From Neckera pumila (lineage: Eukaryota > Streptophyta > Bryopsida > Hypnales > Neckeraceae), in NCBI GenBank assembly GCA_963969595.1, contig OZ018410.1, forward strand, positions 25,424,913 to 25,488,912: a stretch of 64,000 nt of DNA, read 5' to 3'. The notes under the pieces were generated by a model, which saw only the letters and a program-made list of their open reading frames with translations, was not told where the DNA came from and did not search any database. Both the position numbers and the translations under genes were made by a program. Of the stretch, positions 1 through 64,000 are shown piece by piece. Position 1 is the stretch's first letter; every line of letters starts with the position of its first letter.

Positions 1-340
1 CAACAAAGCTCGATTCCAGCTCTTGCGATTCTTGTTTCGACTTCCATATTGTTTCAAATTCTTTACACAAATTAAGCTTTTGCTCTACTACTGTGTGCGC
101 AGCAGTTGAGTATCCTCCTGCTGCTCTCGGCGATGTCTGAACTCTGCCCTTCCTCCTTTTCTCTTTCCTCACACCTGACTTGCATGTAACCATTGTGCAG
201 GTTCTAGGCAGTCTAGCAGCGAATTCGTTATGTTTTCGACAAGAGAGAGATTTAAGTTCAAGCATGGTGCCTTGTAACTGCCGCATTGGAACTAGCGCTT
301 TCACATTCCGATCCATTATGTAAGCGAATTTCTCACACCA
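1..340 (-). CDS. Partial gene at window edge, unknown product
   Basis: On the minus strand an open frame of about 113 codons runs from a plausible splice acceptor at about 341 (reading TTGTCAG then TGGTGTGAG) to the left edge without a stop. The frame is rich in Lys, Arg, Gln and Glu (a run reading RKEKRRKGR near its middle) and contains several Cys. An in-frame ATG lies at 193, so translation could also begin there. I do not recognise the family. The open frame and the acceptor-like sequence are what I see. That this is an internal exon is inference. The upstream 500 bases show no second exon that I could join to it. Confidence 0.4.
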
Positions 341-3300
341 CTGACAACTCAGTCACTGGTTTAGCAATCTCCTCCTAAACCACAAGCTGTTTGCATGTCT
401 TTCGTGATTCTTCCACTGTTTCAAGCATTCAAAGATTAAGTACATTCAGGCTTTCCAGTATAATTCAGGCTTCTAGACTAAACGACTCCGGCTAGAGCAA
501 GAACTTGTGGAGCCTTGCAATCAGTCGAGGGACACGAAAGTGCACAGCATTGGAAGGTACAGAAGAGCCCGTGAGGAATTGTTACAACAGCTGGGATCTG
601 CACAGCTTAAGGCTTAGAAAGAAGTGGAGACAACGTCTTTTGAATAAAACATTGACGACGTCACGACTCTAGGAGTCAAGGAGACAGTGTTGATAGGCTT
701 GACTCATTATCACCGATCAACGGCGTTCCGAGGTTGGAGCATTAAAGACGGTGAGTTGGTGCGCTGTGATTCTAGACCATCTGCAAGCAGCCGTATATTG
801 CTTACCAAAGATTCTTGCCGCCTGAATCAATGATAAAATACTGTAAGTAGTTTACTAACCTTCCATATTGACTTCAGCCCAGGACTCTGTTAGGCCATGC
901 TCTTCTCTTGTGACGTGCAGTTTTGGTACCGTACTTGACATGAGAGTCAGATAAATGATATTCTATCAATTGTCCCCTAGCCTAAAGCACCTGCAAATAC
1001 TTTGGGCCAACTGCGAATTCAGAGAAGCATCAGGGTATTCAAGATGTAAATTCCAATTCTGTACTATTCTCCTTGTAGATACATTCCCTGTCACAAAGGA
1101 GTTCAAGTACGAAAGAGGGGGGTGCTCAACCAATCACCATAGACATAGTTGTCGTCAACTTACTCCAATGTATGGTAGAACCACCCATTCTTGATCAGGG
1201 AGCCATATCCGACCTGTAGATGTAGTTATTTCCAACCAAGGTTGCAACAAATTTTCAACCAAAGTTTGGAATGTGTTTTTTTCTCTTTTTTTACGTTGGG
1301 ACTAATAAGGTCATGACACCTGTCATAGTCAACCACTTATGCGATTCCGTGCATGTTTTGGAGCAACATAAGGTAATGTAAATTTTTTGCCATGTAGAAA
1401 GATAGAAATGACAAGCATTGCCATTTTTTCGTGGTTTTTTTCCTTGAATTCAAATTACTACAAATTTTGGAAGCCAAAAATTGACCTGAATCCATATCCA
1501 ATGTATAGAGTCTTCCAATTCCGATCATTTAAGAACTACTTTCCCGCTCACTACTTCCTACTTTCTTGCTCACTACTTTGGGTGGTTCTACTATAACACC
1601 AGTAAAAAATGTGGGCGGTCAACAATGCTACGTTATGAGCAAGGAACTCATTTTCAGCGTCGCTACGTAATAGAATGTTATGCGCATCAAATTGATTCTA
1701 ATCTGAAGAAACTCATTTTCTACGTTGCTGCACAATATCAGCTGGAAATTAGGAAAAAGGTGCCAGTGCGAGAGAAGGAGTGCATGGCAAGTGCTTCACT
1801 GAGCCTCTCTGATCTATTCTACCTCGTCAAGACTAGGCCAATCGAATGTACGGTTAATAATCTTTATCCTACGCTTGTAATTGGTAATTTCAATATGCAT
1901 GCAACTCATTTGGTATACCATACATGCAGGGCAGTTTTGGCGGGAAAGTGCCGAAATAATTTAGTTTTCGAATTTGGCACTTTTGACAAGGAGATAGTAG
2001 TTTTTTTTGTTTTTGGCACTTTATGAGGACGTTCCAAATTTTGGATTGATTCTATCTATTCATGCATAAATGTGTTGCTTTTTTTTATTTTTCTCAAAAA
2101 ACAATTATTTCAGATTTTTAGAAACATCTATAAGTAATTTTTTAAATTTTGACATCTTCCAAATTTCCCCAAGTTATTTATGAAACTAACCTATACATAC
2201 GGCAGTGGGCGGTAAGAAACTTCAAACACAACTATGAAATTATATCATGCCATTTTCAGTAAGGAAGAGTAGAAATGTTCTAATTGTGAAACATCTAAGT
2301 GTGATGCAATTCAATTTTAAAATCTTAATGCCATCATATTTTGTGACAATTAGGTCAAGAATAAATTAGATCACAACTACATTTAAGTACACCTATCTTG
2401 TGATTAGGCAAAATGCCTACTTAATTTAACAAGGTTAAAAAGACATGACAAGACTTATGACAAGACTTATGACAAGACTTATGACAAGACTATTTAGGTT
2501 GATCACCAAACAATCAAAAGTGACAAAATTACTTTTCCAACAATGTTTAGGAAGAAGTACTATTTAGTTCATTATTGGATAATGGAATTGGAAAATAAAT
2601 CAATTACCTTATCAATCGAATAGCCTTCATTAGAGAAGTCACCTCATGACTCACTGCTTGTCTAGATAGAGGTACATGCCATTTTCTAAACCCACGCCAT
2701 GAACCAATGCACCAACCAATGCAACACACATGGTTCCTACATTACTACATCCTTCTACAATAATTATACATAATTGTATAGTGTTAAATGTCCAGAAATT
2801 AGTGTGGGGCAACCTAATTTCACTATTTTCTGCAGTGAAAAAATCTATAAAAAAAAATAGAAAAAAAAAAGACTCAATATTTGAAAAACCAAGTCAATGT
2901 GGAAATTAAAGAAAAATAGCGAGTAAAACTCAAAAAATACCCCAAATGCTGATTTGCAAGGCTGTTCTAGTTTGTCATTTAACATGATTCTCCAATTAGG
3001 AACTATTGGACTGATTAGCATTCCAAAGATTAGCATGACTAGCATTTGACCGCCTAACTTAACTCCCAATTTGAAAATTTCAAGATAAATTTCAGATTTC
3101 ATTCAAATTATTTTTGGTGCAAATAAATGAGACCTACACTGTTTTCATTTACCACTGTTACAGAAGTAGCCTGCCAGTCGCTTTTCCGGCCTTCAGTGAC
3201 CTTGGCTGCGAGACATGAAGCATCACTGCTGATGAAAGACTTTCTGTAAAGGCAGGCTACATGATTCCAGCATCATTCCAAGCTATGAAGGTTGCTCTTC

Positions 3301-3683
3301 ATTGACCAACCGTGCATCATCTGATCACAAACCACATTCTTTAGCACAAAATAAATTTCCAAGACTTATTACTCGTCCTTGGAAAAGGGACCAAGCCAGT
3401 CAGAAATCTTAGAATACTGGAACTGGGAATTTCATCAAAAGCAGACTTCCTTGCAAGCGCCACGTAGGGCATGGAGCACGCATATTAGAGCACCACGTGT
3501 GATGACTGTACGTTCAATATCCATACAAAAGGCCGGCTCCTAGTAAGCTTACTTGTCTTACGGAAAGAAAACAATGTACGATGTAAGTTACTAAGCAAGC
3601 TCTTATCTGATGACACCTCCCCTATGTGGGATTACTAAACTTATGTACACAGGAATCTCAAGAGTAATTTATAAACAAGGATT
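341..3683. other. Intergenic, no gene recognised
   Basis: This stretch is AT-rich with only short ORFs that lack codon bias or recognisable motifs, including a 133-codon frame at 1625-2026 without known motifs. It holds a 12-bp minisatellite at 2447-2494. The stretch 2035-2230 is also similar to 58140-58350; both contain a shared phrase reading TTTTGGATTGATT and a later one reading CCTATAC. This marks a diverged dispersed repeat. Confidence 0.6.
2447..2494. repeat. 12-bp minisatellite, four units
   Basis: The unit GACAAGACTTAT is repeated head to tail at 2447, 2459, 2471 and 2483, the last copy ending with a change (GACAAGACTATT). No coding frame is associated with it. Confidence 0.85.
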
Positions 3684-6396
3684 TTAATTCAACATCGTAG
3701 GAGGTCCGGTTTGCAACAGTCGCTTGAACACGTCCATTCCAAAGGACGAGTCTGAGGAGCTGCAAACAGTCACAAAAGAAGCATCACTTCAGTAAGCAAG
3801 CACATTCATCTTACTCCATCATGGTAACTCCAGTGCAGCCCCATACAAATTTTTCCCTAAAATGTAAATGGACTGAACATGAGAGGCTATGAGAGGCTAG
3901 GTTTGATTTTGGGTACATCTGTAACCATCACTTCGGAAATTCATGAATTCTTCAAATGGTCTAAGAGCTATTAAGAGATACAAGCTAAAAGGTATGTAAG
4001 CACTTGGTGTTAAGAGTGGTATTATCAAGAGTTTTAGAAATGAATCTCTTTACGCCTATGGATTAGATTTTACTCTGCTAATATCACTCCTAATCCAAAA
4101 CGTCACACCGCAAGAGGAGTCCCTGCAGTACCTTGGAATAGAGATCTCAAAGGGAAATGAGATGACAACATCCGGTTGCAGAACGGGAGGAATGTGATCC
4201 TTCTTCTCATTTACAATGAGCAAGACTTGGGTGATCACATCTCGTAAGGCAGACTCAAGTGTTGCATGGCGTCTTTGCCGGTCATCCATCATTGTTTCTG
4301 TTTGTGGAAGGAAGTAACACAAAACAACTCACCAACTTAGGTGCAAAGTAAAAACTGCAGACAACGGTATAAAGAGTAGGTACAGAAGCACAGAGGACCC
4401 GTCAAGCAGGTCTGACGTTCTATAGGGTATGGAGGGCAACGAAGCCCATTCGGAAGTAAAGAGACCTTGAATTTATAAAAACCAAAGGTAAACGAAATCA
4501 ATCCCTAGGAGACCCCTCTTCTGTAACTATTACTGTTAGATCCAATGCGGGACAGCTTACTTAGGGTCCAATTTAGGACACCCTACTAATTTGTGATTAG
4601 ACGGTTCCGGTCTAATCACAAACCTACTCACTCCGCTCTGTAGGATACGTGATTTACAAAGAGCACCCTGAAGTCAACACCATGGGTCTTCAGCTGCGGA
4701 GTTCATCAGCATAAGTCTGCAGGAAGAAATCCTATTGTGATGGGTTTTCTTCTCCGGATCTTCTAAGTAGTACAAACTAGCAAAAGAGTACAAACGTACG
4801 GTGAGCAAAATCAATGGCTTTCGTCAGAACCAGTGATCTTGGACTAGGAGGAAGGTGAATCAAGCAACATGCTTTCACAGAATTCAGAAGGCAAAAGCAA
4901 CACGATAAATTCTAAGAAAATGGAAGAGAGAGAGTGCCTGACAGAAACTTACCTCCCGTTTCTCCTGACTGAGAACTGTCGTAGAATTTTTTCGCCTTGA
5001 GGGGTGCAGGAGGGACAACATGAAGCTGAATGCACCATTGTTCCCAATACAACCGTTCTACCTTGCTGAACCACGCCACATGTTTGCTTCTCGTTTCATA
5101 AAAGGATAAACACACCTGTTGCACCAAAGATTGATTGAAATCTGACCGGAAAGATGGATTGAGAAATAAAAATGAGAGCAGAAAGTCAGAAAGAGAAAAA
5201 AGGAGGAGGTTTCTTAGTGACAAACCCGAGACTTCTTGTTTGGGTACTTTTCCACCCATGACAAAAAATGGTCAATTTTCTCCTCAATCTTTTTCTCTGT
5301 AGCTGAATCACCACACTGTACCTGGCGACCGCACATCCAAACGACTTAGCATACTGCAGCTTGTACTAGACAAACCGCAGAAACAATTCAGATTGCGTTG
5401 GATACGTAATCGCAATGAACCAATATCAACCCTAGAGACTGATCCTTCTCATAACATTTTCAAGCTTAAAATTCACCACGCTCTTGCTTTAACCCCTGAA
5501 AGACTGGATTCATGGTTCATTCGATTGATGAAATTTAAGTCAGATGGGAACAAATTTTGTATCATCAAAACCGATGAAGACTGAATAAAATTGAACCGAA
5601 GAAAGTCCCATATGACCTACTCAAAACTACTAAAACAACATGAGACCCAAGTTAAGCCTCTTGGGACGTTAGGGGTTTAGGCTTCCGTGATTACAAAATC
5701 TCTTATTAAATCCCTTCTAAAAATTTGCTGACCATCAAAAGTCGATCGACTTTTTTCAATCAATTCCAACACAATTGCAGAAATTCAAAAACCCAAATTA
5801 GAGATCCAGCGCTTACATAGGTGATCTCAAAAAGCTCAGAATCAACGTCACGAGGCCGCACCAAACCCAGTGCTCTGTTGAACATAATTGTATGGAGAAT
5901 ACCTGTCAATAGCGCATACATCAATCAGCAACCCTAAAAATCACAACCTATCCAAAATATGACGAAAAGTTACATTGAAGGCATCTGTCGGTATAATTGG
6001 ATATGACGCTGAAATCACTGCAACCTCGCAGGAACAAACCTCCACACCAAACGGATTTTGATCACCCAAACCCTAACTACAAACTCCTGGACCAACAAAC
6101 CTTCTTCCGCAAGAAAACGATACCGGGATTCAGTCACAATCTCACAAGAGCGAAAAAGAAACTACAAATGCGAAAGGAAGTAACCATACATCTCAAAACT
6201 TCCCGAATCTGATAGTGCTCCACTTCCTGAGAAACCACAGCTCCTTGATCAACACACGACCCTCGGAGCAAAATTTAAATCATAATTCAACCACCAAGAA
6301 AAAGTAATCCACCACGACTCGAAAAGAGAAAACAAAGAGGGAGGAACGAGAGAGTGCGCTTACAAGCTCCTTGAGGTAAAAGACCTCACAATTCAT
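3684..6396 (-). CDS. ATG101: Autophagy-related protein 101 (ATG101), seven exons
   Basis: ATG101 is a HORMA-fold subunit of the ATG1 kinase complex; it stabilises ATG13 and is needed to start autophagosome formation. Exons in order of transcription are 6364-6396, 6190-6226, 5817-5902, 5226-5321, 4953-5115, 4132-4297 and 3684-3759. All junctions are GT-AG and in phase, and they total 657 nt, giving 218 aa plus TAA, the same length as human ATG101. The N-terminus reads MNCEVFYLKEL. Later come LGLVRPRDVD, the Trp-Phe (WF) finger region in VAWFSKVERLYWEQW, NEKKDHIPP, and the C-terminus FKRLLQTGPPTMLN. I chose the ATG at 6396 because MNCEV is the start I know for this family, and a clean GTAAGC donor follows 11 codons later. 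Intron 4 has a less usual GTTTGT donor. The gene looks intact. Its 5' half is duplicated at 13.3-14.3 kb. Identification is from memory of the family, but the fit is detailed. Confidence 0.93.
4590..4622. repeat. Inverted repeat (13-bp perfect arms, 7-nt loop) in ATG101 intron 5
   Basis: Arms TTTGTGATTAGAC and GTCTAATCACAAA are perfectly complementary around GGTTCCG. The inner part (TTAGAC, seven bases, GTCTAA) resembles the palindrome family found at 47-48 kb. It could form a hairpin in the intron RNA. No function is shown. Confidence 0.8.
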
Positions 6397-8162
6397 GGCC
6401 GAAATCGCTTGAAGAATCCCAATTCTTGTTCTGTTGTAAGGCGATTCTGCAGCCCCTTGAACTTGGCGGCCATGAAATTGCGATCGAGTTCACTGCGATT
6501 GCAAAGAGCACAAAAGTGGAGGAGGCTGATCGATACCCTAGACACAGGGCATGAGCTTCGGGATGGAGTGAGCTTTAAAGGCGATTTAAATGCCTTTAAC
6601 GGCTACTAATAGGTCTTTTTCTTCTTCTTTTCTGAAACATACGGCTTTCAAGGACTTGACAGGACACAACCAGGCTTTTTTTTCCACTGTAGAAGCTGTG
6701 TTCTGGCAGCACCCGATAGCATTAAAATTGGAAGGACGTGAATGCATTTGTTGCTTTATGTCAGAATTGGCAAATTTTTGCCAAAAATAAAATCCCTGCC
6801 CTTGCACAACCTCTATGCTTGAAAAAATTCCTTGACATTAACCCTTAACCCTATAAGAACATGTTGGTCTCTACAGGAATCACATTAGATGACATTCAAG
6901 GGCATTGGGAGACTCTGAGTTCTTGGAGAGTTTTTGACTGCGAGAATGTAGCTGCAGCAGTTGGCTGATGTAACACAGACTGTGTCACGTCATTTTTAAA
7001 TTTTTTGTTTTGTTTAATATGATATTTGAATTTTGTTTATTTTTTAATTTATTCACACCCTATTTTTTTTGGTAAGACACTTTGGTTAAAATAAAATAAA
7101 AATCTTTTTTATTTACACCCTATTCTGACAAGCTGTACCGTTGGGTCACATTGGGGAACGGGCCTGAAATGGCCCTCCAATGTCCTGAAATGTCATCTAA
7201 TGTCCTTTCTGATACAGTGTGCATCATCTAATTTAAGAAAACCAAAAGCACTCATTTGAGGACAAGCTACTATAGAAGGTCTCCCTTTTTTGCACAAAAT
7301 TCCAAGAATGAACAATCACACTTTTGTTTTACAAGCAAAGGTTCTTTGTCATTCATCGGACATTTAGTGTACGCGGCAGTGTTACAAGGTTAAAGGATGA
7401 AGGGATGATTCTAGAAATCATTCCTTTCTATTATCATGATGTGAATCATTGGCCTAAGAAACAGTAAAAGCACTCATTGGAAGTCAAACTACTATAGAAG
7501 ACCTCCCCTTTTTGCAAAAGAATTCCAAGGATGAATAGATGCACTTCTGTCCTACGCAAGAGATTCTCTTGTCATTCATTAGCCGCAAAACGGCCGCCTT
7601 GACATTGAAGGTTAGTCTACTCTAAAAGCGTCTATGTCCTAAATGCAACCTCTATCTAAAAATGAGTAACATGTTGCTTGAAAGACCTATTACTATCAAC
7701 GATGAGTTAGTTAGGCTTAATCCTTAACGAACATTTTGAAATTTGGTCAAACTTCATTAGATTTCTGCATTAAAATACACATTTCAAGAATTTGATATTT
7801 TTCCCATACAATAATATATGTCTAAAATTTAATTTAATTTATCTATAGTTAAATAATATCAAATTGAATTTTATATGATTTTTTAAAATATTTTTATTTG
7901 TAAAATCAAAATAATTACGTGATCTCTTAAAATATTATGTAATTTTAAAGAAAAATGGAAATAATAGTGTCAAACATCATAGTATAATTGATATACTTTT
8001 GAGGTCACATTAAAAGAAATTCCGATAGAAAAAGTTCAAAAGTAATATATTTTGCACTTTCAAAATGCCATCTTCAAAGTGTTACAAAAATTACAATATT
8101 AACAATTTTGAAAAACATTCAAATAGAGTAAAAAGTAGAATATTGGAGCTACATTTTCTTAG
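6397..8162. other. ATG101 upstream region and repeat-rich spacer
   Basis: The first few hundred bases would hold the ATG101 promoter and 5' leader. They are duplicated at 14342-14551. From about 6605 to 8160 the sequence matches 16065-17480 closely, so all of it belongs to the segmental duplication. It contains the pair of dispersed repeats at 7195-7640. I see no gene. Confidence 0.65.
7195..7640. repeat. Two adjacent members of a dispersed repeat
   Basis: Each member contains a block reading roughly AAAAGCACTCATT followed by CTACTATAGAAG, a T-rich run, AATTCCAAGG/AATG, and then TTCTTTGTCATTCAT or TTCTCTTGTCATTCATT. Members start near 7206 and 7441. Related copies are at about 9580-9730, 16545-16740, 16790-16975 and 38035-38225. 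No termini or ORF are visible, so the class is unknown. Confidence 0.6.
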
Positions 8163-9094
8163 TTAACCCCTAAAGGACCCAAGTGATTTTCCTATCAAAA
8201 AACACTCAAAACTGTCATTTCTATTACAAAGAGAAAAGAATTTTAATTTTATTTAATTTTTGCATATTCAACCATAAGATCTTAAATTTGACTAGTATAT
8301 AAATACTTTTAAGAAATTTCAAAAGCTTTGACCATGCAAATTGTAAGATATATGCATTTAAAGTGAAGAAAACAAGTTTTTTTGCACCTTGCTTGACTAG
8401 ATTTTTTGGCTTTGAATCTTTTTCCTTGAAATTTTTCGCACTACCGATTTTGATTTTCTACTTATTTATGTTAAGTGGTTGAGTTGAGAATCTACCAAAC
8501 AAATTCAGAAAGAAAAGAACTTAATTTTCACTCATTAAAAAATTCTTAAGTAGAGGTGGATTCAAGATTGAAGAAAAAACTAAATTGTTAATAGCTTTTA
8601 GATGGAATTGAATCACAATAATTCCAACGATGAGATTGTTCTAGAAAAAAATCTAACCTTGCCTAACAATTTTTTTTGAAAAATTCTAAAAAGGGCATTC
8701 AAAAATGAATTCTACAAGTTATTTTTTCAAAAAGATGCTTAGATTGCCCAAAAACCAAGATTGTCCATAACTTTCTCATTACGGTATTAGTACAAATTAA
8801 ATGAAACAAAGCTTCAAATGTAGACAATAATATAATCTTTGAAAAAAAAATTTGAAAAAAAATTATTTTGACTTTCTGTGATTTTTTTCATGTTGCATGC
8901 TAAACTCTATTTTTGCTTATTGTGCCATAACTTTTGCTAACGGGGAACAATTAAAATAAAAATTATATATTCACAAAGCTCTTGCCAAAATATACATAAA
9001 AAATCACTAAAAATATCACTAAAAATTGAGACAATAGGAACCTACTCGGATCCAAATTGTCTCCCGAGGGGACAAATGGTTCTTTAGGGGTAAA
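8163..9094. mobile_element. TTAA-flanked MITE, about 930 bp (piggyBac-like termini)
   Basis: The left end reads TTAA then CCCCTAAAGGACC. The right end reads GGTTCTTTAGGGG then TAAA, a slightly decayed inverted copy. Its interior matches, in inverted orientation, the element at 62283-63213. No ORF longer than chance lies inside, so this is a non-autonomous element. PiggyBac elements are known to target TTAA and to have termini beginning CCC; the assignment rests on that resemblance alone. Confidence 0.7.
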
Positions 9095-12000
9095 CATAAA
9101 AACATTTTAAAATCAAGAACCATGTGAAAACTCAAGATTTGACTTTCAAATTGCCCATAGGGCTTGCAATGTACTTTAAAGGTCAAAAGGGTGCTTTAAG
9201 AGTAGACTAGTTTAGAGTTAATTATAAAGTTTGTCTTGTGTTTGTAAATTGGTGTCAGAAAGAAGGTTTAATTGTATAAAACAAAATATGGCACCAAACT
9301 CTAGCAGACCTTGCAAATCCAGTTCTGATTAAGAGTCTATGCAATTTTGGATTGGTCAACCACTTTGACATACTTCCACATTTGTAGAATATGTACTCTA
9401 GTAATACCAAATCCAACCACTGAATAAACCAGCAACTTGATAAAGAATATTTCTCCAAATGACTTTCATCCAAGCAATAATAAGAAAAAAACATCAATTT
9501 CATTCTGTTTGTTGAATGTCCAGAAACTAGACATTGGAGCACTTAGGGATTAACCTTGATACAATAGGCTAGTCACCATGGAAATCATTCTTTTTTGTAT
9601 TTTGTGAATCATTTGCTAAAAAAAGACCAAAAGCACTTATTAGTGGTCAACCTATTATAGAAGGTCTTTCTTTTATTTACAAAATTCCAAGGATAAGCTA
9701 TCCACAAGTTTGTTTTAAATAGGTATTCATTTACAAATTTTTAGCCTCAACTTCCTTCTTTTTGACTCAACTTCCTTCCTTCTAGGGTTAAATTTTGTTG
9801 TACAAGAATTTATATTTCATGAAAGAATTTGAGGTGATTTTTATTTATAGTTGTTTAAAATGTATTTCCTCAAATTTGTTACATAACATTGTTTTTGTTC
9901 GTTGAAGAATTCTTTTATCTTTTCAAGCATGTGGAGTAGATTCATTCTAATTTAGAATTTATTCTCCTAATTTTAAAATTAAAAATTTCCCAAGGATAAG
10001 ACATTTCTATAGTTAATAATTTTATGAACAGTTGACTTTGTTTTTGAAAAAAATATCTTTCTATATAATTTGTGAAAACTTAAGTGTTTTTTTTTGAAAA
10101 GCTAAAATCCTAATTTATATCAAAACTTGATGCATGGCTTGATAGTTCTTAATTTCTTTAAAGTCCTTTTCAAAATTTTGGTAATTAGTCATTATCAAAT
10201 ACACATTAATATCATGTCTACAAATGCTAATGGATTGCTAGCTTGGAAAAATGTACACCAATGAATTTTTTTTGAATAATTTTTAATGTAGTTACAATTT
10301 GAAATCCAATTACTTCAAAACACCAATTGCTTTTTAATTACAATTTTCCACATTGTGTGATATTGGAGAATAAACACCCATTATCAACTCTATAGAAATA
10401 TAGACACCTATACTATGAAGTATGAACATGAATGGAGATGGAAGGTATGGTAAACTAAGCTTAAATATAAATATAGGAATCCATCAAAAGAAGTCATTCT
10501 ATGTCCATGTGCTATTTTTTGAATCCAATTCATTGCATTCTTTTTAGCATGTCAGTGTACATAATTTACAAGTGCCATACGATCAATTATCAATGCTCTT
10601 TTTAGATGCACTTTGGAAGTGAATAACTCTCCATTTTTAGGCTAAAATTGTGTTCTTCAATGCAAGTCACCATCTCCAATAATATCTAAAGAAACACATT
10701 ATTCGTGCATATAAATTCCAATCAATTTTAGCTAAATCTAAATCACATTCATTGGCAATTATGGGTGTGCATACCTTACAACTTTCAAGTTTATTATATT
10801 TTCCATTGGAGTTGTGCATTTAATGGTGGAGCATTGAAATGTTCAATTATAATGGTTAACGGTTTCAACTTTATTCACACAAAATATGATATGGATCTTT
10901 GACTAAAAACAATAAAGTTTAGCCTTCCGAGTGATTTCACCTCAGCCAAGCTACCGTCTACTACAATTAATGGCTCTCTTTGCATCCTCATAAAATCCAA
11001 GATTAGCTCCAACACAATGATGCTCAGCAATCTCTCACAATGACAATGATGCTTGCACATGATCAACATTCTCAATTCCACTTGCTCTTCACAAACACTG
11101 ATGCATTCCACCACAGGACACCATGGTGTCAAACATCTTGTGATGTTGGTACCACCAAGCTCTCTCCCAATCTGCATCGCCTGCCATAACCAACAATCAC
11201 CCCTGATTATACTTCAAATCATGGACACCGCTCACCGTGTTACTATCACAGCTTCAAAAGGTTCCATTGCTCTGAGACAAGGAAAATCATGCAGCTCAAT
11301 AGACGCAATGCAAGATTTTCAGCGGTTTAGGGTTTAAGAGAGATTGTGAAAACCAGACTCTCTTGCAATCAGGAGAAGCTACCATAGTTAACAATCACCA
11401 ATTGTAACTTTGTAAGGTAGGGGATACCATAGCTAACATACTGTAAAACCGTTAGGAATTTGTTCCGCCTCCTGTACTCACCCCTGTTGCCGACAACAGC
11501 TCATCTATTGTAACAATTGACCGGACTTATAATGTTGTAGTGTAAAGATGACTTTGCTAAAAGCCTATGGTTACTGATCATTACATGGAAATGGGGTCGT
11601 CTTGTCTAGTTGTCTACAACCTGCCTTTTAAATTGCATAAGAAAATTCATAAGTAGTGATAAAGTTTGATCTCAAGAAATTGACTCTTCTGTCCAAAGTG
11701 ATCTCTCTGCAGTTCCATAGTGATGTCCCGAAAAACTTCCTCCTAAATACTGGTTAAAATGCTTAAAACGACGCAGATAGTATCCTCTACCTCAGAATCA
11801 ATAAGCAGAATCAATGCAAGCATTCCAGACGTTTAGGGTTTAAGGGAGATTGTGAACACCAAATTCCCTCCCAATCTGCATGAGCTGCTCGGAGTCAAGA
11901 ATCACCACATACCACACCGTGTAACTATAAGAGCATGAAAGGTAACAGCATGGAAAAAACGAGCAACTCAATGCAAAAATCCCAACGGTTTCAGATTTCA

Positions 12001-12149
12001 GATTTAGGGTTCAGGGTTTAGGAGAGATTGTAATCACCTGGAGCTCAGAGACCTAGCACATTGCGAATTGCTCTTTGTGTGTCGTCAGCACTTGTGCATC
12101 ATGTGGATTCGCAGTCTCCTCTTCATCGTGAAGCACTCTGAGTTTAGGG
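9095..12149. other. AT-rich spacer, no gene recognised
   Basis: This spacer contains a diverged copy of the dispersed repeat (about 9580-9730). It also has two diverged direct repeats that share GTTTAGGGTTTAAG and AGATTGTGAA (about 11300-11400 and 11820-11900), just downstream of RPC4. ORFs at 9255-9542, 10875-11177 and 11053-11337 show no recognisable protein features. Confidence 0.6.
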
Positions 12150-13235
12150 TTAGGTGCCCAAGTTGGTGATATCAGGCAGCACATTATCAATATCAGGCGT
12201 AAGCACCACTCTCTTGTACACTTCTCCCAGAAACCCACACCGTTTAGTCGTGGTATTCACCGCCGCGAGTTCCTGCGCGAACGTGCATTCCGTTCCAGGC
12301 AACGCATCCAGGATCACATCTCCCACCTTGAACTTCACAGCTCCACTTTCGTAGACTAGCAGCTTGCCCATGGCGCCTCCTTGGGTGAGATCCTCCAGTT
12401 TGGCGGAGGCGGACCCTGCGGTGTTGGACTTGGACTTGGCGGAGAGGGGGAGGCCTTGGGGCAACTGGAAGAAGAAGAGCACGTCGTCCGCCCGGTTCTC
12501 CGTGAGACCGAGCTCCTCCGCGGGCTCGACCGCGTCCTCGTCGTCCTCGTGAATCTCGTCCTCGGGGTGGTCGAATTCCGCGTCGTCCAGGTGGCGAGAT
12601 TCGCCGGAGAAGGGTTTCCGGAGGGGCAGCGTCACGGGGAAGTAACGCTCCAAGTCGAAGACTTCGACATTCTTGCCGGATGTGCGGTGCTTGGAGTGCA
12701 GCCCGTCGGCTTGCATGAATTCTTGCTTCTCAAAGGCTCCACTAGATCCTCCACCTCCACCTCCACCTCCACCCCCACTAAACCCTAAACCACCACCACC
12801 ACCACCACCTACACCGCCACCTCCACGACCACGACCAGTACCTCCTCCGCTGGATCCCTTGTGTTGGAATCCGGCGGACGGGGCAGTGGTGCGAGACGAG
12901 AAGCCGCCGAAGCCAAAGGCGACCTTGGAAGTGCGCTGATTCGGACGAAACGCTCTCTGGCCATCACTCTCCGCTTGATGCAGCAATTTCTGGAGCTCCT
13001 TGGGAATCTCGCCGGAGCCTTCGCCTGGCTCGTCCTTTAGGTTGGCGGGCGGCTTCTTCAATCGCCGCGTCGGGACCTTTGGCTCGAACTTCTTCTTCCT
13101 CACTCCCCCGGTCGTGTACGCTTCCGCGGGCAACACCGCCGGACTCGATTGTTGTTGCTGTTGCTGTTGCCCCTTCTTGCTTGCCGAATCTTCGGCCGGC
13201 GGTACCACTCTCGTCACTGCCTTCCGCGGTTCCAT
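12150..13235 (-). CDS. RPC4: RNA polymerase III subunit RPC4 (POLR3D/RPC53 family)
   Basis: This 361-aa protein has the hallmarks of the Pol III subunit that pairs with RPC5 in the TFIIF-like subcomplex used in initiation, termination and reinitiation. The N-terminal basic block reads KKKFEPKVPTRRLKK (about residues 47-61). A poly-Gln run and a long Gly-rich linker follow (about residues 130-165, encoded at 12730-12840 on the plus strand). A central motif reads FPVTLPLRKP. The conserved C-terminal domain contains GKLLVYESGAVKFKVGDV and ends with KRVVLTPDIDNVLPDI. The ORF is intact and has no visible intron, which is unusual for a plant RPC4 as far as I know and could mean a retrocopy. I saw no A-tail downstream. 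The sequence upstream is a truncated copy of the ATG101 5' region, whose telo-box-like AAACCCTAA could serve in its promoter. Confidence 0.9.
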   Translation of the reverse strand: MEPRKAVTRVVPPAEDSASKKGQQQQQQQSSPAVLPAEAYTTGGVRKKKFEPKVPTRRLKKPPANLKDEPGEGSGEIPKELQKLLHQAESDGQRAFRPNQRTSKVAFGFGGFSSRTTAPSAGFQHKGSSGGGTGRGRGGGGVGGGGGGGLGFSGGGGGGGGGGSSGAFEKQEFMQADGLHSKHRTSGKNVEVFDLERYFPVTLPLRKPFSGESRHLDDAEFDHPEDEIHEDDEDAVEPAEELGLTENRADDVLFFFQLPQGLPLSAKSKSNTAGSASAKLEDLTQGGAMGKLLVYESGAVKFKVGDVILDALPGTECTFAQELAAVNTTTKRCGFLGEVYKRVVLTPDIDNVLPDITNLGT

Positions 13236-13265
13236 CTCCGCGAAACACCCTAAATCCTAAACTAG

Positions 13266-14341
13266 GATTTTGTTCACCCAAACCCTAACTACAAACTCCT
13301 GGAGCAACAAACCTCCTTCCGTTAGAAAATGATACCGAGATTAAACCACAATCCGTCACGAGCGAATCACCACACTGTACCTGGCGACCACACATCCAAA
13401 CGACTTAGCATACTGCAGCTTGTACTAGATAAACCGGAGAAACAATTCAGATTGCGTTGGATACGTAATCGCAATGAACCACTATCAACCCTAGAGACTG
13501 ATCTTTCTCATAACGTTTTAAACTTAAAATTCACCACGCTCTTGCTTTAACCCCTGAAAGACTGGATTCATGGTTCATTCGATTGATGAAATTTAAGTCA
13601 GATGGGAACAAATTTTGTATCATCAAAAAACGATGAAGACTGAAAAAAATTGAACCGAAGAAAGTCCCATATGACCTACTCAAAACTACTAAAACAACAA
13701 CATGAGACCCAAGTTAAGCCTCTTGGGACGTTAGGGGTTTAGGCTTCCGTGATTACAAAATCTCTTATTAAATCCCTTCTAAAAATTTGCTGACCATCAA
13801 AAGTCGATCGACTTTTTTCAATCAATTCCAACACAATTGCAGAAATTCAAAAACCCCAATAAGAGATCAATCAGGAACCCTAAAAATCACAACCTATCCA
13901 AAATACGACGAAAAGTTACATTGAAGGCATCTGTCGGTATAATTGGATATGACGCTGAAATCACTGCAACCTCGCAGGAACAAACCTCCACACCAAACGG
14001 ATTTTGTTCACCCAAACCCTAACTACAAACTCCTGGACCAACAAACCTCCTTCCGCAAAAAAACGATACCGAGATTAAATCACAATCTCACACGAGCGAA
14101 AAAGAAACTACAAATGCGAAAGGAAGTAACCATACATCTCAAAACTTCCCGAATCTGATAATGCTCCACTTCCTGAGAAACCACAGCTCCTTGATCAACA
14201 CACGACCCTCGGAGAAAAATTTTAAATCACCATCCAATCACCAAAAAAGTAATCCACCACGACTCGAAAAGAGAAAACAAAGAGGGAGGAACGAGAGAGT
14301 GCGCTTACAAGCTCCTTGAGGTAAAAGACCTCACAATTCAT
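13266..14341 (-). pseudogene. ATG101: Truncated duplicate of the ATG101 5' region
   Basis: Exon 1 is preserved at 14309-14341 (same 11 codons and donor). Exon 2 is preserved at 14136-14172 with one silent change. The segment matching exon 3 (5817-5902 in the complete gene), with flanking bases, has been deleted near 13865. Only about the first 15 nt of exon 4 remain, near 13366-13385. Beyond that, 13266-13357 repeats part of the intron 2 sequence found at about 14005-14095. It cannot encode ATG101, but its promoter may still be active and now lies directly upstream of RPC4. Confidence 0.8.
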
Positions 14342-14551
14342 GGCCGAAATCGCTTGAAGAATCCCAATTCTTGTTCTGTTGTAACGCGATTCTGGAGCCC
14401 CTTAACTTGGCGGCCATGAAATCGCGATCGAGTTCACTGCGATTGCGAAGAGCACAAAACTGGAGGAGGCTGATCGATACCCTAGACACAGGGCATGAGC
14501 TTCGGGATGGAGAGAGAGCTTTAAAGGCGATTGAAATGCCTTTAAAGGCTA

Positions 14552-16067
14552 TTAACCCTTTAAGGACCGTGGTCGATTTGGGGGGCGGGCGTAGTTTTTG
14601 CATTCATTTATGAAAAAGTGTTGTTTTATGCCCTCTTTAAAGATGTAATTTTAGATCAAATTGTATAAATTGGTTTTATGGGTTAGATACTTGAAGTAAA
14701 CAAAAAATGAAAGTGATCCAATAGTTCACATCCTTGTAATTACTCTTTGAAGATTGATGTGTCGTAAGCACCCTTTGGCACTAGTTCTAATTAGGTTTTG
14801 CTACAATTGGGCATAAATTTGAGTATATGGTTTGAAAATTGACCAAAAACCTTTTGATTATTTCCTTCGCACATATATATATATATATATAGTTGTCTTT
14901 TACATGAAATATACATTTTTCTTTGAAAACTCCAATATGAAAGGTTACGCCATTTCAAGTTTAAACCCCTAAAGGACCAACATGCGTTTTTTGGCCGTAT
15001 AGAAATTTTGGGCAGGTACATGTAACTAGAGATATCCATATTTGAGGCTGAAATTTTAATAGAAGGTGGGGACAAAGAATATCTTCATGTGTACCAAGTT
15101 TCATGACATTTCAAAATATGAGTCAAAAGTTGTGACATAATATGTTACTTTTTTTTGTAACTGGGCAGTTTGGGCAGATAAAAAAAAATCATTTTTTCCG
15201 GAAGTTTTTTTTGAAATTGGTTCTCTACATTTATATATACTTAAAAAGCTTTGAATCATTCCATTTCAATCAATGAGTCAAAAGTTATAAGGATTTTTGT
15301 TTTGTGGGCAGTTATGGATTGTCTATTCTAAAAAAACCTTTAAAGTCGTTTACTTTACTCAATTTTCAATCTTTTTGGAAAAAAAAATTTTAGGATGTAG
15401 ATTGATTATTACAACATTACAACCGTTGGGATTGGCATTTTTAAATTCCATAATTAAATTTTTAACAAATTAGTATTTTGAATCATTTTCTACTTCTTTC
15501 TACTTGTTATTTTCTTCCTATATGTTGTACAATTCCAAATGATGTGAAATTTTCAAGCATATAGACAACTTGTTTAGAAAACCGAATTCAAAGAAGCACC
15601 ACCTTTATCGGCATTTTTTCATAGAAAAGTGAGCTTGCAAAGTGCAGCTGCGCATTTTTTTGTAAGATTGAAAAAATGGTTTTTAAGATTTTGAATGCTT
15701 ATATCTTATGATCCCATGGTGGAATTTTCTGAAATTTTTACCACATGTTTTCAAAATATCATACTACAAGATCCTACGGTTACGTGTGTCAAAAACTGTT
15801 TTTTTACAAAAATTTGGTAGTTGTATTAGAAATGGCAGTTTTGCAGTGTTTTTGGTGATTACATAGTCATGAAACTTTAGGGGTTAAACAAGCACAACTC
15901 CCTGAATTTGCACGCATTCTCTTGAAATTGGCTCTATTAGGAGTGTATGAAGATACTCTAATTGCGTTCTTCTCTAAGTTTTTTGAAATTAGATGTTCAA
16001 TGAATAGTAGGAGACAAAAAGTTCTGAAATCGACCAAAAAGTGTTCGACTGGTCCTTAAAGGGTTAA
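14552..16067. mobile_element. TTAA-flanked element with a second element nested inside
   Basis: Outer termini are TTAA-CCCTTTAAGGACC on the left and GGTCCTTAAAGGG-TTAA on the right. The paralogous site at about 6601-6616 reads GGCTA-CTAA-TAGG where this copy has GGCTA-TTAA and TTAA-TAGG either side, so the empty and filled sites can be compared. Removing the nested element (14961-15887) leaves about 590 bp, close to the 629-bp member at 56879. Confidence 0.8.
14961..15887. mobile_element. Nested TTAA element, about 927 bp
   Basis: The left end reads TTAA-ACCCCTAAAGGACC and the right end CTTTAGGGG-TTAA. Its length is nearly that of the members at 8163 (932 bp) and 62283 (931 bp), and it lies wholly inside the outer element. 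It has no coding capacity. Confidence 0.65.
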
Positions 16068-17815
16068 TAGGGATTTTTTTCCTTCTTTTTTGAAACGTAT
16101 GGCTTTCACGACAAGACCTTTTCCATTGTAGAAGTTGTGTTCTAGCAGCACCCGATAGCATTAAAATTAGAGGGACGTGAATGCATTTGTTGCTTTTTGT
16201 CAGAATTGGCAAAATTTTGGCAAATATAAAAGCCCTATCCTTGCGCAACCTCTAAGTTATGCTTGAAAAAATTCCTTGACATTCACCCTTAACCTTGTAA
16301 GAATGGGCTGGTCTCCGCAGAAATCACATTAGATGACATTTAGGGGCATTGGGAGATTGTGAATTCTTAGAGAGTTCTAGACTGCGGGAATGTAGCTGCA
16401 GCAACTAGCTAATGTAACACAGACTGTGCCATGTCATTTATTTATTTATTTATTTATTGTTTACAATGATTTTTATTTTTATTTATTTTTATTTATTTTT
16501 ATTTTGGAGAATGGGCCTGAAATGGCCTTTCAATGCCTTGAAAAGTCATCTAATGTCTTTTTTGATACAATGCATCATCTAATTTAAAAAAACCAAAAGC
16601 ACTCATTTGAAGACAAGCTAGTGTAGAAGGTCTCTTTTTTTTGCATGAAATTCCAAGGATGAACAATCACACTTCCGTCCTATAAGCAAAGGTTCTTTGT
16701 CATTCATTGGACATTTAATGTCCGTGGCAACGTTACAGGATTAGAAGATGAAGGAGTGATTCTAGAAATCATTCCTTTCCATTATCATGATGTGAATCAT
16801 TGGCCTAAGAAACAGTAAAAGCATTCATTAGAAGTCAAACTACTATAGAAGACCTCCCCTTTTCACAATAGAATTCCAAGGATGAATAGATGCACTTCTG
16901 TCCTACACAGAAGATTCTCTTGTCATTCATTGGCCACCAAACGGCCACCTCGATGTTGAAGGTTAGTCTACTCTAAAAGCATCTACGTTCTAAATGCAAC
17001 CTCTATCTAAAAATAAGTGGCATGTTGCTTGAAAGACCTATTACTGTCAATGATGAGTTAGTTACTAGGCTTAATCTTTAATGAACATTTTGAAATTTGG
17101 TCAAACTTCATTAGATTTCTACATTAAAATACACATTTCAAAATTTGATATTTTTTCCATGCAATAATATATGTCTAATATTTACTTTAATTTATCTATA
17201 ATTAACTAATATCAAATTGAATTTTATACGATTTAAAATATTTTAATTTGTACAAATCAAAATAATTACGTGATTTCTTAAAGTATTATGTAATTTAAAA
17301 AAAAAATGGAAATAATAGTGTCAAACATCATGGTGTAATTGATGTACTTTTGAGGTCACATTAAAAAGAGCTCCAATAGAAAAAGTTCAAAAGTAATATA
17401 TTTTGCACTTACAAAATGCCATCTTCAAAGTGTTACAAAAATTACAATTTTAACAATTTTGAAAAGCATTCAAATGGAGTACATATACATGTGTTTCTAG
17501 TAAAATTTTGCTGAAAATTGCCTTAAAGGTTGTTATTTAAAATCTTATGTCTAGGACTATACTTAAAAACTCTCTTAAAACACCCCATTCTCTTGTAGTG
17601 GCTTGACTAGATTTTTTGGCTTTGAATCTTTTTAGTTCAAATTTTTTGTACTACTGATTTTGATTTACTACTTATTTATGTTAAGTGGTTGAGTTGAGAA
17701 TCTACCAAAAAATTCAAGAAGAAAAAAACTTAATTTTCACTCATTAAAAAATTGTTAAGTAGAGGTGGATTCAAGATTGAAGAAAAAACTAAATTGTTAA
17801 TAGCTTTTAGATGGA

Positions 17816-18394
17816 AATCATAGTATCAGTAAACCCTAATTTCTCCATTTTTGGGTTTCACAAGTCTCCTGTGACTAATTAGGTTTCACAAGTCTCCTGG
17901 TCATGAACGTCCCTTTTGGAGAGGTTGATTCGCCTCATATCATTGTTGAAAGGAGCTTCGATTACCTTGGGCCTATTTGCTAATTCAAGGTAATCCAACT
18001 GCTCCGATCCTCCGAACATCCTCTTTCTTTGATACACCTCTTTCATTCTGAGAAGTTTATGACATTAATCACTCCAATAGCTTCTTCCGGCTTGACATTC
18101 TTGAAACAGAAGTAGCATCATACCTTCTCATCCACATTGATTGAATCCAAAACATTTCCTGTTTACTATGTTTGTTATAGTAATTAGAGGTACAGTAAGA
18201 TGGGTGTACCCGTAGAAGCACGTCAGGGCTGAAGGGAAGTTATGAATTTTGTGTATGCCGTTATCTTGCGCATAGCGCGGAGTTCCACATTACTGTTAGA
18301 GATAGCATTTGCAATTTTCACAGCGAAGACGATGGTGTTTGTGATTTCGAGATGGTGAGAAGAAGCAAGTGAGGCCGGATCGCAGGAGTGATTG
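17816..18394. other. Upstream region of the 18.4-kb gene
   Basis: Unique sequence between the duplication and the start codon at 18395. It includes a local duplicate of a phrase reading TTTCACAAGTCTCCTG (about 17855 and 17883). Promoter and 5' leader of the next gene presumably lie here. No motif decides a transcription start. Confidence 0.4.
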
Positions 18395-20929
18395 ATGGGG
18401 GGTAAGGAGGTTTCGGAGGCGGTGGTGAAGGTAGCCTGGGCGGCGCAACAAGAGACGGAGTTGAAGGCGCTTCTCGCTGCCGAGGTGCTGGAGAATGACA
18501 AGCTGCGCAAGAGTCTAGAGGTTTATAAGAAAGTGATCGAGGATCTGGAAGTGTCCGATGATGATGATGCCGCAGCAGCAGCCCTCAATTCCGATTCTGC
18601 AAGCACAGAATTATGCCAGGATCCTGGTACCCCGGATGTGAGCAGCACGGACACAAATTCCTCTCTGTTTTCTTAACAAGTGCAACACAAATTAAGGTTT
18701 GCTCGGGAGCATTAGGCATATCAGAGTGCACGACTTCAATTGCAAGATTCTCTCCCTTCTTTCCATTTCAAGACCTGCACGGTTCGGAGCCCCAAAATTC
18801 TCAACAAACCTTTTTTCCCTGCACGTAGAGAGTCTTGAAGCCTCCTCTGAGAATAGAGTCTTATTGTCGAACGTAAGTCTTATTCTTTGACATAACGTCA
18901 AACGCGGGATTCTCGTCCTTCTTTCCATGTCAAGCCCCTGCGCAATTCTGAGCTCCAAGTTCTTATCAGAAACACTTCCACTCCACGTTCAGATTTGCAG
19001 CCTCGTTTGAGAATCACCTCTCATTGCAGAATCGCCTGTTATTGTAGAACGCAAGTGTATACTCTTGTTGTATCATGATTGTCAAATGAAGTTCTCTGGA
19101 TACAATCATGTGGGGTTGTGATGGTACCAGATGTATGACCAACTGAGAGACAAGCTGTCGTCGTCCGAATTTCTTGAACAATTAGCGAGCAATGAGGGTG
19201 CAAACCCACTTGATTCTTCGGTGCTTAAAGTTGGAGGTATGGACAATGATCACGGATCTCCATGCCGACATTGACTTGCTTAGAATCATGATTATGACAA
19301 TATTGAGTAAAATAAGGGTGTGAGAGTTTGCAATTCCTGTTCCGCAATTTGCAGGTATGTTACCAAGCACAACACGATTCTTCATACTAAGCTTACTTCG
19401 GAATTTTGGAATGCTATTCTGAAATTGCCTTCTTCTACAGGGAGTCGTATTTCATTACAGTGAAACTACAGACTTTCTTCCTACTCCTTTGCACCAATTC
19501 TTCTGGCGCAAAAGGATGAGATTTGAGTGCTTGGAGGCTAGCTCTAATGCACTCTTCCCCCAAGTTTCTCGTACTAGTGGGTTTCAAATCTTTGAATAAT
19601 GGATATTGAATGAGAATCAGGATAAATTCATGAGTGGCCAATCACAACAAGAGAAACTTTGACCCAAATTGGTGATTACTGTATTATGTTACACAAATGA
19701 TTAACAAAGAGGACTAAATTATGTTTGCTAGCATTGAAAGTCTACAACATGAAATACATTTCATTCCCCCGCCCAAAGTCTACTCTTCCTTACGCTCAAT
19801 TCTTAATGAATTTCAGCCAATTTGTTGAAAACTGGAGGACCCTAAGGAAGCCACATCTCCCATTACAACTCTTACTCCGTTTATATATGTTGATGTAGTG
19901 CAGATCAAGAGGCAGGCGCTTGGTTGGTTGTTTCGGATGACAAAATACCGGCAAAGGAAGAAAGAGATGGACTCGGAACAAGCGAAGGTTATGTGGTGAT
20001 AACTCAGCAAGACATTGTAGATGGTGTTGCATGTTTCGTGGCCCGCTCTATTTCGTCTCTTCCCGAAAGCAAGGTTCAGAATCCGAATATTTTTCCCTCC
20101 AAATCCACATTAACGGCTATTAATTCTCACCTTTTTCATTAGCCAGAGCAGGATTAGTTAACTAAGGAATGATCAGCACCCTAGAAAGTATGCTTGACCA
20201 TTTTGCTGTGATGAATTACTTTGGCTGATGTGATTTTGATAACAATTCTGGAACCTGCAGAGTATGAACCCAGATGAACTTCAACAAGGTAAACTCACTT
20301 CCCCTTAATTTCAATCCACCTTGCCATGTTACTGCCATTACTGCCTCAAGTTATTGCGGAAAGTTTCCTTCTGAGATAGTTTAATTAGTACCCGCATGTA
20401 ATGTGCATTCGGGACAGCTATTATTTCGGCGTTTTCAGAGCTACAGAAGACAGGCAAATTGCGGAACCTGTGGAATTGTGCGCATTTGCTGTACGCTGCA
20501 ACATCGTGGGGGTCCACAGCCCTAGGGTAAGCATCTTCACAAACTCCCTGTTTTCAAAGAGAAATATCACTCATGTCCGTTCAGCCACACATTAGTCAAC
20601 TGTGAAATTGGATAAGAATGCTCGCCTGGCATTTAATCTCTAGAATATCAAGGTCACGATTCCTGAATTACACTACTCCAGATTAATTGATGTCAGTCGC
20701 GTCAGCAGTAAATTTTGTTAAGATGAGTCAATCGATGATGGCTTGCTTGGATGTATTGACTGGTATTATCGATGACTTTGATATTATACGTACGAACTAA
20801 GTCAAGTGTTCTAACTGAACAATAAAATTTCCTGAATGCACTAGGTTGTACAAAAACCCAGTGATTAGGCGTGCGGCATGGATGGCAGTATATACTTCGT
20901 GTTCCATCATTCTGCGCCTCTTCCCATGA
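18395..20929 (+). CDS. Conserved-looking plant protein of unknown function, 239 aa, six exons
   Basis: Exons 18395-18637, 19131-19236, 19904-20073, 20261-20288, 20439-20526 and 20845-20929 join in phase with GT-AG introns. They total 720 nt, giving 239 aa and a TGA. The N-terminus (about residues 5-55) is a helical, heptad-like segment with AAQQETELKALLAAEV, followed by an Asp/Ala-rich linker. The central part reads YVVITQQDIVDGVACFVAR. The C-terminal third (KTGKLRNLWNCAHLLYAATS, then GLYKNPVIRRAAWMAVYTS) is hydrophobic with spaced basic residues and could form membrane-associated helices. I recall similar uncharacterised plant proteins but cannot name the family. The in-phase joining of six short exons strongly supports the model. 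ORFs between exons 2 and 3 (near 19440-19620) do not fit the phase and are left out. Confidence 0.75.
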
Positions 20930-21353
20930 TTGCAAATACAAGGACTCTTTGGTTCAAACATTTTGCAGCGAAGGAGCCCTCAGTGACTCCGACATCAGAA
21001 CAGGCATGACCCACAGCTTCCTTATGAGGTCAAACTCATCCACCAAGTCCGTAAGCGAAGAATAAGATCATATATCAAGGGAAGAAAACCCAGTCAACAC
21101 AAGCTGCGGTCAACAAGATGATATATATATGGACAATTTGAAATTGTAACATTTGATTCTACATACAAAAGAATAGCCTACAATACTTACGGCCATAAGT
21201 CCATGACCGTCAAGGTCATGCAGAACTAGTGCTCCAGATGAATTACTCCTGACAATAATCTCACAGATTCAGGTTATCCCCTTCTCTGAAGAATCCCTTG
21301 TAGTAGTACAGAGACTTAATAAGAAATAAGATGAAGCTAAATCGGATGCTAAC
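20930..21353. other. Short convergent intergenic region
   Basis: About 420 bases between the ends of two convergent genes, presumably both 3' ends. No further element seen. Confidence 0.5.
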
Positions 21354-22526
21354 CTAGTCAGCTCGCGATTGTCCAGAACGGGACGACAAGATGATGCCCA
21401 CAATCAGTCCATACAACGCAAGCGCCTCAGCGAAAATCAGAATCAGAATCATGCCAACGAAAAGCTTAGGCTGCTGGGCATTCGCTCTGCACAAACAGAC
21501 ACACATCATCAAATCGAACACCTAACACAATATCACAACAAACTAAGACAAGCTTGAAGTATGACACAGAACAAACACCTCATTGGAAATAAATTCTATT
21601 TTCTAAGTTGGAGAGGAAGCAGATCGCACATGAAACATGTTAGCACAACTGAAAGCTACACATCAGAGGCTGAATTGGTACCTGACACCGGCATCTCCAA
21701 CAATGCCAATGGCCATGCCTGCAGACAGACCGGCCAAACCGCAAGACAAACCAGACGAAAGATGTGCGTAGCCGTCAAACACGTAGTAGGGCTTCGACTT
21801 CGGGTTGATTCCAGTGCTGATGATCACAGCGATAATCAGTCCGTAGATACCCAACACTCCTGCCATGACCACTGGCACGATGGACTTCATCACCAGCTCG
21901 GGCCGCATGACGCCCATGGACGCCACTCCCACTCCACTCTTGGCTGTCCCATAGGCAGCGCCCATGCCTGTACACACAGACGTTTGCCAGTAAATAGACG
22001 GGAAAAACACACACGAAACTGATAGAAATACTCTGGAAAACGTTAGGTTTAACACTCGATTTGCAAGCAGGATCTTTTGCAAAAGGGGGTCATCCACTAT
22101 TCTGCAGGCAGGATTTTTCAAATTGCGTTCCAATCTGTCATCGTATGCAAATTCAAAGTAGCAATCCTGTACCAACAATACTCCGCGCAATTCCAAGCTT
22201 GACCACCACGGCATCCGACTTACCGAACTGCAAACCTTTTGTCTACGTACCTCCACAACATGTTGGAGATTTCTATTTACCCAAAATCACAAGAACCTCA
22301 CGAGTCTTATAATCTACAACATTGCAAAACTCCCGACCCAAACCCTAAATGAACAAATTCAGAGCCATTTCCAAAATCTGCACCACCTAAATCTGCTCCC
22401 ACTACCAGAAATAAAAGGGAAAGGATTTCGAAGATCCATACACGAGAAGACGAGAGCAGCAGCGGCTCCGATGAAGCCAAAGAACGGAGCGATCTCGTCG
22501 CCATTAAACACCGCGGATGTCGACAT
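21354..22526 (-). CDS. V-type H+-ATPase 16-kDa proteolipid, subunit c, three exons
   Basis: Subunit c forms the rotating proton-carrying ring of the vacuolar ATPase Vo sector. Exons are 22442-22526, 21682-21967 and 21354-21486. They join in phase (84+1, 2+282+2, 1+132 nt) to give 167 aa ending in TAG, the usual size. The protein begins [20 protein letters not shown] and contains four hydrophobic helices. Signature stretches are [15 protein letters not shown] across the first junction and [18 protein letters not shown]. The ion-binding Glu of helix 4 lies in [14 protein letters not shown]. The C-terminus reads [10 protein letters not shown]. All introns are GT-AG. This is the only intact copy of three in the window, and its TAG terminator shows TAG is read as stop in this genome. 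Confidence 0.95.
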
Positions 22527-24355
22527 GATGGCAACGCGCTGTTCCTGATAGCAAAACCAAAACGAGAAATTTGTGGGACTGCTGCGAGTGCGGCAACGGC
22601 AAGTGGATTCGAAACTCGAAGTGAAGACTGCGCTCCGGAGGACAGATTCACGGGAAATGGCGGTGAAGAAGAAAGCTTGCAAGTCTGTGTGCAACGTGCC
22701 AAAGCTTCAAGTGTAGTCCGCAAGTGTTGTCCCTATCACCGTACCCTACCTATCACCGCGCACATTGCACGGATATGTCCTAATAAGTTAGTGAGTGGGG
22801 GATTAGATAGATACCTAGAAAATTAGTGTCACTTCAAGACAGCGATCGGGAAGATTTTGGAGCTCTACCAGTAGATATCCTCCTTCTACAATAATGGTCC
22901 GGTTTTTTTAGAGGGCACCGGTTTCATACTTTTAACTCTGAATTTTTCTGGTTTTTTGCCCCCCATATCAGTTTGTAACCGGACTATTTTCTTCCAAGTG
23001 AAAATTTGAATAGTGAAAATCCTCTAATGTCAAAAAATTGCCGGTTTACAATCTAAAAAAGACATTACACTCTTAGCAGGAATTGAACTGGCATAGCCTT
23101 TCACCAACTGAAAGCCAAGAATCCTCCCAACCCATGCAATATAGAGTTAAGGATGGTCATTGAAAAGGTTGCAGAAATCAAAGTTTAGGGTTCAGAATTT
23201 TCACCTTCTTCAAAAGGATCCTCTGCTGCCCCTGTTAAATACTTCTCAGGATTAGTAAATAAATATCTAAACTTTCTAGCATTCTTTCATAAGATGATGG
23301 CATCCATTAAAATGGGCTCAAAGTCTTGGGCTGGTCCTTCCATGTTCACACACATGACACTATCCAAATGTGTTGTTGTCATGCGATTTCGGGTAGTGCG
23401 GGAGGCGGCCAGGCGAGAGCAAAGGAGGGCAACGGCCGGCGGGGCGGCCGGTAGGTCAGGTAGGTTTAGGGTTTTTTTGTTTTTTTTACTTTTAGTTATT
23501 AATAAAAATTTCAAACGGCCCTCCCGCCCCTCTTCCTTAGGTGCTCCCCTACGGCTAGCTGGCCCTGTCCCCAGCTAGTCCCACTGACCCCTTTATGCAA
23601 TACCCGGCCTCTTTATCTCAATACCCGACCTATCCTAACCCCAGGTATATGCCACTTACGGTACATGTATAGCAGCTAAAATCCTCCTTTTTACAAAACG
23701 AACCGGTTCAAATCCACCCTATTATAAATTGAGGCGGGTAAATTATTCCCCAAATTTTTATGTACACCGGTTGATTGCCTATCTTATCAATTTTTCCTCT
23801 GATTTTCCATCCTTCACTTTCAAAGCTCAACCGGTTTTTTGACCATTTCAACCGGCTAACTTTGTATTAGCCGCCGGTTCTTCCCGGACATTGCTGCAAG
23901 ATTTCCTTCTTATGGAAATTGGTACAATAGAGAATTATTTCAACATATGTTAATTAAAAATAGTGTGACTTTGATAAATTAATATCATATTATATTAAGA
24001 CAATTTTAAACTAGAAAGCTCAAACGCTCACTCTAATGAAAGGTAGAGATTTGAGGGAAGCATATAAAAGGTTATTTTTTTCATTAATTATCAATCTTAA
24101 ATACTATCAACCTCCCCTATTGACACATGTTATAATTGTTCATTTTTACAACAAGGTGACAATATTTAAAATCATTTGAATAGCTTCTAAGTATGATTTC
24201 TATAAAATTGTCTTTTGTTTTGGATTGGTTGGAGCTTGTTGGCAATTGAATGAGAATTTTTCCTGATTCTCTTAGCTTATTTCTATACAAATATATTTGC
24301 CTTCATGTCACCAACGCTACACCTCGGACCCTATATATATGTAGAAATGTTGGCA
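22527..24355. other. Intergenic, tRNA-like remnant, no gene recognised
   Basis: The first 200 bases hold the V-ATPase c 5' flank. The rest has several AACCGG/CCGGTT-containing tracts (22900-23060 and 23690-23900) and one GC-rich island at 23390-23580 without a convincing ORF. The minus strand at about 23085-23160 resembles a degenerate tRNA-derived sequence: it contains GGCTTTCAGTTGG (box A-like) and GTTCAATTCC (box B-like), but the anticodon arm is missing. Confidence 0.45.
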
Positions 24356-24357
24356 CC

Positions 24358-24445
24358 TGTGGCCTTGGCTTAGTGGCTTTGGCCTTGGCACTCTGGTGAG
24401 GTGGTCATCTATTCAAACCCAAGCATTGGTGGGGGAGCTTACCAC
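24358..24445 (+). repeat. Candidate tRNA-derived SINE head
   Basis: TGGCTTAGTGGC near 24366 fits the Pol III A box (TRGCNNAGYNGG), and ATTCAAACCC near 24411 fits a B box at normal spacing. No complete tRNA cloverleaf is evident, and I could not define a tail or a target-site duplication, so this may be a relic. Confidence 0.4.
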
Positions 24446-24958
24446 CATAGTCCACTCAACTATAGGAGGGTGCAATAACTATGGTGGTAAGCATCAAGGA
24501 TGGAATTTGCCATCTAAATCCATTAAATCGTTTGAACAATTCTCAACTGGAGTTACCCTTCTTCTTAAATATTGTGTCAGTCACAAAGTCAGCACATTAC
24601 TTGAGGATTATTCTTCATGACAGGGATAGAAGCAGTAACAGGGTTGAAGGCAAAGCACAAATGATACATGAAAGTGTACTGTAAACAAATTTTACCCAAC
24701 CTCAAGCTGCAATTGCTCAATTGAACATTAAGTATGCTGCGGTGTTAAAGATTAGATCACTTGCACAAATTCAAATGTACAATTACAATATTACCAGTGC
24801 TCTTTGCACTGGTCCCAATCTAAAAAGCTGTGTGCACTGTCCGTTTCTTGCAGGAAACAAATCTACAAACAGGCTCGTCGCACACCCATTTCTAGGCCAC
24901 TGCTCTAAAGTTTTGGACAAGCTATTACCGTCACGAAGATGAAACTCTGGCTGATAGC

Positions 24959-26551
24959 TTAGTTAGCTCTGGACTGTCCAGCACGGGAAGACAAGATGAT
25001 GCCCAAAATGAGTCCATACAGCGCAAGCGCCTCAGCGAACATTAGGGTCAGAATCATGCCCACGAAAAGCTTAATTAGGCTGCTGGGCATTCACTCAGCT
25101 GCAGACAGTTACACATCATCAAATCAGAGATAGTGTTACAAACTAACGCAGGCTTCAATTACGATGCAGAACAACAAGACCGCATGACAACAAATTCTAG
25201 GTATCCAAGTTGGAGAGGAATCAGATCACACCCGAGACGACTGACAGCTACACATCAGAGGCTGAAATGGTACCTGACACCGGCATCTCCAACAATGCCA
25301 ATGGCCATGCCTGCAGACAGACCGGCCAAACCGCAAGATAAACCAGACGAAAGATGTGCGTAGCCGTCAAACACGTAGTAGGGCTTCGACTTCGGGTTGA
25401 TTCCAGTGCTGATGATCAGTCCGTAGATACCCAACACTCCTGCCATGAGCACTGGCACGATGGACTTCATCACCAGCTCGGGCCTCATAACGCCCATGGA
25501 TGCCACTCCCACTCCACTCTTGGCTGTCCCATACGCAGCTCCCATGCCTGTCTCAGCAATACACAACATTCTTGTCAATTGCTAGGAATTTTCAAACACA
25601 TCCACCAGAATTCCACAACGATACGTCTTGATTTGACAGTCAACATTAGAATGGCGGAACAAAAGAAGGAAACGAAACAAAAGTAAGTGGATACGCTAAC
25701 ACCAACCAAACTTCTGAAAAGGACTCAAATATTACCTAACCAATAACGTTTCACATAAAGTCACAGTCAAACTCCAATCGACTGACTACTTCACTCAGAA
25801 CAATAGCATAAGCGAGAGGTTCTGAAGACGAAAGAAAAATAAACAAGAACTCAACGAGTAATCTGTAGAAAACAGAGTCAGCGATCCTGACTTGACACGC
25901 TAGGGTTGGGACGACACTTCTTTTTCAAGCCGGATTTATCTCGGGAATCACGAAATTGCCTCATCCAGATCCGTGAATTGGATAGCGGTCCAATGGCTGA
26001 TGATACAGAGTCATGAAACGCCTAGAAGGAACAAATTAAAAATGTCGAAACTACATCATACTCGGAGCAAATTCTAAGTACCAAAGACAATATTTTTAAA
26101 TAATGAGTATCAAAACCTCACTTCTCTGCTCTTGGCCAGTACGAATTTGAAACATCTCTCTTCCTAGCCACAACAGCCTGCCTTACTTTTGCCGGACAAC
26201 GAGCTTGATCAGCACAGCAATCAACTTGCATACGCACAATTCATCGACTACTGAAATTTAACCACAAAGTCACCTCGAAATCCAACATCAACACTCCAAA
26301 GATCTTTACAAGTTTCATAAACACTGGTTAAAAGAAAGCACGTGTGCACACTCCCTTGCCCAAACCCCAAATGCAGAATTTCAGGACATTTCATCAATTT
26401 GTACCTCCAAATATTAGACATGAAAGCATATTAGAACGGAATGAGTTTTCGGCGGTTCGTACCGGAGAAGACGAGGGCAGCAGCGGCTCCGATGAAGCCA
26501 AATTGGAAGGGAGCGACCCTCATCGCCATTAAACACTGCGAAAGTTGACAT
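24959..26551 (-). pseudogene. V-ATPase subunit c pseudogene retaining introns
   Basis: It matches the intact gene exon by exon: exon 1 about 26467-26551, exon 2 25274-25547, exon 3 24959 to about 25098. Exon 1 carries insertions that shift the frame after the codons for VFNGDE. Exon 2 has a clean 12-nt deletion removing four residues (AVII) from helix 3. Exon 3 has a 4-nt insertion after the codons for QQP, creating an early stop. Because the introns are kept and recognisably related, this arose by DNA duplication and not by reverse transcription. Much of exon 2 is otherwise unchanged, so the decay is fairly recent. Confidence 0.9.
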
Positions 26552-28352
26552 GATGCAAATCGCTGTTCCAGACAGCAACAATTAATACGAGAGAATTGAG
26601 AACTGATGCGCGGGCACCAGAAAGTCGAATCGAAGCTTCAAGTGACGTTGGTGATCCGGAGAACAGGTCCACGAGATGCGATGAAGGGAACATCAATTGC
26701 GGCGAGCGTGAGGCTGTGCACAATGTGGACAGACAGACCTGCACACACAAAGTTTCGCTGCCGCGTTAAGGTTTAGTTTTACATGCAACAATATATGCCG
26801 CAAAACTTCATTTCCACTTTCAATAAGAGATAGATAAGTTGTGAATGATCAAATTTTCAATTCTGAAACATTTTTGTTTAAAGAATCTCAAATTTCTCTT
26901 TGGAAAGAGAACATAAAGTAAAATATGCAAAAAGAAACGCTTGTTCAACATGTAGTTAGTGATGTCATTGAGTTAGTGATGGCATGGAATGTTCAAAGGA
27001 TTCCAAAATCCTTGTAGTAAACCAAGAGCTTATGGTTCAGTTGGATTTTAGTGGACAAATCCTAATCTTGTTACCTCTTGTTAACTTCAAATCTTTCCTT
27101 GTTAGTTTCTCTTTTACATATTTGTCAGTTTCTTTCACTTAAAACTATAAGAGACAATAAAAGAACAATACATTTCCTTAGATTTTTGAGATTGAAGAGC
27201 ATTCGTTTAGAGCAAGTAAGATAAAAAAGGAAGATAGAGGAACCTTTTTTTTCCTCTACAAAAAACGTTTTCATGCTTTCTTAGATTCCTTGGATGACAT
27301 GGAAGTTACTTGGATATATTATAAAGTACAATTGTCCATCCTTTGTTTGGATCAACCCCAACTAACTACTCTGCAAGAACAATATCAGAAAAATCTATAT
27401 TATCACATGTAGAATGTGTGTCTGGTCTGTAACATTGAAGAGCGGAGGTTGTGTAACCCTACCACCAGGCTCTACCTCTCACCGTGGAAATTTGAACTTC
27501 CTGCAAGAGCATCCAAGCTTAAATCAGATTAGCAAAAAAAATTGCCAGTATGAACTTCAGTTGCTTAGAGATTCAACCTTCTACCTTAGTCAGATTCAAA
27601 GGAAAGAAATTGGCAACCAAAGCTGCTGAAATCAGTCCAATGGTTTCAATCCAGCATTGCCATGGTAATGTGGTCATATGGTACAAGATGGCGTTGCATT
27701 TCAATTTGTTGCTTTTGCATCTTTTGATTTTCAGAGAGTGTTGAAGTCACCACAGGCTTCCAAGTGCTGCAATTAATGCCTGAGTAATAGATGTGCTCCA
27801 TCTCGAAGATCATCGTGAAGAAAATTACATCAATAAACGACTTCAGGGTTTCGCAGCTAGTGCTTTTTGACATAGGCAAACGATCAGGCATAGGAGAAGT
27901 GATCCTAAACTTATGTGGGACTCGACAGCAGTTCACTTCACCAGCAAAAAGATTATTGCATTGCAGAGAATAAAAGTCACTGCAAGCCATCACCAAAGCA
28001 CTTCATGCAGAAGATAGTGCCACAAATTTTGCATTTTCTAGTCTTGACTGAGCCAGAAACAAATTTTATTTGAATGGCATACAACTACATAAAGTAGATA
28101 AAACATGAAATCTACGAAAATGTGTAAACAAACAATCTGCCCATTGCACGAAACTGCAAGCTTCTATCAAAGCGTAAAATCACACCGACACTGACATCAC
28201 GTACACAATCATGTTGGGTCGTTGTGTCATTCTTGAGAAAGTAGAGTACTCGAAAAGATGCACCACAAACTCCTGATAGAAGTAACATTCCTGTATAACT
28301 CTGAAAGACTCCTGCTAAAACACTGACACTTCTGGAAAAGCAACTAAATCTT
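26552..28352. other. Intergenic, no gene recognised
   Basis: AT-rich sequence with no exon I can support. ORFs at 27414-27744 and 27646-27996 have no recognisable features. The region 28000-28350 is probably the 3' flank of the minus-strand ORF that ends at 28353. Confidence 0.5.
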
Positions 28353-29466
28353 CTATTGAATGTCAAAAGGACTTCCGTCCTCGTCGGAACTTCCGATCAA
28401 CTTGGCTAATTGGCGAAACATAGACCTCCATTTCTTCTTTTCGACCTCGGATTGACGTAGCTTCCGCTGCAGCTCTGAGATTCGTTCCTCGGATTGAAGC
28501 AGCTTCTGTTGCAACTCGAAGTGCGATCCTGAAAATTCCTCGGGGCGTTTCTCTTGACATGTCACACGCACTTGAAGCTGAACCTGCTCAGGAAGAGACT
28601 CAAACTGTTGAAAAGGGACCTCAGTGGCCGAGTTCAAATGAGGCTCAATAACCCCCAATTGCCCCAAACCTTGATCTCCGACACCAAGTTGGGGTAGACT
28701 AGCCGAAAACGCAGAGGTCAGCATGTCCAAGGCACTCGACTGTGGACGTACTAAAGTAGACTCGCAACCGAAAACACGGCCTGTTTCGGAGTAATCAGCT
28801 ACAGCCTTGTCCAGATCGTCCATTGTTGGAAAGTCATTCTCCTCCCACTCGGGCATGCTGCTAATGACTGGGTCGAAGTCAGAGTCTGAGAAGAAGGCCG
28901 AAAGCTCTTCTCGAGCTAGAGGTGCCTCTTGCCCTATACCATGGGATTCAGAAGTTGTCGCCTGCTCTACTACGCCATTGCCTCCATGTGGTGAAGTGAG
29001 ACAGGTCAACTTCATAGCAGTGCTGGGAGCGCCAGGAGCTGATGGAGATGGGTCACTACGACGGGCTTCACCGTCATGGCCATCGTGTGAACCTGTCTCA
29101 ACAGCAGGGTGGAGTAGTTTTCCTCTTCTTGCCTTCACCCTCAGCAGTTCTGCATACAATTGCTTGGTTTTGTGTGTCACCCAAACTGCTTTCTCCTTGC
29201 CAGAGGAAGGGCACTTCTCTGGCTCGGTCACGGATGGAAAGGGAAGGCAAAGCCCATCCTCAAACTGCACAGGACGAACCTCCTCTTTCCCGTAGAGGAC
29301 CGCTGCTATGTGACGCACAATCTCGGCCTCACGGCGGGTGTTGTACGAACCGAGAGAAAGGCAATTGAAATTAAGGGGGGGACCCGACTCTGGTTTCTCT
29401 CTGAGTGGTTTGAATCTGGGCTCATACTTGTAATGTGTGACTGAGCCACTCGTGTCTTTCACGGCT
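28353..29466 (-). CDS. ORF with AP2-like motif and C-terminal coiled coil, probably a 3' exon
   Basis: An open frame of about 369 codons ends in a stop at 28353. It has no early ATG; the frame opens just after an AG acceptor-like site at about 29467 (reading AACGCAG), so it is likely the last exon of a longer gene. Near its start a stretch reads LGSYNTRREAEIVRHIAAVL, which resembles the second half of an AP2/ERF domain (LGxFxTxxEAAxAYDxAA). The middle is acidic and Ser-rich (FFSDSDFDPVISSMPEWEEN), like an activation domain. The C-terminus forms a heptad-rich coiled coil (QQKLLQSEERISELQRKLRQ). A DNA-binding regulator is possible but unproven. It lies downstream of the transposase-like gene on the same strand and could be transposon-borne. 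Confidence 0.5.
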
Positions 29467-29471
29467 CTGCG

Positions 29472-30101
29472 TTACACTCCTCCAGGGACTTCCGATTCAT
29501 CTCCCAATTGCGAGGTACGGAGTGCAAGTGGGCAGGATTTGCGCTTGCGACGACTGGCTGTGTAAGATGCCTGTCTGGACTTAATCCAGACGTAAGACCC
29601 CAGGAACAGCACTATCGCCACGAAGATGAGTCTGAACAAGAAGGAGCCCGGAGAATAGGATTTGGAACCCCCCTTGTCCACGCATCCGATGAGATACTGG
29701 TACACGAAAGAGAGGAGGGCAAGTGCCGACACCACAACTTTGTATGCCGATTCAAGCCCCGAAGATACAGATTCGGCAAAAACTTGGAGAAAATCTTTTA
29801 AGACTAATTCGGGTTGAAGTATTATGGAAGTCAAGCCTATATTAAAAAATACAAAGCTTCTATCGTCGAACACAGAACGAATTCTCTTTAGAGGACGAAA
29901 GACTTTCTGTTCAAATTGGAGCATGAACCCAGCCAGAACTTCAGAAAACTGAGCATACTTCTCTGCCCTCTTCATCAGGTGATCAACATTCCATATGCTT
30001 TCCTGGATGTATTGCCATTTGCTATCAATATGGCATATTTCGTTAAAATGGCGGTATTCCATGTGCCATTTTGACGGTGTGCCATTTTGACGGTGTGTCA
30101 T
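29472..30101 (-). CDS. Hypothetical protein with membrane segments; start lies in a minisatellite
   Basis: A 209-codon frame begins with an ATG inside the 16-bp minisatellite, so the first residues (MTHRQNGTPSKWHMEYRH) are repeat-derived and the true start may differ. The body has one hydrophobic segment near residue 115-135 (VVVSALALLSFVYQYLIGCV) and another near 155-172 (FRLIFVAIVLFLGSYVWI), followed by a basic tail (SRRKRKSC). It ends 10 bases before the next frame on the same strand. It may be an exon of the same transcription unit or an unrelated ORF. Confidence 0.35.
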   Translation of the reverse strand: MTHRQNGTPSKWHMEYRHFNEICHIDSKWQYIQESIWNVDHLMKRAEKYAQFSEVLAGFMLQFEQKVFRPLKRIRSVFDDRSFVFFNIGLTSIILQPELVLKDFLQVFAESVSSGLESAYKVVVSALALLSFVYQYLIGCVDKGGSKSYSPGSFLFRLIFVAIVLFLGSYVWIKSRQASYTASRRKRKSCPLALRTSQLGDESEVPGGV

Positions 30102-30157
30102 TTTGACGGTGTGCTATTTTGATCGCTTGTCATTTTGACAATGTGCCATTTTGACGG
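30063..30157. repeat. 16-bp minisatellite, about six units
   Basis: The unit GTGCCATTTTGACGGT starts at 30063, 30079 and 30095 and continues with diverging copies to about 30157. It supplies the start codon of the neighbouring minus-strand ORF. Confidence 0.8.
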
Positions 30158-30760
30158 CAAGGACCTTTGCGATGTTTTCGATGTGTGCCAATCAAGTTGT
30201 TGGTCAAATGCCATTGTTGTATGTCATCAATTGTTGCACGTAGATGAGTGCATGAATTTTCCTATATGATTTGCAAGTGATGCCTTGATGGTGGCCATAG
30301 ATGCAGTTAGCCCAAGTTATTTGGATTTTGTAGAATGTAGAATGTTCATGGAATGTGGAAGTTATTGAGTCAGGTTTTTCTTTTGCTCCCTGCATGGGAA
30401 GGGATGCGTTTGGTGTCGTTGTTATTATAGGAAGAAGTGTAGGTGGATGGATGTCATTGTGTACTATTCTTGAGCTCGAGAGCGACAAATATGAAGTTCA
30501 AATATGGCCCTTTTGAATGGACAAAAAATGAAAGGAAAAAAGCTAGGTTTGTATTTTGTGGAGAATGAAGTGCTTAGTACAGATATTGCTTAGTGTGGAG
30601 GACATGCTTGCTACTGTCTACAAAGAAGCTCAACAATCACAAGCGATATTCATGCTATGAAGCAAGTGATTACAATCTGTACTACTGTAAGTATAGATTT
30701 AACTTCTATAGCATGTACCCAGTGGCAAGGCCGACAGAGGTGATGATTTTTGCAAAAAAT
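30158..30760. other. Spacer, no gene recognised
   Basis: About 600 AT-rich bases downstream of the transposase-like gene. No terminal inverted repeat for that gene could be found by eye. Confidence 0.5.
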
Positions 30761-33700
30761 TCATACTTCTCGGCCTTGTTGTTCTTCCTCTGCAATGCGA
30801 CGTAAATTATCCACCGCAAATTGCACTTGTTGTCGAGGTGCCACAAAACTGGCCCCGTTGTTCTTCTTCAGTTTCCAAGATGCCATAATGGCATCCGTTG
30901 AAATGTAGTCAGGATGTTCTGCCATGTTGTCAATCTTCCATTTGAAATTGGTCCTTGTATCCCACCCTTTGTACAGTTGTCCCACGTGCTTTGCTGTTCC
31001 GCATGGTATGAGCCATTGCACTAGAACTTCACGAAAGTGTTCAGCTTCGGGGTCAAATTCAGGATTCGACATTGCTTTACCAAGCCACACGGGTTCAGGA
31101 CAATTCTTCGCTGCTCTCACAAATACATAGAAATCTTCCCGGATATCGTTGGCCACGTTGTACGCTTGTGGTGGCCTACCTTCGAGAATGCCTATGTACG
31201 GGTCTTCTAGGTCGAGTTCTTCTTGGGAGCGTCCGTCTTGCATGAGGTCTGTCGTGAAATCCCCTGGTTGTCGAGTTTGAGGCCAAAATCTGTCATTCAA
31301 CTCCGTGCATAGTGGGGCGTCTTCTTCCACGCTTTCACGGATGGCATTTCTCACGTCGGTCCAATATGTCACCAATCGTGACATGTGCGCCTTGTACTCG
31401 GCCGTCCCGTCTTCTTTTGATATGTCGGTCCAGTGTTTGATGTATCCGTCCAAGCCACGCTCAATCTCTGCTTGGTTAGTCATTTTATTGGGTTTCACGC
31501 GATGGGGATCACCTTTGGGAAGTAGAGGTTTGTGATTGGCATCTTCCTTCCATAACTTCACTCCGTTTTTGGGCAACCACGTAGTGTCGATACATGCTAA
31601 TTTGTATTGCATGATTGGCCAGCCATTGTCGTCCATGAAGAATTTGTATTGCCTTCCTTTCAAGTGACCCACGAGTTGTTTCTTGTTCATCCCAATATAA
31701 GGTTTCACGAATGCTTTAAAATCAGGCACTTCTTCTATGAGGTGAGGAATGAACGGAACTTCTTCGATTTCCATGTACGATTGCATCAGCAATGGCAAGG
31801 TTGGGTGGTCTTTCTCGCGGAGCGCCATGCTCCACCGCCCGAACAATGCGTTGATGTCGTCGTGTGTGTGCCCCACTATCATGAACGATACCACCACTTC
31901 TTTCACGATCCGCCTTGCAACTAAGAGGGACCAGAAACAAAACACATACCTATTTTTGTTTTCCCTCCACGAGTTGTCCATTTGAATGTGTAACACTGGT
32001 GGCAATGGGAGAGGTTTGATTGGTTGGGAAGGAACGTTTCGCAAGGAATTGATACAGATCTCACTACCCTTGAGTAACGCGCGAAACAACTCTGTGCTCC
32101 CGGCCCTTGCAAATAATGAGCGGGAGGACTTCACAGGGGGGGCTTCCAAATCTCGCAAAAGTTTGGCGATTGATCCTATGTTGAAGTTGCTGTCGTTCGG
32201 GAACACATCCAAACTGTAGTGTGCATATTTGTCGTCCCCGTGTCCATGTGCAAACATTCCCGTCACTTTGACGGGGAGTTTCATGAATCCATCTAGCGCC
32301 TTCGTTTTCCGTGCTAGTGAAGGACATGCTGTTTTTGAATGGTCCATTTTGTCATGCATGATGGATAACAATTGGGATGGTCGCAATTTGGATAACCATC
32401 TACTACGGTAGTACGCATGGCGACAGGCTTCTTGAAGAAACAAGTGCTTCTCAAAACGCCTCTGAATTCGTTGATAGTCTTCTGATCCTAGTGCAAATGA
32501 TGCACGTAACTGCTTTAAGTTGTCACAAATGCTACATCTTGCAAAGGAGTCTCCTCTTCCTTTGATGACGTATTCTGAGAAGTGTTTTTTCCGAACTTTA
32601 CTGAAGCAAGGTTGTGATAGTGGTGACAGTCCGAGTTGCTCGTTGGCCTGCAAACAAGGCAAAGCGCAGCGGCATTACTTTTGGAACGTTTACAAGGGAT
32701 ATTCTAGGTTGCTATTGACTTGACTTCTGTTATGTTCATACGACGTCCCACCTATGATTCCATAATATGTTTGTCATATTGCAATTGATGAACGATTCTT
32801 ACCTCGTTCACAGTTGCCAGTAATTGATTCCATTCCGTCCCGGCTGGGAGAACTCTTAGGTTCACTTTCTCGCCACTGGGCAAAGTGCGTGACAAATGGG
32901 GCATGTGGTCAGCCTTGGCTTCCAATAGTGACCGCAAAGTCTCGATGGCTTGAGCGGTTGCTACCCTTGTCTTCGTTCTATTACAATTCCCATGGGGAGC
33001 ACCTCTAATGTCAGCTTTTGCCTTTGCTTTATATCTCTCAAATGTGCGGAGAGGGACGTTGTGAAGAATCCTCCATGCCTTTGTACAGATGTTTATGCCC
33101 TCCACGGTAATGAGGTCTTTTCCCCTTCCCACTTTCTTGTGCGTTGCCCTGTGGACATCCAAATTTTTGGTGGACTTGATTTGAAAAGTTTGTAGGTGCA
33201 TTTCAGTGCGCAATGTGCGAACCGTGGTAGGATTGAATTTGAAGGTACATTCTCTATCGCAGCAACGTTGTAGACAGGCACGTGCAACGTTGTCTCCTGA
33301 TAACAACTTTGTCGCTTTATCTACCAAGGCGGGGATACGAGCTCTCCTCTCATAGCGATATCGTCGCTTGGTCACTCTTTTCCGACTTCCCTCGAACTCC
33401 TTATGGATGGCATCTCGTTTGCGAGCATGATCGTAGATACTGACATATCCAGTATTGCCGTGGTAAAACAATTGCCGCATGGGCCAACGCAAACATGTGT
33501 CCGCGACGCTTGGATCCCCGTCGTGCACATCCAACACAACGATGCCGACATCATCTTCCCCCAATCGATTTTGCCCGTCCACACAAGCGTTTGGATTCGT
33601 AGTGATTATAATCACTTCGGCAAAATCAGAACCATCAGCTCGTTTTGCAAGTAGAGCCTTGCCAGACCATTCGTCGCGATCAATGCCCTCACAGTCGGGA

Positions 33701-33843
33701 ATGGGATTAGTGTCGACGTCTGACCCAAGGAATTCCTCCATGTCAACATCCTTCTCTTCAAATTCTAGGAATCCCTGTACATTCAACATTCCAAGAGTAC
33801 TGACAATTATTTGACATGGACTTTCAAATTGGTATGCTGCCAT
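30761..33843 (-). CDS. Intact transposase-like protein, 975 aa, two exons (DUF7869-like)
   Basis: Exon 1 (32803-33843, 347 codons) and exon 2 (30761-32647) join in phase 0 through a GAG|GTAAGA donor and a TTTGCAG acceptor. The result is an uninterrupted 975-aa protein. A Cys cluster (CLQRCCDREC) lies in the N-terminal half and a second possible metal site (ARCSICDNL) just after the junction. The core resembles the RNase H-like integrase fold of large plant and oomycete transposase-like proteins that I know under DUF7869. Its motifs are TGMFAHGHGDDKYAHYSLD, then HIQMDNSWRENKNR (about residue 570), then VGHTHDDINALFGRWS (about residue 610); the acidic residues in these are candidate catalytic ones. 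The family label is from memory. An intact frame in a region of decayed elements suggests recent activity or domestication. Confidence 0.75.
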
Positions 33844-34837
33844 CCCGCAGAGATCACTATCAATTTTTGGAAGACTACGAGAGTTAAGAAATAGGGTTCA
33901 TTTAATTTCAGGAAAGAAAATTTATATAATATTTTGGGGTTACACAAAATACCTACGGTGAACGGTGGTTGAAAAATTATACTAAAATGTAGTGTACATG
34001 TAAGACATTAGAAAGAAGGGGCAAAAACTGTAACAATGCATGAATAGGGAGGCCAACATTTTTGTACATTAGAATCACGTTTGTATGATCCTATACGAAA
34101 TGATTTTCGGATATGTATCTCCTAGTTTAGAAATTCTTGTTCGTCAGTTGGATGATTAATTTTTTGAAGTCCGTTATATAAAATATTGAAAATTTAGGTA
34201 ATATTACGAATATCAAAGCTAAACTACGTTTTAAGAAATTCAAAGTCAACCAAATCATGGTTACGTATTAGCAAGGTGACACATCCCAGACAAAACATCC
34301 AACGTAAGTAAGATTCACATGACAATAAAGTTTTTGTAGCTATCATCCCTCTTGAACTTTCAAAATAGTTGACCACACAGTTAAATAGCCCTTGTAAATG
34401 TATTGCTGACCTAACGTGTTCTATATCTGATTTCCCTTTCTTTGTCTTTTTATATGTTTTGAATTTCTTTAGTCTCATTGACAATTTTCATTACAAAGAA
34501 AAATAATACAAAGAACCAAGGGACCATGATCCCGGCGAAGTATACACATTTTTCACATTTGTTTTGCTTTTTTGGATAAGAAGCTATAAACCAAGAGCCA
34601 ACTCAGAACACCAACCCAAACATGCACAATAGCCAAGCCAGAGCACCTTGTAGGATGAAGGTCAGAAGCAATCATAGCTAGGAATGAATAAAGGGTATAG
34701 GACAGAAGCTTAGGCAAAAGATCCCATGTTCAGGTGAGGAAGATGACCGGTTGACTTTGAATCCCTTCCAATGAACACATTCTCCCCCGAGGGGGAAAAA
34801 GGATTGAGCTCACGATGTTTATTTAGTGCATCCATTA

Positions 34838-35250
34838 TTAACCCCTAAATGCCCTAAGCTTGTGTGCGGCTTCCTGGAATTTTCTTTCAACTGAACAAAA
34901 TGCCAACATTTTGATAAGTTGTATTAATTTTTTGGAAACTGTAATTGTAGAAATTAAAACTGAATATGTTTAGAGATTTCATAGAAAAAGAAAGCAGTAT
35001 TACTTAAGGAGTTAAAGATCATAAGGCTTGACCATGAGTGTGCTAAAACTGTAGAAATCATTCAATCTTCATTACACAATTCAAAACTAAGAAGTTGGTG
35101 GTTTATAAAATATGACCTTAAAGGGCAAAACTTGAATAATCCCATTGAATTGATGGCTTCTTAAAATATACTCAAGTATCTCGAATAAATCTAGTTATAA
35201 TTTCAGAAAATTTTAATAGATGCCATCTTCATATTTTGGCCAAGGAGTTT
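34838..35250. mobile_element. Left part of a TTAA MITE of the 629-bp type
   Basis: TTAA-CCCCTAAATGCCC at 34838 matches the left end of the complete member at 56879. Similarity continues through AACAAAATGCCAACATTTTG to about 35150, where TTGATGGCTTCTTAAAAT parallels the other copy. The right terminus is not recognisable. Confidence 0.6.
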
Positions 35251-38034
35251 TTAAAAAATCTAACCCAATTGCAGGGAAGAGAAAATAGTATATCAAAACT
35301 TTACAGGAAAAACTTTACAGATTGTTTGACTCGAATCTCTAGCTGATGTGTACATGGATTTGAATTCATTTTTATTGAGATGATGTGAAATTCTCAATAG
35401 TGGTTTTAGGGTGATCAATCTTATTAACCTTTAAATCTAAATCTTGTTAGCTTGCTTAGTTGGGAAGAGGAAAAAACAGAAATTGCCTATTCTTGTGAGT
35501 TGTTCGAAATTATAATATGAGGAACTTGCAGACCATTACAGCATGTGGATTGAAAGATTACAATGTTTGATGTGAAAAGATTTTCCATTTGTTCTTGGAA
35601 ACTACGGTTAGTAGGCTTAGAAGGTTCAAGTCTCTTGGAGTAAATATTTTGTTGTACACAGACATGAGTATTGTGACAATTCCTAAGTACATGTCAATGA
35701 TAATTTAGAGAAGCAAGTTTGGTGTCTAGCTTACTTGGAAACAACCTTCAATGCAAGGAGGTCCAATACAATGGCAATGCAATTCTAATTCTATTATGAC
35801 TTCCGTAGTCAGTAGATATCCTTATGGATTTCCTAAATGACACAAGCATATGGAATCTATTGGGAAAACATTCAAATTTGACTACATATGGCTAGTTAAT
35901 AGGGCTCCACATCAATAGAAAAGGATTATTATTGAAGCCCCTCTAGCATAACCAATAAGGTTTTAGTTTTTTATTTTATTTTTAACAAATGGGAGACCCA
36001 TAGCATTACGAAACCACCAAGTACGCAACTACCAAGGTAGAAGGTTGCACAATGAAGAGAGGATGAGCAAAAAAAAAGAAAAGAGAATAGAAAAAACTAA
36101 GCAAGGCAAGGGGACCCTCCTTGTTCCAGCTACTCTGGTTGCCAACACGAGTGGCAAGAATGAGTGACTGCATCCAAACTAAGTAAAACTTGCTCTTCAT
36201 GGAGTCCGATTGAATTGGACGAAGTTTTGAGCATGTCTTTGGGCTGTAAGAAACCAACGAGGTTTCACTATCTCAGGTGTCATTTGGGTACTTCTGACAA
36301 GCCACATTGTACTATATATTTGAAAGTCAAATTCAAAGAGTTGACGCGAAATTTTTCAAAAGATGCCTTGGCACCAAAGGACGAAGAAGAAGTTGGGGAA
36401 GAAATAAGGATTCTATTTACACGAAGCTTGTAAATGTTCACATCTTTTGTCCATTGGACAAACATTTGACCAAAAATTACTTCATTGGATCTTATCCGAA
36501 TTTTTAGAATTACAATGAATGGACACTTTGTCTGTACGGGTTACCAATTGTCGCTTGGTCAATCCTAAAATACCCATAGGAATGCTTCCTGCCCATGCTT
36601 CCTTCACCGATTTTAACTTCCTCTTACAACATATGTCTAGGGGAGAGGAACATTCTGAAACCAACAATCTATGCAATTCGACACTGGAGTTTTATAAATA
36701 AGACTAGCGATTGGCGCACGCTTTTCTACACATTTAACATATTACTTTCTTCCATTTCTCCTATGCTAGAATGTAGATAAACAAAGTACGTATAATCTTT
36801 AAATGAAAATTTGACATCGTCATACTATATTCTTTGAAAAAATTTACATGCTGCAATATAAAGTAATTATACAGAATTTTAAGATCATAATTGAATTGTG
36901 CAAACTAACCACTGCAAAGATGATAACATTGCAATAAGAATAAAATAATCAAGTGAACAATGTGAGTAGAATCTTCACATTTGAAGATGTAGAGCAACGC
37001 TAGCGGGTGGTGCTTCCTTATTCATTAATAGGACTTCTTAAGAAGACGTGAAATTTATCTGAAGTTCTGTTGTCTGAAGAGTTTCTTCGAATTTCTTAAA
37101 AAAGAATCCATTCGATTTCAAAATATTTTGTGAAAAGAATAAATTATATATAGTAGAAAGTATCCAATGGCTCAGTAAAAACGCAATTGAATTTCTATAA
37201 TGCTATTCAAAATTGAATTGAGATATTATAGAAGTCATTGCGGTTTTAGTAGTATGATTAGTAGTCTGACTAGCGGTTGGCGCTTGTTAAGCTACGCATC
37301 CATCATTAGCATTGTTAAAATTTGTATGTGTTAGATAAAATGCAGAACAAATATTTCAATAAATCATCAAATACAAATTACTAAAATCTTTGTGTCATTT
37401 CGTTTATAAGTAAGCATATAATGAAATGTACAATAGAAATTTATTGAATGATGAGTGAAATATATGCAATGGTGAATGTTGTTAAAGATACACCTTAAAT
37501 TTTGAATGCAATAGAGTCAATCATAATACAAACAATCGCCATACGAACAATTGCAACCCAAGAAGTTGATGAATTGAAAAGATAAACTTCATGAATTAAC
37601 TTAATTGTTGTGAAATCCAAAATCACTTCAACTGAATAAATTTCTCAAATCATTTGGTAGTAGCAATAAAATTTTGAAATCCTATAAGCTGTAAAAGCGA
37701 TATTACAGAGGAGATTGCAAACTACTATATTTTTGCAAGATAACTGTGAAAATAGCATTTCTATGTATGCATAACTGAAAATAGTTTGACAAAATATTAA
37801 AAATCATTATTTCAAAGACTTAAATCATTATCATGCATTCTATTCAAATATATCAAAAGTTTACTAATGTGATAAAATGAGTATTACTAATGGTAGCATA
37901 TAATATTAATAATGGTAACAAGTATGAGGCCCTATTATTAATGATAGCATTCGTGATATTTCAGGAGTCATCAATTTAGTAGTGTGATAGGCTCTTAACA
38001 CTTAATGGACGCAAATCTGACCCTGGAAATTATC

Positions 38035-38225
38035 CTTCATCATTACCGTGTGACATGTACATTAAAAAATCCAAAGGTATCTATTGGAAGTGAAGCTACT
38101 GTAGACGATCTCCCCTTTCCACACAAATTTCTGAGAACAAATAATTGTTGTTTTGTCCTACACCAAACGAACGACTCTGTCATTCATCGACCAGAAAATG
38201 GCTGCCGCGACGTTTATAGGTTAAA
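38035..38225. repeat. Diverged copy of the dispersed repeat seen at 7195
   Basis: It shares the order of blocks CATCATTACC-like, AAAATCCAAAGG, GAAGCTACTGTAGA, CTCCCCTTT, TTTTGTCCTACA and GTCATTCATCG with the copies at 7195-7640 and 16545-16975. Confidence 0.5.
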
Positions 38226-38376
38226 AACTAGCACAAACGCAATTGTTAGAACAGTAGGCTATTTAGAATATGCCCCTCCTAGTACCGACTTAAACAAGGG
38301 GTCATCGTAAATGCAATATATTCTGTAAATACTATGCGTGAACAAGAATGAACAGAGTGTGAAATGATTAGACTAC

Positions 38377-38409
38377 CTGATCGCCATCGGACTCGCTAGA
38401 AGAAGCCAT
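38377..38409 (-). CDS. Possible first coding exon (11 codons)
   Basis: ATG at 38409 opens a frame reading MASSSESDGDQ that ends at a GTAGTC donor-like site. The composition resembles the start of an acidic nuclear protein. No downstream exon was found before the repeat at 38225, so support is weak. Confidence 0.2.
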
Positions 38410-38685
38410 GCGGATTTAGGGGGAATGAAGGACGCCAGACTGCCAAGCGGTTTCTCCGTCCAAAAAGAATTTAAAGCCTTGACAGCCGATGTTACTGGCA
38501 AACTGAATGTGCAAGAGATGTGAGGGCTAACTCCTTGCAGTTACTTCCCAGCTTCCCATTATACCGAGCTTCCTGCATTAGATGACAAGGCAAGCAATGT
38601 GAAAACCGTAATGAAAACAATTAAATTGATTGGCCAAGCATCAACAATGCAAGGAAATGCGATTACAATGTGTGGTAAGAACATA

Positions 38686-39999
38686 GTCTAGGCGGGACGT
38701 CCTAGACACTGCGACACGGACGAGCCGGTCGATGACAAGAACGTGCCGGACTGAGTGAACATTAGGGTGGCCACCCTAAACCATGCGCTGAAGGACCCCA
38801 TTCATGACGACAAGGTGACGTAATGAGAACAATTTAGGGCGGGACGTCCTAGACACTGCGACACGGACGAGCCGGTCCATGACAGGAACGTGCCAGACTG
38901 AGTAAACATTAGGGTGGCCACCCTAAACCATGCGCTGAAGGACCCCATTCATGACGACAAGGTGACGTAATGAGAACAATTTAGGGCGGGACGTCCTAGA
39001 CACTGCGACACGGACGAGCCGGTCCATGACAGGAACGTGCCAGACTGAGTAAACATTAGGGTGGCCACCCTAAACCATGCGCTGAAGGACCTTGTTCATG
39101 ACGACAAGGTGACGTACCAAGAAGAGTTTAGGGCGGGACGCCCTAGACACTGCGACACGGACGAGCCGGTCCATGATAAGAACGTGCCGGACTGATTGAA
39201 CATTAGGGTGGCCACCCTAAACCATGCGCTGAAGGACCCCGTTCATGACGACAAGGTGACGTAACGAGAAGAGTTTAGGGCGGGACGTCCTAGACACTGC
39301 GACACGGAGGAGCCGGTCCATGACAAGAACGTGCCGGACTGATTGAACATTAGGGTGGCCACCCTAAACCATGCGCTGAAGGACCCCGTTCATGACGACA
39401 AGGTGACGTATTGAGAAGAGTTCAGGGCGGGACGTCCTAGACACTGCGACACGGAGGAGCCGGTCCATGACAAGAACGTGCCGGACTGATTGAACATTAG
39501 GGTGGCCACCCTAAACCATGCGCTGAAGGACCCCGTTCATGACGACAAGGTGACGTAACGAGAAGAGTTCAGGGCGGGACGTCCTAGACATTGCGACACG
39601 GAGGAGCTGGTCCATGACAAGAACGTGCCGGACTGATTGAACATTAGGGTGGCCACCCTAAACCATGCGCTGAAGGACCCCGTTCATGACGACAAGGTGA
39701 CGTAACGAGAAGAGTTTAGGGCGGGACGTCCTAGACACTGCGACACGGACGAGTCGGTCCATGACAGGAACATGCTGAACCGCGTGTAGTTTAAGGCGGG
39801 CGGCCTAAACCTGCTGGAAGGACTGGGTTCGTGACAAGAGCGTGCCTTAACGAATACAGTTTAGGGAGGGCACCCTAAACCGTCACAAAGAAGACCGCGT
39901 CGACGACATGAACGTGCCGAAACAAGTTTAGGGAGACGTGTCTGAACCAGTCGTCCGCGACGTATTGATCACAAATCAGAGTGCCCGCTCTAAATTGTC
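38686..39999. repeat. 147-bp satellite array with paired palindromes
   Basis: A reference hexamer GGCGGG starts at 38691, 38838, 38985, 39132, 39279, 39426, 39573 and 39720, an exact spacing of 147 bp at every step with only scattered substitutions. Each unit contains two palindromes. P1 is TTAGGGCGGGACGTCCTA, for example 38834-38851. P2 is a perfect one, TTAGGGTGGCCACCCTAA, for example 38762-38779 and 38909-38926. P1 to P2 is 75 bp and P2 to the next P1 is 72 bp, so the unit is a dimer of two related half-units that also share a GGACC/GGTCC ... CATGAC(G)ACAA tail. After about 39766 the array continues as diverged single half-units, with palindromes at 39789-39810, 39859-39880, 39926-39947 and 39974-39995. 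P2 contains an inverted pair of telo-box-like ACCCTAA motifs. Confidence 0.92.
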
Positions 40000-41100
40000 T
40001 GAAGAAGACTCTGTGCCGACCACATTTGATTTCTCATACTGATTTCTATGAACGTAAGACCCATTATGAAGCTGGTTTCAGACTATGAAAGTGCTTTGCA
40101 TACACAAGAATTAAATCGTTCTATTCAATGGATCCAAGAATACCAGTAATAATGCAGCTAGTTTCTGTCAAGAGATTTGGACTTTAGTATGTTGAAGTAG
40201 AGCAATCAAGGACGTCACGAAAATTCAGAAACTAACAAATTCAGCAATTCAGTGACAATAAGCAAACTATGAATTCAATTGTTCAGCCCCTGGACAAGAT
40301 GATTTATGCATCCTGAATATTTCGACAAGGATGCTTATGTGAATACTGAATTCAGTCAAAAAGATCTTACAAACCATTGAATTTCAAGTCAATGAACTCC
40401 ATCATATTCTGGACTGCACCAATTTTCAAAGAGACAGCTACATTGTGCAATCAAGTGCACTGAATCCAAGTGAGTGACGGCCCCGACTGACGGAGGAATG
40501 TTGGAAGTTCAAAATTTCGGGAGTGACTCCAATCAAAAAGCAATGCGGATAAACCACAATATGTACAAACCACAATAGGAATGAAACTCACAATGAAATG
40601 AACTGCTAAGCAATTCTGCCCATACTTACATGATGCAGTCGATGCGCACACCAGGTCTTCAATCTCCGGAACTGAGGACGTCTCCACCGAAACTAAAAGA
40701 CGTCTCCACCAAAGGCAGCCTTTCCTTCCCGTACGCAAAACAGCAAGCCGATCAAAAACACCAACATCACAAGCGATAAGAATCCGTCCAACTTTGAAAT
40801 CAAAACAAGAAACGCAAGGAACCATGGAAAAAAGCAGCGGTTTTGGGTTAGTGTACAGTAAAGTTATGGTACCGGAAGTGGAAGTGGAAGAATTAATCTT
40901 CGGCGCGGCACTGCGGTGGTCTACAACAACCTTTCACTTCGTCAAACGGGATGCACTGCGAGCAAGGCACAAGGTCATAGCGACAGAGGCAACGGACTCT
41001 ACAAAGAAAGCAAACTTCGGCCACAGTTGCATTCCACTTCGTGAAGGCGGTTTAGGTTGGGTCATTTAATGCGCACAGGAATTGCGGCAGCCATTGTCAG
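40000..41100. other. Spacer right of the satellite; possible minus-strand first exon
   Basis: A minus-strand frame at 40451-40825 begins with an ATG and has a good GTAAGT donor near 40633 after VPEIEDLVCASTA. This could be a first coding exon (about 64 codons), but I found no second exon and recognise no family. The plus-strand ORF 40794-41069 overlaps it and looks random. Confidence 0.3.
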
Positions 41101-41109
41101 GCACTTCCT

Positions 41110-41480
41110 TGTTAGAAAAAAAAAAAAATTTGTTTTGGACTTCTTTAAACACGTGGACTACAACCTCGCAATCCACCTTTCTTTTTAATTTTAAAAATAC
41201 CAAAAAAATTGTTATGAAGGGGATTTTAAAAAAAAAAAAAAAAAAAAAAAAATGAAGATAAAAAAAAAATTCCATGAAAAAAAAATTGTCCATGAATGGA
41301 ATATATATATAAAAATAAAAAAAAATAAAAAATTAGAACGGAATATTGTCTATGAACGGAATACAAAAAAATATAAAATAAAAAAATAAAAATAAAAAAA
41401 TAAAAATAAAAAAATAAAAATAAAAAAATTAAAAATTAAAAAAAAAATATAAAATTAAAAAAAATATATAAATATATACT
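41110..41480. repeat. A-rich low-complexity tract
   Basis: Long runs of A interrupted by T (AAAAATAAAAATAAAA types) without a clear unit. The minus-strand ORF that overlaps it is poly-Phe and not a gene. Confidence 0.85.
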
Positions 41481-43511
41481 TTATTTTTTGTAGACTTTCA
41501 ACTTATAACTTCAATATAAAAAATTTGAAATTCAAAGTCTGTAGTGTCAAAAAAATCAGCAATTGGCGGTCAAAGTCATATGAAATTGCTGGTCAGTGTT
41601 CAAAATAAAATTTTATTTTCAACTTTCACTGCTAAATAATATCTTCCAATCTATACGGTCAAACTTCATGAAATTTTTACCACATCATCTTTGACAAGTG
41701 AAGTATGAAATCCTATGGTTAGATTCTAAATTGTTTTTTTCTTGTGTTCTTGGATGAACACAGCCTAAATGGCAGTTTTGGGGGGTTTTCCACATGAAAA
41801 TGGCCTTGGGAATTTAGGGGTTCAGCTATTTTTGAAGTGTACTTCCGCATCTTTAATCAACCTCATATTTCTGGGGTGACCAATTTTATAGATGTGATAT
41901 GCAAAATGAGAATTGAAAGATTTCCATAGTTGGAATACTCTCACGATTGAACATTATCATTTTTCGATTCATAAATTATATTGTTGTATTTTCTTTTCAT
42001 ATGTGGTCCTAACATGTCTAGTTTGAATTTGTACGGTCACGATCGAAAAGAAATTCGCACAACTTATGAAAATGTTGTTTTAGGTTCAAATAAAGTAAGA
42101 GGGTTTTAGGGTTTAGGGTTTAGGGTTTTAGGGTTCAAATAAAGTAAGAGGGTGCAATTTGGGAAAAATTTAAAACGTCGAGAACATACAGAACCCATAG
42201 GATCTCTAACGTGTCCAGTTCGGATTTGTATGGTTACAATAAAAAAAAAAATCATTGATACAACTTATCAAAATGTTGGCATTTTGTTCCATTTAGAACA
42301 AATTCCAGGAAGCGCCAAACAGGCCTTTGTCAATTTGGGCTTCAAAAACATTTGTACAGTAAGACCTCTCTAACTTGATGGGTCCGGGACTGCCTAACAA
42401 GATTGCTTTAGAGAGAGTAATTGCTTTAGAAAGAATTTGCACTACACAAGAAGTTGCCCAAAGGATACATGAGGAAAACGACCTGCTGGAACTAATTGAT
42501 TTTTCTTTTCTGGACAAGGCCGAGATGCACTACTATTCCTAGGGAAGGTGTCATTTTGTTCTACAGCTTATTTTAATCCCCAAGTCGGGACCACCCGGCT
42601 CTATTTGTTTGAAGAGGTCTTAGGGTGTTCAGAGGATCAATTTTTGCAGGTGTTAGTGTAGCTCTAATGTTCGATTTCAAATTCATGTATCAAGAATACA
42701 AAAACAATTGTGATGATTCCACTATATTCAAAGATATTGGGAAAAATATACAAATACGCTAAAGAATAAGTTCCCTGAATTGGCGCATATATGAGTTTTA
42801 AATAACCATAATGAAGGGTTTCGGAAGAGAAGGGAAAAAAGAGTAAAGCAAAATAGGAGAAGAAAACAACAGAAGGCAGAAAAGATTTTTAAAATGTAGG
42901 GTGCTATACTAAATGGAAAATAAAAAGTATTTCTAACAATACTTTGCTTATAGTAAATTACAAATATAATAGGTAAACAACCTCCCATAAAGCAGGCCCC
43001 GATCTCAGGTGTATACTAAACTTCTAAGCTAATGACTCCATTGAGGCGAGTGCATAATTTATAAAATCTATTTTTCAAGCACACTTATAACATGAAGACC
43101 AATTTAATCTTTGTATATACGTAATACCGTTGTGATTACACCTACTCTATCAGTGTAAATATATCGTACATTGCATTTGGACAATTACAAATCTCCAAAA
43201 GGTGCTACAACTTCTTCACATGTTTATTTTTCAATTATCCCGTAAATGACAAACATGCGTTTGTTGGCTGTCCCGTGTGGATCATTTACTACATTTTTAA
43301 AATGACATGTGGCCAAAAGTAGGGAAGCTCTTCTTTTGAAAAGATAAAAAAGTATAGAGTATTTACAACTAAAGTAGGAGACATGCAAAGGGTGAAATGT
43401 ATTCCAAGTAAGTTAATAGGCCTACTAATGTGATCCTTTCACTTTTTGTACATCTAATTTAGGAACTGCTCATTTGGGTCTTCATTTTCACCATTTACTA
43501 CTGTTTGTATG
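41481..43511. other. AT-rich spacer with MITE fragments
   Basis: GCCTTGGGAATTTAGGGG ending near 41821 matches the right terminus of the 629-bp MITE type. Inverted fragments of the same family (TATCAAAATGTTGGCATTTT) lie at about 42265-42300. A short interstitial telomeric run, GGGTTTAGGGTTTAGGG, lies at about 42107-42137. No gene seen. Confidence 0.5.
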
Positions 43512-43577
43512 TGGGTTTAGGGTTTAGGGTTTAGGATTTAGGGTTTAAAGGTTTAGGGTTTAGGGTTTAGGGTTTTT
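43512..43577. repeat. Interstitial telomeric repeat (TTTAGGG)n
   Basis: About nine copies of GGGTTTA/TTTAGGG with two variants (GGATTTA and AAAGG). This is the plant-type telomere unit on an internal site. Confidence 0.9.
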
Positions 43578-46100
43578 GGCTTATCTTCATAAGATGATGC
43601 TAAATCCATTTAATATTTTCTGGCCTACCAAGAACATTGTCATTTTCAATGATTCATAAACAAAGACTTTTAATATAAAAAAAATAATCTTTATAATAGA
43701 TCTACCTTTCTTCAATGTATTATTCTTATAAGTGATTTTCTAGGGTACACACGTGTTAATAATTTTTAGTATTTTAAAATCTTTAGAAATTTACAAATAA
43801 ATATTCAAATAGGAAAAAAAAACAAATTCACATTGTCAAGCATGCACAAGGAATTCAGGAAAACAAAAGTGTCTACTAAAAAAATTCAATGCAAAATATG
43901 AAGATACTTGTAAAACCATCCAATGTACCTTGCAAAAAAAATTGGGTGGAAGAAATAGGGGGACAGAAGGGGAAAAGAATCGCTGTGACATGGGTAGTAT
44001 AAGTAATGATAGGGTACCATAATATAAGTAATTTTGCCGAATTATATAATTATACGGGCCCCTTTTTTAAGACCTTGGAGATAAATAGACCCCCAAAAAA
44101 TACCTCCTTGCCGCACGGGGGTATAAGACATAGAAAGAGTGATGCACCCAAGCTGGGTGTATAGAAATTCATTTTCCAAATGAATATTTTAAGTTTTGTG
44201 GTCAACAGAATATTAGAATTAATTATGTTTTGTGAGTTCAAAAAACAATTGCTACATTTGGAGACACCTACAAGTGTATGGTATATTCTTACTATATGTT
44301 CAAACAGTTATTGGATGGTATGTCATTTTCTCGGAGGTGCAGTAACCGATGTCGATATTTGAATACATGCAAGTACACTAGAAGAAAATTCAAGTTTTCT
44401 GTTGTTTAGGTCTCGTTGATCTAATGAATTTTTGAGAAAATTTCTTTGATTTCAACAGATTTCTATCAAAAATTGACCAGATCATCGCAACCAAAACAAC
44501 AAAATAACTAAATTTGACACTACTGACAAATAAAAGTTTTTTCAAAAAATATTTAAATTAAGAATTATAATCTCATTTGGTATACTGTACTATTCATAGA
44601 ATAACATTGCATGTCTTCTAATAACTACAGAATGTTGCATAATAGGATCAAGTAGAAAAAATGATAAACCTAGAATACCCCCATAGATATGAAATTAGGA
44701 TGACAAGTATCCAATTTTGGCTGGCCTTATTAGTTGGTCCAGCTATAAGTATAGTAATTGTATAATAATTTGAGGAACGTTGAAGCAGCTGTTGTAGCCG
44801 GGTGATGAATTGAATTGTAGCAAGGTGTATTTTTTTGCCTTTTTAGTTTCATATGATTGTGTAGTAGGAAGGTGCATTTACAATTCTTTCAATTTTATAT
44901 GAATGTGTTGTAGGAAGCTGTATATTCCTTTCTCTTTTAGTTCATATATGAAGTTGTTAGTTCAAAAATAGAATGTTGCATGAGGAAATTGTATTTGTGA
45001 ATGTGTTTATGTTCTTGTTTCATTCCATGTTCAAGATTCCATATGAACATTGAATGCATGTATACTGAGTACTCCTGCTTGAGAGTTGGTAACTTTGTAG
45101 ATTTCAGAGACACAGTCCATGAATCCTGAAGCGCAAATTCAAATTCTCTAATTCTAAATAATGAATAGGACAAAAACAAAATAGAGCTTCAATTTCCTAA
45201 TTCTAAGTAGTCAATAGGCCCTAGGAAAATGGAGTTTGAAATTCCCTAAGTTGGAGTACCAAGTAGGCCTTAAAACAATGGAAACTTCAAATTTTCTAAA
45301 TCTGAGTCGTGAGTAGGCCTAAAAAAAGAAGGGAGCTTGAAATTCCCTAAGCTTGAAGTACTGAGTACACTAAAATAATGTAGTAGTAACTTATTTTTTA
45401 GTAAATATACCCTACAACATATTCCAGCCAAATAGGAATTATAATTAATAAAAATGTGAAATTGTTTTTTAAGAAATTTAGTATAATTAATAAAAAATTC
45501 AATATGGTTTTATAGATTTATGTATACGTGTAAATTTTTGAATAATTCCATTTGATGTATGAGATGAAAATGAAGTTTTATTCTAGTTTGCAAGTACTTA
45601 GGGATTCCTTCCAAAAAAAAATGAAAGTCCTTCATTTAACTAAATTTTTAATATTCTTTGAAAAAAATAAAGGCATACAATTTACAATGAACCTTACAAC
45701 ATTAAAACATGGGGATTGACATTTTTCAATTCCATAATTATATTCCGTAATTTAGTGTTGTCAATCATTCTCTACTTTCTATCTATGATGTATTTTTTTC
45801 GTATATGTTTTGAAATTCCAAATGATTCAAAATTTTCAAGCATGTCATGAACTTGAATACAAACCATTAAATTTGAGGAGTAACCACAATTTTGGACATT
45901 GTTCATTTAAATGTGATCTTTTCAATTGCAGTTGCCCGATTCTTCGCGCTTCCGAAAAAAGGATTCTTGTCAAATCAAATGCTTTTATCTTGCAATCTAC
46001 AAGGTGGAAAATTCAAATTTTTTTTCTACATATTCTCAAACTATCTTACTACAAGATCCTACGGTTACAAATGTTCGAAAGAAATAACTTTCTAGAATTT
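43578..46100. other. AT-rich spacer, no gene recognised
   Basis: Only short chance ORFs. The stretch 45700-46080 shares phrases with the nested element near 15420-15560 (ATTCCATAATTA, TATGTTTTGAAATTCCAAATGAT-like), so it is likely MITE-derived. Confidence 0.5.
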
Positions 46101-47070
46101 GGTTTAGGGCTTCGCGCGGCCATAGGGCAAAATCTAGTTCGATGCAGGTCCGGCACGAGCATAGGGCAAACTCTAGGTTCGGTGGAGCTTTGGTGCAGCT
46201 CCGGTTCGAAGTCGTCCGCCTCGGTTGATCGTCATCTCTGCGCGCCAGGGTTTCCTGTGTTTTCTCTTGTTCTTCTTTTCTCGCTGCTCCGTTGTTGTTG
46301 CTTTTGCATTTCGGTTTTCCTTGTTTTCGTGTCTTCACTTTGCTGCTGTCATTGTGGCGCGTGCTTTTGTGTGGTGCCGGAGTTCCCTGCGGCGGTGGCG
46401 GAGTTTGTGGCGGTGTCATCTATTGTAGACAAGGTAAGGTTCACTTTTCATTTTCAGGTAAAACCGTCATTTCGAGGTTTTGGCTTCATGTTATTCAGCT
46501 CTGGTTAGTTACGTTTATTGTGCTGGGTTTTAGGGTTTTGTGCGGTGGCAGTTCTTGTTTCAGTCTTGCAATGTCAATGTCAATCTGCTTCACTGGAATT
46601 TCCCGACTTCTCTGCAGATTGGCTTTAGTTTCAGTAGAATGTCTTAGTGTTTTGCCTTGTTTCTATTACAGTTTTCTGCGAAACAGAAGAGCTAGTTTCA
46701 GTACGTTTACATGTTCAGTGTGTTTGCATTATAGATCACAGTGATCTATTCTTATTTCTAGGGTTTCTTCTTATTTGTACTGTTGTTATTGTAAAGTTAG
46801 TTTGTTTGGAGTTGAGAATTGACTTCGTATCATTCTCATTCAGGTTGTCCAAGACATAGTCGTCGGGGTTTTGAAGGTCATCTTTCTAATTGGAGTGATT
46901 CATTAAGCTTGGAAGGCCCGGCATTGGAAGTTGGACAAGCTCGGCGGTACCTGCGTCAACAGTAATCATCCCGGGAATCAGGTACTACAAGTCTCTATAC
47001 TCGTATTTCCGAATTTCAGAAAAGTAGAACATCTTGCTGGTATAGAACAGAAACTCTAGCCGAGGAGGTT
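46101..47070 (+). promoter_or_regulatory. GC-richer leader region of the palindrome-associated gene
   Basis: Composition changes abruptly near 46100 from AT-rich spacer to mixed sequence with pyrimidine-rich tracts (TTTCTCTTGTTCTTCTTTTC near 46257). A good donor, GACAAG|GTAAGG, lies at 46432/46433. An acceptor-like GTGTGCACAG lies just before the ATG at 48299. This suggests a 5' untranslated exon and a long leader intron containing the palindrome array. The ORFs here (45810-46508 and 46292-46744) look like Cys/Phe-rich noise. Confidence 0.3.
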
Positions 47071-48273
47071 GTCTAGAACGGTCGCTCTAAACAGTTCCTG
47101 CCGAGGAGGATGTTTAGAACGGCCGTCCTAAACAACTAAGGTCGTAAAAGATGTTCAGAGCGGCCGCTCTAAACACCTTCAAGGGGTGCAACGGCCAGTA
47201 TCAGAGCGGCCGCTCTGAACATCTGAGAAAAGGGCAACAAAAATCGGACAATAGAACCGGAGTCCCGCTCCAAAGCTAGAGGTAGAGTAGAGAGCCCAGA
47301 GTAGTTCAGGCCTAGAACAGCCGCTCGAAACGACTTGGATGAGAAGAAAGCAGAAGAGACAAAAACGCCAAACCCAAAGCAGAATAGATAGAGAACGCAA
47401 AGGTAGAGTACGCGAAACCAGTTGTGTCTAGAGGTACAGATGAAATCCAGAACCCTAAACTTCAGAACGACCCCCCCTAAACCAGATGAAAGCAGCCAAT
47501 CGGTTCTCGAGCAGATATGGTGATCCCCACGAAAACACAGGCGAAAAAATTAGAATATGCGGAACTTAAAAACACCCGCTTGAGAAGAAATACATCAAGA
47601 CGTCCGCTCTAAAACAAATTATGAATGGTGTCCTCAGATTTAAGAAAAGTCAAACAAGGCTGTCAGATTTAGAGAACAAATTACCAGGGAGAATCAACGC
47701 ATAAGTATCTGAGAACCTATAGCTCGACAGTCCGAGGGCAAACCGCTAGAAAAGTAGGCCACCACCAAAATGATATACCACGGATGTCTGTAGGTTCAAA
47801 ACGGCCGGTCTAAACAGTGGTCACATCAAGATTGATTGTGCACTGTAGCATGAACAGAATACGGAAACAAGTCTAACTCAGTCGGCTTAAGCTAACACTA
47901 GATACGCAAGTACAAAGTAGTCAGGGTGGATGAATATGAGTAGACATACAATGCAGTAAGACGAATAGTGAAGGCCACGTTCACATGCGACAAGTGAAGA
48001 TCAGACCGGCCGGTCTGAACCCTACAGAAGTAGAGATCGGACTCTAGATTCATAGCTGTACTGATGCAAGCTGCTTAGCGCGTCATGGCTAGGGCGGGAC
48101 ACATTCGGGTGGACCAAATTAAATGTTCAATAATAACCCGTGATCGACAACACCATGAGGAGTAATATTGGGGTCACAAAATACATCAGAGCGCGCGGTC
48201 TAAACATCCGAGGACTTGTTGCTAAATTGTGTTTGGCATACAGCATATCCAGTTTAGACCGCGCGGTCTAATG
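47071..48273. promoter_or_regulatory. Array of eleven palindromic 18-22 nt motifs upstream of the ParB-like gene
   Basis: Sites start at 47071, 47112, 47153, 47199, 47310, 47460, 47593, 47794, 47999, 48184 and 48252. The common form is GTTYAGAnCGG joined to CCGnTCTRAAC. Perfect 18-nt palindromes are TCAGAGCGGCCGCTCTGA (47201-47218), TCAGACCGGCCGGTCTGA (48001-48018) and TTAGACCGCGCGGTCTAA (48254-48271). The first three sites are spaced exactly 41 bp apart. The outer arms T[TC]AG...CT[AG]A are constant, while the centres vary yet stay self-complementary. The last site ends 26 bp before the presumed start codon. Clustered dyads suggest binding sites for a dimeric protein, a role not shown by sequence alone. 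Confidence 0.8.
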
Positions 48274-50204
48274 TGCAAAAGTTCGTGTGCACAGTGAAAT
48301 GGAGTCATTCTTGGAGAGCAAGCCACCACTCACGGGCTACTTGAGAAGAATATCGTCAGATCATATTCACGAGTCCTGGAAACCGCACATGGAAGATAAA
48401 GTCCCTCTGTAGTTCATGTCGTCCAGGGCCCTGTGGACTGTCGAGATGGATTTTGTGAACGACTTGCCCGTGTTCAGTCTGGCTCTTGGATTCACTAGAA
48501 ATGGCGGTCCTAGGTGGAAGTCATTCAAGCAGATAATAGTCATTAACATCAGTGTCATGCAAGAGGCCGTCCTCATAGACGTTGTAAATTCCACAAACAA
48601 TGTCCTCGGAGTCATCGTAATTCGTGTTGAAGATCGCATGACGATGTGCACCGAACACCTAGTAAAGAATCGTGACAAGGTGCCCCAAATATATAGGGAA
48701 CTTATGCTAGATATTCATGATAGATGCCAAGCCCATGCTAGTGACTTTAGGGAAACCGCGAAAACGATTAGCATGTACCTTCAGAACGCCAGTTCTATAC
48801 ACACGGCTACGCTAACACAGAAGATGGTCTCCCAGGAATCTCATCATCGAGAAATGGACGCTCAGTCGAACCCGATGAAGAAGGCCAAGAAAACTGCCGC
48901 CTCAGGCTCCGGAGCGGTCCCCCGCTCCTGGCCACCACCCTCAACAACCCTCACCGGGGAGGCCGCCGCTGCTGTTCCGAGCCCGCCTCGGAACGTCACA
49001 ACGGGGACGGCTGCCCATGTCCCAGCAGGGCAAACCCGAAGGACGGCTGCATCCGCTCCAAGTCGGCTTAGACCAAACCCAGCAAGCCAAGCGCCGGTCC
49101 AGAACGAGCAACAGCAATCCGCAGTCGGCCATGCTGCACCACGGCAGCAATAGACTCCAGAGCGGAAGACGGCGGCACCCGAACCATCGAACAGAAGTCA
49201 GACGGGTGAGAAAGCGGGGGACGCTCTCCCCAAGGAGAGGCGCCCTAATGTCAAAGTCAAGACAAAGAAACGCAAGCCCGCACAAGCTGACGCAGGTCCA
49301 TCCTCGCCTGCGGAAGGCGAGGATGCGAACAGGGGGACCAGGCGACAGCGGGTCAACCCACCGAGTTCAGAGACGTCCGAAGGAGCCCCGAGCATGTTGT
49401 CGCAAAGCTCATTACCGGAGTACCCGGAAATAACCGAAGAGCAAGCTCGGTCCGTCGCGTACAAGAAGAAGGACAGGAAATGGGTTGACAACCCGAATAC
49501 GGTTCCGTTCAATCCAACGGACATCCCTGAGAAGCTGATAGTGCCGGTGGATTTCAAACCGCAAGCTAAGCGCGGGCAGGAATCCGAAATGAGGAGGCGC
49601 TTGAAGGCCGAGGCCCAGGCCAACAAGAAGTTCAAGGAGAAATCGCGTTATATGTACATCTTCGGTCGTGGCAATTACTTTGAGTTGAACTTGGAGGACA
49701 TGGTGAACGCAGACGAGAAGTCGGGCATAATCTATAGGCCGCTTCAGGATGGTGGAGTGGTGAAAATTCTCGACCGAATCGTGAAGCTGAATTTCACGAA
49801 ACAAATCCTGACAGTCATGCCCGACACGCCGGTCAGGCCAACCTGCTGGAAGGACTGCGTCGATGCCGGGAAATTCAAGATCATCAACAGCCAACACACC
49901 TGGAAGGCCGCTAGGAAGATCACTTCGGGGGAGTTCGCCGTCGACGACGATAACATATCCAAGACCATGCAGAATTGGATATGCGAGATCGTATGGTCCG
50001 AGAACAAGGACCACCTTCACGCGTTGTCATCAAAGTGCAACGACGAGAATACGAGCATCCCGTTCCTGACGTCTGTGTCGGCAACCATCGTTCACTGCCG
50101 GCACCTCTGGGTGGCCGCAGGAAAACCGTCGATATTCCGGAAGAATGCGAATCCGGAAGACCAGGACGAACTCAAGAGGTTCCAGGTACTATGACAAGCC
50201 AACA

Positions 50205-50226
50205 CTCTAGAGCGGACGCTCTGATG
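50205..50226. promoter_or_regulatory. Palindromic motif in first coding intron
   Basis: CTCTAGAGCGGACGCTCT begins here, about 20 bases after the exon 1 donor. It has the same arms as the 47-kb family. Confidence 0.7.
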
Positions 50227-50367
50227 TTCACGTCTTGTAGTTATAATCATGCAATACATTGTGGATGAACTAGTTAATAATACTGCCAGAGATTAGTGGA
50301 CTAGCTCTACATGGTTCAAACTGAATGTCCCTCACCACATATCGCTAGTGTCTGCGGTAGGAGGTAG

Positions 50368-50389
50368 GATCAGAACGGCCGTCCTAAAC
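50368..50389. promoter_or_regulatory. Second palindromic motif in the same intron
   Basis: The core TCAGAACGGCCGTCCTAA (50370-50387) closely matches the site at 47112 and lies 46 bases before the exon 2 start. Confidence 0.75.
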
Positions 50390-52514
50390 CTGTGTGTTAC
50401 CTGCCCATTTACGTATGTCTTTTGTCCATGTGCAGGTGTTCCGGGAGAAGGTGGAGCAGAGTTTTGATGCAACCTTCAGTCCAAAGAACACCAGTGGACG
50501 AAAAAGCCCTATGAGTTCGAGAAGGGGGGGGAGCGCAAGCTCTTCATGGCGTCGGACGACACATGGGCGATCTGGAAGAGTGTCTTCGACTCAAAGGATT
50601 CCGGCGATCTGCACGACCTCGATTCGGACTGCCCTTTCAAGGAAAAGGTAGACGCGGATGGGGATTGCAAGCCATACAAGCCAATCTCGTGGTCCCAAAA
50701 TCAGTTGAGGGCATTGTCCGGATTGGACGATTCCGCGGTCGGTGAGTTGGGACGCAAAATCTTGGACGCCCCACCCAAAGTGTACCTGAGGAAGCCGTAT
50801 TGCTGGAACACGGCCCTCTCACTCGGTCAGTGGTGCACGAACAAGAAGCACAAGACAGTACTCATCAAGGAGTTGGTAGCAAGGGCCAAGCGATTGGGAA
50901 TTCTTGAGGCCGTGGACGTCTTCGACAAGGACAGTGGTGACCTTGCCCTAGAGAACTGGCGGAATCTGAAGGCGGTCCTCGGTATAAACGGCTTCCACAT
51001 GGAGGTTCTTCAAAAACTTGGTGATTCCTGGCTGAAGGTGGAATGCAAGTCGGGGGCGAAGAAGGAACCGAAACCGAATGACCTCGTCGCGGCCCTAGAC
51101 AGAGTCATGCAAAACAACGAGAGGTCGACCAGTGTCGGTCAATACTCACGCGCCTCGATTTGCAGGTGGAGTCAACCAACGATGAATTTTGACCCTCAAC
51201 TCTATCTCTACCGTAATGAATACTGGTCGACCTGCTCTCCCGGACCCGCAAGCTAGAAGTACGCCGAGGTCGGGATCATGGACCTCCGCCAATTTCCCAA
51301 GGTGGGGAAAATGGAGATCAACTCTGCGTACAAGTATGTGCTGAAGCACGTGGACAAGGTCACGAACAAGAATATGTCCAAGCTCGTGCACACGTGGATG
51401 GTCATCCTAAACAAGAGGAGATTGGCCACAGTGCAGAACATGCTGAAGGACGTGTTGCCGGGACACAAACTCACGCGCAACTGCGTTTACAAGCGCAGCA
51501 AGGGCGAACCGCTCGTGAAGGACAAGAGCGAAGACATCGTCATGTACCTGCAGAGATACTCCAAGAGTTTCATGAACTCGAAGCTCGTGGACCAGGAGGG
51601 CATCGTTCCAAAACTTTCGGCGGATGAAGAGGAGCCGTTGGAGACGGACGACAAGAGCTACAAAACCGCGGATGTCTGTCGCCATGACTATCCGATGATG
51701 TTGTCCGATTTTGAGCTCCGGTATGAGACGTACCTCCGCTTCATCGACAAGTTCTGCAGGGACCAAGGCACGGTCATGCTCTTGTTTGCCGGGGCCAAGC
51801 CTATCTCTGCCTACACGGTAAGATAGTGACCTGCTCTTTCTATTATCCCACTTATCGTATCCTACCAAGTTGGTGAAGTCTAAGTACCGCATTATCTAAC
51901 AACGTCTTGGCTTCTGACTGCAGATGTTGTGCCGTAGCTCCGTGTCCTTCATGCTCCCATCCGAAAAAGGTCTTTTCCGACACAGAGTTCACAATCGGAT
52001 TGGTTCCATGATGTGGCCCGACTTTTTGATCCCTCCTCCATACGCCCTGAGGTATGTTTACGACAGGAACATGCCTCCGATGACGTTGGAGGAAGAACTG
52101 ATTCGGACAGCCGAGGAAGTGGAGGCCAACGCCGCCTGGAATATCGTCGACGAATTTGCTGACGACGACAACGCCGGCGACGTAGCCGGTGATGAACCTG
52201 TCGTGGGAGCCGAGTCCGAAGGTGGGGACGACGATGACGTACCCAAGAGCGACGACGACGACGACAGCGAGGATGAGGATGAGGATGAGGACGACCCAAG
52301 AGACCGCGAACCTAGCGACACGGAGTCAGATGACTTGGTGGAGCAGTCATAGAACCCGGCGGCCAGCGAGACGACGGTCACAAACGGTCTTGCTAGTGAG
52401 CGCGGTGTGGTGACACCTCCGGTCCCCCGATTCCATCGTCAGGGTCAAGACGATCGTCCTCAGCGTGTTGCTCCCGGCGGGAGTCTTGCACAAGCATACA
52501 CTCCATTGAGGCGG

Positions 52515-52536
52515 GATCAGGGCGGCCGCTCTGAAG
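52515..52536. repeat. Palindromic motif inside coding sequence
   Basis: The core TCAGGGCGGCCGCTCTGA (52517-52534) is in frame and encodes DQGGRSE. It is one of three members within the last exon. Confidence 0.75.
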
Positions 52537-52646
52537 ACCTCGACACTCCGTCGCCCCGCTCTTCGTCTCCGCGGGACCAAGACAGGAACGAGGATGACGA
52601 GGCCTTGGATCCTCCATCGCCAAGGCCCCTATTTCCGTCTGTGCAG

Positions 52647-52668
52647 GATCAGAGCGTCCATTCCGAAG
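52647..52668. repeat. Diverged palindromic motif inside coding sequence
   Basis: The core TCAGAGCGTCCATTCCGA (52649-52666) lies in the same frame and encodes DQSVHSE. The left half is conserved and the right half has decayed. Confidence 0.55.
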
Positions 52669-52832
52669 GTGTTCACCCTCCTGCTCCCCGACCGACGTCT
52701 CCACCTGGGCGGGGTGGGGGCGTCGCATCTGATCATGTCGTCCCTCTCACCCTAACCTACCACGAGCCATCTCACGATGTGGATATCGTTATGACCCTTC
52801 CTTCCACCATCCCTGCCACTCCGTCTCAAGTG

Positions 52833-52854
52833 GATCAGAACGCACGTTCTGATC
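52833..52854. repeat. Nearly perfect palindromic motif inside coding sequence
   Basis: GATCAGAACGCACGTTCTGA with the following TC is a palindrome apart from the two central bases. It encodes DQNARSD in the reading frame. Confidence 0.75.
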
Positions 52855-54218
52855 AGGGCGGATCGTCTTCACAGGCCGCGCCTCCACCTTCATCGAATGC
52901 ACCAGCTGCAGGAGCTACCACTTCTGCTGGAGCCGAATCGGCCACACCTGAGGCACCCCTCAGGTTGCAACTTGAAGACATGCAGCAGCAAGTGGACGAC
53001 ATGAAGTCGCTTATGACTGCTGACGAGTTGCTGGAGTTCATCACGGTTCGTGTCGAGGTGGACTCCGTGCCCAATCCGCCGAGCAATAACTCCTTGGCAG
53101 ATAGGGTGAAGGAGACGCGGGCCCGTCTTGATGGAGTGATCCTGGCTCCCGTGGGCGGTAAGGAGAAGGCCAAGATGGTTACAATTGCCCAAGTCCAGAT
53201 CGACACCCTCGTCTCGTAGCTTCCTGCACCCTCTCCCGAGGAGAGAATATGCATCGACTTTATCCGGAAGATGAGGCGAGATCTGGCCGCGGAGAAAGCC
53301 AAGGAGAAGGCCGAGGTTGAAGTCATCGTCATAGACGATGATGAGGACGATGAAAGTGACGTTGAGCTTCAAGCGCGTCTGAATCGAGCTGCGGCAACCA
53401 GGGCGGAGTACAAGGAGACGGTGGACGCCATAAGGCATTCCAGGGCCGCCGCTCCTCCGTCTGAACAGGGTGCGGCTGGAGCGACTGAGGGCGGGAGCAG
53501 TAAGGGGAAGGCTCCTTCGGAGGATAAGGCCGATGTGAAGATGGAAGTCTCGCATCTGCAACGTCTGAGCGACCGGTACAGGAAGAAGCAGTCCATGACG
53601 GTGGAGGGGTTCACGAAGACCATCCAGGAGTTGAAGGACAAGGAGGCAGAGGCGGATAGGATAAGGGTAGCGGAGAGGCAAGCTGATGCGGCAAGTAGGG
53701 AGCAAATGGCGGCTGAATTTGCAGAAACCCGCTCTATGCTGCATAATATCCAAGCGTGGTTGAAGACCATGAAGGGAGAAACAGCGACGCCGGCTCCCAG
53801 TCCAACCCCTGCGAGCGAGTTGCAGAACGCGTCCGGGGTGTCGACGACAAACTCGCAGTCGGCAACCCAGACCGCGGCCACGGGTCTCTTGAGGATGTCC
53901 TTGCCCAGCCCAGCAATTGTACCGGTGAATGGTTTTCTCGACCCCGAGTTCGATGACCTCGCCCTCAGTCAATTTCCTTTCGTTCCTTCCTTTGAACCCG
54001 TGCATCGTTTGAGCTTCAACGACGATGACCCCTACGCCCTGGATGTGGAACTTGGAGATGTCGAGGTCTCCTTCACTAACTTGACTGCGGAATATGATCC
54101 AATGCTGCAGGCCCCGCTCGGTCCGAGGCAGACTTCGGTGGCGGAAGCGGACCCTGCCCAAGTGGACACGCTAGCCGCAGATCAAGAGGATCCCACGGTG
54201 GGTAACCCCTCCACATAG

Positions 54219-54540
54219 CCCCCTTAGTTGTAGATAGGCGTACGCTATGTGAGGGAGTTATGCCAGGCCGATCAATGTTCGTCCTAGAGAGGGGGCAGAG
54301 GCGTGGGCCGTAGTGCTAGCGGGTGTCATTGCATGTTAGACGTAGTCGGGACAAACCTTCACCCACATTTGTACAAAATACTTCAGATTGTAAACATTGT
54401 AAACTATTTTGAATATATTGATTTTTTTTCATTAAAATCATGTGCGCTCGATAGGCGTTGTGTACATTGTTACTCAGTGCACTTGTCTTTCCTGTTGCAT
54501 TTGATGTGCCTTGTAGTCACCCTCGTATAATGTGCGTTCA
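54219..54540. other. Spacer between the two genes of the 48-56 kb block
   Basis: It turns AT-rich near 54360, with a possible polyadenylation context (TTTTTTTTCATTAAAATCATG), so the first gene probably ends here. A decayed palindrome-like site lies at 54270-54291 (right half CGTCCTAGAG). A splice acceptor-like GCGTTCAG ends at 54540. Confidence 0.4.
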
Positions 54541-56352
54541 GGGTGACGAGGCTCTTCTGGTCGGCCATGAGGCCGCTGTGCCGTCACATGGCACGGATCC
54601 AACACTCCATTGCGCTGCGCCCCCTTGCCAACAACATAACCCAATCGTCGCCCATACTTCTGTGGATTTGGTCCCTCCGGTCTCCTTGGACGTGCCCGCG
54701 CCCAATGCCGTGGCTGTCCTCCCTCCAAACATGGAAGAGGTTGCTCCCGCGTCGAATGAATTCCTCCCTCCCGTGCAGCATGATTTAGCAACTCCCAATG
54801 CTGTGCCAATACTTCCTGGAATTGACTTGGAACTCCCAACTTTGGTTGCGGACGAGGAGGTTGCACCCGTCCGAATGGAAATGGAACCAACCCCAGCAAC
54901 GGAGGTCGGCCTTCCTCTGGCGGCAAACTTGGCGGCAGACGTCGTAACAAAGGTAACTCACAATCCAAGTCTCTCGTAATTGCCTGCTCGATTTGGTAGC
55001 ACGGTCCTTTCATCTTGGATTTGATCCTTCTAGGAGGACTTCATTCCTGCCATTTCCGGAGTTGCGTTTTATGTCGTCGTCAACTTCCTCTACCGTTTTT
55101 ATAAATCGTACTTAGAGTACGGGGATCGCCTACGCAGGCACCGGTACCGATACCCGCGAAGACCCCCGCAGAAGCTGTCGTTAGGGACTACTTGATTGTT
55201 CTGGAGGTAGAAGGGGTCCTGTGTCGTATTAAGCACGAGGGCCACGTTGTGCCCGAATCCATGCCCGCGGGTGCTACGCCAACCCAACAAGATTTTCATC
55301 CCACGAGACGTCACGTGTTCGGCGAATATACACTGTACTATCGTCCCGGTATGCGCCCCTTCTTGAAGGGCTTGACCTCCAAATTTAGATTAGCCATCTA
55401 GACGAGGCTGTCGGCCGCCGTCGCAAAGCTGGTGGTGAATTTTCTCTTCCAGGGCAGTGAGACAGATAGGGTCACAATCCTGGCGTTGGAGGACTGCATG
55501 ACAATCATCCGGTATCGGGCGTGGTGGGAGTGCAGGTGCCCCCCCGTGCCGAGTTTTCCCCGTGATTGGTCCGTGACGAAGTGTGATTATCCCCTTCAAT
55601 TTTGTCCGGCGCACCCCGCGGACACGGACTGCAATACCTCTATCGCGTCCGACACTTTCCTTGAGTTCGCCGACCACCCGGAGGGGCTTTTGCGGCTGAA
55701 AGTTCTGCACAAAGTAGTTTGGGAAGGAAATAGGTTTTCCTCGACCACCATGAGGGCCAATTCTTCCAACACCTTGCTCATTGATAGTTGTCCATTCAGC
55801 AGCATTCTCAACCCATATTACAATGCCATATTCCCAGAGTCGTACACGGGCGGCGAGGAAGATGACTTTCTTCACCGATCGTTGCGCCCGTACCTCTCGG
55901 GTCTGCTTCGATCCCATCGCAGTGTCACCCAATACGTGTCAGAGAACCCACCTCCTTTCGGACAAGACGTGTCGAATGACCATGCCATATTTTGCTCTGG
56001 ACGGATCCTCTTGAAGCAGACGCTTCTATATCGACAAGTCCAGAAATTAGCTTGGTTTGAAGATCGGTCCCTCGTGTTACGTTATCCAGCCTTCGTCGGA
56101 CAATATTTTAAAGTCGGAACTGATGTTCACCTCCAGAGAAGGGGAAAGTTTCCTCATTTCACATAGAATCTTCATGTGCAGGTCGGGCGACGCGCACGCG
56201 TCTTTGTGAAAGGCGGTCTTGCCGGATCCAAAGTCGCTACCAAACGGGCTAGGCGACAACAGATGCACATGGCGGAAGGAGTGGGCTCCTCCGAAGGCTG
56301 TGCGGTTCCGGAGGATGCAGAAGGGGACGTGACGTCCGCTCGGAATTGTTAA
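54541..56352 (+). pseudogene. FCP1/NIF-type HAD phosphatase-like protein with altered catalytic motif
   Basis: The first exon is 54541-54953 (Pro/Val-rich, donor AAG|GTAACT). The second begins at about 55034 and is open to a TAA at 56352 in one frame from about 55085, except for TAG at 55399 and 56164. The domain resembles plant NLI-interacting-factor HAD phosphatases: YLIVLEVEGVLCRIKHEG (motif I), YYRPGMRPFLKGLTSKFRLAI, LRLKVLHKVVWEGN, NTLLIDSCPFSSILNPYYNA, and LRPYLSGLLRSHRSVTQYVS. In the family, motif I is DxDxT/V; here both Asp are Glu. The DD of the last motif reads DS. The stop at 55399 replaces the Trp normally found after the strand (ATC TAG from ATC TGG). TAG 56164 could instead lie in a small intron, since an acceptor-like TCATGTGCAG follows. 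A hydrophobic segment in another frame at about 55060-55110 hints at a frameshift or splice near the exon start. Confidence 0.65.
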
Positions 56353-56878
56353 ATGAATGTGACTTGTACTACAAGCCCTTACTATAGACTCGGGAACAAC
56401 TTCACTATAGTGTATACATCACCCAATATTATTGGATTGTAGACAATAGTTTACTTCCTTTCACATTCTTTTCCTAAATATAATTCAAGAATACATTCCC
56501 ACAGCATAGCAATAAAAAGTCGACACATATTATGATAGGTCGAGTCTTCTTACTATAGCATTCTTCCCCTCTTGTTGAAATCATAAGTAGAACAAAGGAC
56601 TTCTTCGTTTTATGTTTCCAAGTTGTCCTTCAATGGACCCAAGTGTAATGTATTCACACAAAGAAAATCGCACAACCACTGTTTGAGTTCAAACTATGAT
56701 GTGAAGAAAGTTGGATCCCAAACCTTGTAAATCCAAATTTTTAAGTACTAGTAAAGTATCCATTTTGGGAGTTTCAGATGTCTTTTCGAGTTCGCAGTCT
56801 TTGTTGTCGCTCGGGAATAAATTCACTTCATTGCACGAAACTCCATTTACCAATGATTCCACCCATCCGTCCATTACC
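56353..56878. other. 3' flank of the HAD-like gene, no gene
   Basis: AT-rich unique sequence up to the MITE. No terminal repeat matching the 46-kb side was found. Confidence 0.45.
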
Positions 56879-57507
56879 TTAACCCCTAAATGCCCAAGGC
56901 CTATTTTGGGCTTTCTGGAATTTGCTCAAAATTGAACAAAATGCCAACATTTTGATAAGTTGTATCAATTTTGTTTCAATTGTAACCGTACAAATTCAAA
57001 ATGGACATGCTAGACATCTCATAGAAAAAGAAAACACAACAATACCACTTATGGAGTGAAAGATTCTAATGCTTGACCATGAGGGTGCTGAAACTGCAAA
57101 ATTCTTTCAACCCTCTTTGCACAAATAAAATTTAAAAAATTGGTGACCAAAAAAATATGAGGTTAAAGGGCCTAACTTGTATAACCCCGATCAATTTACG
57201 GCTTCTTAAAATCTACTCTACAATTTTTTAAAATGAAACTTGAATGTGATTTTTTCTCGAAGATCTAGTGCATTTTAGACTCATTTCCAAGAGCTCTCAA
57301 CACTACGGGAAGTGAAGATTGCAATTGATACCCTTCTTCAAAAAGTTGAATAGAAAAATCACTGTCATTTATTTTTAAGATCGGATTTTTGATGCTAAAA
57401 TTAGACTCCAAGAAGAATTTTCTAGAAATAGCAACTTCATTAGGTTTTATTTAGCTTCAAAGTTCTGCAAACACCAGAAATGGGTGCCTTGGGCATTTAG
57501 GGGTTAA
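56879..57507. mobile_element. Complete 629-bp TTAA MITE with 18-bp perfect TIRs
   Basis: The left end is TTAA followed by CCCCTAAATGCCCAAGGC. The right end is the exact inverse, GCCTTGGGCATTTAGGGG followed by TTAA. There is no ORF. It is the best-preserved member of the family in the window and can serve as the reference for the pieces at 34838, 41821 and 42265. Confidence 0.9.
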
Positions 57508-59500
57508 TCTATGAGCGCCCCGTAGGCCAGAATGTCGCCTTTTAGTTTTCGAAGATTTAACAGTTTGACCATTATGATCTTTTCATTGCTACCATCTAAG
57601 GGTCTAAATCCTTCCCTTGGAGCTTTAGACGTACATCTACCACCAATTAAAAATCTATGCAATTTTTTTATATTTTAGCTATTTTGATGGCACAACAAAC
57701 CCTACAGGTTTCCAAAGTTATTATTGAGTCTTGGGAAATCATTGTCTTCTTTCATTTTTGGAGGGACAACAATACAGGGCACACCAATTTACGCATACAT
57801 TGTTGACTATTTGCTCTGTTTGTTAGCTTCAAATTTCTTGGACCGTGTTGCATACCCGGTTTGCATGTTGGATACTACTATCAAAAAAACTGTCAACAAG
57901 CAAAGGCGTCCGTGCTTTCTTTCATGGATTTAGGATCCATGTCTAAATCTTATTGAATTTCAAAGTTAATTTTAAATTGAAGAAGTAGAAATTCCTTTTT
58001 TCATTTCAACAAGGGCAACGGCGTAGGACGCACTATCGTACACATAGGTCAATTCTCGCAATTACCTAAAAATAGTTTCCTTTCTATAGTTTGACAACTC
58101 GATAGCCAGATTTGGATTTTTTCAATTTCAGCATTGAAGCTTTTTCCAGACATTCCTAATTTTGGATTGATTTTGTCCATTCATGCATTCCCCCCTTCCC
58201 TCTTTTCCAAGGATTTTTGATAACTTATTTTCTGATGTTCTTAATTGTTATGAGTCACGTTTTTCTGATTTTCAAGAATAACTGAGGAATTTTAAAAATG
58301 CTCAGCATTTTCCAAATTTTGCGAAGTTACTTACAAAACTGACCTATACGTACAAAGCAACGCTCCAACTATGCAATTGCCAAATTGAATTCCTCCCATG
58401 ACATTCACTGAAGCCCGAATTTCCACCACGTGCGACATGAACGTCCCACATGGCGCTCCTTTATCCCACATTGAGCCCTTAGACAAAATGGTTAATGCTA
58501 TGTTCAACTCATGCATGTGTCCATGTTGCCCCTCAAAAGCCCGAATCACCACGTTTTTAACATTCATTTTCCTACCTTGTGCTCATCTTTCCACTAGTTT
58601 TCGGCAGGCCTCCTAAACCAGCTTTCCCGCCATTTTAAAGGAATACCGCCATTTTAACGAAATATGCCATCAATATAGCTTGTATCTGGTACTCGTCTAC
58701 GACACTGTAAGAGCCCAAAGTCTTGAGCATCGTCTAAGTCCCGAGATCTTTGAAAATATAAACGCCTGTCTTCCGTTACATCATTGTACAAACGAACGAA
58801 GTTCTCATTAGTTCGCAACGTCACTGATTTGAACTGGTAGGGACTTCTGGAAGATCCGGGAAACCCCATTGTGTTACAGTATAATCAAGTCCTTCCGGCC
58901 AGGGAGCGCCTTGGAAAGCTTTGGAAGGCTTCTCAGAATGCTCTCCCGGCCGTGCCTAAAAATTCGCTCTTACAATGAAGCTAGAGAATTGACAAGCTCC
59001 TATCTACCGACAAGCCAACCTAGTGTTACCGATCTCTCAGAGTTCTGCAAACTCCAGACCTTCCACAGTTCGCGCTCCCATCAAGCTCCAGGCGGCCAAC
59101 AGGGAGAGAAAGAGAGAGAAGTAAACTGCAATTGGAAAGAAACGATGGAAGGCCCAGATAGAAGCTCTCGAAAGGACTGATCAACCTTGCATATCCAAAC
59201 AGTATTGGATGAGAAGCAAGCTCACAAGTCTTGGCTTAAGTAGGAGCTGGGCGCGGGTGGGGAGTAGGGGAAGAGCGGGTGGGGAGTGGGGGAGAGCGGG
59301 TGGGAGAGACTCCACCCGGGGAAGAGAACAGGTGGCGAGAATCAACAATTTCAACAATTACTTTAGACATTAGTTCACTTAGTTTATTACCAATTGTCTG
59401 TATAGATGACCCTCAACCTTACTGTATATACAGTACAGTATGTTTCAAGTAGGGAGGAGAAGATTTCAACACATACATACAACATCCATACCTTAAGTTT
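57508..59500. other. Spacer with dispersed-repeat copies
   Basis: 58140-58350 is a diverged copy of 2035-2230. The sequence at 58640-58675 (ATACCGCCATTTTAACGAAA) is the inverted counterpart of 30030-30070 beside the 16-bp minisatellite. The minus-strand ORF 58654-58869 and the plus-strand ORF 58869-59180 have gene-like composition but no motif I recognise. Confidence 0.4.
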
Positions 59501-59504
59501 GGCT

Positions 59505-59539
59505 GTTTTGTTTTGTTTTGTTTTGTTTGTTTGTTTGTT
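59505..59539. repeat. (GTTTT)n/(GTTT)n microsatellite
   Basis: Four GTTTT units followed by three to four GTTT units. Confidence 0.9.
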
Positions 59540-59582
59540 ACGTTGAGATCTCCTGGACCGTGCGTTCTCCGGCTGCGTGCAT

Positions 59583-59835
59583 GGTATCATCGGAAAGCTC
59601 TCGGTGAGAAGGGATGCACGGGCTTTAATTCGTGGCGTTTGGAGCTACAGTGTGGAAGTTATTGAATTTCGAAGTTTTCATTGAAACACAAAATTACAAA
59701 ATTACTTTTAAATTGGATTTGGTTGCATTCTTGGTACTATTGGAAAGGTCTCGGTGAGGAGAGGTGCACGGGCTTTGTTTTGTGGCGTTTGGACCTATGG
59801 TGTGAAAGTTATTGAATTTTGAAGTTTTTACATGA
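59583..59835. repeat. Diverged tandem duplication with 150-bp spacing
   Basis: Blocks starting at 59583 and 59733 share GTGCACGGGCTTT/ATGCACGGGCTTT, GTGGCGTTTGGA and GTTATTGAATTT in the same order over about 100 bases. They have no coding potential. Confidence 0.7.
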
Positions 59836-60866
59836 ATAAAAAATAAAAAAAGAACTTTTTCTTTTGTTTTTGCTGTAGCAACGGCACATGGCATACTAGT
59901 TATAACTAAAACACATATAAAGGATTTATAATCCATTTGAAAAATTGAAATTAAAATTAAAATTCTAGCAGCGACAGTGAAGCCAATGAAGGAAGAGACA
60001 TTGCAAACACAAACACACCCAAATAGTAAAAATAATAATATTTATTGTATTGTGTTGTATTTTTTATGATGCTATCGTTGACAAGAACCAGAGTTTCATA
60101 TTTCAATTTAAGTAAACCCTCTCTAATATAACTATGCCATTGAAAAAATAATATGTATTTAAGTTATCAATATTTTGGCTATTCTTACACATAGCAAGGT
60201 ATATTTACAAAGGATATTCTAAAGCATTAGAAATTTTTAGTATCTAACATTTTCTTTTAGAATCTAAAAAAGGGGTGAAATTCGATCATTTATGTGAAAT
60301 GTAATTGTATATTGAGGTAACAAAATGATAGAAGATTATTTATACTATTGTCAATCTTGACAATGTTAATGGGATATTTTGTTAATATGGAAATATTCCA
60401 TTTACCATTTTCCTACTCACTTCCATCATTCAAAGTCAATTTTGTTAAAATTGGCATCTCTCCACAAATTTTGTACTTTTACATTTAAACCATGTTCAGG
60501 AATCTATACAATGGCCAAGACTTCAAAGCTTTGTGTAGATGAATCATAGTTTTGGGCATCTTGAAGCAAAATTGTCCACTTTTGCCCTTCCCCTTTTGCA
60601 CCATTTGAATGGATTACCACCATTTTAACAAAATTTTGGTTGTTATTGTAATTTATCTAGGAAACCAATCAAACTATAATAATAGTGTATGTATTGGCCA
60701 TATGGCTAATGGATAATGAATTTTTTTTTTCTATCAAAGCAATCAAGTTGCGTACGCACAATGCATCATCTACCGACTAAAAATAACCACAATGTCGCCT
60801 CAAAATCAAACCTCAACCGACTCCAAGGATCTTTACAAGTCTCATAAACACCAAATCTAAATACAC

Positions 60867-61348
60867 AATCTGCTTCAACAACAATTCTTGGCCGCCCCAA
60901 AAATTGGAACAAGTACTTTGGGAGGCGTTTATTGATCATGCTCGAGTCGCTTGGTTTAAAACTACCAAGCTTTGTGCACTATATTTCGACAAGGCAGGGA
61001 TCTTCTTCAAAAGTTTTAACAATATCTAGTTCCAAAATGATTTTTTTGGCGAGAGAATCCATCTTAAGTTGAACTGGAGGTTGATTCAACCTAAGATGGG
61101 GGCATTTGCTTAAAGTGGTTTGGTTCTAGGTGGCCTTTAAGGTCACTTGCTTGGGCTGGCTCTTCTAGGGTTTAGCTCTGTAGCAGGCTTTGCTTGCTGT
61201 TTTTATATCCTCTCCCCCTCTTTCTCTTGCCCTTGTCAAAAAAGTTTTTGGAAAAAGTCTTAAAACATGAAAATATTCTCGCCAGGGAGGTGCTCCTCTG
61301 GTTCTGTATACGTTTTCCTTATCAATGGAATTTGTCCATGTGTTTAAA
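60867..61348 (+). mobile_element. 5'-truncated LINE 3' end with target-site duplication
   Basis: Identical 14-mers AAATCTAAATACAC flank the segment (60853-60866 and 61349-61362). The corresponding site in the paralogous V-ATPase intron is uninterrupted. Inside, the plus strand encodes fragments such as AFIDHARVAWFKTTKL ending in a stop, then a frame reading RWPLRSLAWAGSSRV, typical of the extreme C-terminus and 3' tail of plant LINE reverse transcriptases. A short A run precedes the right duplication. The LINE label is inference from these features. Confidence 0.7.
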
Positions 61349-62282
61349 AAATCTAAATACACGTACACACTCCTCTCCCCAAACTCGTAAACCCCTGCTA
61401 TAAAATGTCCTATTCATTTTGCGGGAGGATTAGTTCCCATAATCTCTTGCATGCGCGTGAAATCCAGTTAATTGGTGATTATTGATTTTTCATTCATCGA
61501 TCACATATTTCTTCCATTTCTAGATGAGCATTTACATTGAACAATCTCTTAGTTGTTGAGAATTCTGAAAAAAAACTAGCATTCTTTGTTGGACTCCGCC
61601 CTCCTTGTCAACCTATGTTTTCTCATAATTTCCTCAACGTCTGTGATTGCCCTATGTAAGGTAAACTTGCCTATTGTGGTCAAAACTTTGGAATCTACCC
61701 TCATGCCATTGCTGAAATTTTTCAAATTTTTTCCCACATGAAGATAAGTGTGAGAAATAGTGTGGACATTTGAAATGATATTTTTAGGACCAAGTATGAA
61801 TTAGTTTTGAATTTTTGAAATGACCAGCCCATAGGAGTCTGTAGGCCACTTCATGACCAACAAAATCTGAATCCAATATGGTTATCTTCCTACCCAATGC
61901 AGTCACAACATTTTCAAACATAGAAAACCTAAAAAATCAGTTTTTACAAACTCTTTTATCCTTAAAAAGTTGGAAGTACCTATTGAAGTAATCAATTACT
62001 CCATAACTACCATGTAAGGCATTGATTATGGTCTAAAAAACCACAATGGGGTCATTAGGTGTCCATCATGGATCATTTGACCACAATGGGGTCTTTCACC
62101 TTACACAAAATGCACAATTTCAAGTCATTTCATCAATTTGTATGTCCAACTATTAGACATGATAGTATATTTGAATGGAAGTTTTCCTATATGAGTTTTC
62201 AGCACTTCATACAAGAGAAGACGAGGGCAACAACAACTCCGATGAAGCCCAAAAGGGATCGGAGTGACCTCATCGCCATTGA

Positions 62283-63213
62283 TTAACCCCTAAAGGACCG
62301 GTTGTCCCTTTGGGGGACAATTTGGGTCCGGGCAGGTTCCTACTGTCTCAATTTTTAGAAATATTTTTTGGGATTTTTTGAAGTTGTGTATTTTTGCAAG
62401 AGCTTTGTGAATATAGAATTTTTATCTTAATTGATGCCTGGGAGCAAAAGTTATGGCACAATAAGTAAAAATGGAATTTGGCGGGCAGCACAAAAAAAAT
62501 CACAAAAAGTCATAATAATTTTTATTCAATTTTTTGACTCAAAGACTATATTTTTGTCTACATGTGAAGCTTTGTTTCATTCAATTTGGACTACTAATAA
62601 GAAAGTTATGGACAATCTTAGTTTTTCGGGCAATCTAAGCATCTTCTTGAAAAAATAACTTATAGAATTCAGTTTTGAACGCAATTTAGAATTTAGAATG
62701 CAAGAATTGTTAAATAGGGTTAGATTTTCTTGCTAGGACAATCTCACCATTGGGATTATTGTAATTCAATTCCATCTAAAAGCTATTAACAATTTAGTTT
62801 TTTCTTCAATCTTGGACCCACCTCTACTTAATAATTTTTTAATGAGTGAAAATTAAGTGATTTTTTTCCTAAATATTTTTGGTAGATTCTCAGCTCAACT
62901 ACTTAACATAAACAGGTAGAAAATCATAATCAGTAGTGCAAAAATTTTGAACTAAAAAGATTCAAAGCCAAAAATTCTAGTCAAGCAAGATAGAAAAAAC
63001 TTGTTTTCTTCACTTTCAATGCATATATCTTGCAACCTACGTGGTCAAAGTTCCTGAAATTTCTTCTATATATTCATATACTAGTCAAGTATAAGATCTT
63101 ATGATTGGATATGCAAAAAAAAACAAATTTTTAAACTCTATTCTCTTTGCAATAGAAATGACAGTTTTGAGTGGTTTTTGATAGGAAAATCACCTTGGTC
63201 CTTTAGGGGTTAA
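62283..63213. mobile_element. TTAA-flanked MITE, 931 bp, inverted relative to the 8163 copy
   Basis: TTAA-CCCCTAAAGGACC on the left and GGTCCTTTAGGGG-TTAA on the right form a perfect 17-bp inverted pair including TTAA. Internal sequence matches 8163-9094 in reverse. It interrupts exon 1 of the third V-ATPase c relic. Confidence 0.88.
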
Positions 63214-63293
63214 TCCGTAAACGTCTCAATCCTTTTCTGAAATTTTGCACATTTTTGCTTATATCTTTGTATACAAACATCATTTAAGAACTT

Positions 63294-63593
63294 AGAGCAT
63301 CTCCACTCCAACTCAACAAGTGGCTCAAATTAGGCAAATGGCCGTGTCCGGCCATAATGTGTGCCCCACGGCACGCACGGTGAGGGCCAAAAAATGGCTG
63401 GGCACAGCCAAATTTGATGAGCACCCCGCCAAATGAAGAGCCTTGCTTGTGACTTGATATGGGTTATTTTATCTTTGCTCCCAAGTGTTCGTAGTCCATG
63501 TTGCCGTGGGACACATGGGCCAGACTTGATCAAATCACGCACCAAATGCTCCCTGGCTATGCCTTCTGGCCATCTATATAGTGGGGATGCTCT
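63294..63593. mobile_element. Small 300-bp TIR element (MITE, possibly PIF/Harbinger type)
   Basis: AGAGCATCTCCACT at 63294-63307 is the inverse of AGTGGGGATGCTCT at 63580-63593, with one mismatch. If the element begins at GAGCATC, the flanks are TTA and TTG, close to the 3-bp TWA duplication typical of Harbinger elements. No ORF of note. Confidence 0.6.
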
Positions 63594-63957
63594 TGGTTGG
63601 ACGAAACTGTGCCTCGAAGTCTTGTGTTCATCGTCCAAAATATAGATGTCGAAGCGCTTCAGGCATTAGATGATATTTGGGGGTCTTGGAGGACCGTTTC
63701 AGGCCCATTCCCTGATCTGCCTAGATTCAGTGAACACCGGTACAGGTGTGTTAGAATTTATTTTTTTCAAAAAAAAAAAAAAAAAATTTTTTTTACCAAA
63801 ATATCATTTTAAGCAATTTTTTTTTTTATTTTTTAAAAATGACGTGGCAGTTGCTGTGCCACGTCAGCTAGTTGTTGTTGCATTCCCGTAGTCTGGGAAT
63901 GCAGCAGACAACAGGGGAACTTGGAGCCCTCCAAAAACCCCGAATCTCATCTAATGA
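63594..63957. other. Inserted spacer with A/T runs
   Basis: A run of about 17 A followed by T at 63770-63800, and a second T run at 63819-63830, interrupt sequence of unknown origin before the V-ATPase relic resumes. A short inverted pair, GACGTGGCAG ... CTGTGCCACGTC, lies at 63841-63866. Confidence 0.4.
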
Positions 63958-64000
63958 TTAAACAGCACGAATGTTGACAATGATGCAAACCGTTGTTCCG

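Follow-up and report, generated by a model that had tools for sequence, protein, structure and literature searches.

Palindromic dyads of a DNA transposon family in Neckera pumila: probable recognition sites

Introduction

The locus studied here raises the question of what a crowd of related palindromes is doing in and around one large gene. It lies within 64,000 nucleotides of the genome of the moss Neckera pumila (GCA_963969595.1, contig OZ018410.1, positions 25,424,913 to 25,488,912, forward strand); this whole stretch is called the window, and positions are counted from its first letter. A preliminary description, made from the letters of the window, had noted the palindromes at 47071..52854 and had read their symmetry as maintained, either for binding by a dimer, as cruciform or hairpin, or through a copying mechanism that restores it. 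The palindromes are termed P dyads below and are treated together with the DNA that carries them, their copies elsewhere in the genome and a companion dyad, D.

Results

Occurrence of the P dyads

P was described by the 22-base consensus GTTYAGAVCGNNCGBTCTRAAC, and up to 5 mismatches were allowed in the scan of the block. Positions 46001-54000 yielded 17 matches; order-1 Markov sequences, of which 50 were generated, gave 0.5 on average. The match at 48766 overlaps that at 48779 and was left out, which leaves 16 P sites at 47-53 kb and agrees with the earlier count of at least sixteen dyads. The three perfect 18-mers reported before were also recovered, starting at 47201, 48001 and 48254. The looser pattern TYAG-N10-CTRA matched 22 times in the window, with 4.3 matches expected and 22 reached in none of 100 shuffles; ten matches lie within 47071..52854, among them one of a non-P type at 47878. 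Genome-wide, the core TYAGRNCGNNCGNYCTRA was found at 813 places in 339.5 Mb and the reversed-pattern control at 6. These excesses show that the dyads are not due to chance, and composition as their source was ruled out by the shuffles, the Markov sequences and the reversed control.

The sites had been described as lying upstream of, in an intron of and in exons of a large gene. Ten of the 16 precede the open frame at 48413, four are within open frames, and two fall in what is likely an intron, placed at about 50186-50435 from splice signs recognised by eye. None has an assigned strand; the means of detection are given in brackets (pattern, TYAG-N10-CTRA; consensus, 22-base consensus scan; arms, arm comparison).

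47071..47092, P dyad (consensus)
47112..47133, P dyad (pattern, consensus)
47153..47174, P dyad (pattern, consensus)
47199..47220, P dyad, perfect 18-mer starting at 47201 (pattern, consensus, arms)
47310..47331, P dyad (consensus)
47593..47614, P dyad, weak (consensus)
47794..47815, P dyad (consensus)
47999..48020, P dyad, perfect 18-mer starting at 48001 (pattern, consensus, arms)
48184..48205, P dyad (pattern, consensus)
48252..48273, P dyad, perfect 18-mer starting at 48254 (pattern, consensus, arms)
48779..48800, P dyad in open frame (consensus)
50205..50226, P dyad in likely intron (consensus)
50368..50389, P dyad in likely intron (pattern, consensus)
52515..52536, P dyad in open frame (pattern, consensus)
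52647..52668, P dyad in open frame, weak (consensus)
52833..52854, P dyad in open frame (pattern, consensus)

Read by eye, the four P in open frames (48779, 52515, 52647 and 52833) seem to be read in the same codon phase (xxx CAG xxx), and the peptides over the last three are DQGGRSE, DQSVHSE and DQNARSD.

The 28.6-kb element

All 16 P dyads sit inside a DNA transposon, 30030-58670, with the following features.

30030..58670, no strand, DNA transposon, 28.6 kb (copy alignments, ends and flanks read)
30026-30029 and 58671-58674, target duplication CAAT, 4 bp (flanks, with the 4-bp rule from MITEs)
30032..30060, plus strand, left terminal inverted repeat, 29 bp, 0 mismatches
58640..58668, minus strand, right terminal inverted repeat, 29 bp, 0 mismatches
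30764..32662, minus strand, DUF7869 open frame, transposase-like (Pfam match, predicted model)
32755-33897, minus strand, further frame upstream of the DUF7869 frame (open-frame scan)
38691..39775, no strand, 147-bp tandem array, 7.4 copies, TTAGGGTGGCCACCCTAA in each unit (repeat scan)
48413..54215, plus strand, large gene, several open frames, broken in this copy (open-frame and Pfam scan)

The inverted ends at the borders, GGCATATTTCGTTAAAATGGCGGTATTCC, are identical over 29 bp in the window copy. With up to 3 mismatches the terminal repeat was found genome-wide at 307 places in forward and at 296 in reverse orientation, and its control at none. The alignment of copy B with the window runs out to the border on either side (30029 and 58670); that of copy A, which carries inserts, comes close to each of them, and that of copy C extends to the left border only. 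The block 47071..52854 does contain the P dyads, but it proved too narrow, as the further perfect dyad TTAGGGTGGCCACCCTAA occurs seven times in the tandem array outside it; in copies A and C this dyad has one mismatch at its centre. Near the right end, at the distance expected for P (52 bp), a weak P-like word is present at 58599-58616 and agrees with P at 8 of 14 defined bases, a level reached by 1.7% of window positions. Just within the left end lies a 16-bp tandem repeat, TGTGCCATTTTGACGG, with six copies (30062-30157), its copy number varying among element copies, and short arrays of a TTTAGGG-type repeat are found within the transposon at 42100-42135 and 43513-43575.

The predicted model of the DUF7869 frame looks like the core of a DDE transposase and has conserved acidic residues; a Foldseek search against the PDB gave no match at E 0.001 or better. 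The element protein falls in the same family as DUF7869 proteins of the mosses Ceratodon and Physcomitrium (42-46% identity for the named rows), the comparison being one of protein sequence alone. A literature search for DUF7869 by name found nothing. In the large gene, 48413..54215, the Pfam scan of the frames detected no known domain, and folding of the large open frame from six sequences reached a pLDDT of 41.8 and gave no usable model. Matches to HRDC, spectrin, NIF and TPX2 were all under the Pfam cut-offs. A weak NIF-type phosphatase match of this kind, likewise under the cut-off, was observed in the open frame 55402-56163 (plus strand), inside the element.

MITEs of the family

Many of the end places listed were paired about 326 bp apart and represent MITEs with ends GGCAAATTTCG. 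The MITEs of the family have the terminal core of the larger element and, at 138-353 bp, are too short for its genes. Among 49 loci tried, 43 were two-ended, and a 4-bp target duplication, sitting outside two further terminal bases, was exact in 31 of these compared with 1.2 for shuffled partners; at least 3 of the 4 bases were alike in 41 of 43. Two of the loci, L039 and L052, have both flanks in common. A target duplication of 8 bp was dropped as a candidate, since the MITE flanks give 4 bp.

The 326-bp MITEs are laid out as end - P - DDD - P - DDD - P - end, where D is a companion dyad, ATCTARRA-N4-TRTAGAT, that alternates with P. Here P was located at +73, about +165 and about +257 (22 loci tried, 21 with both ends), and MITEs of about 190 bp showed 41-bp D-P units. 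One locus (L067:187-428) carries five tandem 41-bp units, all with CATA as N4, and then a sixth D and P; this array is a recent expansion of the 41-bp unit.

Two ends 100-400 bp apart were present in 52 of 74 loci examined, and P, counted at up to 3 mismatches, was found in 51 and D in 50 of these 52. The one without P, L004, was a mis-paired stretch, and the true L004 MITE has three P. As 44 of the 74 loci had been picked via P or D patterns and 30 via ends, the share holding P is biased upward, while P position itself was not selected on. The P nearest to an end was 50-53 bp away in 45 of 51 cases and 31-40 bp in the other six, a statistic that rests heavily on one 326-bp subfamily. MITEs of 138 and 150 bp have a single P, whose distance is 50-51 bp to the nearer end and 70-81 bp to the farther.

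For contig 1, 43 of the 50 P places listed were examined, and 38 lie in the transposon family (21 in a large copy, 17 at most 450 bp from a TIR-like end) and five do not. In 20 more loci, chosen by the A/A or C/C pattern treated below, a TIR-like end with up to 5 mismatches was found in 19. P belongs to the transposon family, and its usual place in MITEs is at a near-fixed distance from an end. The earlier statement that no plant element of this form was known can be replaced: the dyads belong to a family of transposons that includes MITEs.

Arm matching and changes between copies

Every change in one arm had been said to be matched on the other, with arm position 2 as an example. Only 3 of the 16 P sites are perfect. 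Together they hold 125 matched arm pairs, compared with 118.8 when the same 32 half-sites were paired randomly (p=0.09); arm matching in P is near chance once the half-site motif is given. Position 2/17 was matched at chance level, with 9 matched pairs against 7.8 expected in the 16 sites and 27 against 26.4 in 50 genome places (those listed among the 813, partly copies of one another). The excess was clearest at base pair 6/13. In the 16 sites this pair was matched 10 times against 5.5 (p=0.018, uncorrected for the 11 positions), and in the 50 genome places 30 times against 16.7; with these places reduced to 31 unique forms, themselves not independent, the count was 16 against 9.5. A weak excess was also seen for the centre pair of the 16 sites (10 against 7.4, p=0.08), and slight ones in the 50 genome places at 5/14 (46 against 42.6) and 9/10 (27 against 20.9; p about 0.02 each).

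Changes between copies were predominantly one-armed. Ten sites of the large element, followed through 8 block copies (79 site copies), showed 44 one-arm changes and a single both-arm change, which leaves no pair. In 34 MITEs with three P each (39 tried; second P readable in 27 of the 34, third in 33), 122 one-arm and 8 both-arm changes were counted, 3 of the latter leaving a pair; the sum is 166 against 9. With ratios of 44:1 in the large element and 122:8 in MITEs, symmetry is not being restored, and the proposed copying mechanism is not supported. The first P of the 326-bp MITE even keeps its arms unmatched, an identical unmatched word being present in 14 of 34 copies. Compensatory two-arm changes of the kind that mark a structure-constrained palindrome were not the pattern found, and structural covariation was rejected at all positions except 6/13 by random pairing and between-copy changes. 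What stands of the claim of maintained dyad symmetry is the symmetric binding site, which is the best reading; cruciform or hairpin and general covariation are not supported.

In the 8 block copies, P was present in 79 of 80 possible site copies, the 80th lying beyond the retrieved sequence. Variable columns made up 40 of 220 within P and 243 of 1299 outside P in the large element. In the 34 MITEs, mean diversity was higher in P columns (0.132) than in the remaining columns (0.087), also when CpG columns were left out (0.110 against 0.071). Between copies, P columns show no sign of protection; dead copies need not show constraint.

Half-site types at base 6

Counted by base 6 of the half-sites, the genome holds 249 A/A, 82 C/C, 37 G/G and 29 A/G places, where simple arithmetic from A and G half-sites alone would give about 86 A/G. 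The G/G places are not independent, since 16 of the 37 are in the 8 aligned large copies. The first 50 of the 82 C/C places comprise sites of the large element and dispersed sites with the centre CGCACG or CGTGCG, and a TIR-like end was found in all 14 dispersed C/C loci retrieved with these centres. At base pair 6/13, the only coupled position, a half-site type on one arm tends to be accompanied by its like on the other. This is most naturally read as a dimer site whose halves change jointly where specificity differs, with decay in individual copies affecting a single arm at once.

The companion dyad D

Genome-wide, ATCTAGGANNNNTRTAGAT was found 832 times on one strand and 765 times on the other, and its control not at all. 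In the window, D at up to 2 mismatches gave one match, outside the large element, with 1.2 expected. At 47134, next to a P, lies a D-like word with 4 mismatches, and about 0.1 such words would be expected in the 108 places searched; as a D inside the large element this word is only suggestive.

The least expected result is that the N4 of D is hypervariable among near-identical MITEs. In the 34 MITEs, mean diversity was 0.353 for N4, 0.051 for the D arms and 0.057 for the ends, beside the values for P and the remaining columns given above. In the nearest 6 of 549 MITE pairs, with CpG-type changes masked, the centres differed by 22% and the sequence elsewhere by 1.6%; the ratio of divergence between centre and elsewhere dropped from 14 to 3 as pair distance grew. 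N4 is non-random, with 44 forms in 96 words and CAGG the commonest. We lean slightly towards N4 as a free spacer between constrained D arms, and the bold reading would be a mutation hot spot. In favour of the hot spot, columns taken to be spacer are almost as invariable as the arms and the ends; one N4 common to five tandem units speaks against the hot spot. If mutation and not relaxed selection were responsible, an enzyme of the element might cut or re-join the D centre at movement, so that MITEs carry short random tags, a proposal we regard as doubtful. The D core is 4 bp long, as is the target duplication of the element. If the proposal is true, a plant transposon would harbour a micro-hypervariable system of site-specific kind, and a truly hypermutable D centre would amount to a new kind of site-specific diversification. 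The alternation of D with P spans MITE positions of about 93-256 in L004 and other 326-bp MITEs (e.g. L024-L034).

Discussion

The identical 29-bp inverted ends and the target duplication of fixed length, 4 bp, are those of a class II TIR DNA transposon. Target duplications measure 8 bp in hAT and about 9 bp in VANDAL/Mutator-like elements, and 4 bp in Sola1, Academ and Ginger. The duplication found here differs in length from those of both hAT and VANDAL/Mutator-like elements, and no Mutator-type Pfam match was obtained in the frames scanned, themselves pieces of broken genes. Superfamilies are listed in PMC4455052. For CACTA/EnSpm, PMC2613891 gives a 3-bp target duplication and subterminal repeats that are read by element-encoded TNPA-like proteins differing between elements. 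The present family resembles CACTA/EnSpm as portrayed there in having a short repeated motif near its ends that is kept in non-autonomous copies, and departs from it in its AWGGC ends, 4-bp duplication, DUF7869 protein and a palindromic P that is internal in the large element. By analogy, P may work in this element as TNPA and the subterminal repeats do, yet the element is not CACTA. Searches of the literature for the letters of P and of the TIR core found nothing, and those on subterminal motifs, MITEs and bryophytes held nothing on this transposon family among the matches listed.

We infer from the sequences that P dyads are putative sites of a symmetric DNA-binding protein encoded by the element, and they are probably recognition sites of the DNA transposon family. 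Such a protein would bind P as a symmetric dimer with the half-site TYAGANCG, and P near the ends of MITEs would help to build the cut-and-paste complex of the putative DUF7869 transposase. In the large element, the P cluster at 47.1-48.3 kb, just before the 48.4-kb open frame, and the array at about 38.7-39.9 kb might allow the same protein to act on element genes. Arms that both differ at base 6 would reflect a changed half-site specificity and not structural covariation. The recognition sites are in keeping with the shared ends and copies, the 4-bp duplication, the tie of P to the family and its near-fixed end distance, as well as with the transposase-like model, the coupling at base 6 and the lack of compensation between copies. 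They fit less well with a candidate binder frame (48413..54215) that has neither known domain nor usable model, with P being no better conserved than other columns in the large element and in MITEs, and with its internal position in the large element, where the word at the right end agrees at only 8 of 14 defined bases.

The main rival is a VANC-like factor encoded by the element, anti-silencing or regulatory, that would target P and act on chromatin and expression with no role in cutting of the ends; we consider this rather unlikely. According to PMC5735166 and PMC10398659, VANC motifs build up in the non-coding DNA and the tandem repeats of a large VANDAL element, and P in the large element resembles them in its clusters ahead of the open frame in non-coding DNA, in the likely intron and near the tandem array. 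Unlike the VANC21 motif YAGTATTAY, which comes in single-orientation arrays, P is a dyad; some P lie within open frames, and P is kept in gene-less MITEs at 50-53 bp from an end, both of which argue against such a factor. That P has no present function and consists of inert repeat units, inherited and tandemly duplicated within the family, is unlikely: although P columns are as variable as their surroundings or more so, and 41-bp units multiply in tandem, the position near an end is held over MITE lengths of 138-353 bp, and matched base-6 types exceed random pairing.

Selection on dyad symmetry itself, as cruciform or hairpin with one-arm changes compensated on the other arm, would account for three perfect sites with differing centres, for the matched A/A, C/C and G/G types at base 6 and for the perfect array dyad TTAGGGTGGCCACCCTAA. 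It is contradicted between copies by the 166 one-arm against 9 both-arm changes, and by base 2/17 pairing at chance, and is very improbable. Hardest to credit is repeated entry into the element by tiny palindromes, mobile or copied, with each dyad being one of these. The many dispersed copies in the genome would suit such entry; no empty sites were seen among the block copies, where 79 of 80 site copies are present, and 38 of the 43 places examined are within the transposon family.

The large DNA transposon family described here has a protein family that Pfam lists by number only, and its MITEs are built largely of two alternating dyads, P and D. The near-fixed distance from P to the end is a handle on how transposon ends are read, and dyad types differing on both arms at one base would form a natural series for the change in specificity of a dimeric protein.

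Repeats outside the element

Outside the element, the window contains further repeats (5301-8607, 13265-17816 and 62283-63213). They comprise blocks of 0.2-1 kb that are duplicated and, close to the end of the window, an inverted copy.
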